In this document: positions 1 through 64,000 of the stretch, piece by piece
Layout: every line of letters starts with the position of its first letter
How positions within the stretch are numbered: position 1 is the first letter of the stretch
DNA from: Thiogranum sp.
Lineage (GTDB): Bacteria; Pseudomonadota; Gammaproteobacteria; DSM-19610
Assembly: GCA_030148805.1 (NCBI GenBank)
Contig: JASBSS010000038.1
Span: 1-64,000 of the forward strand
Length of the DNA: 64,000 nucleotides
Direction of reading: 5' to 3'
Translations under genes and position numbers: made by a program
Notes under the pieces: generated by a model
What the model saw: the letters and a program-made list of their open reading frames with translations, nothing else
The model's database searches: none
Told to the model about the DNA's origin: nothing

Positions 1-93
1 AAAGAGTCAAGTATTATTATCATTACAACTGTTGATGAAACGGAGACGCACACTTGGCAAGGTGTTGCGCCTGGGAGTCAAATGAGGCGAATC

Positions 94-534
94 ATGAAAT
101 TATCAACCAAAGGTCGTCATGCCATCACCGCGATGATGGAACTGGCGTTACGTCACAGCAAGGGTCCCGTTACCCTGGCCGATATCTCTGTGGAACAGTC
201 GATTTCGGTGTCTTATCTTGAACAACTGTTTGCGCGCCTGCGTAACCACGGTCTGGTGACCGGCATGCGTGGGCCCGGAGGCGGGTATTGCTTGCGCCGT
301 CCCGCAACGGAAATCACCATTGCCGAGATTCTCAGCGCCGTCGACGATGCCATGCCGGCGCGCCGCGAACGCATTCCCGGCGAGGAATGGCCGCAGAGTG
401 TCGTCATGTGGAACCAGCTGAGCTCGCGCATCTACGATTACCTCAACGGACTGACCCTGGCCGAGGCGGTCAGCCAGAACGATGGGGATCGGGGCGATGG
501 CTATGGTTCGGGCATTCAGCAGAGCGCTGCCTGA
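94..534 (+). CDS. IscR-like Rrf2-family regulator lacking the Fe-S cysteines
   Basis: A 146-aa Rrf2-family DNA-binding regulator. The winged helix-turn-helix is in the first 70 residues (starts MKLSTKGRHAITAMM, then the GMRGPGGGYCL wing). IscR normally binds a [2Fe-2S] cluster through three cysteines near residues 92-104 and a histidine at 107. Here that loop (about 86-108) has no cysteine; the only Cys is C66 in the wing. It may therefore act cluster-free or sense something else. An in-frame ATG exists at 82, but the ATG at 94 matches the family start and has TGAGG 6 nt upstream. It lies 47 bp before iscU, so iscRU-like co-transcription is likely. No iscS lies between them, unlike the usual isc operon. 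Confidence 0.85.
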   Translation: MKLSTKGRHAITAMMELALRHSKGPVTLADISVEQSISVSYLEQLFARLRNHGLVTGMRGPGGGYCLRRPATEITIAEILSAVDDAMPARRERIPGEEWPQSVVMWNQLSSRIYDYLNGLTLAEAVSQNDGDRGDGYGSGIQQSAA

Positions 535-581
535 ACACACTGAATTCAGTCTCAACGACATATTTCTGGAGATAGCAGGTA

Positions 582-983
582 ATGGCATACAGTGACAAGG
601 TTTTGGATCACTACGAAAATCCGCGCAATGTCGGCTCCTTCGACAAGGCCGATACCAGCGTGGGCACCGGCATGGTCGGTGCGCCCGCGTGCGGCGACGT
701 GATGAAACTGCAGATCAAGGTCAACGCGAACGGCGTGATCGAAGACGCCCGCTTCAAGACCTACGGGTGCGGTTCGGCGATTGCCTCCAGCTCCTTGTTG
801 ACCGAGTGGGTCAAGGGTAAGACGCTGGCGCAGGCCAGTGAAATCAAAAACAGCCAGATCGCCGAGGAATTGGCGTTGCCGCCGGTGAAGGTGCACTGTT
901 CGGTCCTGGCTGAAGATGCCATCAAGGCCGCTATTTCCGACTTCCGGCAGAAAAACGAACAAAAGCGGGAAGAAGTCGCCTGA
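582..983 (+). CDS. iscU: Fe-S cluster scaffold protein IscU
   Basis: A 133-aa scaffold on which [2Fe-2S] clusters are assembled before transfer to apoproteins. All ligand residues are present at E. coli numbering: C37 and D39 (ACGD), C63 (YGCGS), H105 and C106 (VHCSV). The LPPVK motif read by the HscA chaperone is at 99-103. Length is normal. Only the IscR-like gene accompanies it: iscS, iscA, hscBA and fdx do not follow, and an unrelated reductase comes after a strong terminator. Sulfur donor and chaperones must be encoded elsewhere, or this is a second scaffold copy. Confidence 0.95.
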   Translation: MAYSDKVLDHYENPRNVGSFDKADTSVGTGMVGAPACGDVMKLQIKVNANGVIEDARFKTYGCGSAIASSSLLTEWVKGKTLAQASEIKNSQIAEELALPPVKVHCSVLAEDAIKAAISDFRQKNEQKREEVA

Positions 984-1008
984 CTTCAGTTACCAGTTAG
1001 CGTATAAC

Positions 1009-1044
1009 GCATAAAGCCACCGCAAACGGTGGCTTTATGCGTTT
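1009..1044 (+). terminator. Intrinsic terminator after iscU
   Basis: A perfect 14-bp stem (1009-1022 with 1027-1040) with a CAAA loop, followed by GTTTAT. It ends the iscR-iscU unit and lies just before the next gene, which argues for starting that gene at 1070 rather than at an upstream ATG at 1037 inside the stem. Confidence 0.8.
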
Positions 1045-1069
1045 ATACGGACGAAACAGGACAAGTCAT

Positions 1070-1897
1070 ATGGGAGATCAGGTGCTTGAGCTCTTTCCCC
1101 ACCCGGGGCAACGGCGCGACCTGAAAAACCTCTATCTGGACCAACTCGCCAGCCTGCCCGAGGATGGCCCACCCTTCATATATAGCAACTATATCGCGAG
1201 CCTGGACGGACGCATCGCCCTGCCGGCCGCTGACCGCCATAGCCACCAGGTGCCGCCGGCAATCGCCAACGACCGCGACTGGCGACTGTTCCAGGAACTG
1301 GCGGCCCAGGCGGACCTGCTGATCACCAGCGGGCGCTATTTTCGTCAGGCGGCCGACGCCGAAACCCAGTCCGAGCTGCCCGTCGGCCAGGCGCGCGAAT
1401 TCGACGACTTACGCGCCTGGCGTCGCGACCAGGGGTTGCGGCCACAACCGGATATCGCGGTGTTCAGTGCCAGCCTGGATATTCCACTGCAGACCCTGGA
1501 GCATTATCGCGACCGCCGGCTGTTTCTGATCACCGGCAAGCAGGCCGACAGCGACAAGCTCGCCGAACTCACGGGCGACGGGCGGATGGAGCATATTGCC
1601 TGCGGCGACGGCGCGGCGGTGGACGCCAGCGGACTGAAGCGGCACCTGCAGGCCCTTGCCTACCGCCGGGTGTACGCCATCGCCGGACCGTCCGTGCTGC
1701 ACACACTGGTCAGCGGCAACGCGCTGGACCGGCTCTATCACACCACCGCTCACTGTCTTCTGGGAGGCAAGGAGTTCGATACGTTTGTCTGGGGGGAAGC
1801 GCTGCAGCCGGCGGTCGCCTTGCCCCTGCTCGCCATGTACCTGGATACCGAGGCACCGCCGGGTTGCGGCCAGACGATGGCGGTCTATGGCAGGTAG
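1070..1897 (+). CDS. RibD C-terminal-domain (DHFR-fold) reductase-like protein
   Basis: A 275-aa protein that resembles the reductase domain of RibD, which reduces the ribosyl side chain in riboflavin synthesis with NADPH. Visible signatures are the N-terminal NYIASLDGRIAL (near 41-52) and a glycine-containing IAGPSVLH segment near 204-211. The deaminase domain of RibD is absent. In this stand-alone group the true substrate is unknown, so riboflavin synthesis should not be assumed. ATG 1070 has AGGA about 7 nt upstream; an earlier in-frame ATG at 1037 falls inside the iscU terminator. A Nudix gene follows on the same strand. Confidence 0.75.
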   Translation: MGDQVLELFPHPGQRRDLKNLYLDQLASLPEDGPPFIYSNYIASLDGRIALPAADRHSHQVPPAIANDRDWRLFQELAAQADLLITSGRYFRQAADAETQSELPVGQAREFDDLRAWRRDQGLRPQPDIAVFSASLDIPLQTLEHYRDRRLFLITGKQADSDKLAELTGDGRMEHIACGDGAAVDASGLKRHLQALAYRRVYAIAGPSVLHTLVSGNALDRLYHTTAHCLLGGKEFDTFVWGEALQPAVALPLLAMYLDTEAPPGCGQTMAVYGR

Positions 1898-1908
1898 GCA
1901 CTAGCGCC

Positions 1909-1934
1909 GGCGCGGGAGATCCCCCGCGCCTGTG
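1909..1934 (+). terminator. GC-rich hairpin, possible terminator
   Basis: An 8-bp stem GGCGCGGG/CCCGCGCC with a 6-nt loop, between the reductase gene and the Nudix gene. Only a weak TGTGTT tail follows, so termination is uncertain. Confidence 0.35.
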
Positions 1935-1964
1935 TTAGCATGTCCGCAAGCCGAGGGAGAAGAC

Positions 1965-2513
1965 GTGAAATTCTGTAGCACCTGCGGCGCCAGCGTCAGC
2001 CTGCGCATACCCGACGGTGACAACCGCGAGCGTTTTGTCTGCACGCAGTGCCAGACCGTCCATTACCAGAATCCGAAAATCGTCGCCGGCAGCATTCCGG
2101 AATGGGAGGGACGCATCCTCCTTTGCCGCCGCGCCATCGAACCGCGCTATGGTCGCTGGACCCTGCCCGCGGGCTTCATGGAGAACCACGAAACGACCGA
2201 GCAGGCGGCCATGCGTGAAACCCGCGAGGAAGCCGGCGCCAACATACGCATCACCAGCCTTTACAGCGTTTTCAGCATCCCCCATATCAGCCAGGTCTAT
2301 ATGCTGTTTCGGGCCGAGCTGATCGACGGCGTCTTTTCCGCTGGCGAGGAGACGCTGGAGTGCGCGCTGTTCGACGCCCAGACCACGCCCTGGGATCAAT
2401 TGGCGTTTCCCGTGGTCGGCGAAACGCTCAGGCGCTACTTTGCCGACAAAACTGAAAACAACGGCTTCCCGCTACAGCGCGGAGAGATCCTCAAGCATCC
2501 GCGACGCGAATAG
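1965..2513 (+). CDS. Zinc-ribbon Nudix hydrolase
   Basis: A 182-aa protein with an N-terminal four-cysteine zinc ribbon (FCSTCG at 3-8 and VCTQC at 24-28) followed by a Nudix domain. The Nudix box has all catalytic positions: G, then E five residues later, then RET-REEAGA. Nudix enzymes hydrolyse nucleoside diphosphates linked to another group; the substrate cannot be read from the sequence, although zinc-ribbon members include NADH pyrophosphatase-like enzymes. I start it at GTG 1965, which has GAGGGAGA 4-7 nt upstream and gives the family N-terminus; an upstream GTG at 1932 lacks a site. It is followed convergently by the PilZ gene. Confidence 0.85.
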
Positions 2514-2526
2514 CACCGCGACCGGC

Positions 2527-2874
2527 TCAGGCCACGGCCCGACGGTCCCTGCGCAGCGCCTCGGTCGACGGCGCCTCGAGGAGCCAGTCCCGCAGCCTGC
2601 GTCGCTGCGCGCCGGTGACGACATCGAACATCAGACCTGCACCCCCAGTGTCGAAATGGACCACCACCGCCGGCAGGCGCATCGCCTCCCCGCGCCGGCC
2701 ATCGTAGATCTCGACCTCGAGGTATTCGTTCTTGTGCCAGTCGCGTTCGGACGTCTCGATGTAGAGCCCCCCCAGGCCCAGATTTCTGCAAGTGCCGCCC
2801 TGCACCGGCACCCCATGTTTATATAAAAGCAACTGGAATCCCAGCGGCTTACGAACACTGCATCGGTGTTCCAT
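2527..2874 (-). CDS. PilZ-domain protein (cyclic-di-GMP binding)
   Basis: A 115-aa single-domain PilZ protein. The first c-di-GMP motif RxxxR is RCSVR at residues 4-8. The second motif, normally D/NxSxxG, appears as NLGLGG near residue 31, with glycine in place of the serine, so binding is likely but not certain. Such proteins act as soluble c-di-GMP effectors on motility, pili or exopolysaccharide. The gene stands alone between a convergent Nudix gene and a divergent dehydrogenase. GGAG lies just upstream of its ATG. Confidence 0.8.
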   Translation of the reverse strand: MEHRCSVRKPLGFQLLLYKHGVPVQGGTCRNLGLGGLYIETSERDWHKNEYLEVEIYDGRRGEAMRLPAVVVHFDTGGAGLMFDVVTGAQRRRLRDWLLEAPSTEALRRDRRAVA

Positions 2875-3076
2875 GTCTCCACTCCTTAGCTCTGCACCGT
2901 GCGCACAGTGAAATCTCTCAAGGCGCTGTATCGCCTGACCCTACAGATACTTTACAGCGACGGATCCGCGAGGTTCTGAGCTGGATCAAAACCCGGGCCG
3001 ATATCTGTCGACGCTTGACGGACGGACGGCGAATCTGCAGTCTGTCCGCCGGCAACCACGAGCGGAATGCGCATCC

Positions 3077-4042
3077 ATGACGGCACTGCAAAAAGGTGTG
3101 TTTCTCGATCTCGAAAGCATCCACCCGCAGGATCTCGACCTTGGTGAATTGAAAGACAGCGTGCCCAGCTGGACGTTCCACGACAGCAGCCCTCTCGAAC
3201 AAGTCGCCGCGCGGATCGCCAAGGCCCAGGTGGTAGTCACGAACAAAGTCCCGCTACAGGCCGAGCAGTTGCGCGCGGCGCCGGAATTGCGGCTGATCTG
3301 CCTCGCCGCCACCGGCGCCGACCGGATCGATCTGGACACCGTCCGCAAGGCGGGCATCTGCGTGTGCAACGCCCGCGACTACGCCACGGCGTCGGTCGCC
3401 GAAGCGGTGTTCGCGATGCTGCTGACGCTGTTGCGTCAGCTCGACACCTACCGCCGGCAGGTGGCGGCGGGAGCCTGGTCGGAGAGCCCGCACTTCTGCC
3501 TGTTCGAAGCCCCGATCGAGGAACTCAACGACAAGGTACTGGGGATTGTCGGTTACGGCGTACTCGGCCGCGCGGTGGCCGAGCGCGCCAAAGCCTTCGG
3601 CATGCGGATTCTCGTGGCGCGACCGCTACGCGGCGGCACCGACGGCGAGGGCCGCGTACCCCTGGAGTATCTCTTGCGTAACGCCGACGTCGTCAGTCTC
3701 CACTGCCCGCTGTCGCGCGTGACCCAGGGTCTGATCGGGGCACGCGAACTCGCCCTGATGAAACCCCAGGCGATTCTCATCAACACCGCGCGCGGCGGTA
3801 TTGTCGACGAACAGGCGCTGGTCACCGCCCTGGAGGCGGGCACCATCGCCGGTGCCGGTATCGACGTACTGGCCCAGGAGCCGCCGCCGGCTGATAACCC
3901 CTTGCTGGGGTGCGCCTCGCCCCGCCTGATAGTGACGCCGCACGTCGCCTGGGCCAGCCGCAGCGCGCGCCAGCGACTGCTGGGCGAGATCGTCGCCAAC
4001 ATCCGCGCTTTCGCGCGCGGCGAGCCCCGCAACCGACTCTAG
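3077..4042 (+). CDS. D-2-hydroxyacid dehydrogenase (glycerate dehydrogenase-like)
   Basis: A 321-aa NAD(P)-dependent dehydrogenase of the D-isomer-specific family, closest in form to HprA-type hydroxypyruvate/glycerate dehydrogenases. The Rossmann motif GYGVLG is near residue 158, with the family arginine in NTARGGIVDE and the catalytic histidine in TPHVAW near the C-terminus. Substrate specificity is inferred only. The 200 bp upstream hold nothing I can assign. The gene is convergent with the RRM gene; between them CCGACT-CT-AGTCGG (4033-4046) could form a short hairpin. Confidence 0.85.
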   Translation: MTALQKGVFLDLESIHPQDLDLGELKDSVPSWTFHDSSPLEQVAARIAKAQVVVTNKVPLQAEQLRAAPELRLICLAATGADRIDLDTVRKAGICVCNARDYATASVAEAVFAMLLTLLRQLDTYRRQVAAGAWSESPHFCLFEAPIEELNDKVLGIVGYGVLGRAVAERAKAFGMRILVARPLRGGTDGEGRVPLEYLLRNADVVSLHCPLSRVTQGLIGARELALMKPQAILINTARGGIVDEQALVTALEAGTIAGAGIDVLAQEPPPADNPLLGCASPRLIVTPHVAWASRSARQRLLGEIVANIRAFARGEPRNRL

Positions 4043-4073
4043 TCGGTGGCGCTGCCGCGCGGACGAGCCCCGA

Positions 4074-4343
4074 CTAACGGGGTCTGCGCATCCGCCAGAC
4101 ACCCCGCGGTTTCGCCAGGTTCACCTTGAGATTGCGGCCTTCGAATTCAATTCCGTTGGTCGCGCTGATCGCATACTCAGCGCTGTCGTCATCCATTTCC
4201 ACAAATGCAAAACCCCTGGGTTTCCCTGTATACCGATCATTGATTAACTTAACGGAAAATACATCTCCGTGACGGGAGAACAATTCGCGCAGTTGATCGG
4301 GTGTGGTCTCAAAAGCAATATTACCTACATAGATAGATTTCAT
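4074..4343 (-). CDS. RRM-type RNA-binding protein
   Basis: An 89-aa protein made almost entirely of one RNA recognition motif, with RNP2 (IYVGNI) at residues 3-8 and RNP1 (RGFAFVEM) near 43-50. Single-RRM proteins in bacteria bind single-stranded RNA and are often cold-induced. The start at 4343 has GGAGG 11 nt upstream; an upstream in-frame start would add residues unlike the family. The 5' side carries about 260 bp without a gene and a possible distant promoter, so the mRNA may have a long leader. Confidence 0.85.
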   Translation of the reverse strand: MKSIYVGNIAFETTPDQLRELFSRHGDVFSVKLINDRYTGKPRGFAFVEMDDDSAEYAISATNGIEFEGRNLKVNLAKPRGVWRMRRPR

Positions 4344-4511
4344 TGTTATTGCCAACCTCCTGGTCGGTTTTCCGACAACAGCATGCAGCAAGAATTCATG
4401 TCGGAAGCGTTTCAATCTGAGCCAACAACCTTCCCCGGACTGCAGCGCTCAGAGCCCGTGTAGTTGTTCTCTTACCCGAGAGGAGAAGAGCGCTTTGACA
4501 CAGGCGAAAAA

Positions 4512-4540
4512 AGTATAGACCAGTAATTTCAGCGTGGAAG
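4512..4540 (-). promoter_or_regulatory. Possible promoter of the RRM gene
   Basis: On the minus strand TATACT (4517-4512) sits 17 nt from a weak CTTCCA. Transcription from here would give a leader of about 160 nt before the RRM start codon. The -35 match is poor. Confidence 0.3.
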
Positions 4541-4607
4541 AGAACCTGTGCTGTTCAGCCGCCGGCGATCCCCGGTATACTGGTCACGACATTGACCGGG
4601 TGAGCAG

Positions 4608-5108
4608 ATGAACAGCAGTTGGATATGGGCCGCCGGCCTGCTGGGTTTGGTGATTGGCGTGGCATTGGGCGTCCTGGTTGCCGGCCGCTTGCGCGGCACC
4701 AGCGGCAAGATACAGGCGCTGGAAACCGAACTCGCCCAGTTGGACCGGCAGTACCAGGCCTATCGCCAGCAGGTCACGCAGCACTTCCGCACCACCTCCG
4801 AGTTGGTCAAGAAAATGGCCGACAGTTATCGTGACGTTTACGAGCACCTGGCCGGCGGCTCGCAAACACTCTGTCAGACAAACCTCGACAAGCCGGCCGA
4901 ACCGATCGCCCCCCAACCATTGCCGGAGGCAAAACGGTCAGACACCGACGCGAGCGCCAGCGCCGCGACCGGTTCCGGTTCCCCGCCTGGGCCCGAACCG
5001 GAACCGATCGCCGACCTGGACGCCGACGAGGGTCTGGGCGATGCGCCCCGGGTACCGGAGCTGGGCATTCGGGACCCCGAGCGGCCCCCGCCAGCGGGAA
5101 ATCCCTGA
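4608..5108 (+). CDS. YhcB/ZapG-family (DUF1043) inner-membrane protein
   Basis: A 166-aa protein with an N-terminal membrane helix (WIWAAGLLGLVIGVALGVLV, residues 5-24), a coiled coil, and the conserved block TSELVKKMADSYRDVYEHLA near 63-82 that marks YhcB/ZapG. The C-terminal third is acidic and proline-rich, probably disordered. In E. coli this family links cell division, envelope growth and shape. TATACT at 4576-4581 could be its -10. The gene is followed by typA. Confidence 0.85.
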   Translation: MNSSWIWAAGLLGLVIGVALGVLVAGRLRGTSGKIQALETELAQLDRQYQAYRQQVTQHFRTTSELVKKMADSYRDVYEHLAGGSQTLCQTNLDKPAEPIAPQPLPEAKRSDTDASASAATGSGSPPGPEPEPIADLDADEGLGDAPRVPELGIRDPERPPPAGNP

Positions 5109-5161
5109 GCCTGCGTTCCGCGCACGACCGATCTTTTGGTTCGCAGCGGGGGCCTTTCAGG

Positions 5162-5167
5162 TATAAT
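5162..5167 (+). promoter_or_regulatory. Candidate -10 box for typA
   Basis: A perfect TATAAT 30 nt before the GTG start of typA. The best upstream hexamer (TTGGTT, 5136-5141) is 20 nt away, so the -35 is weak or absent. Confidence 0.45.
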
Positions 5168-5196
5168 CCGCGCTCTTTTACCTGCGGGAACCCGCC

Positions 5197-7011
5197 GTGA
5201 TTGAACGTCTGCGCAATATCGCCATAATCGCCCACGTCGACCATGGGAAAACCACCCTGGTCGACCAGCTGCTGTCACAGTCCGGCACGCTCGGCCAACG
5301 GGGCGCGGCGCCCGAACGGGTGATGGACTCCAATGATCTGGAACGCGAGCGCGGCATCACCATTTTGTCGAAAAATACCGCGATAAAGTGGGGCGATTTC
5401 CGCATCAATATCGTCGACACCCCGGGACACGCCGATTTCGGCGGCGAAGTCGAACGCGTGCTGTCGATGGTCGACTCGGTCCTGCTGCTGGTGGACGCCG
5501 TGGAAGGCCCGATGCCGCAGACCCGTTTCGTCACCCAGAAGGCGCTGGCACGCGGCCTGCACCCGATCGTCGTCATCAACAAAGTCGACCGGCCCGGCGC
5601 GCGCCCCGATTGGGTGCTCGATCAAACGTTCGATCTGTTCGACCGGCTCGGCGCCTCCGACTCCCAGCTCGATTTTCCCGTGGTCTACGCCTCCGGGTTG
5701 CAGGGCTTTGCCAGTACCGACGTGGAGGTTCGCGCCGGCGACATGACGCCGCTGTTTGAAATGATCGTCGACAAGGTCCCCGCGCCCGACGTCGATCTCG
5801 ACGGCAGCTTTCAGATGCAGGTCAGCTCGCTGGACTACAACAGCTACGTCGGCGTCATCGGCATCGGCCGTATCAGTCGGGGCCGGATCAAGACCAACTC
5901 GCCGGTCGCCATCGTCGATCGCCAGGGGCGCCAGCGCAACGGCCGCATCCTGCAGTTGTTCGGGTTTCTTGGACTGGAGCGCGTCGAAACCGGCGAAGCA
6001 CAAGCCGGTGACATCATCGCCTTCACCGGGATCGACGGCCTGGGCATCTCCGACACGCTGTGCCTGCCGGGCAAGGTGGAGGCACTCCCGCCGCTGAGTG
6101 TCGACGAGCCCACCGTCAGCATGACCTTCCAGGTCAACACTTCGCCCTTCGCCGGGCGCGAGGGCAAGTTCGTCACCTCGCGCCAGATCCGCGAACGACT
6201 GGAGCGGGAACTGGTGCACAACGTCGCCCTGCGGGTGGCCAGTACCGACGATCCCGACAAATTCAAGGTCTCGGGACGTGGCGAGCTGCACCTGTCGATC
6301 CTGATCGAGAACATGCGCCGGGAAGGCTACGAACTGGGCGTCTCGCGACCGGAGGTCATCTATCGCGAAATCGACGGCGAGTTGCAGGAACCGTTCGAGC
6401 AGCTCACCGTGGATGTGGAGGAGCAGCACCAGGGCGCGGTGATGGAAAAACTGGGCGAGCGTGGCGCCGATCTGCAGAACATGATTCCCGACGGCAACGG
6501 CCGCGTGCGCATGGACTTCATCATCCCCTCGCGCGGCCTGATCGGTTTTCGCACCGAGTTCCTCACCGCCACCCAGGGCAGCGGCCTGCTGTACAACGTC
6601 TTCGATCACTATGCCCCCGTGCGCAAGGGCGATTTCGGCAAACGCATCAATGGCGTGCTGATCGCCAACGGCGCCGGCAAGGCGCTGGCCTATGCGCTGT
6701 TCAACCTGCAGGAACGCGGGCGCCTGTTCATCGACCCGGGGCAGGCGGTCTACGAAGGCATGGTGGTCGGCATCCATTCGCGCGGCAACGACCTGGTGGT
6801 CAACCCGCTCAAGGCCAAGCAGCTGACCAATATCCGCGCCGCGGGCAGCGACGAGAACATCCTGCTCACGCCTCCGATCCGCATGTCGCTGGAACAGGCG
6901 CTAGAGTTCATCGACGACGACGAACTGGTGGAAGTCACGCCGCAGAGCATCCGCCTGCGCAAAAAACTGCTGCTGGAACACGAACGCAAACGCGCCGCCC
7001 GCGCCAGTTGA
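5197..7011 (+). CDS. typA: Ribosome-associated GTPase TypA/BipA
   Basis: A 604-aa translational GTPase of the BipA group, which binds the ribosome and assists 50S assembly and stress adaptation. G1 is [10 protein letters not shown] (11-20), switch I includes ERGITI, G3 is [10 protein letters not shown] and G4 is NKVD. The BipA-type C-terminal domain ends in a basic [14 protein letters not shown] tail. Length equals the family norm. It starts with GTG at 5197. The gene is monocistronic, convergent with the thioredoxin gene. Confidence 0.97.
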
Positions 7012-7038
7012 ATCCCGGCGACGGCGCGCGAAGCCAGC

Positions 7039-7584
7039 TCAGTCGCCGCCGCCGGGCAGGCCACCGCGCCCGGCCCACCACAGCCGCAGCCGCAGCCCGA
7101 GACCGGTGGTATAACCGACCTCGGCGAAGCGGATGTTACCGCGCGCGTCGAGGATGAAACTGCTGGGCACCCCCTTGACGCCGTAAGCCTGGGCGACCTG
7201 GCCGCTGTGATCGAAAGCCACGGGATAGGCGACACCCTGTTCCCGCATCCAGCCTTGCATCTGCACTACGCTCATGTCGTCGACCGAGATGGCCAATACC
7301 TGGTGATCGCGCGCGAGGGCATCGATACTCCCCTGCTCCAGAGCGCAGATCGGACACCAGGTGGCCCAGAACTGCAACAGCAACGGGCGCCCGCGATAGT
7401 CGCTCAGGCTTACGCCGCGTCCGTCCAGTAGCCGCAGGTCGAAATCGGGCGCGGCGCCCGAGACCACATGACGGGTCTGATAGAGGTGCGCGGCAAACAC
7501 CACCCCCAGCAACAACAAGGCTTCGAGCAACCAGCGTTTCCAGCGGCGGCGTTTTGCCCGGGGAGGAGAGGGGTCGGAATTCAT
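7039..7584 (-). CDS. Membrane-anchored thioredoxin-like (TlpA/ScsD-type) protein
   Basis: A 181-aa protein with a basic N-terminus, one membrane anchor (about 17-35) and a periplasmic redoxin domain. The redox motif is WCPIC in the context FWATWCPICALEQ, and the cis-proline region is GVPSSF. ScsD/TlpA-like proteins reduce or isomerise disulfides in exported proteins or serve cytochrome c maturation; the exact client is not visible. ATG 7584 is preferred over the adjacent TTG. The next gene reads divergently and encodes an exported two-cysteine protein, a conceivable but untested client. Confidence 0.8.
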   Translation of the reverse strand: MNSDPSPPRAKRRRWKRWLLEALLLLGVVFAAHLYQTRHVVSGAAPDFDLRLLDGRGVSLSDYRGRPLLLQFWATWCPICALEQGSIDALARDHQVLAISVDDMSVVQMQGWMREQGVAYPVAFDHSGQVAQAYGVKGVPSSFILDARGNIRFAEVGYTTGLGLRLRLWWAGRGGLPGGGD

Positions 7585-7660
7585 CAAACTGAGCGCGGTT
7601 TCACGGATTGATCACGATAGCGAGCTTAGTCTATCGACCTGCACTCTGGAAACCCGACGC

Positions 7661-8131
7661 ATGAGATATCGCCACCTGTCGCCGCTGCTGCCACTGTTTC
7701 TCGGGCTGTCGCTCGGACAGGCCCAGGGGGCGCCCCCTGTCCCGGCCGCGGGCGCCGGCTACGAGTACGTGACCGCGCGCATTCCAGATGCCCAGCAACG
7801 CATCGCCCCCGCCGCCCTGGCGCAGCTGAACATCCTCCTCTACCGCGCCAAGCGAAGCGCCGCCAAGACCCTGTGCGATGGCAACTGGCTCGCTGAGGGC
7901 AGACTGGTCCAGCAGAGCGGGCCGTTGCCCGTGACCACCGCCGACGGCGCGCTCGTATGGCTGTATAGTGCTGCGCGCGAAGCCGCGCCGTTGCCCTGCG
8001 GCCGCGTTTCCCGCCAACGGTTTTCCCAGGAAATGCTTCGCCATCTGCCCCATTGGGTAAGCCTCGGGGCGTCGGCCGACGCCACCGCCGTGGCGGCGGC
8101 AACGTACAGCGCACCCGAGTCGCCGCGCTAA
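7661..8131 (+). CDS. Hypothetical exported protein
   Basis: A 156-aa protein with a clear signal peptide (hydrophobic core at about 8-18, cleavage after AQGA near 24). The mature part has two cysteines (TLCDGN and PLPCGR) that could pair. I do not recognise the family. It ends 8 bp before the stop of the convergent YihY gene and is divergent from a membrane thioredoxin. Confidence 0.55.
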   Translation: MRYRHLSPLLPLFLGLSLGQAQGAPPVPAAGAGYEYVTARIPDAQQRIAPAALAQLNILLYRAKRSAAKTLCDGNWLAEGRLVQQSGPLPVTTADGALVWLYSAAREAAPLPCGRVSRQRFSQEMLRHLPHWVSLGASADATAVAAATYSAPESPR

Positions 8132-8138
8132 ACCCGCG

Positions 8139-9476
8139 TCACTCGCCATGATCGCGCTCCACCAGCTGGCGCAGGGTCAGGTTGTCCAGGCCGGCCTCCA
8201 TCGAAGCCTGGACGCGATTCATCACCGCCTCCACCTTCACCTCGTGGGGCAAGGACTTCAAGGCCAGAAAACGATTTTCGCCGGCGCTGCGTACGATGCG
8301 AAACAGCTCCGCCAACGTGATCGAATCCACATCCCGGCGTGGCAGGTAAGCCGGGGGATCCTCGGCGGTGGGCGCGAGCAGACCGGCAGCCAGCATGATC
8401 TGCAGCACCTGGTCGATCGGCTGCATGGGCAGGCCGAGACGCCGCACCAGCTGCTGCGCGGTCAGCGGCTCGCGTTGGTGCAGGTGGTGTTCGGCCACCA
8501 TGTACATCAACTGCAAGGCCAGCCGCTCGCGCAGGCGGTTGCTCATGCGCAACTGCAACGGATAGCGGGTCAGGTACTGGGGGTACTGGACATAGAAAGC
8601 CACCTGCGCCCCCAGGAGCAATACCAGCCAGTTCAGGTACAGCCAGATCAGCAGCAGTATCCCTATCGCGAAACCGGAATAGATGGCGGCATATTTGGAG
8701 GACGTCACAATGAAGGCGGCAAACGCCCAGCCGCTGGACTGCCAGAGGATGCCCGCCACCAGGCCGCCGCTGGCCGCCGCCGCCAATTTCACCCGGGTGT
8801 TGGGTATGAACAGGTAAATGAAAGTGAAGGCCGCGATCACCAGCAGGTAGGGAACCAGCTTGCTGAGCGCCAACACGATCATCCCCAACGGTTCGACGCT
8901 CAACAATTGTTGCACCAGCGTGTTGTTCATCGCCGTGGCGGTGACACCCAAGGCCGTGAACACCAGCACCGGCCCGACCAGAATTACGCTCAGGTAGCTG
9001 GAAAAGCGTTGCGCCAGACCGCGCAACTGTTCCACCTGCCACACGTAATTGAACGAGGATTCCACTTTTTGTATAAGAGAAACAACAGTATAGAGAAGAA
9101 ACAAAAGACCCAGGGAGCCCAACACGCCGACCTTGATGTTTTCGACGAAACCGATGATGTTGTTGCTCAACTCGATCCCCTTCGGCCCCAGCGGCGCCAG
9201 AAAACGCAACAGCAACGGCTCCACCTGATTGTGCACCCCGAAACCTTTCAACACCGAGAAGCTCACCGCGAGCAACGGAACCAACGACAGCAGCGTGGTG
9301 TACACCAGGCTCATGGCGCGCAGGTTGAGCTGGCCGTCGAGCAGCTGGCGCAGTAACACGACACTCAATCGCAGCGCGATAATCGGCCCGCGTCGCCACC
9401 CACGGAGCGTGCGCAAATCGTCGCGCCACAAGCTCGCCTTGAGTTCTTCGAACCATTGCAATGTCGCATGTCTCAT
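8139..9476 (-). CDS. YihY/BrkB-family membrane protein with C-terminal winged helix
   Basis: A 445-aa protein whose first 300 residues form the six-helix YihY (formerly RNase BN) domain, with the conserved AMSLVYTTLLSLVPLLAV near 54-71 and a segment with YSGFAIGILLLIWLY. The last 130 residues form a soluble domain with ALQLMYMVAEHH and LTAQQLVRRLGLPMQPID, which looks like an Rrf2-type winged helix followed by a basic region. The function of YihY proteins is unsettled; the soluble domain suggests a cytosolic sensing or nucleic-acid contact. The 400 bp upstream are AT-rich. Confidence 0.85.
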   Translation of the reverse strand: MRHATLQWFEELKASLWRDDLRTLRGWRRGPIIALRLSVVLLRQLLDGQLNLRAMSLVYTTLLSLVPLLAVSFSVLKGFGVHNQVEPLLLRFLAPLGPKGIELSNNIIGFVENIKVGVLGSLGLLFLLYTVVSLIQKVESSFNYVWQVEQLRGLAQRFSSYLSVILVGPVLVFTALGVTATAMNNTLVQQLLSVEPLGMIVLALSKLVPYLLVIAAFTFIYLFIPNTRVKLAAAASGGLVAGILWQSSGWAFAAFIVTSSKYAAIYSGFAIGILLLIWLYLNWLVLLLGAQVAFYVQYPQYLTRYPLQLRMSNRLRERLALQLMYMVAEHHLHQREPLTAQQLVRRLGLPMQPIDQVLQIMLAAGLLAPTAEDPPAYLPRRDVDSITLAELFRIVRSAGENRFLALKSLPHEVKVEAVMNRVQASMEAGLDNLTLRQLVERDHGE

Positions 9477-9793
9477 AACCAGCCCTACCTAAAAATGTTG
9501 CGCATTTACAACGCAGCGGGAAAAAATCTTCCTGTCGAGGTCATTTTTCGCATTTTTTGAAAATTTTTTTTTTGCCTCTTTCCGCCCTTCCCGACACCCG
9601 GATCCGCCCCCGCCTCCAACCCCCTCCGCAGCCGGCGCGAAACTTCAGAGATTCACCAAATACTGTTATTTACTTACGAAATGCATGTTGCAATTTTTTT
9701 TCGTCGCGCTTCCAAACGCTTAAACTAACATTTCGCTGCGAGCGTTTCTCTTCAAGTTACATGCCAATCATAGAGCCAAACATCACCTAGGTG

Positions 9794-9821
9794 TTGTAAT
9801 TTGTTCTTTTTTCATTAAAGT
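9794..9821 (+). promoter_or_regulatory. Candidate promoter of the histone-like gene
   Basis: TTGTAA (9794-9799), a 16-nt spacer and TAAAGT (9816-9821). The leader would be about 50 nt and includes the 12-bp palindrome. Confidence 0.4.
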
Positions 9822-9836
9822 TTTAATTGCAAGCGC

Positions 9837-9848
9837 CGTAACGTTACG
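9837..9848. promoter_or_regulatory. 12-bp palindrome in the leader of the histone-like gene
   Basis: CGTAACGTTACG is perfectly self-complementary and sits 16 nt before the Shine-Dalgarno sequence. It could be an operator for a small dimeric repressor or chance; nothing else supports a role. Confidence 0.3.
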
Positions 9849-9878
9849 CGAACCATGTACCTGAAGGAGGTTATCCTC

Positions 9879-10265
9879 ATGGCAGCACGAAAGAAGACCG
9901 TTAAACGTAAGGCCACCGCCAAGAAAAAGGCTGTGTCCAAAAAGAAGGTAGCCACCAAGAAGAAGGTCGCTACCAAGAAGAAAGCCGCGAAGAAGCGTCC
10001 GGCCAAAAAGAAGGCCGCCAAGAAGAAGGTAGCGAAGAAGAAGACCGCCAAGAAACGTCCGGCCAAGAAAAAGGCCGCGAAAAAGAAGGTAGCCAAGAAG
10101 AAGGCTGCCAAGAAACGTCCGGCCAAGAAAAAGGCCGCGAAAAAGAAGGCAGCCAAGAAAAAGGCCGCCAAGAAACGTCCGGCCAAGAAAAAGGCCGCGA
10201 AAAAGAAAGTAGCCAAACGGAGAACCACCAAGAAGCGTACGACCAAGAAACGGGCCAGACGCTGA
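9879..10265 (+). CDS. Histone H1-like lysine/alanine-rich DNA-binding protein (AlgP type)
   Basis: A 128-aa, extremely basic protein made of KKA/KKR/KKV triplets with KKRPA punctuating every 20 residues. It resembles AlgP-like and eukaryotic H1-tail-like proteins, thought to compact or bridge DNA. There is no globular domain. The start at ATG 9879 has a perfect AAGGAGG 8 nt upstream, implying high expression; an in-frame ATG at 9855 lies upstream of that site. An intrinsic terminator follows 15 bp after the stop. Confidence 0.85.
   Translation: MAARKKTVKRKATAKKKAVSKKKVATKKKVATKKKAAKKRPAKKKAAKKKVAKKKTAKKRPAKKKAAKKKVAKKKAAKKRPAKKKAAKKKAAKKKAAKKRPAKKKAAKKKVAKRRTTKKRTTKKRARR
9991..10230 (+). repeat. 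Four 60-bp tandem repeats within the histone-like gene
   Basis: Units begin at 9991, 10051, 10111 and 10171, each opening with AGAAACGTCCGGCCA or a one-base variant. Each encodes 20 residues. Units 2 and 3 are nearly identical in DNA, not only in protein, and the fourth decays at its end. Copy number is likely to vary between strains. Confidence 0.9.
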
Positions 10266-10280
10266 GTTGGGTTGTCCCCA

Positions 10281-10309
10281 AAAGGCCTGCGTATGCAGGC
10301 CTTTTTTTT
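10281..10309 (+). terminator. Intrinsic terminator after the histone-like gene
   Basis: A 10-bp stem AAAGGCCTGC/GCAGGCCTTT with a GTAT loop and a run of T to 10309. Confidence 0.9.
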
Positions 10310-10542
10310 GTCCAAAATACAATCAATGGATTGTTTTTATTAGGTTTTTACTCATCCCCTCTGTCGATGGATGGCGTCCCTTCCTCGCCGTGGCGCTCGG
10401 CAGACTCCCGAGGCCTTCGTCTTCGCTCTGCAGGGGCCCGGCGCCGTTCACATAAGAATTTGAAACCACGGACTATTATTAAAGGACAAAGCCTGACTGC
10501 CGACACCCCGCGAAGACAAAGACTCCGCGGCGGGACGCAGCG

Positions 10543-11745
10543 ATGGAACATGCAGACGACAAGCCCCTGATTCTGGTGGTGGACGATTCGCGCCTGATGC
10601 GCGTGGCCGCGCGCAAGATCCTGCGCGACGACTTCACTATCCTCGAAGCCGGCGACGGCGAACAGGCCTGGGAGAGCCTGCGGGAGCAGCCCGGCGTCAA
10701 TCTGGTGATGTCGGATCTGTCCATGCCCAATCTCGACGGGCTGGGCCTGCTCAAGCGCATCCGCGAAGCCGAAACCGAGCGCCTGCGCCAGCTGCCGGTG
10801 ATCATCGTGACCGGTGCCGAGGACGACGACGGCAGCCGCCAAAAAGCCTTGGCCGCCGGCGCCAGCGACTTCATCACCAAACCCTTCGAATCGGTGCAGC
10901 TGCTGGCGCGCGCCAAGGCGCAGGCCACGCACCAGCGCACCCAACAGGCCCTGCAGGCCAGCGAAGCCAGCAAAGCGCAACTCGAACAGCACAACCAGAC
11001 CGACCTGCTGACCGGCTTGCCGAACGCGCGTGGCTTCGGCAACGCCATCGAGGAAAGCCTGTCCTTCGCGCGCCGCCACAACACCGACCTGAGCCTGTTG
11101 ATGCTGCGGGTGGAAAAGTACAAGGCGCTGTTTCTCCAATACGGCAAACAGACCGCCGAGCGCCTGCTGCAGGACCTCGCCCGGCTGTTGAGCGACGGAC
11201 GCCGTCGCGAGGATGTGGTCGCGCGCCTGGAGCTCGACACCTTCGCGCTCCTGTTACCGTCAGCCGGCGCCCAAGACGCCCGCCGGATCGCCGCGCAGGT
11301 GCTTGCCCGCATCCAGGAACGTCAAGAGGAAGACAACGCCCAACCGGCCGTCGACATCAGCATCGGCGTGGCCAATCCGCAGCTGCTGCCCTCGGTCGGA
11401 CCCGCCGATCTGCTGGCGACGGCCAGGAACGACCTCGGCGTCTTGTCACCCCAATGGATCGAGGCGGCCCGCTCGCGGGAATCGGCTTCCCGGCGCGAAC
11501 CGCCGCCGGCGCCGCGGCCCCGCATCGCCACCGCCGCCGAATTGCTCTCGGCCCTGCAGGCGTTGAGCGAAAACCGCCAACCGGAAACTGATCGCGATGC
11601 CTTGGTTCGCGCCATTGTGCCGCTGTTGCGCAACTGGAACGAGGCGCACGGCGGTTGTTGCTCCGCCCTGTTGGAGCAACTCGAAGCCCGTTTACAGCCG
11701 CCAGCGGTGACCCCAGCCGAGCGCTTTCCCGCAGACTCCTACTAG
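10543..11745 (+). CDS. Response regulator with degenerate GGDEF domain
   Basis: A 400-aa two-domain signalling protein. Residues 1-130 are a receiver domain with acidic pocket VVDDS, phospho-acceptor in MSDLSMPNLDG, T in IIVTGA and K in FITKPFE. After a short coiled linker comes a GGDEF-fold domain that begins with the usual DLLTGLPNARGF, but where GGDEF should stand the sequence is RLELDTFAL, so cyclase activity is very unlikely. The C-terminal 100 residues are unrecognised. It may be a phospho-controlled c-di-GMP or protein-binding effector. No kinase is adjacent. Its end overlaps the convergent DUF4442 gene by 4 bp. Confidence 0.85.
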   Translation: MEHADDKPLILVVDDSRLMRVAARKILRDDFTILEAGDGEQAWESLREQPGVNLVMSDLSMPNLDGLGLLKRIREAETERLRQLPVIIVTGAEDDDGSRQKALAAGASDFITKPFESVQLLARAKAQATHQRTQQALQASEASKAQLEQHNQTDLLTGLPNARGFGNAIEESLSFARRHNTDLSLLMLRVEKYKALFLQYGKQTAERLLQDLARLLSDGRRREDVVARLELDTFALLLPSAGAQDARRIAAQVLARIQERQEEDNAQPAVDISIGVANPQLLPSVGPADLLATARNDLGVLSPQWIEAARSRESASRREPPPAPRPRIATAAELLSALQALSENRQPETDRDALVRAIVPLLRNWNEAHGGCCSALLEQLEARLQPPAVTPAERFPADSY

Positions 11746-12230
11746 GTCTGGCGGCGATAACCCCGCGGTCGCAACGCCACCCGGCAGCGCACGCGCGTGC
11801 AACACACCCCGTCGCTGCGGTAAAGACCATATTCGAAGGCCGGCGTGCTGCGTTGATGGCGTTCCAGATCGGCGCGGATCTGCGCCTTGACCTGCGGATC
11901 GAAGACGAAACGCAACTCCAGATCGCTGTCGCCGGGATGCTCGAACTCCAGCGACAGGGAACGGGTCCAGACGCTGTAGCCGGGGAACTGCTTGGCGCAG
12001 GCGATGGCGGCGATCGGGTCGGCGATAGCCGCCTGGTAACCGCCGAACATGCTGTCGCCGAGGTTGCGCGAGAACATCGTCAACGGCAGACGCAGACGCA
12101 CCTCGTTCCAGTCCTCCTCCAGGTGGACGACCTTCACGCCCATCATCCTGAACGGCGGATACCATTCAATGCGCCAACGCGCCGGGAGGAAACGTGCCCC
12201 GCGCAGGAACCGGAGTGCGTTCAAAGCCAT
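11742..12230 (-). CDS. DUF4442-like hot-dog-fold protein
   Basis: A 162-aa protein beginning MALNALRFLRG, with the features of DUF4442 proteins, which share the hot-dog fold of acyl-CoA thioesterases (block LPLTMFSRNLGDSMFGG followed by a helix with ADPIAAIA). A thioesterase role is inference. A much longer in-frame extension would overlap the divergent yajQ gene, so the ATG at 12230 is the sensible start. Confidence 0.65.
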   Translation of the reverse strand: MALNALRFLRGARFLPARWRIEWYPPFRMMGVKVVHLEEDWNEVRLRLPLTMFSRNLGDSMFGGYQAAIADPIAAIACAKQFPGYSVWTRSLSLEFEHPGDSDLELRFVFDPQVKAQIRADLERHQRSTPAFEYGLYRSDGVCCTRVRCRVALRPRGYRRQT

Positions 12231-12315
12231 GTCTGGATCGACCGCCTGTGGGTGAGGTAATATTGTAGCCTGCCAGGCCAAGCCATTGGCAATACCGCCG
12301 CGCCGGGAAGAGAAG

Positions 12316-12798
12316 ATGCCATCGTTCGATACCGTATCCGAAGTCGATATGCACGAAGTCGCCAACGCCGTGGATCAAAGCAACCGCGAGATCGGCACCC
12401 GTTACGACTTCAAGGGCTCGAGCGCCAAAATCGAACTCGGCGGGGAGGCACTGACACTTGTCGCCGACAGCGAGTTCCAGCTGGGTCAGGTGCGGGACAT
12501 CTTGCACACCAAACTGGCCAAGCGCGGCCTGGATCTACGCTCCCTGCAGGCGGGCAAAATCGAACCGGGCAACCGCCAGGTCAAGCAAGGCATGACCGTG
12601 CAGCAGGGGATCTCGCAGGATGACGCGCGCAAAATCATCAAATTGGTGAAAGAGGCCAAATTGAAAGTGCAAGTCAGCATCCAGGGTGACAAGGTCCGCG
12701 TGGCCGGCAAGAAGCGCGACGATCTGCAGGCGGTGATCGCGCTGTTGCGCGCCGCGCCCGTCGATCTGCCGCTGCAATACATCAATTTCCGCGATTAA
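12316..12798 (+). CDS. yajQ: YajQ-family nucleotide-binding protein
   Basis: A 160-aa protein starting [20 protein letters not shown], with the family block [11 protein letters not shown] and the C-terminal PLQYINFRD. YajQ proteins bind nucleotides, and some bind cyclic-di-GMP and modulate transcription. ATG 12316 is preceded by GGAAGAG; an upstream in-frame ATG at 12286 adds an atypical leader. It lies divergent to the DUF4442 gene and is followed by a strong hairpin. Confidence 0.93.
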
Positions 12799-12809
12799 GT
12801 CAGTATTTT

Positions 12810-12844
12810 GGCGTCGCCGGCCTGCGCCCGGCCGGCGCGACGCC
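12810..12844 (+). terminator. GC-rich hairpin after yajQ
   Basis: A two-part stem, GGCGTCG/CGACGCC and CCGGCC/GGCCGG with a CG bulge. It has no T-run, so it may terminate weakly or serve as an mRNA 3' stabiliser between yajQ and fabA. Confidence 0.4.
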
Positions 12845-12850
12845 CATGTC

Positions 12851-12879
12851 ATGCAAAATGCGGGCTAAACCGCTAGAAT
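12851..12879 (+). promoter_or_regulatory. Candidate fabAB promoter
   Basis: TAGAAT (12874-12879) with ATGCAA 17 nt upstream. The -10 is good and the -35 poor. No FadR or FabR site is recognisable to me. Confidence 0.4.
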
Positions 12880-12920
12880 ACGCGCCTCTGAAATCACCCC
12901 AGATGGATACCGGCCAGCTT

Positions 12921-13460
12921 ATGAGCACAGCACCCGCGGCGCAGCGGCACACCCAGAATCAGTACTCCTACGATGAACTGCTCAAATGCGGCCATGGCGA
13001 GCTGTTTGGCGCGGACAACGCGCGCCTGCCGCTGCCGCCGATGCTGATGTTCGACCGGATCGTGCATATCAGCGACCAGGGCGGCGCGCACGGCAAGGGA
13101 CAGATCGTCGCCGAACTGGATATCCGTCCGGACTTGTGGTTTTTCGACTGTCATTTCGAGTCCGATCCGGTAATGCCCGGGTGCCTGGGGCTGGACGCCA
13201 TGTGGCAATTGATCGGCTTTTATCTGGGCTGGCTCGGCGGCCCGGGCCGCGGCCGCGCCCTGGGGGCGGGCGAAGTCAAATTCAGCGGCCAGGTCACGCC
13301 GGCGAACAAACTGGTCACTTACCGCATCGATCTGCGGCGCGTGATTCAGCGCAAGCTGCACATGGGCATCGGCGACGCGGTCATGGAAACCGACGGCAAG
13401 GAAATCTATCACGCCAAGAGTCTGCGGGTCGGCCTGTTCACTTCAACCGAAAAATTCTAG
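12921..13460 (+). CDS. fabA: 3-hydroxyacyl-[ACP] dehydratase/isomerase FabA
   Basis: A 179-aa bifunctional enzyme that dehydrates 3-hydroxydecanoyl-ACP and isomerises the trans-2 double bond to cis-3, the branch point of anaerobic unsaturated fatty acid synthesis. The catalytic histidine is in [19 protein letters not shown] and the aspartate in GLDAMWQ. ATG 12921 best matches the family start although its ribosome site is weak; in-frame ATGs at 12846 and 12903 exist. fabB follows 12 bp downstream, the classical fabAB pair. Confidence 0.96.
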
Positions 13461-13472
13461 GATCCTATCGTT

Positions 13473-14690
13473 ATGCGGCGCGTAGTCATCACGGGACTGG
13501 GTATCACTTCCAGTATCGGCACCAACCAGCAGCAAGTTCTCGAATCTCTGCGGCAAGGGAAGTCCGGCATCGTGTTCGCTCCCGAGTACCAGGAGCTGGG
13601 CTTCCGCAGCCAGATCCACGGCGCCGTCGATCTGGACCTCAATACGCTGATCGACCGTAAGCTGCGCCGCTTCATGGGTGACAGCGCGGCCTACAACTAT
13701 ATCGCCATGCGCGAGGCCATCGCCGACGCCGGGCTGGAGGACAAGGAGATCTCCAACCCGCGCACCGGGCTGATCGCCGGCTCCGGCGGCACCTCGACCG
13801 AAAACGTCACCCTGGCGGTCGATCTGATGCGGCAAAAGGGCGCCAGGAAAGTCGGTCCCTTCATGGTCCCCCGCACCATGGGCAGCACCAACTCGGCCTG
13901 TCTGTCCACGGCCTTCAAGATCAAGGGCGTGAATTATTCCATCAGCTCGGCCTGCTCGACCAGCGCCCACTGCATCGGCAACGCCTGCGAGCTGATCCAA
14001 CTGGGCAAACAGGATATCGTCTTCGCCGGCGGCGGCGAGGAACTGCACTGGAGCCTGACACTGCTGTTCGACGCCATGGGCGCGCTGTCCTCCAAGTACA
14101 ACCACACCCCGCAGAGCGCTTCGCGTGCCTATGACGCCACCCGCGACGGCTTTGTCATCGCCGGCGGCGGCGGTATGCTGGTGGTCGAGGAGCTGGAACA
14201 CGCACGCGCCCGCGGCGCCAAGATCTATGCCGAGCTGGTCGGCTACGGCGCCACCTCGGATGGCTATGACATGGTGCAACCATCCGGCGAGGGCGCGGTG
14301 CGGTGCATGCGCCAGGCCATGGCGGGCGTCGACGGGAATATCGACTACATCAACGCCCACGGCACCAGCACCCCCGTCGGCGACGTGCGCGAGCTGGAAG
14401 CCATTCGCGAAGTCTTCGGCGACCAGATCCCCCCGGTCAGCTCCACCAAGTCGCTGACCGGTCACTCCCTGGGCGCGGCCGGCGTGCAGGAAGCCGTCTA
14501 CTCGCTGCTGATGTTGCAGCAGGATTTCATCTGCGCCTCGGCCAACATCCAGCAGTTGGATCCGGCGGCCGAAGGATTCCCCATCCAACGCACCCTCAAA
14601 AGCGACGCCGGGCTGCGCACCGTCATGTCCAACAGCTTCGGCTTCGGCGGCACCAACGCCTCGCTCGTGTTTCAGCGCTACGAGGGCTGA
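13473..14690 (+). CDS. fabB: 3-oxoacyl-[ACP] synthase I FabB
   Basis: A 405-aa condensing enzyme that elongates the cis-3-decenoyl-ACP made by FabA. The Cys-His-His triad is visible: nucleophile in [10 protein letters not shown], first histidine in [11 protein letters not shown], second in [11 protein letters not shown]. Length matches E. coli FabB. It is co-transcribed with fabA. Its last 13 bp overlap the end of hrpA on the opposite strand. Confidence 0.97.
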
Positions 14691-17600
14691 ACCCGCCGGG
14701 CTTCCAGTTCGCGCCACAGCCGGTCGAGTCGCTGGGGCGAGACTTTTTCCGCCGTGCCCAGCGACTGGGCGAACAGCGAGACCCGCAGCTCCTCGATCAA
14801 CCAGCGAAAGCGCTGCAGTTGCGCGCTGTCATCCAGGCGCGCCTGCGCGTCGCGGTACCGGTCCCAGTAGCGCTCCACCAGCAGCGCGCGCTGCCGGTCG
14901 CGCGCCGGATCGGCGACGGCCTGCTCCAGGCGCGATCGGGCCGCCTGAAGATAGCGCGCCAGATGCGGCAACCAGGCCGCCGGGGTGGCGCTGAGAAAGC
15001 CCGGGTACACCAGCGCTTCAAGCTGTTGCTGCACCTGGGCGGTCACCGCCAGCAGCCGCAGGTCGCCCAGGTCTTTCAGCGCCCGTCGGGTCTGGTGATA
15101 AGCCTGCAGCGTCTGCCGACTCAAGGCGCCGATACGCACCGCTTCGGCCAGCAGTCGCGTGCGAGCGTCTTGCAGACAAAGCTGGAACGACTCCGCGTCC
15201 CGGATGGCCGCGCCCGCAGACGGAGCGGCCGCCAGCAGGGCCGCCGTCTCGAGATCTTCGCGTAGCGCGTCGGCGGCGCCCACGGTGCTGAACCAAAGCG
15301 CTTGCTGATCGAAATCTGCGACGGCGCGGCGCACGTCGCGCAGCGGCGCGGCGAGCTGGCGCCGCAACAAGGCCAACACACCCTCGCAGTGCGCGGCTCG
15401 GGCCTGATCGGCGCGTTCGAACAACCGCAAATCGATACGCTTGTCCTGCCGCGCCAGAGCCGGATAGGCCCGCACCAGCACTCCCTGGCGACGAAACTCC
15501 AGAGACTCCGGCAAGACCGCGAAGTCCCATTCCCGCACATCCTCGCGCTCGAAATCACTGTCGGTGATGGCGGCAAACCCCTGTTGTGCATGCGCGGCGA
15601 ACTGCGCCTGCAGCCGCTCCAGGTCGCGCCCCCTGGCCAGGGTGCCGCCCTTGTTGTCCACGACCTCGAACACGGGCGACAGGTGGGCCGCCAATTGTTC
15701 GGTCCGCCAGGCATCCGCCGGCACTTCGACGCCGGTCATGCGCTGCAATTGAGCGGCCAGGAAGGTACTCAACCTGCCGCTGGGCGGATCCACGGCGGCC
15801 TGCAGACAGGCCGCGGCGAAATCCGGCGCCGGCACAAAATGCCGGCGCAACGGCTTGGGCAGCGACTTGATCAGGGCGACGCTCTTTTCCTGATACAGGC
15901 CGGGCACCAGCCAATCGAAATCCGCCGCCGCCACCTGGTTGAGCGCCGCTACCGGGATGCGCACGCAGACACCATCGCACTCGCCGCCGGGCTCGAAACG
16001 ATACACCAGCGGCAACTGCAAACCGCGCAGCGACAGCGTATCGGGAAACGCTCCGGCGCTGACGGCGCTGGCGTCGTGTTGTTGTACCTGCTCGGCCCGC
16101 AGATGAAGCCAGTCCGGCTGTTCCTGACGCCGCTGCCGCCACCAGCGCCGGAAGCTGCTCCGCCCCGTGACCGACTCGGGAACCCGCTGGTCGAAGAACT
16201 CAAATAAACGCTGTTCGTCGACGATCAGATCGCGGCGACGCGATTTCGCCTCGAGTCGCTCGAGCCGCTGCAACAAGGCCCGGTTGTGGGCGACGAAAGG
16301 CTCGCGCTCGTCCCATTCGCCCAACACCAGCGCGTGACGGATGAACAGCTGGCGCGAGGTCACCGGATCGACGCCGGCATAGTCGCACTTGCGGCGCTGG
16401 ACCAACGCCAGCCCGTAGAGCGTAACACTTTCGAACGCTACCACCGCGGCGCGGCGCTTCTCCCAGTGCGGCTCGGCGTAATGGCGTTTGACCAGGTGTC
16501 CGGCCAAGGGCTCCACCCAGCCCGGCTCGATGGCGGCGACGGTGCGCAGGTAACGACGACCGGTCTCCACCTGTTCGGCCGCGACCAGCCAGCGCGGACG
16601 TTTCTTGCCCAGACCCGAACCCGGAAAAAGCTTGAACCTCAGGTTGCGTGCGCCCAGATATTCGTCCTTTTCCTCGTGCATGGCGAGGTGACCGAGCAGG
16701 CCGGTGAGTAACGCCTGATGGATGGCTTCATAGCCGGCGGGCTCGGCGTTGCTCCTCAGGCCCAGGGCGTGGGCCTGATCCTGCAACTGGCGATGGATGT
16801 CACGCCACTCGCGCATGCGTGTCCAGGAGAGAAAGTGCTCCCGGCACCAGCGGCGTAATTTTTTCTGCGACAGATGGCGGGCCTGCTCGCCAAACACGCG
16901 CCACAGATTGAGGTGGCTGAGAAAGTCGGAACGCTCATCCCGAAACAGGGCGTGCTTTTGATCCGCGCTCTGGCGCTGCTCCAGGGGCCGGTCGCGCGGA
17001 TCGGCGCTCTCCAGGACAGCGACGATAACCAGCACCTCGCGCAGGGCGCCCAGCTCGTGGGCCGCCAACAACATCCGCGCCAGTCGCGGGTCGACCGGCA
17101 GGCGCGCGATACGCAGGCCCAGCGGCGTGGGGCGGGCCTGTGCGTCGAGGGCCCCCAACTCCTGCAGCAGTCGGTAGCCGGCGCGAATGAAGCGCGCGTC
17201 CGGCGGCTCGACAAAGGGAAAATCCTCGATCCCGCCCAGGCCCTGCGCGGCCATCTGCAGGATCACCGCAGCGAGGTTGGTACGCTGGATTTCCGCGCTG
17301 GTGAAGGCCGGGCGCGCCTGATAATCCGCCTCGCTGTACAAACGGATGCAGATCCCGGCGGCCACCCGGCCACAGCGCCCCGCGCGTTGATCGGCCGACG
17401 CCTGGGAGATGGCCTCGATGGGCAAACCCTGGACTTTGGTGCGATAGTTGTAACGGCTGATGCGAGCCAGACCGGTATCGATCACATAGCGAATGCCGGG
17501 CACGGTCAGCGAGGTCTCGGCCACATTGGTGGCCAGCACGATACGCCGCCCGCCATGGGTGGCGAACACCGCGTTCTGCTGCGCCGGCGACAGCCGCGCG

Positions 17601-18583
17601 TAGAGCGCGAGGATCTGCGTCTGCGGCAGGGCATGTTTACGCAACAGCTCGGCGGTTTCGCGTATCGAGCGCTCGCCGGGCAAGAACACCAGGATATCCC
17701 CCGGCCCCTCGGCGCTGAGCTCGTCGACCGCCTCCACCACGCCAGCCTCCGGCGATGACGCAGCGGACTCGCCCTCGCCCAGCGGCCGATAGCGGATCTC
17801 CACCGGATAGGTGCGACCGGAAACCTCAATGACTGGCGCATCGCCGAAATGACGCGAAAAGCGCAGGGGATCGATCGTCGCCGACGTGATGATCAGCTTC
17901 AGATCGGGGCGACGGGGTAGCAGACGGTGCACATAGCCGAGCAGGAAGTCGATGTTCAGGCTGCGCTCGTGGGCTTCGTCGACGATCAACGTATCGTACT
18001 CGCGCAGCTCCGGATCCGACTGGATTTCGGCCAGCAGCATGCCGTCGGTCATCACCTTGATGTAACTGCCGTCGCGCACCCGGTCCTGGAATCGCACCTT
18101 GAAACCGACTTGCTGGCCGAGATCGCAGCGCAGCTCCTCGGCCATGCGCGCCGCGAGGCTGCGCGCGGCCAGGCGGCGCGGCTGGGTATGGGCGATCTTG
18201 CCGCGGACACCGCGCCCCAGTTGCAGGCACAGTTTCGGCAATTGGGTGGTTTTGCCTGAACCGGTCTCGCCGCAGACCACGACCACCGGATGCGCGGCCA
18301 ACGCGGCCAGAATCTCTTCGCGTCGCTCGACCACCGGCAGGGGCTGGGCAAAGCTCACCGCCGGCAGGCCACTGCGGCGTTGGGCCACACGTTGTTGCGA
18401 GGCCTCCAGCTCTGCGCGCAGCCGCCTCAGCCCGCGGTCTATCGGTTGACTGCGCCGCAGCCGTCGCTGCACATGCCGCAGCTGCCGGTGCAGCCCCGGC
18501 ACGTCGCGCGCCAGACAATGCGCCAGGGACTGCTCCAGTTGCGCCAGGCAGGCGGCATCCGCTCCTGAATCACGCTGTGTCAT
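14678..18583 (-). CDS. hrpA: ATP-dependent RNA helicase HrpA
   Basis: A 1301-aa DEAH-box helicase. Walker A is GETGSGKTT (105-113), followed by DEAH in [14 protein letters not shown] and the QRAGRCGRV arginine-finger motif. A helicase-associated region and the long HrpA-specific C-terminal domain follow. E. coli HrpA is about 1300 aa. It acts on mRNA and rescues stalled or collided ribosomes. I start it at the in-frame ATG at 18583 (MTQRDSG) rather than 10 codons upstream. Confidence 0.97.
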
Positions 18584-18716
18584 GCAAAATTCCGCCGCCG
18601 CGAACCGAAACACCCTATTCTACACCGCCGGGCCGAAACGCTCAGGGAACAAGCGGGCGAGCCTACAAGTCTTATACTTAGTGATCGACCCAGATGCTGC
18701 CACCCAAGGAGTGACA

Positions 18717-19193
18717 ATGAAGACAGAAATCCCCCGACGACGCCTTCTCCAGTGGCTCGGCGCCACCACCGGCCTGGCACTGGCCACGCCCCGCGCCGGG
18801 GCGCAGAGCAAGGATCCGGACCTGTTCGGCGAGCCGGCCCATAAACTGGTGTATCAGTTCAACCAGGCCGATGAGGATTACATGGAGCACGTCCTGTTTT
18901 CCGTCGGGGCCATGCTGCGCAAATACAGCGACAACATCCATCTGGTGGTCACCGCCATCGGCCCGGGACTGCACATTCTGGGCAAGCAGCCGGGACGGCC
19001 GGTGCCCAAGATCATCCGCCAGCGTGTCTCCAGCCTGGCGGCCTACGGCGTGAGCTTCCACGCCTGCGGAAATACCATGAAATCGCTCGGCTGGGAGACC
19101 TCGGATCTGCTCGATTTTGCCGAGGTCGTGGAAATCGGCGCCGATGATCTCATGCTGCTCCAGGAACAGGGTTACAGCTATATCAGCTGGTAA
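18717..19193 (+). CDS. Tat-exported DsrE/F-like protein
   Basis: A 158-aa protein with a twin-arginine signal (PRRRLLQWLG at 5-14, ending ATPRAGA near 28) and a DsrE/DsrF-like domain: HKLVYQFNQ, then GAMLRKYSDNIHLVVTAIGPG, then a cysteine in SFHACGNTM. DsrE-fold proteins handle sulfur relay or bind ligands; exported versions are seen near sulfur-oxidation genes. ATG 18717 has AAGGAGT 4 nt upstream. Two cytochrome c genes follow on the same strand behind their own promoter. Confidence 0.8.
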   Translation: MKTEIPRRRLLQWLGATTGLALATPRAGAQSKDPDLFGEPAHKLVYQFNQADEDYMEHVLFSVGAMLRKYSDNIHLVVTAIGPGLHILGKQPGRPVPKIIRQRVSSLAAYGVSFHACGNTMKSLGWETSDLLDFAEVVEIGADDLMLLQEQGYSYISW

Positions 19194-19197
19194 GCTC

Positions 19198-19206
19198 TGG
19201 TATAAT
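19198..19206 (+). promoter_or_regulatory. Extended -10 promoter of the cytochrome pair
   Basis: TGG-TATAAT immediately after the DsrE-like gene, with no good -35, the pattern of an extended -10 promoter. The leader would be about 90 nt. Confidence 0.5.
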
Positions 19207-19301
19207 GCCGCCGATCCGGCGCAAGAAAACTTCAAAGCACCTGCCGGGAACGTTGCGCGGCAACACACAGACTGTAGACACCAAAGACGAGAGTGAGGAC
19301 T

Positions 19302-19637
19302 ATGAAAGTAAACTATCTACCTTGCCTGGCGCTGTTGGCCGCCAGCACCCTGCCGGCGAGCGGATGGGCCGCCGGCGACGCGGCCGCCGGCAAGACTAAG
19401 GCCTTTACCTGCATGGGTTGCCACGGCATTCCCGACTACAACAATGTCTATCCGACCTACCACGTGCCCAAGCTGGGCGGTCAGCACGCCGAGTATATCG
19501 TCGCCGCGCTGCAGGAATACGCCAAGGGCCAGCGCAAGCACGGCACCATGCAGGCGCAGGCCAAGGCGTTGAGCGAACAGGACATGCAGGATATCGCCGC
19601 TTATTTCGCCGCCGACGGCCGCGAGGGAGGGAACTGA
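19302..19637 (+). CDS. Single-haem class I cytochrome c
   Basis: A 111-aa periplasmic cytochrome with a signal peptide (cleavage after GWAA near 24), haem site CMGCH and a likely axial methionine in GTMQAQ. ATG 19302 has GAGTGAGGA upstream. It is followed after 1 bp by another single-haem cytochrome, and together they resemble the two halves of a dihaem cytochrome c4. Role: electron carrier between the bc1 complex or a dehydrogenase and an oxidase. Confidence 0.9.
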   Translation: MKVNYLPCLALLAASTLPASGWAAGDAAAGKTKAFTCMGCHGIPDYNNVYPTYHVPKLGGQHAEYIVAALQEYAKGQRKHGTMQAQAKALSEQDMQDIAAYFAADGREGGN

Positions 19638-19638
19638 T

Positions 19639-19989
19639 ATGAACAGTCTCAAGCAATGGCTCGTGGTGAGCGCGATTTCCGTCCTCAGTCTGTCCGCGCA
19701 CGCCGGTGGCGATGCCGAGGCCGGCAAGAAGATAGCCAGCCAGACCTGCCAGGCCTGTCACGGCGCCGACGGCAACAGCACCAATGCGCAATACCCCACC
19801 CTCGCCGGACAGCACGCGGACTATCTGGTGCACGCGCTGAAAGCCTACAAAAACGGCGATCGCAAGAACCCGATCATGTCAGGGTTCGCCGCCAGCCTGT
19901 CGGTCGCCGACATGGAAAACGTCGCCGCCTGGTTCGCCAGCCAGAAAGGGCTCACGTCGCCGAGATTGCCAAATACCGTCAACAAATAG
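19639..19989 (+). CDS. Single-haem class I cytochrome c (c553/c4-half type)
   Basis: A 116-aa periplasmic cytochrome with a signal peptide ending near SAHA (21), haem site CQACHG and the block NPIMSGFAASL containing the axial methionine. It has GAGGGAGGGAA before its ATG and only 1 bp separates it from the preceding cytochrome stop, so the two are translationally linked. Both share the AGxHAxYxVxALxxYxxG pattern and probably arose by duplication. Confidence 0.92.
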   Translation: MNSLKQWLVVSAISVLSLSAHAGGDAEAGKKIASQTCQACHGADGNSTNAQYPTLAGQHADYLVHALKAYKNGDRKNPIMSGFAASLSVADMENVAAWFASQKGLTSPRLPNTVNK

Positions 19990-19995
19990 ACGCTT

Positions 19996-20025
19996 GAGCG
20001 GATGCCCGGGCAGGGCATCCCGCTC
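19996..20025 (+). terminator. GC-rich hairpin after the cytochrome genes
   Basis: GAGCG-GATGCCC pairs with GGGCATC-CGCTC with one bulged C. No T-run follows directly; it may act with the AT-rich hairpin 10 bp downstream. Confidence 0.45.
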
Positions 20026-20034
20026 GCCCGGCGG

Positions 20035-20071
20035 AAAAAATGACAAAAAATGGACTTCTTGTCATTTTTTT
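20035..20071 (+). terminator. AT-rich terminator between cytochromes and MerR-like gene
   Basis: A 12-bp stem AAAAAATGACAA/TTGTCATTTTTT with a 12-nt loop, ending in seven T. The leading A-run makes it able to work in both directions. TTGACT and a short repeat CTTTG-GAT-CAAAG (20077-20089) follow at once and may belong to the promoter of the MerR-like gene. Confidence 0.65.
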
Positions 20072-20132
20072 CTTGACTTTGGATCAAAGCCTGCGACACT
20101 TGTGCCAGTCACCCAGGCACAGGGCAGGCGTG

Positions 20133-20582
20133 ATGCAAAGCGGTTTCACTCGCCAACAGGCCAGCACTCTTAGCGGGCTCAGTTGTCGCCAGCTCGATTA
20201 TTGGCGCAAAACCGGCCTGGTCTCCCCCCAGCACCAGACCGCCGGCGGGCACAGCCGCTACGGCTTTGTCGACCTGGTGGTGCTGCGCGCGGCCAAGCGC
20301 CTGCTCGATGCCGATATCTCCCTGCAGCGCATTCGCAAATGCCTGCAATCCCTGATGCGCTTTCTTCCGGCCAGCGAACATCCGCTGGCCGAGCTGTCGC
20401 TGGTGGTCACCGGTGACGTGGTACTGGTCTTTCACGGCGAACGCGCCTTCGACGCGCTCACCGGTCAGGAATGGGTCTTTCCGATCGCCGAACTGGCAGC
20501 GGAAGTTGAGAAACTGCAGCAGCCACAGCCGCGACAGGGCGAGCTGTTCGTCGCTGAAAAGAAGCTGGGAGTACGCGCCTGA
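20133..20582 (+). CDS. MerR-like DNA-binding protein, first gene of the ParA-fusion cluster
   Basis: A 149-aa protein whose first 70 residues form a MerR-type winged helix (LSGLSCRQLDYWRKTGLVSP, then the wing with GGHSRYGFVDL). The C-terminal part has a short beta region (LSLVVTGDVVLVF, GQEWVFPI) ending in a helix with LAAEVEKLQ. It lacks the cysteine pattern of metal sensors. About 97 bp separate it from the ParA fusion on the same strand. It may regulate the cluster or be its DNA-anchoring partner; ParA systems sometimes use HTH proteins in place of ParB. Start ATG 20133 has AGG 5 nt upstream. Confidence 0.75.
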   Translation: MQSGFTRQQASTLSGLSCRQLDYWRKTGLVSPQHQTAGGHSRYGFVDLVVLRAAKRLLDADISLQRIRKCLQSLMRFLPASEHPLAELSLVVTGDVVLVFHGERAFDALTGQEWVFPIAELAAEVEKLQQPQPRQGELFVAEKKLGVRA

Positions 20583-20679
20583 TCCAATAACAGCAACACA
20601 GGCATGATGGTGAAGCGTCGACGCGCACCGTATTGGTCGCAATCGTATGCACAAGGCTGCAACGACGGGGAGACTGAAT

Positions 20680-21795
20680 ATGCACATCATTGCCATCGCC
20701 AATCAGAAAGGTGGCTGCGGGAAAACCACCACTGCCATCAACCTGGCCGCGGAGCTGGGACGACAGCGACAACGCGTTTTGTTGATCGATATGGATCCCC
20801 AGGCGCATGCGTCCCTGGGGCTGGGGATCAAAGCACATTGTCAACAGGGATTGTACGAGGTTTTCAATCACGAGCTGTCGCTCGCGCAAACGATCCTGCC
20901 CCAGGTGATCGAAGGCGTGGATCTGGTTGCGGCGACGGTGACCCTGGCGGCCGTGGAACCGTTGCTCGGCGATCAGCCAGGACGCGAACGACAATTACTG
21001 GAGCATCTGGAGCCGCTAAAGGACCATTATGATCAGATTCTCATCGACTGCCCGCCGTCGCTGGGCCTGCTCTCGATCAACGCACTGAGATGCGCCACCC
21101 GGATTCTCACGCCGCTGGACGCCGGATTCTTCTCCCTGGAGGGGGTCCACCAACTGCGCGCCCTGGTCGGCTTGCTGGAAGAGAAATACGCCCTGCACCT
21201 GCCGATGGAAATCCTGCTCACCCAGTTCGACGGCCATACCCGACTGGCGCAGACGCTGCTCGAGCAGGTTCGTCAGCAGTTTCCGCAGCTGCTTCACCGT
21301 GTACGGATTCGGCCGACCGTACGCGCCCGCGAGGCCGTTTATTTCGGCAAACCGCTATGTCAGTACGCGCCGCAGAGCACCGCCGCCAGCGACTATCGCC
21401 GTCTGGCCGCAACGATGCTTGCCGACGCGCAACACCGCCCGAGCGTGGCGCCGCGAGCCCCAACCCGTTCCGCTCTGGAAAACGACAGTGAGGACAACAG
21501 CATGAGCCTAAGCCGCGAAAAGGCCCTCCGACAGATGGTCGTACTGACGTTCAACGACATCGAATGCAGTCGTCTGCAACTGGCCGGCGACTTCAACGAC
21601 TGGGTGCCGGATCAGAATGTGGAAACGCGCAAGCTCAACGGTCGCTGGCAGAAGGTTTTCACCGCCGAGCCCGGCGTCTATGAATACCGGCTGCTGGTGG
21701 ACGGCAAATGGCAGGCGGACCCCACCAATCCGTATGAAATCCCCAATGACCTGGGCGGCATCAACTCCCTTCTACAGGTACCGGCACAACTCTAA
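20680..21795 (+). CDS. ParA/MinD-type ATPase fused to a glycogen-binding (AMPK1/CBM48-like) domain
   Basis: A 371-aa fusion. Residues 1-250 are a ParA ATPase: deviant Walker A KGGCGKTT (10-17) with the signature lysine, Walker A' LLIDMDP (34-40), Walker B ILIDCPPS (120-127). Residues 251-283 are a polar linker. Residues 284-371 match the glycogen-binding domain of AMPK beta: LAGDFNDWVP (301-310), GVYEYRLLVDGKW (332-344), DPTNPYE, and a terminal INSLLQV. The two tryptophans used for sugar stacking align at W308 and W344. ParA proteins move or distribute cargo on the nucleoid, so a carbohydrate cargo is an attractive inference. Its stop overlaps the next start (TAATG). Start 20680 has GGGGAG upstream. 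Confidence 0.85.
   Translation: MHIIAIANQKGGCGKTTTAINLAAELGRQRQRVLLIDMDPQAHASLGLGIKAHCQQGLYEVFNHELSLAQTILPQVIEGVDLVAATVTLAAVEPLLGDQPGRERQLLEHLEPLKDHYDQILIDCPPSLGLLSINALRCATRILTPLDAGFFSLEGVHQLRALVGLLEEKYALHLPMEILLTQFDGHTRLAQTLLEQVRQQFPQLLHRVRIRPTVRAREAVYFGKPLCQYAPQSTAASDYRRLAATMLADAQHRPSVAPRAPTRSALENDSEDNSMSLSREKALRQMVVLTFNDIECSRLQLAGDFNDWVPDQNVETRKLNGRWQKVFTAEPGVYEYRLLVDGKWQADPTNPYEIPNDLGGINSLLQVPAQL
21490..21504 (+). promoter_or_regulatory. Internal ribosome binding site and in-frame ATG before the CBM domain
   Basis: GAGGA (21490-21494), 7 nt, then ATG 21502, in frame, at codon 275 exactly at the linker/CBM junction. Initiation here would give a free 97-aa glycogen-binding protein. Confidence 0.5.
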
Positions 21796-22475
21796 TGACC
21801 AGTCAGCTAAACCCCGCCTGGCAACGCAGGCCGCTTTCCTCCAATCACCTGGCAGAAATCAGTGCCCGCTTTCTCAGTAGCGAAGCGCGTCCGGCACCGG
21901 CCGCTGAACGCTGCCAGGTGATTTCTTTTTTGCTCGAAGACGAGCGCCAGGAGGAAGTGGTGCGGGAGTTGGCGCACGCGCTGGCGCAGCAGGGACAAGC
22001 CTGCCGCTGGCGACGCCTCGGGCCGGCACGCACGACTACGGCCGACCCGACATCGGCCGCAGACGCCAACACGCTCCACCTGGTGACGACCACCTCGGTG
22101 ACCGACTGCCTGGCGCAACCCGCCGACCCTGTCGTGGTGCTGGTCCCCGCCAGCCTGTCCGGCCTCAGAAATGCCTACCTGCGGATCAAACAACTGAGTG
22201 CCTTCCATTGTCCGGATGTTGCCGTATTGCTGCTGGGGCCGCGCGATCAACACGCCGCCTGGCGCTATTTCCGTAAACTGGCGGTGGGTACGCTGCGCTT
22301 TTTGGACATCCCGCTGCTGAATTTGGGTTTTCTGCCGGCGACGGACCCTGCGGGGCAGACAACGCCTGAACAGCGCCGCCAACTCCTGGGCCGCGTCGGC
22401 GCCCGCCTACTGCGCAGCGGCTGCCATCGCCGCTATACTGGGCCCGGGACAACAGGCGACCGGCAGGCATCATGA
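21795..22475 (+). CDS. Degenerate MinD/FlhG-like protein without P-loop
   Basis: A 226-aa protein. The C-terminal half follows the FlhG/MinD pattern: a helix LRNAYLRIKQLSA, a strand VAVLLLGPRD where functional members have the NMV loop, then YFRKLAVGTLRFLDIPLLNLGFLP. The first 60 residues contain no Walker A lysine loop; the expected position reads VISFLLEDERQEE. It is therefore likely a pseudo-ATPase partner rather than an enzyme. Its ATG overlaps the stop of the ParA-CBM gene and its end overlaps the next start (ATGA), so the three are co-translated. Confidence 0.6.
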   Translation: MTSQLNPAWQRRPLSSNHLAEISARFLSSEARPAPAAERCQVISFLLEDERQEEVVRELAHALAQQGQACRWRRLGPARTTTADPTSAADANTLHLVTTTSVTDCLAQPADPVVVLVPASLSGLRNAYLRIKQLSAFHCPDVAVLLLGPRDQHAAWRYFRKLAVGTLRFLDIPLLNLGFLPATDPAGQTTPEQRRQLLGRVGARLLRSGCHRRYTGPGTTGDRQAS

Positions 22476-23062
22476 GACTGAACATCCAGGCGGTAGAGGA
22501 CTGCGATCCCGAAGCCCTGCGCGCGCTCCTGATCGATGCCGCCGACGATCTGGTGGGCACAGACCACTGTCTGCTCGAATCCCAGCTACCCTGGGACGGC
22601 CATCCGATCCTGCTCGCCGACGCCGAGGCGCACCCGGTTCTGATCAGTTTCGACCTGGCCAACAGCCAGGCCGCCCTGCTCAACGGCCTGCACGCCAGCG
22701 ACCAGTTGAGCGCGGCGTTACCCTGGGTGAACCAGGTCTACACCGGATTGCGCCAGTTGGAGAAGAAGCCCCGCCTGGTGGTGGTCACCAGCGAACCTCC
22801 ACCGGGGTATCAGGCGGTACTGACAGGGGATCAGAGTCTTTCGTTGTTTCTCTGCCGCGTGTTGCGGGTCAACGACGAGACCGGTGTGCTGCTGGAGCGC
22901 CTAACGCACAGCGACTTGGCTAGCCAAGCTACGCCGCCATCCGGCGTTCAGGCCGGCAACCGCCCCGTCCCCTTGACGATCGCCCCGGAGAGTTCTCCCG
23001 CTTCAGACCCTCCCGAGCCCGCCCTGAGCGAACAGGAAGCCCATTACTTCCAGCAACTCTGA
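22472..23062 (+). CDS. Uncharacterised protein of the ParA-fusion cluster
   Basis: A 196-aa protein that I do not recognise with confidence. Residues 1-145 are predicted folded with alternating strands and helices (HPILLADAEAHPVLISFD, then a tryptophan helix, then RLVVVTSEPPPGYQ and a hydrophobic helix LSLFLCRVL). That order recalls PD-(D/E)XK-like cores, but the catalytic E-x-K is not evident, so this is only a fold suggestion. The last 50 residues are proline/serine-rich and end QEAHYFQQL, possibly an interaction peptide. ATGA overlap with the preceding gene. Confidence 0.55.
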   Translation: MRLNIQAVEDCDPEALRALLIDAADDLVGTDHCLLESQLPWDGHPILLADAEAHPVLISFDLANSQAALLNGLHASDQLSAALPWVNQVYTGLRQLEKKPRLVVVTSEPPPGYQAVLTGDQSLSLFLCRVLRVNDETGVLLERLTHSDLASQATPPSGVQAGNRPVPLTIAPESSPASDPPEPALSEQEAHYFQQL

Positions 23063-23132
23063 CTTTCCGGGCCAGACCAGGGCGCCTGCCCCTCCGGGCG
23101 CCGACGGTGCGCGTGGACCGGGAGCGAGGAAT

Positions 23133-23165
23133 GATTCCCATCCGTTTCCCAGTGGGATGGGAATC
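23133..23165. terminator. Hairpin between convergent transcripts
   Basis: A perfect 11-bp stem GATTCCCATCC/GGATGGGAATC with an 11-nt loop, between the end of the ParA-fusion cluster and a small gene on the other strand. It has no T-run. Confidence 0.45.
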
Positions 23166-23192
23166 AGCACCCTGGTTCCGGCCTAGCGTACG

Positions 23193-23291
23193 TCATGCGG
23201 TCGCGTATAACGACGCCACAAACGCTACCCAGGCAATGGATACTACGAACAAAGCGGCGATCCGGCGTTGAAACTGCTGAACTTGGGTCAT
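23193..23291 (-). CDS. Small 32-aa single-pass membrane protein
   Basis: A short open frame with an excellent ribosome site (AGGAGG, 5 nt before ATG on the minus strand). It encodes MTQVQQFQRR followed by a single hydrophobic helix (IAALFVVSIAWVAFVASLY) and a short end. The basic N-terminal segment would stay in the cytoplasm. It is too small for usual gene callers. No partner is adjacent on its strand; the following hairpin could end its transcript. I assign no function. Confidence 0.5.
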   Translation of the reverse strand: MTQVQQFQRRIAALFVVSIAWVAFVASLYATA

Positions 23292-23526
23292 CACTGCCTC
23301 CTGGTGTTATCTGCTGACTCTCTCCGGGCCCAACGGTGTCGCAATATCCCGGCAACGCGGAAAATTGCGCCAAAAACCCCAACCTAATACTTTCTAACCC
23401 AGGCAAAATTTCAATGCAAACAATGATTACGCGAGAGGTCGAATTGTGTCTGGAATTGGCGACAGTCTGGCCAAAAATTACTCAAAACCCCTTCCCCGCC
23501 CGCAAACGGGGCGCCCTCCGACCAAA
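23292..23526. other. Intergenic stretch upstream of the sigma-54-type promoter
   Basis: About 230 bp with no coding sequence I can support. It is AT-richer than its neighbours and could hold upstream activator or IHF sites for the promoter at 23527; I do not recognise one. Confidence 0.4.
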
Positions 23527-23543
23527 TTGGCACAACCTATGCA
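23527..23543 (+). promoter_or_regulatory. Sigma-54-type (-24/-12) promoter
   Basis: TTGGCACAACCTATGCA has the obligatory GG (23529-23530) and GC (23541-23542) separated by exactly 10 nt, with the consensus TGGCAC at -24. Transcription would start about 40 nt before the start codon at 23598. Confidence 0.6.
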
Positions 23544-23597
23544 GGTGAATTAGCGAGCTAGGCGCTGTCTTCCACCCGCCTTACCTGAGGAGGAAAC

Positions 23598-23822
23598 ATG
23601 AAGCCCATCGCATTGCAACTGGTCACCGTCTGCCTGGAAAACGGCCGCCAGGGGATTTTTGTCGGCGTTCCCCTGGTCTCTCCGGAAACCCCTTCAGACC
23701 AGGGCCAGATCGAGGATATCTGGTTCTCGGACGTGCAGGAGGTGCCGGCACAACTGGTGCTCAAGGATCTGGTGCGCCTGTTGCAGGCGCAGCTGTGCCG
23801 CTGCGAAACCCCGCTGCAATAA
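23598..23822 (+). CDS. Hypothetical 74-aa protein
   Basis: A short protein with a strong ribosome site (GAGGAGGAAAC before the ATG). The sequence alternates strands and a C-terminal helix (LVLKDLVRLLQAQL) and ends with a CRCETPLQ tail holding two of its three cysteines. I do not recognise the family. The upstream sigma-54-like promoter suggests expression under a specific activator, for example nitrogen or carbon signals. A gene for another small unknown protein follows 93 bp later. Confidence 0.6.
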   Translation: MKPIALQLVTVCLENGRQGIFVGVPLVSPETPSDQGQIEDIWFSDVQEVPAQLVLKDLVRLLQAQLCRCETPLQ

Positions 23823-23915
23823 TCTGCACGCTCCGCGGTTTTGCCCCGTCCGGGCCAGGCATCGGGAAAATCCCGGCGCGCTCAGCTACACTAAGCGCAA
23901 ACCGAGGATCCCGAT

Positions 23916-24227
23916 ATGTCCACAACTGAAAAGAACATGCCCAAGTGGGATGTCGCACTGGCGTCGTTGGCGGGCGACGAGTTCCGCAGAAAAGGCGAGG
24001 CGCTGCAACTGGGAGACTTTCATCGCCTGGCGACCCAGCATGCCATCCGGCTCGATGACATCATGGAAACCATGTTCCTGCTGGCCATTCATGGTCAGTG
24101 GACCTATACCGACCGCGACGGCTCCCCGCAGACACTCAGTCAGGACACGCTGGACAACCTGTACGTCAAGCGCCGGCTGTCGGAAGAGGATCTGCGAGCC
24201 TTCGACGGCGGCTGGCAGCCGGCCTGA
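23916..24227 (+). CDS. Hypothetical 103-aa protein
   Basis: A small, mainly helical, soluble protein, with blocks GEALQLGDFHRLA, RLDDIMETMFLLAIHG and LSEEDLRAF. I considered TusE/DsrC because of size and helical pattern, but the C-terminal cysteine arm of that family is missing. Function unknown. Its stop is 2 bp from the stop of the convergent LysR gene. Confidence 0.5.
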   Translation: MSTTEKNMPKWDVALASLAGDEFRRKGEALQLGDFHRLATQHAIRLDDIMETMFLLAIHGQWTYTDRDGSPQTLSQDTLDNLYVKRRLSEEDLRAFDGGWQPA

Positions 24228-24229
24228 AC

Positions 24230-25090
24230 TCAACCGGACGCCGATCCGGCGATTTCGGTAGCCAGTTCGCGCAAACCGTGTAAGGCCTGGCGTTGGACTT
24301 CACTGTCGGCTTCGCGGGGAAACACCATATAGGCAGGATGGGTGAATTCCGGTCCGTTCCTCACCCGATGAATCTGGCCGGCGTCGATGAACGGTTGCGC
24401 CATGCGGATCGGCAGGAAGCAGGAGCCACCGTTGGCGAGGATCAGCTGCACCCCCAACCAACCGATATTGACCACCTGCGGCGGCCGTGACAGGTCCGGA
24501 AAGCTCTCCCGGTGCTTGGCATAGAAACCGGGGCCCCATTCCACGTAGATGTAGTTCTCGTCCGGCCACTGCGTCTTGGGATTCGAGCTGACCATCACCA
24601 GGGTCTCGTCGAACAGATGCTCCACCACCAGGCCGGGCGCGTGGCTGGGGGTGTACATCAGGCAGATGTCCAGCGTGCCTTCGACCAGGCGGCGCATCAG
24701 ATCCTCCTCGAACCCGATTTCACTGCGAATGGAGACATCCGGCGCGGCCGCGCGCATCCAGCCAACCCAGCGCGGCAAGAATCCTTCCCACAGCGCGATC
24801 CGACCGCCGATACGGACACTGGCACGATAACGACTGGGCAACCCGACGTCGTGGCGCGCCTGTTCCACCGTCAACACCAGGGTCTTGGCGTGCTGTAGAA
24901 ACCGTCGCCCCGCCGGCGTGAGCGTGGCCCCCGCTCGGTTGCGCACAAACAGCCGCGCGCCGAGATCCGCCTCCAGGTGCTGGATGCGAGCGCTGACCGT
25001 GGACTGGGTCACGTGCAAACGGTTGGACGCCTCGAGAAAACTCCCGTGGGCGGCGATCGCTAGAAAGGTCCGTGCCTGCTCAATGTCCAT
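24230..25090 (-). CDS. LysR-family transcriptional regulator
   Basis: A 286-aa regulator starting MDIEQARTFLAIAAHGSF, with the HTH in residues 18-38 (ASNRLHVTQSTVSARIQHLE) and the periplasmic-binding-like effector domain after about 90. The start at 25090 matches the family; an upstream in-frame extension does not. It is divergent from the HPP/CBS gene pair, and the shared intergenic region contains an ATC-N9-GAT operator, so it probably controls that pair. The ligand is unknown. Confidence 0.9.
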   Translation of the reverse strand: MDIEQARTFLAIAAHGSFLEASNRLHVTQSTVSARIQHLEADLGARLFVRNRAGATLTPAGRRFLQHAKTLVLTVEQARHDVGLPSRYRASVRIGGRIALWEGFLPRWVGWMRAAAPDVSIRSEIGFEEDLMRRLVEGTLDICLMYTPSHAPGLVVEHLFDETLVMVSSNPKTQWPDENYIYVEWGPGFYAKHRESFPDLSRPPQVVNIGWLGVQLILANGGSCFLPIRMAQPFIDAGQIHRVRNGPEFTHPAYMVFPREADSEVQRQALHGLRELATEIAGSASG

Positions 25091-25112
25091 AATGGGGCAA
25101 CGTGCTCGATAA

Positions 25113-25129
25113 TATCGGACGTAGCGATA
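25113..25129. promoter_or_regulatory. LysR-type operator
   Basis: TATCG-N7-CGATA, containing ATC-N9-GAT, the classic LysR recognition-site form. It lies 23 bp from the regulator start codon and upstream of the HPP gene. Flanking CGATAAT copies are in direct repeat. Confidence 0.55.
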
Positions 25130-25332
25130 ATAACATGCAATATATATCGTTTGTCTATAATTCGTACGCCCCATTATGATGCAACTTCTTATTCAGCTCA
25201 GGAGAATCCGGTGGCCGCCAACGCGACTCCTTTATCCATCCGCCAGCACCCCCGCTGTCCCGGCGAGAGACTCGAGGCGCTTGGGGGCAGGCGTTCCTCG
25301 CACGGGCAGCCGGCGCGCGGCTGTGAGTGCCT

Positions 25333-26349
25333 ATGACCCAGCGATCCTGGGGCACGTCCCTGCTCGCCTTCGCCGGTGTGGGCGCCACGCGCAGCGGCCA
25401 TCTGGAGAAATGGGTGTCGGGCGCCGGCGGTTTCTTTGGCATCCTCGGCATCGTACTGGTCAGTCAGGCGACCCTGGGCTTTGGCGCCGCCACCGGGCTG
25501 GTGGCGTCGATGGGTGCCTCGGCGGTGTTGTTGTTCGCCGTCCCCCACGGCCCTTTGTCGCAACCCTGGCCGGTCTTTGGCGGTCACATGGTTTCCGCTT
25601 TCATCGGGGTCACCTGCGTCAAGCTGATTCCGCAATCGTTGTTATGCGATGCGGTGGCCGTGGGGACGGCCATCGGGGCCATGTACTACCTACGCTGCAC
25701 CCACCCGCCGGGTGGAGCCACGGCCTTGACCGCCGCGGCCGGCGGCGACGCGCTGCACTCGCTCGGCTACCAGTATCTGATCACGCCGGTGCTGCTCAAT
25801 GTTCTGGTCATCCTGCTGGTGGCGATCCTGTTCAACTACCCCTTCCGCTGGCGCCGCTACCCGGCGGCGTGGGCGCGCGGCAACGCGGTGGCGGAGGCAC
25901 CGCAGGCGAGCGCCGAGTTGTATTCCCGGGAGGAACTCACCCGCGCCATCCTGGCGGCGAACCCTTCACTGTCACAACAGGAAAAGGAAGTGCACGACAT
26001 CTGCCGGCTGGCGCGCACCCAGCCTTCAGATACCCCCGTCAGCGCGCAACACATCAAGCTCAATGCCTGCTATTCCAATGGTGAGTTCGGCGACCTTTGG
26101 CAGGTCAGAAAAGTCACCGGCGACGCATCGGCCGGCCCAGCGGCAGGCGAGGACCGCGTGACTTATCGGGTGGTGGCCGGCCGTGACCGCCGCGCGCAGG
26201 GAACGCTCAGTCGCGAAGCGTTCGCGAGATGGGCCCGCTACGAGGTCACCCTGCATGAAAATGCCTGGCGACGTGTGCAACCAGCACCTCCCGCCGACGG
26301 CGACGCCAGCGGGGTTTCGCGGCTTCCCACCCAGCGGAGGATCTCATGA
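25333..26349 (+). CDS. HPP-family integral membrane protein
   Basis: A 338-aa protein with about four membrane helices in the first 180 residues and the HPP signature THPPGGATALTA near 121-132, preceded by GASAVLLFAVPHGPLSQP. The C-terminal 150 residues are soluble. Some HPP proteins have been linked to nitrite transport; in most bacteria the role is untested. The gene starts at ATG 25333 (a GTG lies two codons upstream). It overlaps the next gene by ATGA, so transporter-like and CBS proteins are made together. Confidence 0.85.
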   Translation: MTQRSWGTSLLAFAGVGATRSGHLEKWVSGAGGFFGILGIVLVSQATLGFGAATGLVASMGASAVLLFAVPHGPLSQPWPVFGGHMVSAFIGVTCVKLIPQSLLCDAVAVGTAIGAMYYLRCTHPPGGATALTAAAGGDALHSLGYQYLITPVLLNVLVILLVAILFNYPFRWRRYPAAWARGNAVAEAPQASAELYSREELTRAILAANPSLSQQEKEVHDICRLARTQPSDTPVSAQHIKLNACYSNGEFGDLWQVRKVTGDASAGPAAGEDRVTYRVVAGRDRRAQGTLSREAFARWARYEVTLHENAWRRVQPAPPADGDASGVSRLPTQRRIS

Positions 26350-26975
26350 ACGATTCACGGCCCGGCAGGCGCCCGCAGCGGTCGGACTTCGAGCAGGCGC
26401 TGCGCAGCATGGATACCTATATCGATATCACCGTGGACGATCTGATGGCGCTGACCCGGCGCGCCGAGCAGATCGCCGAGCGTCACCACACCGAAGGTAT
26501 CAGCGTTAGCCAGATCATGACGCAGCCGGTACAAAGTGTTCGCCCGAGCACCCCCTTGCACGAGGCCGCACACCGGATGGTCAGCGGGCGCATCAGCGGA
26601 CTGCCGGTGGTCGATGAGGCCGGTCGGCTCAGCGGCATCATCACCGAAGCCGACTTTCTCCGCGCCCTGGGCATCCCGAGTTCCCAGCCGAATCACACGC
26701 TGTGGCAGACACTGGAAACCCTGTTCACCCATCTGCGCCATCATGGTGCGCTGGAAGCGCCGGACGATCCGGTCTCCTCCCACATGGCCAGTCATGTCGT
26801 GTGCGTCGGCCCGGAGGCGGATCTCCACGACGTGCTTCAGGCGATGCGCCAGCACCGGGTCAAGCGTCTGGTGGTATGCGACCGCGAGCGAAAAGTACTG
26901 GGTATGGTCACACGCTCCGATCTGGTCCGCCTGTTCTTTGATAACTATACCAAGCCCACGAACGCCGCGGACTGA
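26346..26975 (+). CDS. CBS-domain-pair protein
   Basis: A 209-aa protein with two CBS motifs: VSQIMTQPVQSVRPSTPL to GIITEADFLRAL, and VSSHMASHVVCV to VLGMVTRSDLVRLFF. Paired CBS domains bind adenosine nucleotides and regulate a partner. The ATGA overlap with the HPP gene makes the membrane protein the likely partner. The N-terminal 50 residues include a helix with MALTRRAEQIAERHH. Confidence 0.88.
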   Translation: MNDSRPGRRPQRSDFEQALRSMDTYIDITVDDLMALTRRAEQIAERHHTEGISVSQIMTQPVQSVRPSTPLHEAAHRMVSGRISGLPVVDEAGRLSGIITEADFLRALGIPSSQPNHTLWQTLETLFTHLRHHGALEAPDDPVSSHMASHVVCVGPEADLHDVLQAMRQHRVKRLVVCDRERKVLGMVTRSDLVRLFFDNYTKPTNAAD

Positions 26976-27109
26976 CCCCACCCTTTTGGTGCCTATCTGT
27001 CACGGACCGCCCCAGCGACCCTCCGCCGGCCGGCGGATTCCCGCGGCTGACTGACACGCCTTAAACGATCGGCGGCGACCCCGATCGGCCGCTGGGGTCT
27101 GTTTTGGCT

Positions 27110-27115
27110 TATAAT
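27110..27115 (+). promoter_or_regulatory. Candidate -10 box of the GAF kinase gene
   Basis: A perfect TATAAT 25 nt before the start codon at 27141. No convincing -35. Just upstream, GACCCC-N11-GGGGTC followed by TGTTTTGG could terminate the preceding CBS transcript. Confidence 0.35.
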
Positions 27116-27140
27116 CAATCACAGACCACAAGGAAATGTG

Positions 27141-28313
27141 ATGCCAGCAGCCGAACTACCCACCAACGAAACGGAGCGCCTGCACGCGTTGCGCGCCTAT
27201 CGCCTCCTCGACACCGAACCCGAGACCGCATTCGACGAACTGGCCGAACTCGCCGCCGAGATCTGTCAGACCCCCATCGCGCTGATCACCCTGGTGGATG
27301 ATTCGCGACAGTGGTTCAAGGCGCGCGCGGGCATGTCGGCCCAGGAGACGGCGCGCAGCGTTTCCTTCTGCGCCCACGCCATCCTGCAGGAGGACCTGTT
27401 TCTGGTGGCAGACGCCCGGGACGACGCACGCTTCGCCGATAACCCCATGGTGACCGGCCCGCCCTATATACGTTTTTATGCTGGCGCACCATTGCACACC
27501 GACCAGGGCTTCGGTCTGGGTACCTTGTGCGTACTCGACAACGAGCCGCGCGAACTGAGCGAGTTTCAGAGCAAGGCGCTGCAGATCCTGCGCCGTCACG
27601 TGCTCACCCTGATGGATCTGCGCCGACGCAATCGCGAACTGAAACACCTGAACCGGGAGCTCGATGCCTTTACCAGCGCGGCCTCGCACGATCTGTTGGC
27701 GCCGGTGCGCAGGATCCTCGGCTATTGCGCCGTGCTACAGGAGAACCTCCGGCAGGACACCGACGGCGAGACCCCCAAGTTGCTGGGACGAATCGAGGCA
27801 TCGGGGCGAAAGATGAAACTGCTCATCGACAGCCTGTTGTCCTTGTCCAGACTCGCTTTACGCGAGGTCAATATCCGCAAGGTGGACCTGAGCCGGTTGG
27901 GCCGGGAGATACTGGGGGAGCTGCAAGCCACGGACCCTCAACGGCAGGGAACCTTCGAGGTGGCCGCCGGCATCACCGTCTACGCCGACGAGGGCATGAT
28001 GCACAGCATGCTGGAAAACCTCCTCGGCAACGCCTGGAAGTTTTCCGCCGGGAAGGAACACCCGGTCGTCGAAGTCGGCGTATGTAAGAACGGCGATGAT
28101 CGGATCATCTATGTGCGCGACAACGGCGTGGGTTTCGACATGACCTACAAGGACCGATTGTTCATGCCCTTCAACCGCCTGCACACCGAAAGCGAATTTC
28201 CCGGCGTCGGCATCGGCCTGGCCACGGTGCAGCGCATCATCCGCCGCCACGAAGGCGAAATCTGGGTGGACGCCACGCCGGGGAAAGGCGCGACCTTCTA
28301 CTTCAGCCTGTAG
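27141..28313 (+). CDS. GAF-domain sensor histidine kinase
   Basis: A 390-aa soluble kinase. Residues 1-165 are a GAF domain (RLLDTEPETAFDELAELA, CAHAI, ADARDDARFADNP, FYAGAPL). After a short coiled coil comes a HisKA domain with phospho-acceptor in AASHDLLAPVRRI, then a HATPase domain with N box LENLLGNAWKFS, G1 DNGVGFD and G2 GVGIGLATV. No receiver domain is fused. It ends by overlapping the convergent hybrid kinase by 11 bp. The GAF ligand is unknown. Confidence 0.9.
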   Translation: MPAAELPTNETERLHALRAYRLLDTEPETAFDELAELAAEICQTPIALITLVDDSRQWFKARAGMSAQETARSVSFCAHAILQEDLFLVADARDDARFADNPMVTGPPYIRFYAGAPLHTDQGFGLGTLCVLDNEPRELSEFQSKALQILRRHVLTLMDLRRRNRELKHLNRELDAFTSAASHDLLAPVRRILGYCAVLQENLRQDTDGETPKLLGRIEASGRKMKLLIDSLLSLSRLALREVNIRKVDLSRLGREILGELQATDPQRQGTFEVAAGITVYADEGMMHSMLENLLGNAWKFSAGKEHPVVEVGVCKNGDDRIIYVRDNGVGFDMTYKDRLFMPFNRLHTESEFPGVGIGLATVQRIIRRHEGEIWVDATPGKGATFYFSL

Positions 28314-31089
28314 CGTCCGGCCGCCCGGCGAGACGGGCGATCAACGACACCAGTTCGATCGGATCATAAGGCTTGGCGACGTGCTCGTCGAAGCCGGCGC
28401 GCAATGCGCGGGTGCGGGCGGCGGGCCCGGCGTGCGCGGTGAGGGCGATCGCCGGTAGCTCGCCGGCGCGGTCGCGATCCCGCCGCAGGCTCTGGATCAA
28501 CACATAGCCATCCTTTCCCGGCATTTCGATATCGCTCAACAACACATCCGGTCGCCCGGTGCGCGTCAGTTCCAACGCGGCGTCCACACAGGAAGCCTGC
28601 GATACGCGGGCGCCGTAGAACTGCAACAGCGGCGCGATGATCTCCAATGCATCGGCGCTGTCGTCGACCGCGAGCACGTGCAGACCGGACAGCGCCTGTT
28701 CTCCCGGCTCCTGATGCGCCACCCGTGCCACCGTGTCTTCCGCCCCGGCTTGCCGATTGCCTCCCTCCCAGGGGAGGATGGCGGGAAGCGTCACGGTGAA
28801 GGTCGCGCCTTTGCCGATTCCCTCACTCGCCGCGCAAATGTCACCGCCCAGCATGTCCAGCAGGTGCTTGGCGATCGCGAGTCCCAGCCCCAAGCCGCCC
28901 TGAGGCCGAGTGGAGGAACTGTCCTGCTGCTGGAAACGGTCGAATACATGGGGCAGAAACTCCGGCGCTATCCCCCGTCCGCTGTCACAGACCGCCAGTC
29001 TGAAATCCGCTTCCGTGCGCCGCAAGCGTATAAGAATACGTCCGCCCTGGTCGGTGAACTTGATGGCATTCGACAACAGATTGCCGATCACCTGCTGCAG
29101 GCGACCGCTATCGCCCATCACGGGCGCACTGACAGTTTCGTACTCGACCTGCAGGGTCAGGCCCTTGGCTTCCACCGCCGGGCGGATCGAATCGACCGCC
29201 GCCTGTAGCGTGGTGTAGAGATCCATCGGCTGCGGCTCGAGCCGCAGCTGACCGCTGACGATGCGCGAGGTATCCAGGATGTCCTCGATGATTCTTGTCT
29301 GCGCGTCGGCGTTACGCTCGATGGCGGCAATCGCCCGCTCCAAGGTGTCGTCATCGGCGTGGCCGATGCGCAATACGTTCACCCAGCCCAGGATGGCACT
29401 CAGCGGAGTGCGCAGCTCATGGGAGACGATGGCCAGGAACTCATCCTTGGTCAGATTGGCCCGGCGCAGTTCGTCGGTCATGCGTTTGATATCCGAGATA
29501 TCCTGGAACATCAGGATCCCGGTGGCCGGATGACCGTGCATTTCCGGCAGCGTGTTCGCGTAGACGATGAGCGATCTCGGTCCGTGCGGCGTATTCCACA
29601 CCAATTCTTCGCCATCCAGGCGCTCGCCGCGCGCCAGGCGCACGCCCGGCAGTTGATCGAGCGCAAGCCGTTGGCCATCGCTAGCGGTGCAATCGTACAG
29701 CGACGGATACTCCTGCGCGCAGGCCGCTTTCTGGAAAGCGTCGCCAGCCAATTCATACACGGCACGGTTGGCAAACAGCACCCGCGCCGACCCCGGCTCG
29801 ATCAGCAGGATCGGCGTGGGCGCCAGATTCAGCACTTCCTCCAGCCATTGCTGCTGCTTGCGCAAGGCCTCCTCGGCCGCCTTGCGTTCGGTGATATCGA
29901 GCACCACCCCCGGAAAGACCGTGAGCGCACCGTCGGCGTCGTATTCCGGCTTGCCGCGTGCCACCACCCAGCGGACACTGCCGTCGGGACGCCTCAGGCG
30001 ATAGTCGGCTTCGTAGGCGCATGCGCTTTTCATCGACTCGTCGATAAGCCGCATCACCCGATCGAGATCCTCGGGATGGATGGCGCAGACATAGCGATCG
30101 ATCGGCCCCCCTCTGGCATCCTCGTCGGCAACCGCGAACATTCTGGCGAGATTCTCGTCGGCGTGCACCGCGTCGGCGCGCACGTCCCAGATCCAGGTAC
30201 CGATTTCCCCAGCGTTGAGCGCCGATTGCAGACGCAACTTCGCATCGTGCAGGGCATGTTGGGTACGTTTTTTCTCCGTGATGTCCATGACTACACCAAA
30301 CATGTGCGCCGATTGAGTCTCGGAAAAAAAGTGGCGGGTGCCTGTCGCCCAGATCCAGCGCAGTTGGCCATCGGCCCGATGGATGCGGGCCTCGAAACTC
30401 CAGTCCGTTTCCTCCTCCAGGGCGGTCTTGAAATCCTGGTCCACGCGTTGTCTGTCCTCGGGATGCACATGCGCGAGAAACTTTTCATAGCTCCAGTCCG
30501 GCAACAGCTCGTCGTAACCGAAAATCCTGTCGTGCAGGCGCGAGCGCCAGGCGGTGCCCTTGACCAGATCGAGGTCCCAGGCGCCAACCCCGGCGGCGCT
30601 GAGGGCGTAATGCAACCGGGTCACGCTGGCCGACAATTCGGATTGGGTGCGTCGGTGCGCGGTCTGATCGGAAAAGGACACCACGGCACCGACGCTGCGG
30701 CCGTCCTGGATAATCGGCGAGGCCTTGTACCTGCAGTTGAACGGGGTATCGTCGCTGCGCCAGAACACGCCCTCGGCGACCTGCGACTGGCCGGTGCGCG
30801 CGGCAAGATAAATGGGGCATTCCTCGGCCGGAAACGGGCTGCCGTTGGCATGATGGTGATGGATCAGGGCATGCATATCCTTTCCCAGGGCGGCCTCCGC
30901 GGGAAGCTTCAGCATCTCGGCCGCGGCATTGTTGATGTAGGTGCAGCGCCCCTCGCGATCGACGCTATAGAGGCCTTCCGAGGTCGATTCGAGCAACAAC
31001 CGCAACCGCTCGACCTCTTCGCCGCGATCGGCCACGCCCACGCCCCGGCCGACGCGCCACACCTGCGCACCCCGATTCGAAGAACTCAT
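28303..31089 (-). CDS. Multi-PAS hybrid histidine kinase
   Basis: A 928-aa protein with about four N-terminal PAS/PAC modules (first around 30-140; two later ones with the MFGVVMDITEKK and FPGVVLDITERK PAC ends), then HisKA with IVSHELRTPLSAILGW, HATPase with NLLSNAIKF, DSGRGI and GLGLGLAIAKHLLDML, and a C-terminal receiver with VDDSAD, LLSDIEMPGKDG and AKPYD. No membrane helix is visible, so it is cytosolic. ATG 31089 has an AGGGGGC site. It is the last gene of the leftward run with the B12 protein, 154 bp after the preceding kinase, and may have its own promoter in that gap. Confidence 0.9.
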   Translation of the reverse strand: MSSSNRGAQVWRVGRGVGVADRGEEVERLRLLLESTSEGLYSVDREGRCTYINNAAAEMLKLPAEAALGKDMHALIHHHHANGSPFPAEECPIYLAARTGQSQVAEGVFWRSDDTPFNCRYKASPIIQDGRSVGAVVSFSDQTAHRRTQSELSASVTRLHYALSAAGVGAWDLDLVKGTAWRSRLHDRIFGYDELLPDWSYEKFLAHVHPEDRQRVDQDFKTALEEETDWSFEARIHRADGQLRWIWATGTRHFFSETQSAHMFGVVMDITEKKRTQHALHDAKLRLQSALNAGEIGTWIWDVRADAVHADENLARMFAVADEDARGGPIDRYVCAIHPEDLDRVMRLIDESMKSACAYEADYRLRRPDGSVRWVVARGKPEYDADGALTVFPGVVLDITERKAAEEALRKQQQWLEEVLNLAPTPILLIEPGSARVLFANRAVYELAGDAFQKAACAQEYPSLYDCTASDGQRLALDQLPGVRLARGERLDGEELVWNTPHGPRSLIVYANTLPEMHGHPATGILMFQDISDIKRMTDELRRANLTKDEFLAIVSHELRTPLSAILGWVNVLRIGHADDDTLERAIAAIERNADAQTRIIEDILDTSRIVSGQLRLEPQPMDLYTTLQAAVDSIRPAVEAKGLTLQVEYETVSAPVMGDSGRLQQVIGNLLSNAIKFTDQGGRILIRLRRTEADFRLAVCDSGRGIAPEFLPHVFDRFQQQDSSSTRPQGGLGLGLAIAKHLLDMLGGDICAASEGIGKGATFTVTLPAILPWEGGNRQAGAEDTVARVAHQEPGEQALSGLHVLAVDDSADALEIIAPLLQFYGARVSQASCVDAALELTRTGRPDVLLSDIEMPGKDGYVLIQSLRRDRDRAGELPAIALTAHAGPAARTRALRAGFDEHVAKPYDPIELVSLIARLAGRPDATG

Positions 31090-31243
31090 GGGCCCCCTGG
31101 ACAACCTTGAAAATTTCTATATTAAAGTTGGATCCGCAAGGCGGCATTAACGCTTGATGCAGCCCGTCGATCCTTGGCCGGAGGCGCAAGGGAAGTCCGC
31201 GCGGCCCGCGGAGGGTCAGCAACTATTTATTTCACTGTGGTTT

Positions 31244-32446
31244 TTATTGTTGATCCGCACGGGTCAGGGGCAGCAGGAACTGGATCGCGGCCCCGCCGGT
31301 TTCACCCTTTTCCGCCCAGATTCTGCCTTTGTGTGCCTGGATGATACCGCGACAGATCGCCAGCCCGAGACCGCTACTGGCCTCTCCCCCGGTCGGCTGC
31401 GTCGATCCCCGGGTGAAAGGCTGGAAGACCTGCTCCAGCTCGTCTTCGGCGATACCGGGCCCCTGGTCGCACACCTTCACCAGCAACCCAGCCTCCGTGG
31501 CGGTCAATACGACCTCTACCCGACTGTCACGCGGCGAGAACTTCAGGGCGTTTCCCAGCAGGTTATCCATGACCTGCTGCACGCGCACCAGGTCGCAACA
31601 AGCGGTGGCGGATTCCAACGAATGGTGAAAATCGATTTGAATGTTCTTGGCGCCGGCCAGCGGCGCGATGGAATCGACGCGTTCCTGGATCAACTCGGCG
31701 AGATCGGCGGGCTGAAGCTGCAACCGCGAGGGCTGCGGGGTGGCCCGCGACACTTCGAGGAGATTGTTCAACAACCGCCCCATATTCCGCGCTGTCTGGA
31801 CGATCTTATCCAGCAGCGCCAGCTCCTCGGGTGTCAGCTTCTCCGCGCACTGCCGCGCCAACCCGGAGGCCAACAAGGTAATAATGTGCAACGGGTTGCG
31901 TAAATCGTGGGCCGCCATGTCGAGCAGCCGGTCCTTCTCGGCGTCCAACCGCTGCAACTTGGCGCTCTGGCTGGCCGATTCCCGCTGCAGACGGGCAAAG
32001 TCATTGTACATCCGCATGAAATCTTCGTAGATATCGGCATCGTACGGACTGCTCGAGGCCTGATCGAATTGGGCCAGTACCTCAAGACACTGGGTGGAGT
32101 ATTCGGGACGGCCCACCGCCAACTCGCGGCAAAGCGCGCGCAAGGCCGAAGCAGACGCCGCCGCCACGATCAACGCCTCCAGGTCGTGCCGATATCCGGC
32201 CACGTTGAGGGCATGCGGCTCGCCCGCGATCAGGAAACACAGCTCCCAGTTGACCAGGGTAGCGCCCTCTTCCAGGCGGGCCAGAAACTCCAGACCCTTG
32301 GCATGGCTGGACTCATCGAGCAGGCGAATGAACGCCGGGGTGTCCGAGGCACGCTCGCCAAGGCTGAAATCGTCGCGCAACCAATAGCGCAGCACACCGT
32401 CGTTGCCGCACACCAGCGCAAGTCCTCGCGCCTGACTGTCGTTCAA
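31244..32446 (-). CDS. Histidine kinase coupled to the B12-binding protein
   Basis: A 400-aa cytosolic kinase. The N-terminal 110 residues have a PAS-like pattern (GNDGVLRYWLRDDF, GATLVNWELCFLI). A coiled coil leads to HisKA with DMAAHDLRNPLHIITLLA, then HATPase with DNLLGNALKFS, DQGPGI and SSGLGLAICRGI. No receiver is attached. The only fitting start is TTG 32446, which overlaps the stop of the B12 gene as TTGA, with GAGG 8 nt upstream; a longer frame would run through the B12 gene. Translation is thus tied to the cobalamin-binding protein, its likely sensory partner. Confidence 0.82.
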   Translation of the reverse strand: MNDSQARGLALVCGNDGVLRYWLRDDFSLGERASDTPAFIRLLDESSHAKGLEFLARLEEGATLVNWELCFLIAGEPHALNVAGYRHDLEALIVAAASASALRALCRELAVGRPEYSTQCLEVLAQFDQASSSPYDADIYEDFMRMYNDFARLQRESASQSAKLQRLDAEKDRLLDMAAHDLRNPLHIITLLASGLARQCAEKLTPEELALLDKIVQTARNMGRLLNNLLEVSRATPQPSRLQLQPADLAELIQERVDSIAPLAGAKNIQIDFHHSLESATACCDLVRVQQVMDNLLGNALKFSPRDSRVEVVLTATEAGLLVKVCDQGPGIAEDELEQVFQPFTRGSTQPTGGEASSGLGLAICRGIIQAHKGRIWAEKGETGGAAIQFLLPLTRADQQ

Positions 32447-33516
32447 CGTCCGGCCTCGATGAGGCGGTTGCACAGCTCGATGGCACTGCGCGCGTCTTGC
32501 GCGCAGCCGTCGACATCGAAACGTTTCCACAGATCGTCCTGCGCGTTGAACGGGTAGCCGCCGACCACGATTCTGACGCGTGGCGACGCGCCTTCGGTGC
32601 GTACTTGGTTGACGATATGCCGCACGATCGGCAGATGGGTGGTCAAGGTCACCGACAGGCAGAGGACATCGGCATGGGTGGCATCGATCAATTTCAGCAA
32701 ATCCCGGTGCGGGACGTTGGCGCCGAGAAAGTGGCTGTCCCAGCCTGCCAGTTCGAAGCAATCGGCCACCATCCGCAGGCCGATCTCGTGCAGCTCATCG
32801 CCCACGCACGCAGCCACCACCGTCCGACCGATGCGCTCGGTGGTGAATATCCGCGCCGACAGCCGACCCATCAACAGCTGGATCACCGCGGTGCAATAGT
32901 GTTCCTGCGCCACCGAAAGCTGGTTGATCTGCCACAGGCGGCCGACCTCGCGCAGCAGGGGCTGAAACAGCAGCAGATAGATATCCATGATATCGGCGCC
33001 GTCGCCGGCCACCCCCTCCACCAGCTCAATCGCCTGCCCCCGGCGACAGGCCAGCAAATGTTCCAGCAACTGCCGCGCCAGGTCGTCCCAGTGGCTGTGC
33101 GCCGCCAGATAACTCGCCGGCTGATCCGACAGGGACGGCAGCCGATCCAGCACCGCGTGCAGATAATCGGCCGCAACGCCCGCATCGGGACAGTCCTCGA
33201 GCTCCTGCAGGACTTCGGCGAGAAAACCGAACTGGGCACTCAGGTCGTCGAGCGGAATGTTCAGACCGGCCAACAAGCCCTTCAACCACCCCACGTAGTT
33301 GTTGAACAGCCCCGGCATGCGGGTGGCCACCGCCTCGGCCAGATACAGGATGTGATGGCGCGCATCGGCCTCGCATTTGCCGCGGCCGCGCGCGCCATAA
33401 CGCCGCTCCAGGTCGGGGGAAGCCCGGAACTGACGCTCCACCACCCGCGCCGCGATGGCATCGCGCGCGCGCGCGAAATCACACGGCGCGTAGCCGGACG
33501 ACTCAGGAACAGACAT
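32443..33516 (-). CDS. Cobalamin-binding sensor protein with CarH-type W-x9-EH motif
   Basis: A 357-aa protein. Residues 140-220 form the four-helix cap with W195 and E205-H206, exactly W-x9-E-H, the hallmark of adenosylcobalamin photoreceptors such as CarH/LitR. Residues 230-350 are a Rossmann-like B12-binding domain with DELHEIG (240-246; H243 the likely lower ligand), LGANVP and the VVGGYPF loop. The N-terminal 130 residues are unrecognised, and no DNA-binding domain is present, so signalling must go through a partner. It lies between an ABM monooxygenase gene (14-bp overlap) and a kinase gene (TTGA overlap). A haem-binding SCHIC-like function is the alternative. Confidence 0.82.
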   Translation of the reverse strand: MSVPESSGYAPCDFARARDAIAARVVERQFRASPDLERRYGARGRGKCEADARHHILYLAEAVATRMPGLFNNYVGWLKGLLAGLNIPLDDLSAQFGFLAEVLQELEDCPDAGVAADYLHAVLDRLPSLSDQPASYLAAHSHWDDLARQLLEHLLACRRGQAIELVEGVAGDGADIMDIYLLLFQPLLREVGRLWQINQLSVAQEHYCTAVIQLLMGRLSARIFTTERIGRTVVAACVGDELHEIGLRMVADCFELAGWDSHFLGANVPHRDLLKLIDATHADVLCLSVTLTTHLPIVRHIVNQVRTEGASPRVRIVVGGYPFNAQDDLWKRFDVDGCAQDARSAIELCNRLIEAGR

Positions 33517-33814
33517 GCGTGAAGTAGCGGATTTGGGTTCGGCCCCGGACCAGCTTCAAGCCTTTGGGAATACCGACATGCGAGTCGCTGTAGGCGTGGC
33601 TGCGGTGCCACTTGCGATAGCTGGCTTCATCCTCCCAGTAGGTGATCAACCAGAACTCGGCCGCATCCTCTTCGGGCTGGACGACGTCCATGCGCACGAA
33701 TCCTTCCACCTCGTCGACCTGGTGCGGGCGATTGCGGAACGCGGCGAGCACCTCGGCCTGCATGCCGTTGGCCACCGCAAAGCGGCTGATCGCGACAAAG
33801 CCATCGTCGGTCAC
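33503..33814 (-). CDS. ABM-domain monooxygenase, IsdG/HmoB-like
   Basis: A 103-aa protein of the antibiotic biosynthesis monooxygenase fold: FVAISRFAVANG at the start, FWLITYWEDEASYRKWHRS in the middle. The WEDEASYRKWH segment matches small haem-degrading oxygenases (IsdG/HmoB type), though the N-terminal asparagine of true IsdG is not evident, so substrate is open. It is the first gene of the leftward operon and overlaps the B12-protein start by 14 bp. A tetrapyrrole theme (haem or cobalamin) is possible. The start has an AGGAGGGCAA site. Confidence 0.7.
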   Translation of the reverse strand: MTDDGFVAISRFAVANGMQAEVLAAFRNRPHQVDEVEGFVRMDVVQPEEDAAEFWLITYWEDEASYRKWHRSHAYSDSHVGIPKGLKLVRGRTQIRYFTHVCS

Positions 33815-33994
33815 TTGTTGCCCTCCTGGTGTGAGTCAAGATCCATGAATACCCATCCGGTTCACGGACTGCCCCGGATGGGAAGACTATACTGGGCTTC
33901 GAAGCTGGCATCCAGGCTCGACACCGGCGGGCCGAAATCGTCGACGGTCGCCCGCCCACGATTGCAAAGCTTAGAACGATTCACTCATGTCAAA

Positions 33995-34044
33995 TGGTAG
34001 CAAGGGGCGGATTCGAACCGCCGACCCCAGCATTATGAGTGCTG
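33995..34044 (-). repeat. attL: displaced 3' part of tRNA-Met
   Basis: A 50-bp block identical to 42118-42167, running from the CCA end to the anticodon stem of tRNA-Met. Beyond 34044 the D-arm and acceptor half are replaced by unrelated sequence, so this copy is not a working tRNA. Confidence 0.9.
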
Positions 34045-34169
34045 ATACCGCTATTTTACCGCCGCTTACTCAGCCTTCCGGAATCTAACTTTCCTATTGT
34101 TTTTACAGTCTATTAGGCTTACTCTCCCTTGCAGGGGTCAGGCCAAAAATTACCCTGACTTACTGTTTC

Positions 34170-34191
34170 CTGCTTACTTGGTGCTTACTTG
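34170..34191 (+). repeat. Arm-type repeat, left end of element
   Basis: Two tandem copies of GCTTACTTGG with an 11-bp period, repeated with one mismatch at the right end (42054-42075). Single GCTTACT copies also occur at 34064 and 34117, and the reverse form AGTAAGC at about 34199. Probable integrase arm-binding sites. Confidence 0.65.
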
Positions 34192-34225
34192 GGACCGAAG
34201 TAAGCAAACGCGAGGAAGCCGAACC

Positions 34226-35512
34226 ATGCCAAAAATCACCAAGCGAACCGTTGGCGCGACCAAGCCGGCCGACAAATCTGTTTTCGTCTGGGATGACGAA
34301 ATCAAGGGATTCGGGCTACAGGTCTTTCCTACCGGGGTTAAGTCGTTTGTTTATCAATACCGCACCCCCGAAGGTCGCACCCGGCGCGGTTCACTCGGTC
34401 AATACAGCGACACGAACACCGCCGAGCAGGCACGCAAGAAAGCGAAAAAGTGGCGGCGAACGGTCGAGGATGGCGGCGACCCGCTGGGCGCGAAACGGGC
34501 CGCACGGGATTCGCTGACAGTTTCCGCCATGCTCGATCTGTGGTGCGAGTCGGCCCGCTTCAAAGAGCGTAGCGAAGCAACCCAGGCGAACGATAAAGGA
34601 CGTGTCGAACGGCACCTTAAGCCAACACTCGGAAAAATCTATCTCCACAAACTGACAGCCGAGGATGTGCGCAAGGCGTTTGCCAAGATCCGCGACGGCA
34701 AGACGGCGGCGAACATCAAGACCGGACCCAGGGGCCGCGCCATTGTGCGAGGCGGCGAAGGGGCGGCGCGTATGGCAATCCGGGTATTGCGGGCCGCGAT
34801 GAACTGGGCGGTTTCCGAAGGGCTGGCGGCGGATAATCCTGCCCAGTCGGTCAAGATCGGTAGCGACCGAACCCGCGACGTGATTCTGGAAAGACCTGAA
34901 CAATATAACTCTCTGTTTCGCACCATCGATCAGATGGAAAATGAGAAACGCCTTGGCGCTGCCGTCGCTGATGCGATCCGCGTTATCGCTCTGACGGGCG
35001 CCCGTCGCGGCGAGATAGCCGGTTTGCGCTGGTGCTACGTCAATCTGAAAAACGGTGTCCTAACGCTGCCACCAAGCGCACACAAGACCGGCAAGGCGAC
35101 AGGCAAGCCACGCATTATCGGACTACCCGCCGCCGCACAAGCCATCATCGCCAAACAGCCAAAAGGCAAACCGGATGGCTATGTGTTTCAGCCGTCGAAG
35201 GGCGAAGGCCCTCTCTCACTCTCAAAGCCTTGGCGGGAGATTCGCAAGGAAGCTCATTTACCAGAGGGGATCGGGTTGCATGGGCTAAGACACAGCCTAG
35301 CCAGCAGCATGGCCATGAACGGCGCACAGGCGGCGGAGATCATGACGGCACTGGGTCACCGGCAGCTTGCCACAGCGCAGAAGTACGTGCATTGGGCGCA
35401 GGATGGTCGCGCAACACTGGCGGAGAAAGCCAGCGCGCATATCACGGGAGCGTTGACCGGCGGCCAGAAAGCCAAGGTTGCGCCGATTAAGAGGCGTCCC
35501 CGTGAGCAATGA
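34226..35512 (+). CDS. Tyrosine recombinase (integrase), DUF4102 type
   Basis: A 428-aa integrase of the P4/CP4-57 group. The N-terminal DUF4102 domain starts MPKITKRTVGATKPADKSV. The catalytic residues are R in TGARRGEIAGL, HxxR in LHGLRHSLAS, H in LGHRQLATA and Y in AQKYVHWAQ. ATG 34226 follows AGGAAG; an earlier in-frame ATG at 34097 would extend across the arm-site repeats. Its location beside attL and the tRNA site fits tRNA-directed integration. Its end overlaps the next gene by 11 bp. Confidence 0.95.
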   Translation: MPKITKRTVGATKPADKSVFVWDDEIKGFGLQVFPTGVKSFVYQYRTPEGRTRRGSLGQYSDTNTAEQARKKAKKWRRTVEDGGDPLGAKRAARDSLTVSAMLDLWCESARFKERSEATQANDKGRVERHLKPTLGKIYLHKLTAEDVRKAFAKIRDGKTAANIKTGPRGRAIVRGGEGAARMAIRVLRAAMNWAVSEGLAADNPAQSVKIGSDRTRDVILERPEQYNSLFRTIDQMENEKRLGAAVADAIRVIALTGARRGEIAGLRWCYVNLKNGVLTLPPSAHKTGKATGKPRIIGLPAAAQAIIAKQPKGKPDGYVFQPSKGEGPLSLSKPWREIRKEAHLPEGIGLHGLRHSLASSMAMNGAQAAEIMTALGHRQLATAQKYVHWAQDGRATLAEKASAHITGALTGGQKAKVAPIKRRPREQ

Positions 35513-36320
35513 GCGCAACGCGCTCGAAGTGCTGTCAAACATAACCGGTTTCGCCGATCAGCCGGACGAGCACCGCACCGCGCTGGTGAAACGCCTGGCC
35601 CAGGTTCTGGACTTGGCAGATGTGCAGCGCAAAGAAAAGGCTTTCAAGCCGCCGCCGGGCATAACACAAACAAACAGGCAGATTGGCCCGCCGTGCACTG
35701 CCCTGGAATGTGTTCGTGACAAGACAGCGCAGATCAACCATGCTGCAGCCGTGAATCGGCCGCTGAGGGAAGGCGACATACCGGGCGCGTCGGCGGATAA
35801 CGCCGAGACCTTCCACGGCGTCGCTGGTGCGCTGTTGGACCATATTGACAGCCTTCAACAAGCGCCCACCAACCAGACTAATCAACTCCGCACAGCCTTG
35901 GACAAGGCCCGCAATCGGATAGAGCAATTGGACAACGCGACTTTCCGCAGAGTCGATAGCGGCCTCACTGAAGACGATATGCTGCAGGCGCCGCGGGAAC
36001 TTGTCACAGTCGTTCACTACCTGGCTGGCGTCTTGCTCAACCACATACAAACCTTGTCAACTGAAGGATCGGCACCCGGCGCGCAGGGCGATTTCACCCG
36101 GTTTCTTGCCAGCGAGCTCAGCTTGATCTACACATACGCCGCACGGACCAAACCAACCAGGCGCACAGATTGGAATAACGGCAAGACCTACGGGCCGTTT
36201 TACGATTTCGTCGCTGGGGTGCTAAAAAAAGCAGACATTCGCAGACCGGGGGCCGACCATATCGTTCGCCTGGCAACAGACCATCAACCGGACCTCCGAC
36301 CCATCCGCATAATCGGCTGA
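35502..36320 (+). CDS. Hypothetical protein of the element
   Basis: A 272-aa protein, starting with GTG 35502 behind AAGAGGCG and overlapping the integrase end. It is mainly helical, with hydrophobic heptads near 115-160 and 195-225 and a C-terminal block RRTDWNNGKTYGPFYDFVAGVL. I do not recognise a family. Position between integrase and regulator is common for satellite-specific accessory genes. Confidence 0.6.
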   Translation: MSNERNALEVLSNITGFADQPDEHRTALVKRLAQVLDLADVQRKEKAFKPPPGITQTNRQIGPPCTALECVRDKTAQINHAAAVNRPLREGDIPGASADNAETFHGVAGALLDHIDSLQQAPTNQTNQLRTALDKARNRIEQLDNATFRRVDSGLTEDDMLQAPRELVTVVHYLAGVLLNHIQTLSTEGSAPGAQGDFTRFLASELSLIYTYAARTKPTRRTDWNNGKTYGPFYDFVAGVLKKADIRRPGADHIVRLATDHQPDLRPIRIIG

Positions 36321-36371
36321 TTCACGCCCAGCTCTCGCAGGGCAAATTCTTGCCCGAATTTCACCATTGGA

Positions 36372-36425
36372 CCTCCGGTTGTCGTGACAGCATGCTGCCT
36401 ATCACGACATTCACACTACCGGAGG
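36372..36425. promoter_or_regulatory. Nested inverted repeat covering the ribosome site of the AlpA-like gene
   Basis: Outer arms CCTCCGGT (36372-36379) and ACCGGAGG (36418-36425), inner arms TGTCGTGA (36380-36387) and TCACGACA (36402-36409), with the palindrome CAGCATGCTG (36388-36397) at the centre. The right outer arm contains the GGAGG of the downstream gene, 6 nt before its ATG. It could be an operator, an RNA switch, or both. Confidence 0.65.
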
Positions 36426-36431
36426 CTACTG

Positions 36432-36653
36432 ATGATAGACCCACACTATATCACCCGTGCCGAGGCTGCCGCCTACCTGACAGAGCGCGGACTCAGAACT
36501 TCAAAAAATACCTTACAGAAATGGGCGGTGACCGGCGGTGGCCCGGTCTATCGTCGATACGGCAATCGCGCTGTCTATACCATCGCCGACCTGAACGCCT
36601 GGGCGGATAAGCGTATGGGCCCCGCGCGCACGTCGACGAGCGGCGCCGCATGA
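36432..36653 (+). CDS. AlpA/MerR-fold helix-turn-helix regulator (excisionase-like)
   Basis: A 73-aa protein with a helix-turn-helix of the AlpA/excisionase type: YITRAEAAAYLTERG, then KNTLQKWAVTGGGPVYRRYG, then AVYTIADLNAWADKR. In P4-like elements such proteins activate or excise the element. Its GGAGG lies within a nested inverted repeat. The stop overlaps the primase start by ATGA, so this regulator and the primase are co-expressed. Confidence 0.85.
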   Translation: MIDPHYITRAEAAAYLTERGLRTSKNTLQKWAVTGGGPVYRRYGNRAVYTIADLNAWADKRMGPARTSTSGAA

Positions 36654-39394
36654 ACCCAACCAACGCGCAAAACCGTGCACCCGCAGTTCGCTTGGCGTTG
36701 GAAAATACTCGGCAACAAACAGCGACCGCCGCCCTGGCTGCTGCTGATCGCGTGCTAATGAGCTGGCTACCTGATGGCAGGCTTCGTGGGGTTGAGTATG
36801 TCGCACGGAACCCAACCCGCGCCGACAACGCTGCCGGTAGCTTTTCCATTAACACGGTGACTGGCCGCTGGTCCGATTTCGCTACCGGCGACGCGGGCGG
36901 GGATCTGGTCTCCCTGGTGGCTTATCTCGAGCGATGCAGCCAAGGTGAGGCCGAAAGCAAGCTGGCTGAATTTCTTGGGTTGTCACCTGAAAGCGCGGTT
37001 ACACCAGTTACGCCGGTTACACCCCGAAAGAAAGATAGGAAAAACAAGGCTGTTGCCGCTGAAGAGCGTATAACCGCCCCCGGTAACAGGACGGTTACAC
37101 CGGTCACACCCCATGCTGCACCGACGCTGTCGGCTACGTTCACTCACCCGAAGCACGGAGAGCCATCACAGATTTGGACCTATCGCGCGAAAGACGGCCG
37201 GCCGGCTTTCCACGTCTGCCGGTTCGATACGTCTGCCGGCAAGAAAATCCTGCCGCGCAGTTTCCACGATAACGCGTGGCGCTGGAAAGGCGCACCCGCA
37301 CCACGACCACTTTATAACCTGCACCACCTGGCCGACCGACCGGACGCGCCGGTACTGGTAACCGAAGGCGAGAAAGCTGCCGACGCGGCCGCCGGTCTGT
37401 TTCCTGACTGCGTGACCACCACCACACCGAACGGCGCAAAGGCTGCCAGCAAGGCCGACCTGTCTCCTTTACGCGGCCGACGCGTGCTGATCTGGCCGGA
37501 TAACGACGACCAAGGCACCGCGTATGCTGAAACGGTTGCAGACTTGGCGCACGCGGCCGGTGCGCTCGATGTAAAAGTGTTGCGCCTGAACGCGTTACCG
37601 GGGCCGCTGCCACCCAAAGGCGACGCAGCCGACGTTAACGGCTGGACAGCGAAAACCGGCGCGGCACTACTGGCCGACGCGGGCGCGTGGCAGGCGATCC
37701 AGAAACCGGCAGTGCGGGCCCTGCCGGCACGTTTTACCCTGGACGCGACCGGCGTTCATTACCAGGGCACCAGCAAAGACGGCGAAGCGCTACCGCCGGC
37801 CTGGATATGCTCACCGCTGCACATAACCGCAATGACGCGCGACGCCGACGGCAACGCCTGGGGGCGGCTGCTGGAATTCCACGACCAGGACAACCGACCG
37901 CACCGCTGGGCTATGCCGCTGGAACTGGTGGCGGGAGATGGCGGCGAGTACCGACGCGCGCTACTGTCAATGGGCCTGGAAATCGCGCCTAGCCTTCAAG
38001 CGCGGCAACACCTGACAGAGTACATACAAACCGCACCGGTTACGGCTCGGGCGCGCTGCGTGCAAAAAACCGGCTGGCATGATGGCGTGTTTGTGCTGGC
38101 CGACGAAACGCTGGGGGAAAACGGCGAGCGCATCCTGTTACAAAGTTTGAACGAACCGCCAGCCAGGAGTACTGCCGGCACACTTGAGCAGTGGCGCGAC
38201 GAACTGGCCGCCCTATGCGTGGGTAATTCGCGGCTGACCCTGGCGGTATCCGCCGCCTTTGCGGCCCCCCTTCTCGGCCTCACAGGCGACGATTCGGGCG
38301 GGATCAATCTGCAAGGTCAAAGCAGCACCGGCAAGACAACAGCGCTGTCAGCGGCTGTTTCTGTGTGGGGCGGTCCTGAGTATTTACAACGCTGGCGAGC
38401 GACCACAAACGGTCTTGAAGCAGTCGCACAGACGCACAATGACGCTCTGCTGTGTCTTGACGAACTGGCACAGATGGACGCGCGCGAAGCCGGTGAGGTT
38501 GCTTATATGTTGGCTAACGGGACCGGGAAACAACGCGCGCGCCGCGATGGCTTGGCGAGGCCGAAGGCGACTTGGCGGCTACTGTTTCTGTCGGCCGGCG
38601 AAATCGGATTGGCGCAGCACATGCGCGAAGTTGGTAAGCGTGCACGCGCTGGGCAAGAGGTACGGCTTGCCGACATTCCCGCGGACGCCGGCACTGGGTG
38701 CGGGTTGTTTGAGACCCTACACGGCCACCCGAATGGCGCTGCTTTGGCTGACGCGTTGAAAGAGGCTGCGCGTACCTGCTACGGCACCCCTGCCCGCGAA
38801 TACTTGCGCCGCTTGGTGGCCATACCGGGCGACAAACTGCGCGAGCGCTTGCGCGCGCTGCGGGGTGACTTCGTCGAGGAAAACCTGCCCCGAAAGGCTG
38901 ATGGCCAAGCGCGGCGCGTTGCAGACCGGTTCGCCCTGATAGCCGCCGGCGGTGAGCTAGCAAGCAGTCTGCACCTGACCGGGTGGCACCAGGGCGAAGC
39001 CACAAGCGCGGCCCGCACCTGTTTCGCGGCCTGGCTGGAGAACCGGGGCGGCGCTGGTGCCCAGGAGGAATGCACCGCGCTTGCTCAAGTTGCGCAGTTT
39101 TTCGAGTTACATGGGGAGAGTCGCTTTTCCTCTATGGACGGCAGCGACGGCCCGCGCACAATCAACCGTGCTGGCTTTAAGCGAGTCACTGCCGGAAGGA
39201 CCGAATACTTTGTTCTGCCACAGGTTTTCAAGGCGGAGGTCTGCAACGGCCTAGATGCCCGCTATGTCGCCCGGCTGTGCGTCGAGCGCGGTCTAATCGA
39301 GCCGCGCAGCAACGGGCAGCCGAGCAGCCCGCACCGCTTGCCGGAGTTAGGCACCGTCACCTGCTATCGATTTGTTCGAGTCGGGGCGGAATGA
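36650..39394 (+). CDS. TOPRIM primase / DUF927 helicase
   Basis: A 914-aa replication protein. A primase-like N-terminus with FSINTVTGRWSDFATGDAGG (P4 primase pattern) leads to a TOPRIM region with VLVTEGEKAADAA and LIWPDNDDQG, then a DUF927-type helicase with Walker A GQSSTGKTTAL and Walker B ALLCLDELAQ. Between the first two regions lies a low-complexity VTPVTPVTP stretch (about 116-124, repeated near 150) encoded by phased GGTTAC repeats. It should prime and unwind element DNA at its own origin, independent of the host. The ATGA overlap joins it to the AlpA-like gene. Confidence 0.88.
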   Translation: MNPTNAQNRAPAVRLALENTRQQTATAALAAADRVLMSWLPDGRLRGVEYVARNPTRADNAAGSFSINTVTGRWSDFATGDAGGDLVSLVAYLERCSQGEAESKLAEFLGLSPESAVTPVTPVTPRKKDRKNKAVAAEERITAPGNRTVTPVTPHAAPTLSATFTHPKHGEPSQIWTYRAKDGRPAFHVCRFDTSAGKKILPRSFHDNAWRWKGAPAPRPLYNLHHLADRPDAPVLVTEGEKAADAAAGLFPDCVTTTTPNGAKAASKADLSPLRGRRVLIWPDNDDQGTAYAETVADLAHAAGALDVKVLRLNALPGPLPPKGDAADVNGWTAKTGAALLADAGAWQAIQKPAVRALPARFTLDATGVHYQGTSKDGEALPPAWICSPLHITAMTRDADGNAWGRLLEFHDQDNRPHRWAMPLELVAGDGGEYRRALLSMGLEIAPSLQARQHLTEYIQTAPVTARARCVQKTGWHDGVFVLADETLGENGERILLQSLNEPPARSTAGTLEQWRDELAALCVGNSRLTLAVSAAFAAPLLGLTGDDSGGINLQGQSSTGKTTALSAAVSVWGGPEYLQRWRATTNGLEAVAQTHNDALLCLDELAQMDAREAGEVAYMLANGTGKQRARRDGLARPKATWRLLFLSAGEIGLAQHMREVGKRARAGQEVRLADIPADAGTGCGLFETLHGHPNGAALADALKEAARTCYGTPAREYLRRLVAIPGDKLRERLRALRGDFVEENLPRKADGQARRVADRFALIAAGGELASSLHLTGWHQGEATSAARTCFAAWLENRGGAGAQEECTALAQVAQFFELHGESRFSSMDGSDGPRTINRAGFKRVTAGRTEYFVLPQVFKAEVCNGLDARYVARLCVERGLIEPRSNGQPSSPHRLPELGTVTCYRFVRVGAE
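36997..37107 (+). repeat. Phased GGTTAC repeats inside the primase gene
   Basis: Hexamers at 36997 (GGTTAC), 37006 (AGTTAC) and 37015 (GGTTAC), then 37093 (GGTTAC) and 37102 (GGTCAC), all with a 9-bp step. They encode VTP repeats. The reverse form GTAACC recurs with the same step at 39439-39558, which suggests selection on DNA. Confidence 0.6.
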
Positions 39395-39726
39395 TGAGGA
39401 CCGACTACTTTGCCGACCTAATCGCGTTGCCGGAGACCGTAACCGCCGTAACCGCGCCGCAGCCGGCACCAGTTACAGCTTCCCAGTCTAGCTATGCCGG
39501 GCGGATCAACAAGTTAGGCGATCGAGAAAGCGCTGTAACCGTTGTAACTGACGTAACCGCTGAAAACATGCGGCGGCGGCGCTACGCCTACTGCTACAAA
39601 CTCCGAGGTGATGAAGGCGGCGGGACCTATCTGACGAATGCACAGACAATCAGCGCCGCCCGCGATGAGTTGATGAAAGTTTACGGCAGCCGTTTGGCGG
39701 TGGTTGCCACATGGAATCAAGATTGA
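39391..39726 (+). CDS. Hypothetical small protein with VT repeats
   Basis: A 111-aa protein beginning MMRTDYFADLIALPE. It starts inside the last codons of the primase gene (ATGA-type overlap). The first half is low complexity with VTAVTA and VTVVTDVTA, encoded by GTAACC repeats; the second half (RRRRYAYCYKLRGDEGGGTYLT) could be a small folded domain. Function unknown; coupling to the primase suggests a role in replication. Confidence 0.6.
   Translation: MMRTDYFADLIALPETVTAVTAPQPAPVTASQSSYAGRINKLGDRESAVTVVTDVTAENMRRRRYAYCYKLRGDEGGGTYLTNAQTISAARDELMKVYGSRLAVVATWNQD
39439..39558 (+). repeat. Phased GTAACC repeats after the primase gene
   Basis: GTAACC at 39439 and 39448 (9-bp step), AGTTAC at 39471, then GTAACC at 39535, GTAACT at 39544 and GTAACC at 39553 (9-bp step). 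These are in the opposite orientation to the repeats at 36997-37107. Iteron-like; they may bind the element's replication protein. Confidence 0.55.
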
Positions 39727-39828
39727 CCCCCCATCACGAGGGTCAGTCAGGGGTTGTGCCGGCCCCCAGCCCAGGGCTCCGCTGGGTTGCCCCAAGGCAC
39801 TTTTTCTCACCGATCCAGCGAGGCAATT

Positions 39829-40554
39829 ATGACCGGCAAAACTGAAGAAACCCTAAGCTGCCAGACATCCGACGAAGCAGCAAGTCGTCTGGCCGAGACG
39901 GAAGCGGCCCTCGAGGTCACCAAGGCACAGCTAGAAACTCTCCAGGCTGACCGTGAGTCAGCACTCATCGTCGGCGGCAAGAAGCTAGACGACCACGACA
40001 AGGCTACCACCCTAGCGCGCAGAGAAATCGAACGGCTGCTTTCGGTCAAAAAGCATTTGGAGGCGCGGCTGGTTGAGCTAACTGATTTTAAAAACAAACA
40101 AGCCGCAGCCAGTGTCTTGAAGAGCGCTCTCAAGGCGCAAAAGCGCGGGGTGGAAATTTATGGGGAGTTTTCCCAGCACGCCACACGTATCGGGAATCTA
40201 CTGGAGGAACTTCGGCAGATCCACGATGAGATCAATGCGGCACACGACGTCGCGGCCCAGGCCGGTCTCGACTGTGGCAGCCTTCAGCTCCCGCATTGGG
40301 CGTTGTCGGAACCGGACCAACACACTCCAGCAGAATATCAGGACGGGCCAACGGTAAAAAAACCGGTCTACAAATTTGAAGGCGGCGTGGGGGAAATTGT
40401 GGGGTACGAGGACATAACCACACGGGTGGTAAGGACGGAAGCATCACTCATAATTGGGCGAAAGGCCATTGATCTTACGGGAGCCAAAATTGTGCTGCCT
40501 GACCCAATGGACTGCAAAAAAATGATCGTTAGAGCAAATTCATGGAAGGCCTAG
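39829..40554 (+). CDS. Coiled-coil hypothetical protein of the element
   Basis: A 241-aa protein whose residues 15-150 form a long coiled coil (AASRLAETEAALEVTKAQLE and ARREIERLLSVKKHLEARL). The last 60 residues look folded (VYKFEGGVGEIVGYED, IIGRKAIDLTGAKIVLPD). I do not recognise it. Start ATG 39829. Scaffold-like or DNA-structuring roles are possible but unsupported. Confidence 0.6.
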   Translation: MTGKTEETLSCQTSDEAASRLAETEAALEVTKAQLETLQADRESALIVGGKKLDDHDKATTLARREIERLLSVKKHLEARLVELTDFKNKQAAASVLKSALKAQKRGVEIYGEFSQHATRIGNLLEELRQIHDEINAAHDVAAQAGLDCGSLQLPHWALSEPDQHTPAEYQDGPTVKKPVYKFEGGVGEIVGYEDITTRVVRTEASLIIGRKAIDLTGAKIVLPDPMDCKKMIVRANSWKA

Positions 40555-40698
40555 GGTAACCCGCGGGTCCTTCCTGAGTGTTTACAGGATAGGGGTGGAC
40601 GAAGTCCGGAGTTTTTCTAGAGTCAGAATAACGGTTTACGGTTTGTTGTTTTTGTTAATCAGCGGTGTAACGGCTAAAACAGACAGGAGATTGATACC

Positions 40699-40940
40699 AT
40701 GAAAACTTCCTACATAGACCTTGAACACAAGCACGACGAAGCGCACGCCCTCGCACATTCGCTTTCGACCTGATGTGGTCCAGTCAGGATGACGCGAACG
40801 CTGATCAGGTTCGCATGATCGGGCGCAGTGGTGCGGCAGCTACCGAGAAAATGAATAAAGCCTTTAACAAGCTATTGCGGATGTATGTCAAAGAATACAG
40901 GGCGCGCAAGGCGCTGGAAGCAGAGAGGGCGCAGTCATGA
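40699..40940 (+). pseudogene. Small element gene, probably frameshifted
   Basis: ATG 40699 has AGGAGA 8 nt upstream and reads MKTSYIDLEHKHDEAHALAH before stopping at 40771-40773. A second frame, open from before 40743, continues FAFDLMWSSQDDANA and runs 55 codons from ATG 40773 to 40940, ending in a charged helix. Removing two bases (CA, near 40756) would join them into one protein of about 79 aa. Either a two-base insertion broke the gene or two tiny genes are coupled by TGATG. The end overlaps the next start by ATGA. Confidence 0.55.
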
Positions 40941-41170
40941 GCGACATATACAACCGACTAATGGAAGCGGAGAACCCGGGCAAAGTAATTGAGTTTGCCA
41001 AGCTGTTGTCGGACCTTCCACGGCAGGACTTTGAAAGGCTGACCACATTGATAAAGCTGGCTGTGGAGAATGACCCTCACGCGCTGGACCTTCTAAGTGA
41101 ATTCGGGCGCGGAGATATTGAACTTCAAACAATGCGGGGCAAACTTGACCAGTTGCGTGCTCAGGCATAG
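40937..41170 (+). CDS. Hypothetical 77-aa protein
   Basis: A small, acidic, helical protein (MSDIYNRLMEAENPGKVIEF, then LPRQDFERLTTLIKLAVE). It starts by ATGA overlap with the frameshifted gene and is followed by a strong terminator. Function unknown; the last rightward gene of the element. Confidence 0.6.
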   Translation: MSDIYNRLMEAENPGKVIEFAKLLSDLPRQDFERLTTLIKLAVENDPHALDLLSEFGRGDIELQTMRGKLDQLRAQA

Positions 41171-41178
41171 GGAATACG

Positions 41179-41200
41179 GCCCCGCTTCGGCGGGGCTTTT
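41179..41200 (+). terminator. Intrinsic terminator (UUCG loop) between convergent genes
   Basis: A 7-bp stem GCCCCGC/GCGGGGC with a TTCG tetraloop and four T. It ends the rightward transcript; the stop of the GNAT gene abuts it from the other side. Confidence 0.85.
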
Positions 41201-41742
41201 CAATTCGAACGAAGTTTATGCAGGTCGATAAATACTACAGGCAGACGCCGTTGCTTGTTCTTCTCTGTATCCAACACCGTGAATCCTATTCGCCGGTAAA
41301 AGCTGAGCGCGCTAGCTTTCGATTCCGCCACTAAAAACCGGCAACCGATGCGCGGCATGATGTCCTGGCGGGCAACGGAAATCGCGAACTGCACCAAAGC
41401 ATCGCCGTACCCACGGCCACGGATGCGTTGATCTATCGCCAGCCGGGCAATCTTCACGGCTGGGAAGTCGTTGTAGCGATTCGCGGCCTCGCAGTCGTCC
41501 AGGGTGTGCGTATTACCCAGCTTGATTTCACTGCACATCAAAGTGACATATCCCCATATCGTGGGATCTTGCTCATCTGGCACCAAGACGTAGCTGCGGG
41601 CAACGTTCGCCCGGTGAAATTCCTTTGCGCATTTACGCAGAAACGTCTTGAGGGGTGCGGATTCCGGGCTGCCAAGAGAAAGGCCGGTGACACGATCACC
41701 GGCCTGAATTTCTCTAAGTATGAGTTGTTCTGGAAGAGCCAA
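41200..41742 (-). CDS. GNAT acetyltransferase, probable toxin
   Basis: A 180-aa GNAT protein with the layout of TacT/AtaT-type toxins: LKTFLRKCAKEFHRANVARSY at 32-52, WGYVTLMC, then VKIARLAIDQRIRGRGYGDAL carrying the acetyl-CoA loop (RIRGRGYG) and the end SFYRRIGFTVL. Such toxins acetylate charged tRNA and block translation. It starts at TTG 41742, in the same frame and 9 bp after the stop of the small gene upstream, without a clear ribosome site, so translation probably depends on that gene. It sits at the right end of the element. Confidence 0.78.
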   Translation of the reverse strand: MALPEQLILREIQAGDRVTGLSLGSPESAPLKTFLRKCAKEFHRANVARSYVLVPDEQDPTIWGYVTLMCSEIKLGNTHTLDDCEAANRYNDFPAVKIARLAIDQRIRGRGYGDALVQFAISVARQDIMPRIGCRFLVAESKASALSFYRRIGFTVLDTEKNKQRRLPVVFIDLHKLRSN

Positions 41743-41751
41743 CGAAGGCGG

Positions 41752-41940
41752 TTACGACCTGTCGCGCGCACGCAGGACGACTCGGCCGGTTTTTTCGAAC
41801 TCGGCGCGCAGTCTGTCGCCCTTCTCGGCGGAAGCGATCGCTGCTTTTTTCGGGCGACCATAGGTGACCTGCCGACGGAACGTCTCGGCTTCTTTCCCCG
41901 ATAAAACTACACCGCCGAATACAGTGGATTTTACGGCCAT
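41752..41940 (-). CDS. Probable antitoxin paired with the GNAT protein
   Basis: A 62-aa protein starting MAVKSTVFGGVVLSGKEAE, with a central TYGRPKKAAI and a C-terminal helix and strand (DRLRAEFEKTGRVVL). ATG 41940 has GGTGAG upstream; an earlier GTG at 41952 is possible. It precedes the GNAT gene by 9 bp, the usual antitoxin-toxin order. It does not look like the DUF1778 ribbon-helix-helix antitoxins normally found with GNAT toxins. Antitoxin role is inferred from position, size and charge. Confidence 0.6.
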   Translation of the reverse strand: MAVKSTVFGGVVLSGKEAETFRRQVTYGRPKKAAIASAEKGDRLRAEFEKTGRVVLRARDRS

Positions 41941-42053
41941 CGCTCTACTCACCTTGCCAGATTGGAAGCTAATTCTATCTTACTATGTCGGCAGCCAGCA
42001 GCGATAGTTTCGCCAAATCAACAAGCGCTGCAGCATGCTGGAATCCACTCCTT

Positions 42054-42075
42054 CTGCTTACTTGGCGCTTACTTG
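42054..42075 (+). repeat. Arm-type repeat, right end of element
   Basis: Matches 34170-34191 with one mismatch, again two GCTTACTTG units 11 bp apart, 43 bp inside the right boundary. Same orientation as the left copy. Confidence 0.65.
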
Positions 42076-42117
42076 AACGCAGGTTAAAAAATTATATGCC
42101 TGTAACTTATTGATTAT

Positions 42118-42167
42118 TGGTAGCAAGGGGCGGATTCGAACCGCCGACCCCAGCATTATGAGTGCTG
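42118..42167 (-). repeat. attR: 50-bp repeat within tRNA-Met
   Basis: Identical to 33995-34044. Identity stops at the base after 42167, within the 5' side of the anticodon stem, and on the left at the CCA end. Confidence 0.9.
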
Positions 42168-42194
42168 TGCTCTAACCAACTGAGCTACCTTGCC
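42118..42194 (-). tRNA. tRNA-Met(CAT), elongator type, target of the element
   Basis: A 77-nt tRNA on the minus strand with encoded CCA. The 5' end is GGCAAGG, the D-arm AGCTCAGTTGGTTAGAGCA, the anticodon loop CTCATAA and the T-arm contains GGTTCGAATCC. The anticodon CAT could in principle mark tRNA-Ile2, but the body resembles elongator tRNA-Met. Nucleotides 28-77 (42118-42167) are the attR copy of the 50-bp repeat, so integration restored an intact gene. Confidence 0.93.
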
Positions 42195-42275
42195 AAGACT
42201 TTCATACGGCCGGCCCGGACGGGTCGGCGCGAAGAAGAGGCGAAATTGTAGGGATTCCGCCGCCGCCTGTCCAGT

Positions 42276-43367
42276 TCAGACGTTGAAGCGGAAATGCATG
42301 ACGTCGCCGTCGCGGACAACGTAGTCCTTGCCTTCGAGGCGCAGTTTGCCCGCCTCCTTGGCACCCTGCTCGCCCTGACAGGCGATGAAATCCTCGTAGG
42401 AAGTCACCTCGGCGCGGATGAAGCCTTTTTCGAAATCGGTGTGGATCACGCCGGCGGCCTGGGGCGCGGTGGCACCGATCGGCACCGTCCAGGCGCGCAC
42501 CTCCTTCGGCCCGGCGGTGAAATAGGTCTGCAGGCCCAGGAGGCGATAGCCGGCGCGGATCACGCGGTTCAGGCCGGGCTCGTCGAGCCCGAGTTCGTCG
42601 AGGAACACGCGCTGCTCGTCGGCGTCCAGTTCCACCAGCTCGGCCTCGATCGCGGCGCACACCGCGACCACCTCCGCGCCCTCGGTGCGCGCCAGGTCGG
42701 CGACCGCCTCCAGGCGCGGATTGTCGCTGAAGCCGTCCTCGGCGACGTTGGCGATATAGAGCGTCGGCTTCAAGGTCAACAGGTGCAGGTCGCGCAGCCG
42801 CTCCAGCCGCTCGGCGTCCAGGCCGAGCGAGCGCACCGGCCGCCCCGCATCCAGACAGGCCTTGACCGCTTCCAGCGCCTGGAGTCGCGCCTTGGCGTCC
42901 TTGTCACCGCTCTTGGCCACCTTGGCGGTGCGCAGCAGATTCTTTTCCACCGTTTCCAGGTCGGCCAACGCCAGCTCGGTGTTGATGGTCTCGATGTCCG
43001 ACAGGGGGTCCACCTTACCCTCGACATGGACGACGTTCTCGTCCTCGAAACAGCGCACCACGTGCACGATGGCATCGGTCTCGCGGATATTGGCCAGGAA
43101 CTTGTTGCCCAGCCCCTCGCCCTTGGAGGCGCCGGCCACCAGGCCGGCGATATCGACGAACTCCATGGAGGTGGGAATGACCCGCTCGGGCTGCACCAGC
43201 TCCGCCAGGCGCTCCTGGCGCGGGTCCGGGACGGGCACCACGCCCACGTTGGGATCGATGGTGCAGAACGGATAGTTCTCCGCCTGGATGCCGGCGCGCG
43301 TGAGCGCGTTGAACAGGGTCGATTTGCCGACATTCGGCAGACCGACAATGCCACATTTGAATCCCAT
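42276..43367 (-). CDS. ychF: Redox-regulated ATPase YchF
   Basis: A 363-aa Obg-family P-loop protein that prefers ATP and associates with ribosomes and stress responses. G1 is [12 protein letters not shown] (9-20), then [17 protein letters not shown], the altered G4 NVAED, and the C-terminal TGS domain ending [15 protein letters not shown]. Length equals E. coli YchF. Nine bp separate it from pth upstream, the conserved pth-ychF order. Confidence 0.97.
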
Positions 43368-43375
43368 AAACCTGT

Positions 43376-43957
43376 CTACTCGCTACGGCTGTGCAACTGG
43401 TGCATGGCCTTGTCCATGGAACCGGCGAGCACCAGCGGCATGACCGCCAGCGCGCTGTCCATCGCCTCGTCGATCAGTTTCCGGTCGTCCTTGCCGGGCG
43501 CCTTCAGCACGTAGTCCACCACCTGACGCTTGTCGCCAGGATGGGCGATGCCAATGCGCAAACGGTGAAACTCCCTGGCGCCAAGATGGCTGATAAGATC
43601 GCGCAAGCCGTTATGCCCCCCGTGTCCGCCGCCGCTCTTCAGGCGCGCGACGCCGGCGGGCAGGTCGAGCTCGTCGTGCACCACCAGAATCTCGTCGAGC
43701 GGGATACGGAAGAACTGCATCAGCGCCCGCACCGCCTGTCCGCTGCGGTTCATGAAAGTCAGCGGCTTTTGCAAGCGGCAATCGTGGCCTCCCAGGCGAC
43801 AGCGCGCCACCTCGCTGTGAAAGCGCGCCTCGGCGCGAAAATCCTGCCGACAGCTTCGTGCCAGGGCATCCACAAACCAAAACCCGGCGTTATGCCGGGT
43901 GCTCTGGTACTCGGCACCGGGATTGCCCAGGCCGACAATCAGCTGGATCTGCGCCAC
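43376..43957 (-). CDS. pth: Peptidyl-tRNA hydrolase
   Basis: A 193-aa enzyme that releases peptides from drop-off peptidyl-tRNA. Catalytic histidine in [10 protein letters not shown], conserved [18 protein letters not shown] and [11 protein letters not shown]. It starts with GTG 43957, 11 bp after the rplY stop, within the prs-rplY-pth-ychF run. Confidence 0.97.
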
Positions 43958-43968
43958 TTGCGCGGGTA

Positions 43969-44610
43969 TCAGCTCTCGCCTTCGGGTGTCTCGCCACCTT
44001 CCTCGGCCGCTTCGCTATCCTCGTCCGCGCCACCACGGCGGGCATGGATGGAGACCACCGGCAGATCGTGGCCTTCGCCACGCGCCAGCTCGACCAGGCT
44101 GCCGCTTTCCGGCAGCTTGAGGTCGGTCAGGTGCACCGATTCGCCGACATTGAGCGACGAGATATCCACCTCGATGAACTCGGGCAGATGCCGCGGCAGC
44201 ACCTCCAGCTCCACTTCGATCATTTCGTGGTTGACCATGCCGCCACCGGTCTTGACGCCGGGCGCCACGTCCTCGCCGATGAAATGCAGCGGCACGTGCA
44301 CGCGGATCGGCTGATTCTCGTTCACGCGCTGGAAATCCATGTGCATGATCACGGGCTTGGAGGGGTGGCGCTGCATGTCGCGCAGCACCGCCTTGGTCGC
44401 CTTGCCGTCGACCTTGACGGTGAGAATGTGCGAATAAAAGGCTTCGTGATCCAGACGCTTGAGCAGTTCGCTGTGCACCAGCGAAATGCTCTGCGGATCC
44501 TCATCGCCGCCATAGACAATGGCCGGCACTTTACCGTCACGACGCAGGCGGCGGCTCGCACCTTTCCCCTGGTCCGATCGTGACTCGGCTTCGAGTTCGA
44601 AAATAGACAT
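43969..44610 (-). CDS. rplY: 50S ribosomal protein L25 (CTC/long form)
   Basis: A 213-aa long L25: a 5S rRNA-binding N-terminal domain ([32 protein letters not shown]) and the C-terminal TL5/CTC domain ([20 protein letters not shown]). The tail is acidic. ATG 44610 (7 nt after GGAG) is preferred to the adjacent ATG 44613. Between prs and pth, the usual position. Confidence 0.95.
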
Positions 44611-44663
44611 CATTTGTCTCCACTAAAGTTACAACACTCCCCCGCGACCAGGGGAGACCGATG

Positions 44664-45638
44664 TCAGTCCATGAACATGGAACTGACGGATTCCTCGTTG
44701 CTGATGCGACGGATCGCCTCAGCCAGCATTTCGGCCACGCTCAACTGACGGATGCGCGTACAGGCCTGCGCGTCCGGACGCAGCGGGATGGTATCGGTCA
44801 CCACCAGCTCGTCGAGCTCGGAGTTGCGGATATTCTCGATCGCCTTGCCCGACAACACCGCGTGCGTGCAATAGGCCAGCACCCGCTGCGCGCCGTGCTG
44901 CTTCAGCGCCTTGGCCGCCTGACACAAGGTGCCGGCGGTATCCACCAGGTCGTCGATCAACACGCAACTGCGGTTCTCGACCTCACCGATGATATGCATC
45001 ACCTTGGCCACGTTGGCCTTGGGGCGACGCTTGTCGATGATCGCCAGCTCGGCGTCATCCAGCCGCTTGGCCATGGCGCGCGCCCGGACCACGCCGCCGA
45101 CGTCCGGCGAGACCACCATCAGGTTCGGATACTTCTGCCGCCACACGTCGCCCAGCAGAATCGGCGAGGCATAGACGTTGTCCACCGGCACGTCGAAAAA
45201 ACCCTGGATCTGCTCCGAGTGCAGGTCGACGGTCAGCACCCGGCTGGCGCCGACGTCGCCGATCATCTTCGCCACCACCTTGGCGGTGATCGGCACCCGC
45301 GCCGAGCGCGGCCGCCGGTCCTGGCGCGCGTAACCGAAATATGGAATCACCGTGGTCACGCGCGCGGCCGAGGCGCGCTTGAGCGCGTCGACCATCACCA
45401 ACAGTTCCATCAGATTGTTGTTGGTCGGCGCGCAGGTCGGCTGCACCACGAAGACGTCGCGTCCGCGCACGTTCTCCATGATCTCGACCATGATCTCGCC
45501 ATCGCTGAACTCGCTGACCACCGCCTTGCCCAGGTTCAGGCGCAGGTGGTTGGCGATCGACTGCGCCAGCGGCGGGTTGGCATTGCCCGAGAACACCATC
45601 AGACGGCTGTCCGCGTCTGCGGCGGGAATACCTCTCAT
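44664..45638 (-). CDS. prs: Ribose-phosphate pyrophosphokinase
   Basis: A 324-aa PRPP synthetase feeding nucleotide, His, Trp and NAD synthesis. Flexible loop [14 protein letters not shown], metal/ATP motif [12 protein letters not shown], and PRPP loop [13 protein letters not shown] are present. The exact start is uncertain: ATG 45638 has AGGA 3-4 nt upstream, while in-frame ATGs at 45662 and 45599 are possible; the family usually begins just before [11 protein letters not shown]. Upstream lies tRNA-Gln, a common arrangement. Confidence 0.95.
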
Positions 45639-45729
45639 CGTCCTGCCATCCGGGTTGTACATAGCATCCTGGTCCGGGGTTGCAGCCACTGCGGGACGCG
45701 CCGCGTCGACTCATTACATTGGGTCACGT

Positions 45730-45756
45730 AAAAACTTATGGCTGGGGCGGCAGGAT
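45730..45756 (-). repeat. 27-bp duplicate of the tRNA-Gln 3' end
   Basis: Identical to 45899-45925, covering the last 18 nt of tRNA-Gln (with CCA) plus 9 bp beyond. The 142 bp between the copies include AAATCCGCC-A-GGCGGATTT and CCCC-TTC-GGGG hairpins and no gene. It looks like a scar of an excised element or a tRNA-tail repeat. Confidence 0.7.
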
Positions 45757-45907
45757 GATTCGGGACTGCGTCCCTCACCCCTTCGGGGCCGGCTGCGCCG
45801 TTCAAATCCGCCAGGCGGATTTGTCGAACCCTGAGGTTCTCATCCTGCCGCCTTGCCACCGCAGCGGATTTACCACCGCAGCGGGCAACGCCGTAATAAA
45901 AAACTTA

Positions 45908-45982
45908 TGGCTGGGGCGGCAGGATTCGAACCTGCGCATGCTGATACCAAAAACCAGTGCCTTACCGCTTGGCTACGCCCCA
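45908..45982 (-). tRNA. tRNA-Gln(TTG)
   Basis: A 75-nt tRNA with 5' TGGGGCG, D-arm AGCCAAGCGGTAAGGC, anticodon loop TTTTGGT (anticodon TTG), T-arm with GGTTCGAATCC and encoded GCCA. The first 10 nt overlap the end of ispE on the same strand, whose TAG stop is formed by tRNA positions 8-10. Its position between ispE and prs is typical of gammaproteobacteria. Confidence 0.95.
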
Positions 45983-46866
45983 ACATTCCTGCCCTTCGTC
46001 GCGTGACACCGCTCCAGCAGAGGAGAGCGGTTGCAGCCCCGCGCCACGAAGCCTTTCCAGGGCGCCGGCACGCGCCCCAACAGCTCCTCGGCCTGGGCGC
46101 GATCGTCACAGCGGGCGAACACACAGGCACCGCTGCCCGTCATTCGCGCCGGCTGATATTTTGACAGCCAATCCAACGCCTTAGCGACCTGCGGATAACG
46201 CCGTACCACCACCGGCTGCAACTGATTGGTACCCGCGCCCGAGAGAAAGTCGGGTATTCTGAGGCTGGGGCCGTTACGTGTCAATGCGGGGTCGGAGAAT
46301 ACCTCGGCGGTGGCCACCCTGACCTGCGGGTCGACGATCAGATACCAGGGCTGTGCGAGCGTCGGCAGCGGCGTGAGGCGCTCGCCGACGCCCTCGGCCC
46401 AGGCGGCGACGCCGCGCACGAACACCGGCACGTCGGCGCCGAGCGTCAGGCCTATTTCGGCCAGCTGATCGACGCTCAACCCCAGCGCCCAGAGTTCGTT
46501 CAGCGCTACCAGCGTGGTGGCGGCGTTCGAGCTGCCCCCGCCCAACCCGCCGCCGGCCGGCAGCGATTTTTCCACCCGGATCGACGCCCCCCGGTGCCCG
46601 CCGGCGAGCACAGCCAGGCTGGCCGCCGCCCGTTCGATCAGATCCGCGCCGGGCGCGATCCCGGGCAGCCCGCCCTCGAGCTCGATACCCGGCGGGCCGT
46701 CGGTGGAAAACCAGAGCCGATCGCCGACGTCGAGAAACTGGAACACCGTCTGCAGCTCATGGTAACCGTCGGCGCGCCGCCCGAGGACGTGCAGAAAAAG
46801 ATTGAGTTTGGCGGGCGCCGGCCAGGCCGATTCGCCGCCCACGAACGGCTTCAAGGCACTTGCCAT
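45973..46866 (-). CDS. ispE: 4-(cytidine 5'-diphospho)-2-C-methyl-D-erythritol kinase
   Basis: A 297-aa GHMP kinase of the MEP isoprenoid pathway. N-terminal PAKLNLFLHVLGRRADGYHEL, ATP loop PAGGGLGGGSSNAA and C-terminal MTGSGACVFA. Its start overlaps the lolB end by 16 bp, and its end overlaps tRNA-Gln by 10 bp. It is slightly longer than E. coli IspE (283 aa), mostly at the C-terminus. Confidence 0.96.
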   Translation of the reverse strand: MASALKPFVGGESAWPAPAKLNLFLHVLGRRADGYHELQTVFQFLDVGDRLWFSTDGPPGIELEGGLPGIAPGADLIERAAASLAVLAGGHRGASIRVEKSLPAGGGLGGGSSNAATTLVALNELWALGLSVDQLAEIGLTLGADVPVFVRGVAAWAEGVGERLTPLPTLAQPWYLIVDPQVRVATAEVFSDPALTRNGPSLRIPDFLSGAGTNQLQPVVVRRYPQVAKALDWLSKYQPARMTGSGACVFARCDDRAQAEELLGRVPAPWKGFVARGCNRSPLLERCHATKGRNVGA

Positions 46867-47477
46867 GCATCCACCAGCACCTTCACCCGCAGGTCATCGC
46901 GGGTCAGCTGCAGGCGCTCGGGGAGTTGATAATTCTGGGTGCGACCATAGCGCCGGTAGGCGATCTGCCAGCCCTGCTGGCGCAACGATTGCAGGCGGCC
47001 CTGCTCGTCCCAGTCGAAAACCGCCGCGGCGTCGGCGACCGGCAGGCCGCGCAGCCAATCCTGCAAACCCCGCACCGGCAGGCGCCAACCGGTTTCGGCC
47101 AACAACAGCTGGTCGACACTCCGGGCGTAGACGGGCTGCCGGTCGGCGCGTCGCAACCATACGCCGGCCGGATCGCCACTCAACTCCACCGCGCCCTGGC
47201 CAAAGGGGCCACGCAGGCGCAAGCGGTAATTTCCGCCTTGCTGGCGCCAGTCGAATGCCGCCTGCCAGCCCTCGTCGCCATTGTGGATGGCGACCCGGCC
47301 ACGCGCCTCCCAGCTGGTCAGGGATTGCACCTGCGCCTGGTGAGCCTGCCAGGCGGCGGCCGGCGCCGGCTCGGCCGGTGGCGGGCGGGTGGCGCACGCA
47401 TGCAGCAGCAACACCAGCGGCACCAGTGCCAGGCGCCAGAGCCTCCGCGATCCCGATTCGGCGCGCCGAAACCCCAT
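46851..47477 (-). CDS. lolB: Outer-membrane lipoprotein LolB
   Basis: A 208-aa lipoprotein that receives lipoproteins from LolA and inserts them into the outer membrane. Lipobox LLHAC (cysteine at about 28), then SWEARGRVAI and a WRQQGGNYRLRLRGPFGQGA strand pair. The start at 47477 has GGTGAG and gives a proper signal peptide; an in-frame ATG 18 codons upstream overlaps the TPR gene. Part of the TPR-lolB-ispE run. Confidence 0.92.
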   Translation of the reverse strand: MGFRRAESGSRRLWRLALVPLVLLLHACATRPPPAEPAPAAAWQAHQAQVQSLTSWEARGRVAIHNGDEGWQAAFDWRQQGGNYRLRLRGPFGQGAVELSGDPAGVWLRRADRQPVYARSVDQLLLAETGWRLPVRGLQDWLRGLPVADAAAVFDWDEQGRLQSLRQQGWQIAYRRYGRTQNYQLPERLQLTRDDLRVKVLVDAWQVP

Positions 47478-47487
47478 CGGGCTCACC

Positions 47488-49254
47488 TCACCGCTGATAG
47501 CGGCGCACAGTATCTTCCAGTACCCGATCACCCGGGTCCGCCTTGCGCGCCGCGCCCCACAAGGCCTTGGCCTGGTCGCGATCGCCCAGCGCCCACATCA
47601 CCTCGCCCAGATGCGCGGCGATTTCGCTGTCCTTGGTCATGTCGTAGGCCTTTTGCAAGTACTCCCGCGCCTCCTGCAGGCGGCCCAGGCGGTAGAGCAC
47701 CCAGCCCATACTGTCGATCACCGCCGGGTCATCGGGGGTCTGCGCCAGCGCCTTCTGCACATAGCCCAACGCCTCCTGATAGCGATCGGTGCGATCGGCC
47801 AGGGTATAGCCCAGGGCGTTCAGCGCGCGCGCATTGTCCGGCTCGAGTTTCAGCACATGGCGAAAATCCTTTTCCGCCTGCTGCAGGCGGTCGAGCCGCT
47901 CGGCCACCAACGCCCGCGCATAGAGAATCTCGACATCGTCGGGCTGGCTGCCGAGATATTCGCTGTAGAGCTGAAAGGCCTGCTCGTTCCAGTCGATCTG
48001 CGACAGGATCTCGCCCTCGACCAGATACATCCGCTGGGTTTCGCCGGGGTGGGTCAGGCGCACCCGCCGCAAACGCTCGCGCGCCTCCTGCACGTCACCG
48101 GCCAGGGCGTCGAGGCGCGCCATGCGGATCTGCACCTCCAGCCAGTGGTCCCCTTCGTCGACCTTGCGGTACCACTGCATGGCCTGCTCGGGTTTTTTCT
48201 GCTCCTCGGCGATGGCACCCAGATAGTAATACGCCTGCTGGATCTGGTATTCCATCGTCACCAGTTGCTGGAACAGCTTGCGCGCCTCGTCCAGCTCGCC
48301 GGCTTCCAGCGACAACAGCCCCAGCGAGTACACCACCTGGCCGTTTTCGGGTTGCGCCTTGAGCAGCTTGCGGTACTGCGCCCGGGCGGCTCCGAAATCG
48401 TCCAGATCCACCAGCAGGCGCGCGTAGGCCAGGCGCAGGTCGGTATCCTCGGGATGGCGCTGCAAGGCGCCTTCGAGGCCGCTGCGGGCGCGTTCCTTGC
48501 GGCCCTGCTTGAGATCGATCTGGGCCTGCAGAATCAGCGCCGGCACCCAGTCCGGCCGGAGCTCGAGCGCGCGCGCCACTTCACGCTGCGCCAGCTCCCA
48601 CTGCTGGGCGTGGACGGCGAGACGGGAGTAGGTGAAATGCGCCTCGGGGTCATCCGGGCGCAGGTCCGCCAAGGCCTTCATGACTTCCAGCGCCCGTGCA
48701 CTGTCGGGCTCGCGCGCCAGCAGGCCCAGCAGCGCCTGATAGGGGTCAGTATCTTCGTTGGCGTGCGTCAGCAGATACTGGAACTGTTCCAGCGCCTCCT
48801 GGGTGTGTTGGGTGCGCAAGGCCAGCACCGCCAGCGACTGGCGCGCTTCCAGGCTTTCCGGGTCGAGTACCACCCAGCGACGGGCGGCCTCCAGCGCCAG
48901 CGCCGGCTGTTTGGCGAACACGGCGATTTTCAGCGCCCGTTCGGCGATCCGGGGGTCGCGGCTGCGCCGCGCCGCGTCCAGATAGCTGGCGCCCGAGATG
49001 TCCAGACGGCCGCGCTGACCGGCAATTTCGCCCAGCAGAACATCGTAGAGCAGTGGCGCGGTGAGCACATCGGCCGCTGGCGCCGCGGACGCCGCCCCGG
49101 TCGGGGTCTGGGCCTGATCCGGCGGCGCCGTCGTCGGTGCCGGCGCCGCGGCCGGAGCCGCCGGCTCGGACGGAGTGGGTTTGGGAGACAATTGCTGGCA
49201 GGCGGCTAACCAGACACTGACGAGGCTCAGCGCGAGAGCACGAAGAAATGTCAT
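47488..49254 (-). CDS. TPR-repeat lipoprotein
   Basis: A 588-aa exported lipoprotein: signal peptide with lipobox WLAAC (Cys at 19), an Ala/Pro-rich linker to about 60, then about 12-14 TPR units to the C-terminus (for example ALNALGYTLADRTDRYQEAL). It is found upstream of lolB in many gammaproteobacteria and probably scaffolds an envelope complex. ATG 49254 is chosen for the signal peptide; upstream in-frame ATGs at 49275 and 49323 lack support. Divergent from hemA. Confidence 0.88.
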   Translation of the reverse strand: MTFLRALALSLVSVWLAACQQLSPKPTPSEPAAPAAAPAPTTAPPDQAQTPTGAASAAPAADVLTAPLLYDVLLGEIAGQRGRLDISGASYLDAARRSRDPRIAERALKIAVFAKQPALALEAARRWVVLDPESLEARQSLAVLALRTQHTQEALEQFQYLLTHANEDTDPYQALLGLLAREPDSARALEVMKALADLRPDDPEAHFTYSRLAVHAQQWELAQREVARALELRPDWVPALILQAQIDLKQGRKERARSGLEGALQRHPEDTDLRLAYARLLVDLDDFGAARAQYRKLLKAQPENGQVVYSLGLLSLEAGELDEARKLFQQLVTMEYQIQQAYYYLGAIAEEQKKPEQAMQWYRKVDEGDHWLEVQIRMARLDALAGDVQEARERLRRVRLTHPGETQRMYLVEGEILSQIDWNEQAFQLYSEYLGSQPDDVEILYARALVAERLDRLQQAEKDFRHVLKLEPDNARALNALGYTLADRTDRYQEALGYVQKALAQTPDDPAVIDSMGWVLYRLGRLQEAREYLQKAYDMTKDSEIAAHLGEVMWALGDRDQAKALWGAARKADPGDRVLEDTVRRYQR

Positions 49255-49340
49255 TTTATTAGTAATACCAATCATCTTGTTGAAAACAGGGTTTCCGCCA
49301 ACAAAGTCAGCACTATACGTCAAAGCAACAGGAAGCTACA

Positions 49341-49354
49341 GCGACCCAGGTCGC
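49341..49354. promoter_or_regulatory. Inverted repeat in the TPR/hemA divergent region
   Basis: GCGACC-CA-GGTCGC, 59 bp before hemA. Could be an operator or hairpin; no better assignment. Confidence 0.3.
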
Positions 49355-49412
49355 TTGTATTCGCCCTTGGCATGGCTCAGAATTTCCAGTTTGTGCTGAC
49401 CGTCCTACTTCC

Positions 49413-50669
49413 ATGTCTCTGATCGCGCTCGGGATCAATCACCGTACGGCCCCCGTGGAACTTCGCGAGCAAGTCGCCATCACGGGCGAGCGGATCACCG
49501 CCGCGCTGCGCGGGCTGGCCGCCCTGCCCTCGGTGACCGAAGTGGCGATTCTCTCGACCTGCAACCGCACCGAACTGTATTGCGGCCTGCGCGACGACCA
49601 GGTCGAGGCCCTGTGCCAATGGCTGGCCCAGTTCCATGCCCTCGACCCGGCGCAGATCCGCCCCCACCTGTACAGTTTCCCCGATGCCGACGCCGTGCGC
49701 CATCTGCTGCGGGTCGCCGGCGGCCTGGATTCGATGATTCTGGGCGAACCGCAGATTCTCGGCCAGATGAAAGAGGCCTATCAAAACGCCAGCGACGCCG
49801 GTACCTTGGACGCCGCCCTGGAGCGTTTGTTCCAGCACACCTTTGCCGTGGCCAAGCAAATCCGCACCGACACCGCCATCGGCGAGAGCCCGGTCTCGGT
49901 GGCCTTCGCCGCGGTCAGCCTGGCCCGACAGATCTTCAGTCGTTTCGAACAGCACACCGCGCTGCTGATCGGCGCCGGCGACACCATCGAGCTCACCGCG
50001 CGTCATCTGCACGAGCAACATCTGGGCCGCATGATCATCGCCAACCGCACGCCCCAGCGCGCCCATCAGCTGGCGGCCCAGTTCAACGGCTTCGGCATCA
50101 GCCTGGAGGAGATCCCGGCCCACCTCGCGGAAGCCGATATCGTCATTTCCGCCACCGGCAGCGAGACGCCGATTCTCACCGCCGCGATGATGAAACCGGT
50201 GCTCAAACAGCGCAAACACCGGCCGGTGTTCATGGTCGACATCGCCGTGCCGCGCGACATCGATTCGACCCTGGCCGATTTCGAGGACGTCTACCTCTAT
50301 ACCGTGGACGATCTGCAGGAGGTCATCCAGGAGAATCTCAAGTCGCGCGAAGAGGCCGCCCATCAGGCCGAGGAGATCATCGACGTCCAGGTGGAACGCT
50401 TCATGGCCTGGCTGCGCGCCCAGGACGCGGTATCGAGCATCCGCAGCTTTCGCCAGCGCAACGAACAGCACCGCGATCAGGTCGTGGCCAAGGCCCGACA
50501 GATGCTCGCCAACGGCCGCGACCCCAACGAGGTGATCGGCTATCTGGCCCACACCCTGACCAACAAACTCAACCACATCCCCAGCGTGCAGATCCGCCAG
50601 GCCGCCGAAAGCGGCGACGCAGCGTTGCTGGAGGCGGCGCTGCGCCTGTACAACCTGACCCGAGATTGA
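49413..50669 (+). CDS. hemA: Glutamyl-tRNA reductase
   Basis: A 418-aa enzyme that reduces Glu-tRNA to glutamate-1-semialdehyde, the first step of tetrapyrrole synthesis in this group. Nucleophilic cysteine in [12 protein letters not shown] (about 50), then [15 protein letters not shown] site [13 protein letters not shown] and the C-terminal dimerisation helix. Same length as E. coli HemA. prfA follows after 1 bp, the conserved hemA-prfA-prmC operon. Confidence 0.97.
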
Positions 50670-50670
50670 C

Positions 50671-51759
50671 GTGAACCCATCCCTGCAGAAGAAGCTTGAG
50701 TCCATCGTCGAGCGGACCGAGGAGGTCAGCGCGCTGCTCTCCGACCCCGAGGTCATCGCCAACAGCGGCCGCTTTCGCGAACTGTCGGTAGAGTACTCGC
50801 AGCTGGCGCCGGTGGTGAGCTGTTTCGAAGCCCTGACGCGCGCGCGCGCCGACGAACAAGCCGCGCGCGACATGCTCAAGGACCCCGACCCGGAGCTGCG
50901 CACCCTGGCCGAGGACGAACTGCAACAGGCGCAGTCGCGCCGCCAGGCGCTGGAGCTGGAACTGCAAAGCCACCTGCTGCCGCGCGACCCCAACGACGCC
51001 AAGAACGTGTATCTGGAAATCCGCGCCGGCACCGGCGGCGACGAAGCGGCGCTGTTTGCCGGCGATCTGTTTCGCATGTACGCGCGCTATGCCGAGTTGC
51101 AGCGCTGGCAGGTGGAAACGCTCAGCGAAAGCGAGGGCGAGCACGGTGGTTACAAGGAAATCATCGCCCGGGTCAGCGGCCAGGGCGTCTACGGCCGGCT
51201 GAAGTTCGAATCCGGCGCGCATCGGGTACAGCGGGTCCCGGAGACCGAATCCCAGGGGCGTATCCATACCTCGGCGGCCACCGTGGCGGTTCTCCCAGAG
51301 GCCGAAGAGCAGGCCGCGGTGGACATCAACCCCGCGGATCTGAAAATTGACACCTATCGCGCTTCCGGCGCCGGCGGCCAGCACGTCAACAAGACCGATT
51401 CGGCGGTGCGTATCACCCATCTGCCCAGCGGCATCATCGTCGAATGCCAGGACGAGCGTTCGCAGCACAAGAACCGCGCCCGCGCGCTGTCGCTGCTGGC
51501 CGCGCGCATCCAGGCGGCCGAAGACGAGAAACGCCAGAGCGAGGAGTCGGCGACACGCCGCAACCTGGTGGGCAGCGGCGATCGCTCCGAGCGCATTCGC
51601 ACCTACAATTTTCCCCAGGGCCGGGTGACCGACCACCGCATCAACCTGACGCTGTACAAACTCGACGAGATCCTGCAAGGCGAGCTCGACCCGATCATCG
51701 ATCCGCTGCGCAGCGAGGATCAGGCCGATCGACTGGCGGCGCTTGGCGCCGGGGGGTAG
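50671..51759 (+). CDS. prfA: Peptide chain release factor 1
   Basis: A 362-aa release factor for UAA and UAG stops. GGQ motif in [17 protein letters not shown]; the codon-recognition region is RASGAGG-distal with family spacing, and the GGQ glutamine is the substrate of PrmC, encoded next. It starts with GTG 1 bp after the hemA stop, indicating coupling. Confidence 0.97.
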
Positions 51760-51761
51760 GA

Positions 51762-52619
51762 CTGAAAACGCCGGCAACGACTCCAGCGATCGCGCAGGCG
51801 CTGCGCCTGGCGCGCGAGCGGCTCGGCGACGCCCCCGGGGCCCGCCTCGATGCCGAAGTCATCCTCTCGCACGTACTGCGCGCCGCGCGCAGCCATCTCC
51901 ACGCCTGGCCGGAAAAACCCCTCAGCGAGGCACAGAACGAGCGCTTTGTGCAATTGCTGGAGCGGCGCGCCGCCGGCCAGCCGGTCGCCTACCTGACCGG
52001 CGAGCGCGAATTCTGGTCGCTGGCGCTCGAAGTCAGTCCTGACACCCTGATTCCCCGCCCCGACACCGAAACGCTGGTGGAACAGGCGCTCGCGGCATTG
52101 CCGGTCGACGACCCGCTGCAAGTGGCCGACCTGGGCACCGGTAGCGGCGCCATTGCGCTGGCGCTGGCGCATGAACGTCCGCGTTGGCGGGTGTTGGCCG
52201 TGGATCGTCAGGCCGCCTGTGCGCGCATCGCCCGACGCAATGCCGCGCGCCTGGGGCTAGGTAACGTCACGGTGCTGGTCGCCGACTGGTGCCGCCCCTT
52301 CGCCAGCGCCTCGCTCGACGCCATCGTCGCCAATCCACCCTATGTCGCCAGCGGCGACCCGCACCTGGAACAGGGCGACGTGCGCTTCGAACCGGGCAGC
52401 GCGCTGGTGGCCGGCGACGACGGCCTGGAGGCCATCCGCGCGCTGGGTGCGCAGGCCGGCAGCGTCCTGCGCGCGGGCGGCTGGCTGGGCCTGGAGCACG
52501 CCCCCGAACAAACCGAAGAAATCAAAAAACTATTGAAAAAAAATGGGTTTTCGGAAATCCACACGGCCCTCGACCTGGCCGGCCGCGAGCGCTGTACGCT
52601 GGCCCGTTGGGGCACCTGA
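51762..52619 (+). CDS. prmC: Release factor glutamine methyltransferase PrmC
   Basis: A 285-aa methyltransferase that methylates the GGQ glutamine of release factors. SAM site VADLGTGSGAIALALA and the catalytic NPPY in VANPPYVAS. The start is unusual: between the prfA stop and the conserved RLDAEVILSHVL block there is no ATG, GTG or TTG in frame. The best candidate is CTG 51762, 2 bp after the prfA stop, with GGGGGG 5 nt upstream. Longer in-frame versions would run inside prfA. Confidence 0.93.
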   Translation: MKTPATTPAIAQALRLARERLGDAPGARLDAEVILSHVLRAARSHLHAWPEKPLSEAQNERFVQLLERRAAGQPVAYLTGEREFWSLALEVSPDTLIPRPDTETLVEQALAALPVDDPLQVADLGTGSGAIALALAHERPRWRVLAVDRQAACARIARRNAARLGLGNVTVLVADWCRPFASASLDAIVANPPYVASGDPHLEQGDVRFEPGSALVAGDDGLEAIRALGAQAGSVLRAGGWLGLEHAPEQTEEIKKLLKKNGFSEIHTALDLAGRERCTLARWGT

Positions 52620-52661
52620 GGCCAGCTCGCCTCGCCGCCGCTTTTCGGCTAGGCTTGGATC

Positions 52662-53078
52662 ATGGAACGACCCAACCCGGGATCCGTGAAGCACCGGGAG
52701 ATCGGATTCCGCACGCCCCACCCGGACCCGCACCAGGCGCAGACGGCCATGCTGCTGTTGTCCGACCTGGAGGGGGTGCTGCAGGTCAGCGTGGCGCAAC
52801 CGGACGCCGACAGCCTGGTGGTCAGCTACGATGTGGCCCGCATCGACCTGCATACCATCGAAACGCAGCTCAGAAGATTGGGGCTGCACCTGGACAACAG
52901 CCTGCTGGCGAACCTCAGGCGTGCGCTCTATTACTATACCGAGGATAATGAACGTCAGGCATTGGCGGTACACGACGATCAGGAACACGCCACCCGCGAG
53001 GTCTTCATGCGCTGCTACCGTTGCCGTGTCCATGGGTGTCGCGACCAGCGACCCGAGCATTGGCGCACCTATCTGTAG
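52662..53078 (+). CDS. Hypothetical protein with Cys-rich C-terminus
   Basis: A 138-aa protein. Residues 25-80 have the beta-alpha-beta pattern of a ferredoxin-like (HMA-type) fold without its metal cysteines (AMLLLSDLEGVLQVSVAQPD, VARIDLHTIETQLRRLGL). The C-terminus CYRCRVHGC has three cysteines and could bind metal. I do not recognise the family. It lies between prmC and moeB on the same strand. Confidence 0.55.
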   Translation: MERPNPGSVKHREIGFRTPHPDPHQAQTAMLLLSDLEGVLQVSVAQPDADSLVVSYDVARIDLHTIETQLRRLGLHLDNSLLANLRRALYYYTEDNERQALAVHDDQEHATREVFMRCYRCRVHGCRDQRPEHWRTYL

Positions 53079-53159
53079 CCGGCGAAGCACCGACGGGGCC
53101 CGCCTGTTGGCCACCCGGGAGCTGCGCGACGCGCGTCCCGTGCCTGATTCCAGCGACTT

Positions 53160-53930
53160 ATGAACGATCAGCAATTACTACGCTACAGCCGCCAGATCCT
53201 GCTGCCGCAGATCGGCTATGAAGGCCAACAGAAACTGCTCGCGGCACACGCGCTCATTGTCGGCGCCGGCGGTCTGGGCTCGCCGGCCGCGCTCTATCTG
53301 GCCGCCGCGGGGGTCGGCCGCCTGACGCTGGTCGACCACGACCGGGTGGAACTGTCCAATCTGCAGCGCCAGATCCTGCATGACAGCCGCGACCTGGGCC
53401 GCGCGAAAGTCGCTTCGGCCCAGGCGCGGCTCGCCGCGCTGAACCCGGACGTGGAAGTGGTCGCCATGCACCAGCGCGCGCAGGCCAAGGACTTGCGCGC
53501 GCTGGTGGCGCAGGCCGACGTGGTGCTGGATGCCAGCGATAATTTCGCCACCCGCTTCGCCCTCAACGCCGCCTGCGTGGCGGGCGCAAGGCCGCTGGTC
53601 TCCGGCGCCGCGGTTCGCTTCGAGGGCCAGCTGTCGGTGTTCGAGCCGGCGCGCGCCGACAGCCCCTGCTATCGCTGCCTGTACCGCGACGGCGAGGAGG
53701 CCGAGCAGACCTGTGCCGACAACGGCGTGCTGGCACCGGTGGTCGGCGTCATCGGCAGTCTGCAGGCGCTGGAAGCGATCAAACTGCTGACCGGCGCCGG
53801 CGATACCCTGTGCGGACGGCTGTTGCTGTTCGACGCGCTGCGCCACGAGTTCCGCAGCCTGCGGCTGCGCCGGGATCCGGCGTGCCCGGTCTGTTCCACC
53901 ACCGAGGCCACCCAGGCCGCCGGTCGTTGA
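53160..53930 (+). CDS. moeB: MoeB/ThiF-family E1-like adenylyltransferase
   Basis: A 256-aa enzyme that adenylates the C-terminal glycine of ubiquitin-like sulfur carriers. ATP site GAGGLGSPAALYLAAAGVG (37-55), LSNLQRQ, DASDNFATR, zinc cysteines CYRC and CPVC, and the cysteine in TCADNGVLAPVVGV. No rhodanese domain is attached. Whether it serves MoaD, ThiS or another carrier cannot be told; the JAMM peptidase gene 46 bp downstream suggests a carrier made as a precursor. Confidence 0.9.
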   Translation: MNDQQLLRYSRQILLPQIGYEGQQKLLAAHALIVGAGGLGSPAALYLAAAGVGRLTLVDHDRVELSNLQRQILHDSRDLGRAKVASAQARLAALNPDVEVVAMHQRAQAKDLRALVAQADVVLDASDNFATRFALNAACVAGARPLVSGAAVRFEGQLSVFEPARADSPCYRCLYRDGEEAEQTCADNGVLAPVVGVIGSLQALEAIKLLTGAGDTLCGRLLLFDALRHEFRSLRLRRDPACPVCSTTEATQAAGR

Positions 53931-53976
53931 AGACCGCGCTTTAGACTCCTCGCCGACGGCTGGTTATAGTTAGGCG

Positions 53977-54381
53977 ATGGAGGAAATCGTTCTGCCACGC
54001 CAGTTGGTCAACCAGATATTGCACCAGGCACAGGCGTCTCCGGAAGTCGAAGTCTGCGGGCTAATCGCCGCGCGCGACGGGCGACCGGCGCGCGCGATTC
54101 CCATCGCCAATGTCTCGCCGCACCCCCAACGCCTGTTCGCCATGGACCCTGCCAGGCAGATCGCCGCCCAGCGGCGCATGCGCGAACAGGGGGAAACGCT
54201 CTTCGGCATCTATCACTCCCACCCCCACAGCCCCGCCGAACCCTCAGTTACCGACCTGCGCGAAGCCGGCTACCCCGAGGCGCTTTATCTCATCGTCTCG
54301 CTCAATACCCGCGGCGTGTTGGAGATGCGCGGCTTTCGCCTGCACGGCGACGCCGCGGTGCCGGTGCACCTGGAGATCTAG
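53977..54381 (+). CDS. JAMM/MPN+ metalloprotease (Mec/RadC-like M67 family)
   Basis: A 134-aa zinc peptidase with the full JAMM motif: E25, H80-S-H82 and D93 (HSHPHSPAEPSVTD). Bacterial stand-alone members trim residues from the C-terminus of sulfur carriers or release their products, as Mec does for CysO. It directly follows moeB, which fits the pairing. No ubiquitin-like carrier gene is adjacent. Confidence 0.88.
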   Translation: MEEIVLPRQLVNQILHQAQASPEVEVCGLIAARDGRPARAIPIANVSPHPQRLFAMDPARQIAAQRRMREQGETLFGIYHSHPHSPAEPSVTDLREAGYPEALYLIVSLNTRGVLEMRGFRLHGDAAVPVHLEI

Positions 54382-54384
54382 CGC

Positions 54385-55266
54385 TCAGTGCCGCGTCGGC
54401 GGCACCTCCGGCTGATCGGCGGCGGCGAACAGACGCTCGATGTCCACCGCATCGTAAGCGTATTCCTGACGGCAGAACTCGCAGTTCACGCCCACCCTGC
54501 CCTGCTCGTTGAGGATGGCGCGCACCTCGTCGTAGCCAAGCCCCCGCAACATGTCCTCGGTGCGCTCTTTCGAACAGGAGCACCGGAAACTCAACGGCTG
54601 CGGCTCGAAGACCCGCACATCCTCCTCGTGGAACAGCCGCCGCAACAGGTCCCTGGCGGGCAGTTGCAACAGCTCCTCCCGGGTCAGGGTGTCGCCCAGG
54701 AAGACATCGCGGTTCCAGTCCTCGTCCTCCCCCTGACCGGCGGGCAGGCGCTGCAGCAGCATCCCGCCGGCGCGCCCCTCGTCGGCGGCCAGCCACAAGC
54801 GCGTATCCAGCTGCTCCGAGCGGCGGAAATAGTCCTCCAGGGTGGCCGCCAGACTCGCCTGCTCGACCGCGACCAGACCCTGGTAACGGTCGCGGCCCTC
54901 GCCCGGGTCGATGGTGATGGTCAGGCGCGCGCCGGTGCCGACCTGGCGCTCCAACCCAGCGTCATCCACCTCGCCCTTCCAGTGCGCGAGCCCGCGCAGC
55001 GTGCCCTGCGCGGTGACCTCCACCAACAGCAGGCCGACCGGCCCGTCGCCCTGCAATTGCAGCTGCAAATAGCCGTCGATCTTGATCGTCGCCGACAGCA
55101 GCGCGGCCGCCGCCAGCGCTTCACCCAGCAGATTTCTCACCGCCGGCGGATAGGCCTGACGCTCCAGCACGGCCTGCCAGCTGGCGTCCAGATGGACCAG
55201 CTCGCCGCGCACGTCGGTGTGCTCGAACACGAAACGGTGCAGACAATCGGAATCGCGTGTGACCAT
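54385..55266 (-). CDS. hslO: Redox-activated chaperone Hsp33
   Basis: A 293-aa holdase activated by oxidation. Substrate-binding domain with ALLSATIKIDG and the C-terminal zinc switch with CxC (FRCSCSKER) and CxxC (NCEFCRQEY). Length as in E. coli. It is convergent with the JAMM gene (3 bp gap) and 21 bp after gatB on the same strand, possibly read through from the gat operon. Confidence 0.96.
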   Translation of the reverse strand: MVTRDSDCLHRFVFEHTDVRGELVHLDASWQAVLERQAYPPAVRNLLGEALAAAALLSATIKIDGYLQLQLQGDGPVGLLLVEVTAQGTLRGLAHWKGEVDDAGLERQVGTGARLTITIDPGEGRDRYQGLVAVEQASLAATLEDYFRRSEQLDTRLWLAADEGRAGGMLLQRLPAGQGEDEDWNRDVFLGDTLTREELLQLPARDLLRRLFHEEDVRVFEPQPLSFRCSCSKERTEDMLRGLGYDEVRAILNEQGRVGVNCEFCRQEYAYDAVDIERLFAAADQPEVPPTRH

Positions 55267-55287
55267 GGGGAAACACCGGGCCTTGGG

Positions 55288-56730
55288 TCACTTGGCCAGC
55301 AGGCGTTTGAGAATCTTGTTCACCTCACCCGGATTGGCCTTGCCCTGGGTGGCCTTCATCACCTGACCGACGAAATAGCCCAGCAGCTTCTCCTGCCCGC
55401 CCTGATATTGCTCCACCTGGGTGGGATTGGCCGCCAGCACCTCGCGCACGGCCTGCTCGATAGCCCCGCTGTCGGTGATCTGCTCGAGACCCTTGGCCGC
55501 GATCACCGTGTCGGCGTCGCCTTCCCCGGCCCACATCGCCTCGAACACCTGCTTGGCGATCTTCCCGGAGATGGTGCCGTCGCTGATACGCCGCAACAGG
55601 CCGCCCAGCTGCTGCGCCCCGACCGGGCTGGCGGTGATATCGCGGCCCTCCTTGTTCAGCTGACCGGCCAGTTCACCCATCACCCAATTGGCCGCCAACT
55701 TGCCCTCGCCGCCGGCAGCCTGAACCGTCTGCTCGAAGAAATCCGCCAACTCACGGCTGGCGGTGAGGACGCCCGCATCGTAGCGCGACAGCCCGTACTC
55801 GGCGCCGAAGCGATCGCGGCGCGCGTCCGGCAATTCCGGCAAGCTGGCGGCGACCTGTTCGATGAAGGCGGCATCGATCTCCAGCGGCAGCAGATCGGGA
55901 TCGGGGAAGTAGCGGTAGTCGTTGGCCTCTTCCTTGCTGCGCATCGGCCGGGTCTCGTTCTTGTCGGCATCGTACAGGCGGGTTTCCTGCACGATTTCGC
56001 CACCGCCCTCCAGCCGGTCGATCTGGCGCTCGATTTCGTAGTTGATGGCGCGCTCGACAAAGCGGAAGGAATTGATGTTCTTGATTTCCGCGCGGGTACC
56101 GAACTCCGCCTGGCCCAGCGGCCTCACGGAGACGTTGGCGTCACAACGGAAGGAGCCCTCCTGCATATTGCCGTCGCAGATCTCCAGATAGCGCACCAGG
56201 GCATGGATTTTCTTCATGTAGGCGACCGCCTCGGCCGCCGAACGCATATCCGGCTCGGAGACGATTTCCAGCAGCGGCGTGCCGGCGCGGTTCAGATCGA
56301 TACCCGTTTCGCCGTGAAAGTCCTCGTGCAGCGACTTGCCGGCATCCTCTTCCAGGTGCGCGCGGGTGATACCGATGCGCTTGCTGCCGCCGTCTTCCAG
56401 GTCGATGTCCAGATACCCACCGTGCACCACGGGCAGCTCGAACTGGCTGATCTGGTAGCCCTTGGGCAGGTCGGGATAGAAATAATTCTTGCGCGCGAAC
56501 ACCGAGCGCGGCGCCACGGTCGAATGCGTCGCCAGGCCGAACTTCGCCGCCATGCGCACCACCTCGGCGTTCAACACCGGGAGAACGCCCGGCAGGCCGA
56601 GATCGACCGCGCAGGCCTGGGTATTGGGCGCCGCGCCATAGGCGGTCGGGGCGCCGGAGAAGATCTTACTTCTGGTGGCCAGCTGAGCGTGGATCTCCAG
56701 CCCGATGACGGCTTCCCATTGCATGTTCAA
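55288..56730 (-). CDS. gatB: Asp-tRNA(Asn)/Glu-tRNA(Gln) amidotransferase subunit B
   Basis: A 480-aa subunit that binds the misacylated tRNA and activates it. Signature [11 protein letters not shown] at the N-terminus, [21 protein letters not shown] with the metal-site region, and the C-terminal YqeY-like tail ending KILKRLLAK. Third gene of gatCAB on the minus strand. Confidence 0.97.
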
Positions 56731-56748
56731 ACCTCTGCGCTCATGGCT

Positions 56749-58206
56749 TCAGTCGGCGAAACCGGCCGGCAGCCGGCGGTGCCAGTCGGTGACTTGTTGG
56801 TAACGGTGGGCGACGTTCAACAGCCGGCCCTCGGCGAAATAATTGCCGATCAGTTGCAAGCCGACCGGCAGCCCGTCGACGAACCCCGCCGGGATCGACA
56901 GCGCCGGCAGGCCCGCGAGGTTGACGGCGATGGTATAGATATCGGACAGATACATGCTGACCGGATCGCCGGCCTTTTCGCCCAGGCGGAACGCCGGCGC
57001 CGGGGCGGTGGGACTGAGGATGACGTCCACCTCGGAAAAAGCGCGGGTGAAATCGTCGCGGATCAGGCGCCGCACCTGCTGGGCCTTGAGATAATAGGCA
57101 TCATAGTAGCCGGCCGACAGCGCGTAGGTGCCCACCAGGATACGCCGCTTGACCTCGGCGCCGAAACCTTCGCCGCGCGAGCGCACATACAGATCCTCGA
57201 GATCGCGCGGATTCTCGCACCGATAGCCGAAGCGCACACCGTCCATGCGCGACAGATTGGACGAGCATTCGGCCGGCGCGACGACATAATAGGCCGGCAC
57301 CGACAGGGCCGCGTTGGGCAGGCTGATGTCCCGGATCTCGGCGCCGAGACGGCGATACTCCTCCACCGCCGCGGCCACCGCGGCGGCGACGCCCGCATCC
57401 AGGCCGTCGCCGAAATACTCCTTTGGCAGGCCGATGGTCAGTCCGGCAAGGTCCCGCTCCAGCTCGGCGCTGTAGTCTTCCAGTGGCCGCTCCAGGCTGG
57501 TGGAATCGCGCGGATCGAACCCGGACATCGCCTGCAGCAAGGCCGCGGCGTCGGCGGCACTGGCGGCAAAGGCCCCACCCTGGTCGAGACTGGAAGCGAA
57601 GGCGATCATGCCGTAGCGCGACACCCGGCCATAAGTGGGCTTGATGCCGGTGATGCCACACAAGGCCGCCGGCTGGCGGATCGAACCGCCGGTGTCCGTG
57701 CCGGTCGCCAGCGGCGCCAATCGGGCGGCCACCGCGGCGGCCGAACCGCCGGAGGATCCGCCGGGCACGCGCTGCGTGTCCCAGGGGTTTTTCACCGGGC
57801 CATAGAAACTGGTCTCGTTGGACGAACCCATGGCGAATTCGTCCATGTTGGTCTTGCCCAGCATGACCGCGCCGGCCGCCTTGAGCTTTTCGCTCACCGT
57901 CGCGTCATACGGGGCGATGAAGTTGTCCAGCATGCGCGAGCCGCAGCTGGTGCGTACACCCTGGGTGCAGAAGATATCCTTGTGCAGGTAAGGGATACCG
58001 GTCAGCGGCCCCGCGTCGCCGGCCCGCAGCCGGCGGTCGGCCTCGCGGGCCTCGCTCAGGGCCTGCTCGGCGCTCAGGGTGATCAGGCAGTTCAACTGGC
58101 CGTCGAAGCGCTCGATGCGCTCAAGAAAACAACGGGTCAGCTCTTCGCTGCTGTACTCGTTGCCGCGCAGACCCGCTGCGAGTTCGGAAATCGTCTTCTG
58201 AAACAT
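56749..58206 (-). CDS. gatA: Asp-tRNA(Asn)/Glu-tRNA(Gln) amidotransferase subunit A
   Basis: A 485-aa amidase-signature enzyme that supplies ammonia from glutamine. Ser-cisSer-Lys triad: lysine in YLHKDIFC, serines in [10 protein letters not shown] and [11 protein letters not shown]. Normal length. It lies 12 bp after gatC and 18 bp before gatB. Presence of GatCAB shows an indirect route for Asn-tRNA and/or Gln-tRNA. Confidence 0.98.
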
Positions 58207-58218
58207 GGCCTATCCGGT

Positions 58219-58506
58219 TTATTCGATGACTTTGGGCACCAGATACAGGCCGGCCTCGACGCGCGGCGCGATCTGCTGGAACTGATCGCGACAGTCGGCT
58301 TCCGTGACTTCGTCGGGGCGCAGGCGCTGGCAGGCGTCCAGCGGGTGCGCCAGGGGCGCGACACCTTCGGTGTCGACCTGCTCGAGCTGCTCGACGAACG
58401 CCAGGATAGCGGACAGATTGCTGGCATAACTCTCAAACTCGCCCGCGTCCACGCCCAGGCGCGCCAGGTGGGCGATGCGGCCGACGGCTTCTTTATCCAG
58501 TGACAT
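58219..58506 (-). CDS. gatC: Asp-tRNA(Asn)/Glu-tRNA(Gln) amidotransferase subunit C
   Basis: A 95-aa small subunit that wraps around GatA and stabilises the complex (IAHLARLGVDAGEFESY, then GVAPLAHP). First gene of gatCAB, divergent from mreB. Confidence 0.95.
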   Translation of the reverse strand: MSLDKEAVGRIAHLARLGVDAGEFESYASNLSAILAFVEQLEQVDTEGVAPLAHPLDACQRLRPDEVTEADCRDQFQQIAPRVEAGLYLVPKVIE

Positions 58507-58615
58507 GCGTTGATCTCGATTGGCGACTGCGACGAAAAGGCGAAAGGTAGCATATTTGCCCCACCGGTGGGTATGCGCGCCATCCCGGCCCGATCGGCGC
58601 CAAGCCGTAATCCGC

Positions 58616-59729
<1,114 letters not shown>

Positions 59730-59823
59730 TCCAGGCGTCGCGCGAAACCAGCACAACCGGGACCGACAAACAGGAGCTCAGTAACCCAAGGCGGTCGTCG
59801 ACCCGTCGAGCAAGAGGCGCACC

Positions 59824-60726
59824 ATCAAACAGATCTTTACAGCCGGCCCTCCCTTGTTTGCACGCCTGCTGGCCCTGGCTTCACTCTCGCTGGTCCTGAT
59901 GACGGTGGATCATCGCCAGCACCACCTCGACAGCGTGCGCGCGGCCCTGTCGGTGGCGGTCTACCCGCTACAGTGGCTGGTGGATCTGCCGGTATCCACG
60001 GGCGAGTGGTTTCGCGAGTCGCTGGCCACCCGCCGCGACCTGCAGGAGGAAAACGCCAGTCTGCGCACCCAGCAACTGGTGCTCAACACCCAACTGCAGA
60101 AACTCGAATCCCTGGAAGCCGAAAACATGCGCCTGCGGGCGTTGCTAGATTCGTCCTTCCAGGTCGGCAAACGCCCCATGCTGATCGCCGAGTTGCTCTC
60201 GGTGGACATGGACCCCTATCGCCACCAGGTCGAAATCAACAAAGGCAGCCTCGATCGGCTCTACGAAGGCCAACCGTTGCTCGACAGCCGCGGCATCATG
60301 GGCCAGCTGATCCACGTCGGGCCGTTCTCGGCCACCGCCATGCTGATCACCGACCCCAGCCACGCCATCCCGGTGCAGATCAACCGCACCGGGCTGCGCA
60401 CCATCGCCCTGGGCACCGGCAGCATCGACCGGCTCGACCTGCCCCATATTCCGACCAACGCCGACGTGCGCGTGGGCGACCTGCTGGTCAGCTCCGGACT
60501 CGGCGGACGCTTTCCGCCCGGCTATCCCGTGGCCGAGGTGGTCTCCGTGGAGCAGGATCCAGGCAATACCTTCTCCAAGGTGGTGGCGCGCCCGCGCGCC
60601 AATCTGGATCGCAGCCGCGAAGTGCTGCTGGTATGGCCACCGGACATGGCCGCGCCGACCAGTCTGCCGCAACCGCCACCGGCGACACCCGCGCAAGACA
60701 CCCCCGGCGAAGCGACGCGACCATGA
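59824..60726 (+). CDS. mreC: Rod-shape-determining protein MreC, apparent ATC start
   Basis: A bitopic inner-membrane protein linking MreB to PBP2. Membrane helix ARLLALASLSLVLMTVD, coiled coil around 60-110, then the beta domain with YEGQPLLDSRGIMGQLIHVG and GLGGRFPPGYPVAEV. From ATC 59824 the N-terminus reads (M)KQIFTAGPPLFARLL, collinear with E. coli MreC (MKPIFSRGPSL). That ATC has AAGAGG 6 nt upstream. No ATG, GTG, TTG or CTG lies between the in-frame stop at 59782 and TTG 59854. TTG 59854 would cut 10 conserved residues and has no ribosome site. Length from ATC: 300 aa. Confidence 0.95.
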   Translation: MKQIFTAGPPLFARLLALASLSLVLMTVDHRQHHLDSVRAALSVAVYPLQWLVDLPVSTGEWFRESLATRRDLQEENASLRTQQLVLNTQLQKLESLEAENMRLRALLDSSFQVGKRPMLIAELLSVDMDPYRHQVEINKGSLDRLYEGQPLLDSRGIMGQLIHVGPFSATAMLITDPSHAIPVQINRTGLRTIALGTGSIDRLDLPHIPTNADVRVGDLLVSSGLGGRFPPGYPVAEVVSVEQDPGNTFSKVVARPRANLDRSREVLLVWPPDMAAPTSLPQPPPATPAQDTPGEATRP

Positions 60727-61211
60727 ATCTCCACCGGCATCACGGCGGCATCATCATCATACTGAGTTTCGCGCTCGCCATGCTGTTGACCATTGTGCCG
60801 CTGCCCGAGGGGCTGCGCACCCTGCGACCGGACTGGGTGACGCTGACTTTGATATTCTGGTGTCTGGTGCTGCCCTATCGCGTCAGCGTCGGCTCCGGCT
60901 TCGTCGTCGGCCTGTTACTCGATACCCTCAGCGGCACCCTGCTGGGCGAACATGCCCTGTCGCTCAGCCTGATCGCCTACCTGTGCGTGCGCCTGCACCA
61001 GCGCATCCGTGTCTACCCGATGTGGCAGCAGGCGCTGACGGTGGTGGTGTTTCTGGTCCTGCACCAGCTGCTGACCCTGTGGATCGACAGCGTCATCGGT
61101 CGGCCGCTGCCGAGCCTGGGATATTGGCTGCCGTCGCTGATCGGCGGTCTGCTGTGGCCGCTGATCTATCATCTGCTGACGTCGCTGCGCGTCAATTTCT
61201 CGGTCCAGTGA
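60723..61211 (+). CDS. mreD: Rod-shape-determining protein MreD
   Basis: A 162-aa protein with five or six membrane helices (for example IIIILSFALAMLLTIVPLP and WVTLTLIFWCLVLPYRVSVG), conserved GLLLDTLSGTLLGEHAL. It starts by ATGA overlap with mreC. It joins MreC, PBP2 and RodA in the elongasome. Confidence 0.94.
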   Translation: MNLHRHHGGIIIILSFALAMLLTIVPLPEGLRTLRPDWVTLTLIFWCLVLPYRVSVGSGFVVGLLLDTLSGTLLGEHALSLSLIAYLCVRLHQRIRVYPMWQQALTVVVFLVLHQLLTLWIDSVIGRPLPSLGYWLPSLIGGLLWPLIYHLLTSLRVNFSVQ

Positions 61212-61220
61212 GGCGGTCGC

Positions 61221-63068
61221 TTGCGCGTTACCATCAAGGACTACCTGTTCGAGAGCCGATTGTTCATGCGCCGCTCGGTCCAGGCGCTGGTGTTCGCCGC
61301 GTTGTTGATCGCGGCGCTGATCGGGCGGCTGGTCTACCTCCAGGTGCTGGCCCACGAACACTTCACCACGCTCTCGGACGACAACCGCATCAAGATCCTG
61401 CCGCTGCCACCCAACCGCGGTCTGATCTTCGATCGCAACGGCATCATCCTGGCCGACAATCTGCCCTCCTACCGCCTGGAAATCACCCCCGAGCAGGTCC
61501 ACGACATGCAGGGGACGCTCGACGAGTTGGGCAAGCTGATCACCATCCGCGACGTGGACCGCAAGCGCTTTGACAAATTGCGCGCCCGCACCCCCTCGTT
61601 CAAACCGGTACCGTTGCGCTTCCACCTGAGTGACGAGGAGGTGGCGCGCTTTGCCATCGATCGCCACCGCTTTCCCGGCGTCGACATCGTCGCCGGTCTG
61701 TCACGGCACTACCCCCATGGGCCGCTGGCCGCCCACGCGCTCGGCTATGTCGGTCGCATCGACGAGCGCGACCTGCAGCGTATCGACGCCTCGAACTACA
61801 GCGGCACCACGCATATCGGCAAGGTCGGCGTGGAGAAGACCTATGAAGCGGTGCTGCACGGAAAGGTCGGCTACCGGCAGGTGGAGACCAACGCCGAAGG
61901 CCGTGTCCTGCGCACCCTGGTGCGCACGCCGCCGCTGCCGGGAGAGAACCTCTATCTGACGCTGGACGCCGAACTCCAGCACGTCGCCGAACAGGCCTTC
62001 GGCAGCCACAGCGGCGCGGCGGTGGCCATCAACCCGGATACTGGCGGCATCCTGGCGTTCGTGAGTCAGCCCACCTACGATCCGAATTTGTTCGTTAACG
62101 GCATCGACACGGACACCTACAAGGCGCTGCGCGACGACGACGATCAGCCGCTGTTCAACCGCGCCCTGCGCGGCCAGTATCCGCCCGGCTCCACCCTCAA
62201 GCCTTTCGTCGGCCTGGGGGGACTGGAACAGGGCATCACCACCGAACACGCCCACACCTACTGCCCCGGTTTCTACCAGCTCCCGGGCAAGGACCGGCGC
62301 TACCGCGACTGGAAGCGCACGGGACACGGCACGGTGGATCTGTCCAGCGCCATCGCCGAATCCTGCGATGTCTATTTTTATGACCTCGCCCTGTCCATGG
62401 GAATCGACCGCCTGCACAGCTATCTGTCGCAATTCGGCTTCGGGCAGCGCAGCGATATCGATATCAGCGGGGAACTGCCCGGCCTGATGCCCTCGCGCGA
62501 GTGGAAGCGCGCCACCCGGCATCAGCCCTGGTTCCCCGGCGAAACCCTGATCACGGGCATCGGTCAGGGCTTCGTGCTGACCACGCCCATCCAACTGGCC
62601 AGCGCCACCGCGACCCTGGCGAAGTACGGGCAACGCATGAAGCCGCACATCGTCGCCTCGACCCAGAAAAGCGACGATCCCTCGTTGACGCCGCTGCCAA
62701 ACGATCCGCTGCTGTACATTCCCATTGAAGAGCGCGAACATTGGCACGCCGTGATCGAGGCCATGCACGAAGTCGTCCAGGGCAGGCACGGAACCGCGCG
62801 CAAGGTCGGGGAGAACGCACCTTATCAATTCGCCGGCAAGACCGGCACGGCACAGGTGTTTGGACTCAAGGAAGAGGAGAAATACGACGCCGCCAAGCTG
62901 GAGGAGAAGTTGCGCGACCACTCGTTGTTCATCGCCTTCGCGCCGCTGGAAAAACCCAAGATCGCCGTGGCCGTGATCGTCGAGAACGGCGGCAGCGGCA
63001 GCGCCGTGGCCGCGCCGATCGCGCGCACCATCCTGGATGCCTACCTGAAAATGCCGGAAACACCATGA
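61221..63068 (+). CDS. mrdA: Peptidoglycan transpeptidase PBP2 (MrdA)
   Basis: A 615-aa class B PBP for cell elongation: N-terminal membrane helix, PBP dimerisation domain (LPPNRGLIFDRNGIILADN), transpeptidase with SxxK in PPGSTLKPFVGL, SxD-like SCDVYFYD, and KTG in FAGKTGTAQVF. It starts at TTG 61221 with AGGCGG 4 nt upstream, 9 bp after mreD. Confidence 0.97.
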   Translation: MRVTIKDYLFESRLFMRRSVQALVFAALLIAALIGRLVYLQVLAHEHFTTLSDDNRIKILPLPPNRGLIFDRNGIILADNLPSYRLEITPEQVHDMQGTLDELGKLITIRDVDRKRFDKLRARTPSFKPVPLRFHLSDEEVARFAIDRHRFPGVDIVAGLSRHYPHGPLAAHALGYVGRIDERDLQRIDASNYSGTTHIGKVGVEKTYEAVLHGKVGYRQVETNAEGRVLRTLVRTPPLPGENLYLTLDAELQHVAEQAFGSHSGAAVAINPDTGGILAFVSQPTYDPNLFVNGIDTDTYKALRDDDDQPLFNRALRGQYPPGSTLKPFVGLGGLEQGITTEHAHTYCPGFYQLPGKDRRYRDWKRTGHGTVDLSSAIAESCDVYFYDLALSMGIDRLHSYLSQFGFGQRSDIDISGELPGLMPSREWKRATRHQPWFPGETLITGIGQGFVLTTPIQLASATATLAKYGQRMKPHIVASTQKSDDPSLTPLPNDPLLYIPIEEREHWHAVIEAMHEVVQGRHGTARKVGENAPYQFAGKTGTAQVFGLKEEEKYDAAKLEEKLRDHSLFIAFAPLEKPKIAVAVIVENGGSGSAVAAPIARTILDAYLKMPETP

Positions 63069-64000
63069 GCCCCTATCTGGACAGTCACCGGGAAGACGCC
63101 AGTCGACGCGACTGGCAGCACAGCCTGCACCTCGACGCCATGCTGCTGTTCAGCCTGATCGCGTTGTCGACGCTGGGGCTGTTCGTGCTCTACAGTTCGG
63201 CCGGCGGCGACGATCAACTGATCGTGCGCCAGGGCATCCGCCTGGCCATCGCCTTCACCGCGATGGCCCTGGTCGCGCGGATGCCCACGCAGTGGCTCGA
63301 ACGCTGGACGCCCTGGCTCTATGGCGTGGGGCTGTTGCTGTTGGCGGCGGTGCTCGCTTTCGGCGACGTCGGCAAGGGGGCGCAACGCTGGCTGGACCTG
63401 GGGTTCGTGCGCTTCCAACCCTCCGAGATGATGAAGCTCGCCGTACCGATGATGGTCGCCTGGTATCTGGCCGACAAGCGCCTGCCGCCGTCGCCGGCAC
63501 ACCTGCTGGTGGCCGGCGCCCTGATCGTGGTGCCGGTACTGCTGATCGCCAAGCAGCCGGATCTGGGCACCTCGCTGCTGATCGCCTCCTCGGGCTTCTT
63601 TGTGCTGTTTCTGGCGGGCCTGTCGTGGAAACTGCTTGGGGGCCTGACCGTGCTGGCCGGCGCCGGCGCGCCGGTGCTGTGGCATTTCATGCACGATTAT
63701 CAACGCCAGCGCGTCATCACTTTTCTCGACCCCGAACAGGATCCGCTGGGGGCCGGCTATCACATCATCCAGTCTAAAATCGCCATCGGTTCCGGCGGCA
63801 TCTTCGGCAAAGGCTGGCTCAACGGCACCCAGGCACACCTGGAATTCCTGCCCGAGCGCTCCACCGACTTCATTTTCGCCGTCCTCGGGGAGGAATTCGG
63901 CCTGCTCGGCATTCTGGTGCTGCTGGTGATCTACAGCACCATCATCGTGCGCTGCATCTACATCGCCACCCAGGCGCAGGACACGTACAGCCGGCTGCTG
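63065..64000 (+). CDS. mrdB: Peptidoglycan glycosyltransferase RodA (partial)
   Basis: The first 312 residues of a SEDS-family polymerase; the gene runs off the right edge. It starts by ATGA overlap with mrdA. Visible SEDS features: LYSSAGGDDQLIVRQ, FQPSEMMKLAVPM, IAKQPDLGTSLLI with the catalytic aspartate region, and FLPERSTDFIFAVLGEEFG. With PBP2 it forms the elongation wall synthase. Confidence 0.97.
   Translation, partial: MSPYLDSHREDASRRDWQHSLHLDAMLLFSLIALSTLGLFVLYSSAGGDDQLIVRQGIRLAIAFTAMALVARMPTQWLERWTPWLYGVGLLLLAAVLAFGDVGKGAQRWLDLGFVRFQPSEMMKLAVPMMVAWYLADKRLPPSPAHLLVAGALIVVPVLLIAKQPDLGTSLLIASSGFFVLFLAGLSWKLLGGLTVLAGAGAPVLWHFMHDYQRQRVITFLDPEQDPLGAGYHIIQSKIAIGSGGIFGKGWLNGTQAHLEFLPERSTDFIFAVLGEEFGLLGILVLLVIYSTIIVRCIYIATQAQDTYSRLL

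Follow-up and report, generated by a model that had tools for sequence, protein, structure and literature searches.

ATPases of the ParA/MinD type are described as positioning chromosomes, the divisome, carboxysomes, flagella and chemotaxis clusters, and the usual link in such positioning is a separate partner protein (PMC10241942). In McdA-McdB, ParC and other cargo systems of this type, a dedicated ATPase gene adjoins the gene of its partner (PMC10241942), and in the cluster described here the ATPase gene likewise adjoins that of a probable partner, with the difference that here the ATPase itself carries a carbohydrate-binding domain. For E. coli, glycogen is described as polar, so that unequal inheritance is possible (PMC4836754). 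A 2025 review of organelle positioning treats PHB and polyphosphate granules, and the word “glycogen” does not occur in it (PMC13052382). In the open-access literature searched, we found no description of a machinery that apportions bacterial glycogen and, judged by title among the papers listed, none on ParA-type positioning of glycogen granules. The same literature, judged for AMPK1_CBM in bacteria by titles and abstract openings, gave no description of a fusion of ParA with a CBM48/AMPK1_CBM domain or of the four-gene system reported below, which, for an open-access set, is weak evidence of absence; the system is apparently undescribed so far.

We analysed a stretch of 64,000 nucleotides from Thiogranum sp. 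(the window), which contains a tight cluster of four genes in the order MerR-like, ParA-CBM, G3 and G4. The likeliest reading of this cluster is a ParA-type positioning system, and we see slightly less than an even chance that it is one in which the ATPase has its own sugar-polymer-binding domain and a glucan body is the putative cargo. The sequence shows that its ParA motor is intact, that its AMPK-type carbohydrate-binding domain (CBM) keeps the residues of the sugar site, and that the genes form a conserved operon in which the fused gene has an internal start for free CBM. A defence system was considered and rejected; PADLOC matches were marginal (E-values from 7e-5 to 0.01) and were confined to P-loop or HTH parts.

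The fused ParA-CBM protein and its internal start

The sequence-only reading had claimed that one uninterrupted frame of 371 codons joins a complete ParA ATPase to a C-terminal AMPK1/CBM48-like domain with two tryptophans. Frame translation, Pfam and motif reading bear this out for a protein of 371 aa at 20680-21795 on the forward strand. AAA_31 matches residues 1-171 with an E-value of 6.8e-48, and AMPK1_CBM (PF16561), the AMPK-type glycogen-binding domain, matches residues 288-368 with 35.6 bits versus a cut-off of 26.8. Both domains exceed the curated Pfam cut-offs, and no other protein in the genome assembly of the window matches PF16561. The deviant Walker A (KGGCGKTTT), Walker A′ and Walker B motifs are all intact. 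These motifs are conserved, and the motor is intact, in all 31 fused proteins examined; the P-loop reads KGGCGK in 31/31 of them versus KGGV in 5/5 unfused proteins (a hand-picked set). At the DxRTR site of ParA, the alignment has H in the family rows and mostly R in the outgroup rows.

The best solved relatives are the ParA/Soj proteins of ParABS systems, which share the deviant Walker A, A′ and B motifs with ParA-CBM, whereas the covalent C-terminal CBM is found only in the latter. The partner in ParABS is ParB, while the neighbour of ParA-CBM is a FleN-fold protein, and none of the four cluster proteins matched ParB; the candidate counterpart is a possible partner, G3, with an N-terminal helix. 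All 16 family genomes searched also encode further, more distant ParA-like proteins.

The tryptophan, tryptophan and asparagine positions of the glycogen-binding domain of the AMPK beta-subunit align with the CBM of the window, and the AMPK lysine position is an arginine here. The AMPK domain belongs to a kinase, whereas the CBM is fused to ParA. The first sugar-stacking tryptophan is found in 43 of 43 aligned relatives (one of them a duplicate) and the second in all 42 readable ones; the window has both. The binding asparagine, also present in the window, is conserved in 39 of the 42 readable relatives, with D in L008 and L013 and Y in L045.

Within the fused gene, a Shine-Dalgarno core (GAGG, 21490-21493, forward strand) is found at equal distance in 10/10 fused family genes. 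From the internal ATG at codon 275, which is present in 16/16 family loci, a free CBM protein of 97 aa is predicted (21502-21795, forward strand), and the split genes L124 and L125 begin, in their longest frame, at the position of this ATG. Via the conserved internal SD motif and ATG, the fused gene should therefore yield the free CBM as a second product. IncC of plasmid RK2 is a ParA that is translated from alternative starts (PMC2666795). Both are parA-type genes with two translation products, the second being predicted in our case; here, in contrast to IncC, this predicted product is the C-terminal CBM minus the ATPase. The conserved internal start was absent from the sequence-only reading, as was a palindrome beside a promoter-like site 5′ of the MerR gene.

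The neighbouring genes

The flanking genes had been read as a MerR-like gene on one side and two overlapping genes, one of them a pseudo-ATPase of the MinD/FlhG type, on the other, and this description holds. The overlaps are exact, with TAATG at 21793-21797 and ATGA at 22472-22475. The MerR-like protein (149 aa, 20133-20582, forward strand) matches MerR_1 with an E-value of 4.2e-14 and is present in 16/16 family loci. The palindrome 5′ of its gene, AAAAAATGACAA / TTGTCATTTTTT (20035-20070, forward strand; arms 20035-20046 and 20059-20070), is a putative operator by sequence and conservation. It is followed by the promoter-like site (20073-20101, forward strand), recognised by the same two features and made up of TTGACT (20073-20078), 17 bases and ACACTT (20096-20101). 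A generic promoter scan called no site there, and Rfam at the gathering threshold found no conserved RNA family in 17000-27000. The palindrome pattern is present 5′ of MerR in 13/16 family loci and in L106, L126, L122 and L003, with imperfect arms (no 8-bp arm detected) in L111, L112, L106 and L126. Given that the palindrome at the promoter of its gene is conserved, autoregulation is a likelier role for the MerR-like protein than DNA anchoring; the earlier reading had offered a DNA anchor or a regulator.

G3 (226 aa, 21795-22475, forward strand) was characterised by sequence, model and fold search as a pseudo-ATPase with a FleN/FlhG fold, no Walker motifs and an N-terminal motif, HLAEISARFLS. 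Its model has a MinD-like fold (pLDDT 83.6), with low confidence at the motif helix. Structure comparison of the model with the FlhG/FleN fold gave Z-scores of up to 17.1, and the C-terminal half matches FlhG/FleN by sequence (E-value 2e-10). In contrast to FlhG/FleN, G3 carries its own N-terminal motif and has no Walker A P-loop (0/28 G3 proteins); therefore it is not classed as an FlhG ATPase.

For activation of ParA by a terminal segment of its partner there is a published precedent: the N-terminal peptide of a ParB, built of aliphatic and basic residues, has this effect (PMC12462528). The motif pattern of G3 is present in 20 of 21 ParA-bearing proteobacterial clusters versus 2 of 7 without ParA (p = 0.0012, uncorrected for kinship and for a pattern drawn after the sequences were seen). 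L107 and L119 have kept the motif despite the absence of ParA, and in L140 it is divergent in the presence of ParA. The strict pattern fits none of the seven Myxococcota/delta-type G3 proteins, all of which occur with ParA; a looser form of the motif in this group and in other phyla scores modestly, with 0.013 to 0.37 of background frames reaching as high a score, and the neighbours of the fusion in L008 and L013 gave no convincing match. As the motif mostly vanishes where ParA is lost, it suggests a ParB-like contact to ParA, and G3 is the probable partner of ParA-CBM.

G4 (196 aa, 22472-23062, forward strand) has, by sequence and model, a NucS/PD-(D/E)XK fold, no E-x-K and a conserved C-terminal tail. 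The fold is visible in the model only: comparison with NucS/EndoMS gave a Z-score of 10.5 (rmsd 2.3, 105 aligned), Foldseek alone was weaker (E-value 3.3e-3), and a profile search against PDB sequences returned no match. G4 thus shares the PD-(D/E)XK-like fold with NucS/EndoMS but not the catalytic E-x-K, which is missing, by eye, from 19/19 rows, and the first catalytic acid is found only in three Myxococcota/delta-type rows. The catalytic motif of NucS/PD-(D/E)XK nucleases consists of D plus E-x-K. A tRNA-Ser call on the minus strand (23014-23101) lies over the end of G4; no such tRNA is found at the corresponding position of ten related loci, so it was rejected as the cause of the conserved tail.

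Distribution of the cluster and loss of ParA

The full-length fusion recurs in 19 of the 80 loci retrieved in a homologue search; Gammaproteobacteria have it, and so do MAGs from several further phyla. Of the points on which the original claim had been staked, the two that can be computed, recurrence in related genomes and a match to CBM48/AMPK1 profiles (here PF16561), both came out in its favour. The order of the genes is also seen in other families of Gammaproteobacteria and, less clearly, in MAGs of the Myxococcota/delta type. Several distant loci have no MerR beside the fusion, three class members (G099, G100 and G344) have the fusion but no full-length G3, G215 has G3 without the CBM at a contig end (L157), and L158 has G4 and a motif-less G3 but no MerR, ParA or CBM at the locus.

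The ParA half is missing in six relatives, representing about five separate losses, and all six have retained MerR, the CBM, G3 and G4; therefore ParA-driven distribution cannot be the sole job of the CBM. A move of ParA to another site was rejected, as the best other ParA is 37-40% identical to the query, versus 60-84% for fused relatives. A contig artefact is unlikely, given that two of the six genomes are single-contig and that the other four genes are present in every case.

Six clusters of this composition are compatible with a glucan-sensing regulatory complex without a mover, in which the CBM, G3 and G4 would sense stored glucan and act via the MerR-like protein in a FleN-FleQ-like manner, and ParA would be an optional switch. 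The nearest fold to G3, FleN, has been solved with the regulator FleQ, according to the titles of the structure entries, and the palindrome at the MerR promoter also fits. However, the motor is intact wherever the fusion was examined, the operon itself is the only known target gene, and MerR is missing beside the fusion in the distant loci mentioned above; we regard such a regulatory complex as rather unlikely. The repeated losses of ParA, the lone fusions without partners and the L158 locus could also be seen as signs of a chance fusion, a functionless by-product that is vertically inherited. Its occurrence in several phyla, together with the conservation of motifs, gene order and internal start, makes this very improbable.

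The putative cargo

Glycogen synthase (GT5) is encoded by 16 of 16 carriers in the class sample of Gammaproteobacteria, versus 194 of 353 other members (p = 9.4e-5, uncorrected for kinship). Beyond the window's own family, a strong match to GT5 was obtained for only 7 of 18 carriers. In the four Myxococcota/delta-type carriers L005, L006, L007 and L010, for which genome completeness is not given, GT35 phosphorylase is absent, and the fusion itself is the sole CBM48 match; three of them show no GT5 match at all, and the fourth only a partial one. Glycogen is thus a plausible cargo in Gammaproteobacteria and, because these four carriers are without canonical glycogen genes, doubtful as a general rule. 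The earlier proposal that the cluster distributes glycogen or another polysaccharide therefore stands in part. The conserved cluster, the ParA logic, the likely partner G3, the tryptophans and the co-occurrence with glycogen synthase in the class speak for it; as a general statement it is not supported, given four fusion carriers that have neither GT35 nor a CBM48 enzyme.

The same four carriers are compatible with ParA positioning of a different cargo, the CBM binding another glycan or a protein, e.g. of a polysaccharide-export or envelope machine. In L008 (Omnitrophota), the fusion lies among genes for GH57, an alginate-export-type porin, Poly_export and Wzz. No other neighbourhood whose proteins were scanned shows an export gene set, however, and both the sugar-stacking tryptophans conserved throughout and the strict GT5 co-occurrence in the class sample argue against a non-glycogen cargo, which we consider unlikely. 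Microcompartment, chemotaxis and flagellar genes were likewise not found among the scanned neighbour proteins.

In the positioning system with a glucan body as putative cargo, ParA-CBM in its ATP-bound state would reside on the nucleoid, and the CBM, both ParA-fused and free, would coat or sense the alpha-glucan body, probably glycogen in Gammaproteobacteria. The N-terminal helix of G3 would contact ParA and, ParB-like, trigger ATP hydrolysis. The rest of G3, with its inactive FlhG-like fold, may form a scaffold together with the inactive nuclease-like G4, and the MerR-like protein would act on the palindrome at its promoter to control the operon. As a result, the glucan body would be spaced or anchored. 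A bolder version, tentative and on balance doubtful, is a system dedicated to the ParA-driven spacing and inheritance of an alpha-glucan body (glycogen or other), with the glucan-binding domain on the ATPase, ParA-CBM and free CBM both made from one gene through the internal start, and the dead FlhG-like and NucS-like proteins as adaptor and scaffold.

The repeated loss of ParA, accompanied by decay of the motif in its neighbour, provides natural mutants for probing the contribution of the ATPase. An ATPase of this type with its own domain for binding sugar polymers would represent a new way of wiring the known logic of ParA/MinD positioning.

The fusion gene, its cluster and their distribution

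The ParA~CBM gene (20680-21795, + strand) encodes a protein of 371 aa with Pfam matches to AAA_31 (E 6.8e-48) and, at residues 288-368, to AMPK1_CBM (35.6 bits, compared to a cut-off of 26.8). Among solved structures, the first part is closest to ParA/Soj chains and the second to AMPK beta. A single frame with a ParA and a glycogen-binding domain, as proposed in the sequence-only reading, was thus confirmed, and so was the layout of the cluster: the fusion gene is preceded by a gene for a MerR_1 protein (20133-20582, +; Pfam MerR_1) and followed by two overlapping genes, G3 (21795-22475, +) and G4 (22472-23062, +), the overlaps being TAATG (ParA~CBM/G3) and ATGA (G3/G4). Neither G3 nor G4 has a significant match in Pfam or NCBIfam. 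A tRNA-Ser predicted by ARAGORN over the end of G4 (23014-23101, minus strand) is absent from ten related loci and is probably spurious.

Among the best 80 of 128 relatives, 19 have the full-length fusion, while the remaining 61 match the ParA part alone by our criterion. By their labels, the carriers include Thiogranum, a further proteobacterium (L003), Myxococcota and Deltaproteobacteria, Desulfosudis, Omnitrophota, Latescibacterota, and Phycisphaerales; the nearest named relative in this set is a Thiogranum MAG (84% identity), from which the class of the window was taken as Gammaproteobacteria. The order MerR, ParA~CBM, G3, G4 is shared by L003 and by further families of Gammaproteobacteria. 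In seven loci from Myxococcota or Deltaproteobacteria MAGs (L004, L005, L006, L007, L009, L010, and L012) G3 was detected by profile, with a MerR-like gene in four (L005, L007, L009, and L012) and a weak G4 match in three (L005, L006, and L007; E 0.015 to 0.18).

In a sample of 369 drawn Gammaproteobacteria genomes, 16 genomes from 10 families contain a CBM of the ParA~CBM type (E < 1e-30). Full-length G3 is present in at least 14 genomes, 13 of which also have the CBM; the fourteenth (G215, without CBM) is truncated by a contig end. Three of the 16 CBM carriers (G099, G344, and G100) have no full-length G3 among the matches listed. The other genomes of the 145 with G3-profile matches, again among the matches listed, match mainly in the C-terminal half, as ordinary FlhG would. 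Fusion and cassette alike are genuine and conserved, and no description of either was found in the open-access literature searched.

Several neighboring features were observed. The cluster is preceded (18582-19989) by a DsrE-like gene in 14 of the 16 loci of the window's own family and by two small c-type cytochrome genes in 12; genes resembling this set adjoin G3-G4 in L158, a locus from another family. Downstream, a protein of ~102 aa without Pfam match (23916-24227) recurs at variable distance in 12 of the 16 loci. Further away (33995-39394), a tRNA-Met (minus strand) followed by a phage-type integrase-like frame at 34097 and a 914-aa frame at 36650, identified by reading, might represent a mobile element.

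The carbohydrate-binding domain and its possible cargo

In an alignment of 43 relatives, one of them a duplicate, the first of the predicted sugar-stacking tryptophans is present in 43/43 CBMs and the second in 42/42 readable ones, while the asparagine is found in 39/42. All three positions align to AMPK beta and are presumed sugar-site residues.

In the class sample, a strong GT5 glycogen synthase match was found in 16/16 CBM carriers compared to 194/353 other genomes (p 9.4e-5; about 0.004 when each of the ten families is counted once, base rate 0.57). Five further genomes with a weaker, lone CBM all have GT5, and in a separate scan GT5 was present in 23 of 24 PF16561 carriers (exception G010). 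Outside the family, GT5 matches of any strength were found in 12 of 18 carriers and strong ones (E < 1e-60) in seven. The genomes of four Myxococcota or Deltaproteobacteria carriers (L005, L006, L007, and L010; 4.4 to 6.6 Mb, completeness not given) contain no GT35 and no CBM48 beyond the fusion itself, the matches in L007 and L010 lying at its own contig position; three of them have no GT5 match, and the genome of L006 has a partial one. These four genomes favor one main rival explanation, a positioning system with a cargo other than glycogen, against which stands the presence of GT5 in all class-sample carriers. Because the record is mixed, the earlier proposal of glycogen as cargo is a reasonable guess where Gammaproteobacteria are concerned but is not established for the whole protein family. 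The other main rival is a sensor-regulator role for the cassette. A ParA-type positioning system with a glucan-related cargo is the reading that we rate as most likely, at slightly less than an even chance.

Two further arrangements were observed. In an Omnitrophota contig (L008:298-8488) the genes around the fusion encode an alginate-export-type porin, a GH57 enzyme, and Poly_export and Wzz proteins, and the product of the immediately preceding gene begins with NHLAKVYLN and has an apparent membrane stretch (by eye). In G071 (L118:9615-9917) a lone AMPK-type CBM gene, likely a glycogen-linked relative of the fusion's CBM, adjoins a glycogen phosphorylase gene.

G3, G4 and the loss of ParA

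The AlphaFold models of G3 and G4 have mean pLDDT values of 83.6 and 86.0, respectively. G3 shares the FleN/FlhG fold (5j1j; Z 17.1, rmsd 2.5, 169 aligned) but lacks Walker A in 28/28 proteins, in agreement with the pseudo-ATPase of MinD/FlhG type that had been postulated. G4 resembles NucS/EndoMS (2vld; Z 10.5, rmsd 2.3, 105 aligned), but E-x-K is absent, by eye, in 19 alignment rows. Both look like dead enzymes, presumably retained as scaffolds.

In six family genomes (L107, L115, L119, L123, L124, and L125) a CBM without ParA lies between MerR and G3, and no orthologous ParA was found elsewhere in these genomes. In a tree of MerR, CBM, G3 minus its N-terminus, and G4, read without support values and with ParA-bearing outgroups, the six loci occupy five places among ParA-bearing relatives; L119 has a close sister with ParA (L121). 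At L158:1559-4329 G3 and G4 persist, while MerR, ParA, and CBM were not found at the locus. The C-terminal tail of G4, LSxxExxYFQQL (23026-23062), which follows a low-confidence linker in the model, is kept also in ParA-less relatives and is perhaps a docking peptide for something besides ParA.

The N-terminus of G3 carries the motif xLxxIxxxFLS, in a helix modeled with pLDDT 60-70. A fixed pattern, drawn after the sequences had been seen, is present in 20/21 ParA-bearing clusters of Gammaproteobacteria and L003 (exception the divergent L140) compared to 2/7 ParA-less clusters, i.e. the six family losses and L158 (Fisher p 0.0012), and within the family in 10/10 compared to 2/6 (p 0.008); neither value is corrected for kinship. 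In terms of separate events, four of the six losses lack the motif (L123; L115 with L124; L125; L158), and two, L107 and L119, retain it. The strict pattern occurs in none of the seven G3 proteins from Myxococcota or Deltaproteobacteria, all ParA-bearing. A looser motif opens neighbors of the fusion in these groups, Desulfosudis, Latescibacterota, and Phycisphaerales (GLGDVLHYFDP, GLEHISDIFLS, GLKQFARLFLS, DELAELFLT), with scores equaled by 0.013 to 0.37 of background frames; neighbors in L008 and L013 gave no convincing match. A published N-terminal ParB motif, composed of aliphatic and basic residues, activates ParA (PMC12462528). From its distribution, the G3 helix may contact ParA.

Putative operator and predicted internal start

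A palindrome (arms 20035-20046 and 20059-20070, +), a putative operator, lies upstream of the MerR gene directly before TTGACT. The pattern was found there in 17/36 scanned sequences, namely 13/16 family loci (not L115, L121, L124) and L106, L126, L122, and L003; several of the remaining sequences are short and stop close to the MerR gene. Palindromes with arms of at least 8 bp were not found in L111, L112, L106, and L126. The palindrome is kept in the ParA-less L107, L119, L123, and L125. No site was called in a generic scan for promoters. The arrangement fits an autoregulated operon.

An ATG 12 codons before the CBM core is present in each of the 16 family loci, and in 10/10 fused genes it is preceded by GAGG at -12 to -9. 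GAGG is constant, while the linker around it has a mean majority-base frequency of 0.57 and the codon after GAG varies (GAC, GAT, GAA, GGC, GTA). A similar core precedes 2/93 ATGs, in any frame, in the ParA parts and 15/64 internal in-frame ATGs across whole fused frames, ten of the 15 being the conserved ATG. In the ParA-less L124 and L125 the CBM frame begins at this ATG. It is missing in L106, L108, L122, and L126, so that the internal start looks family-specific. From these sequence features, the window's gene is predicted to make also a free CBM of 97 aa, and such a product would ease the loss of the ParA half.
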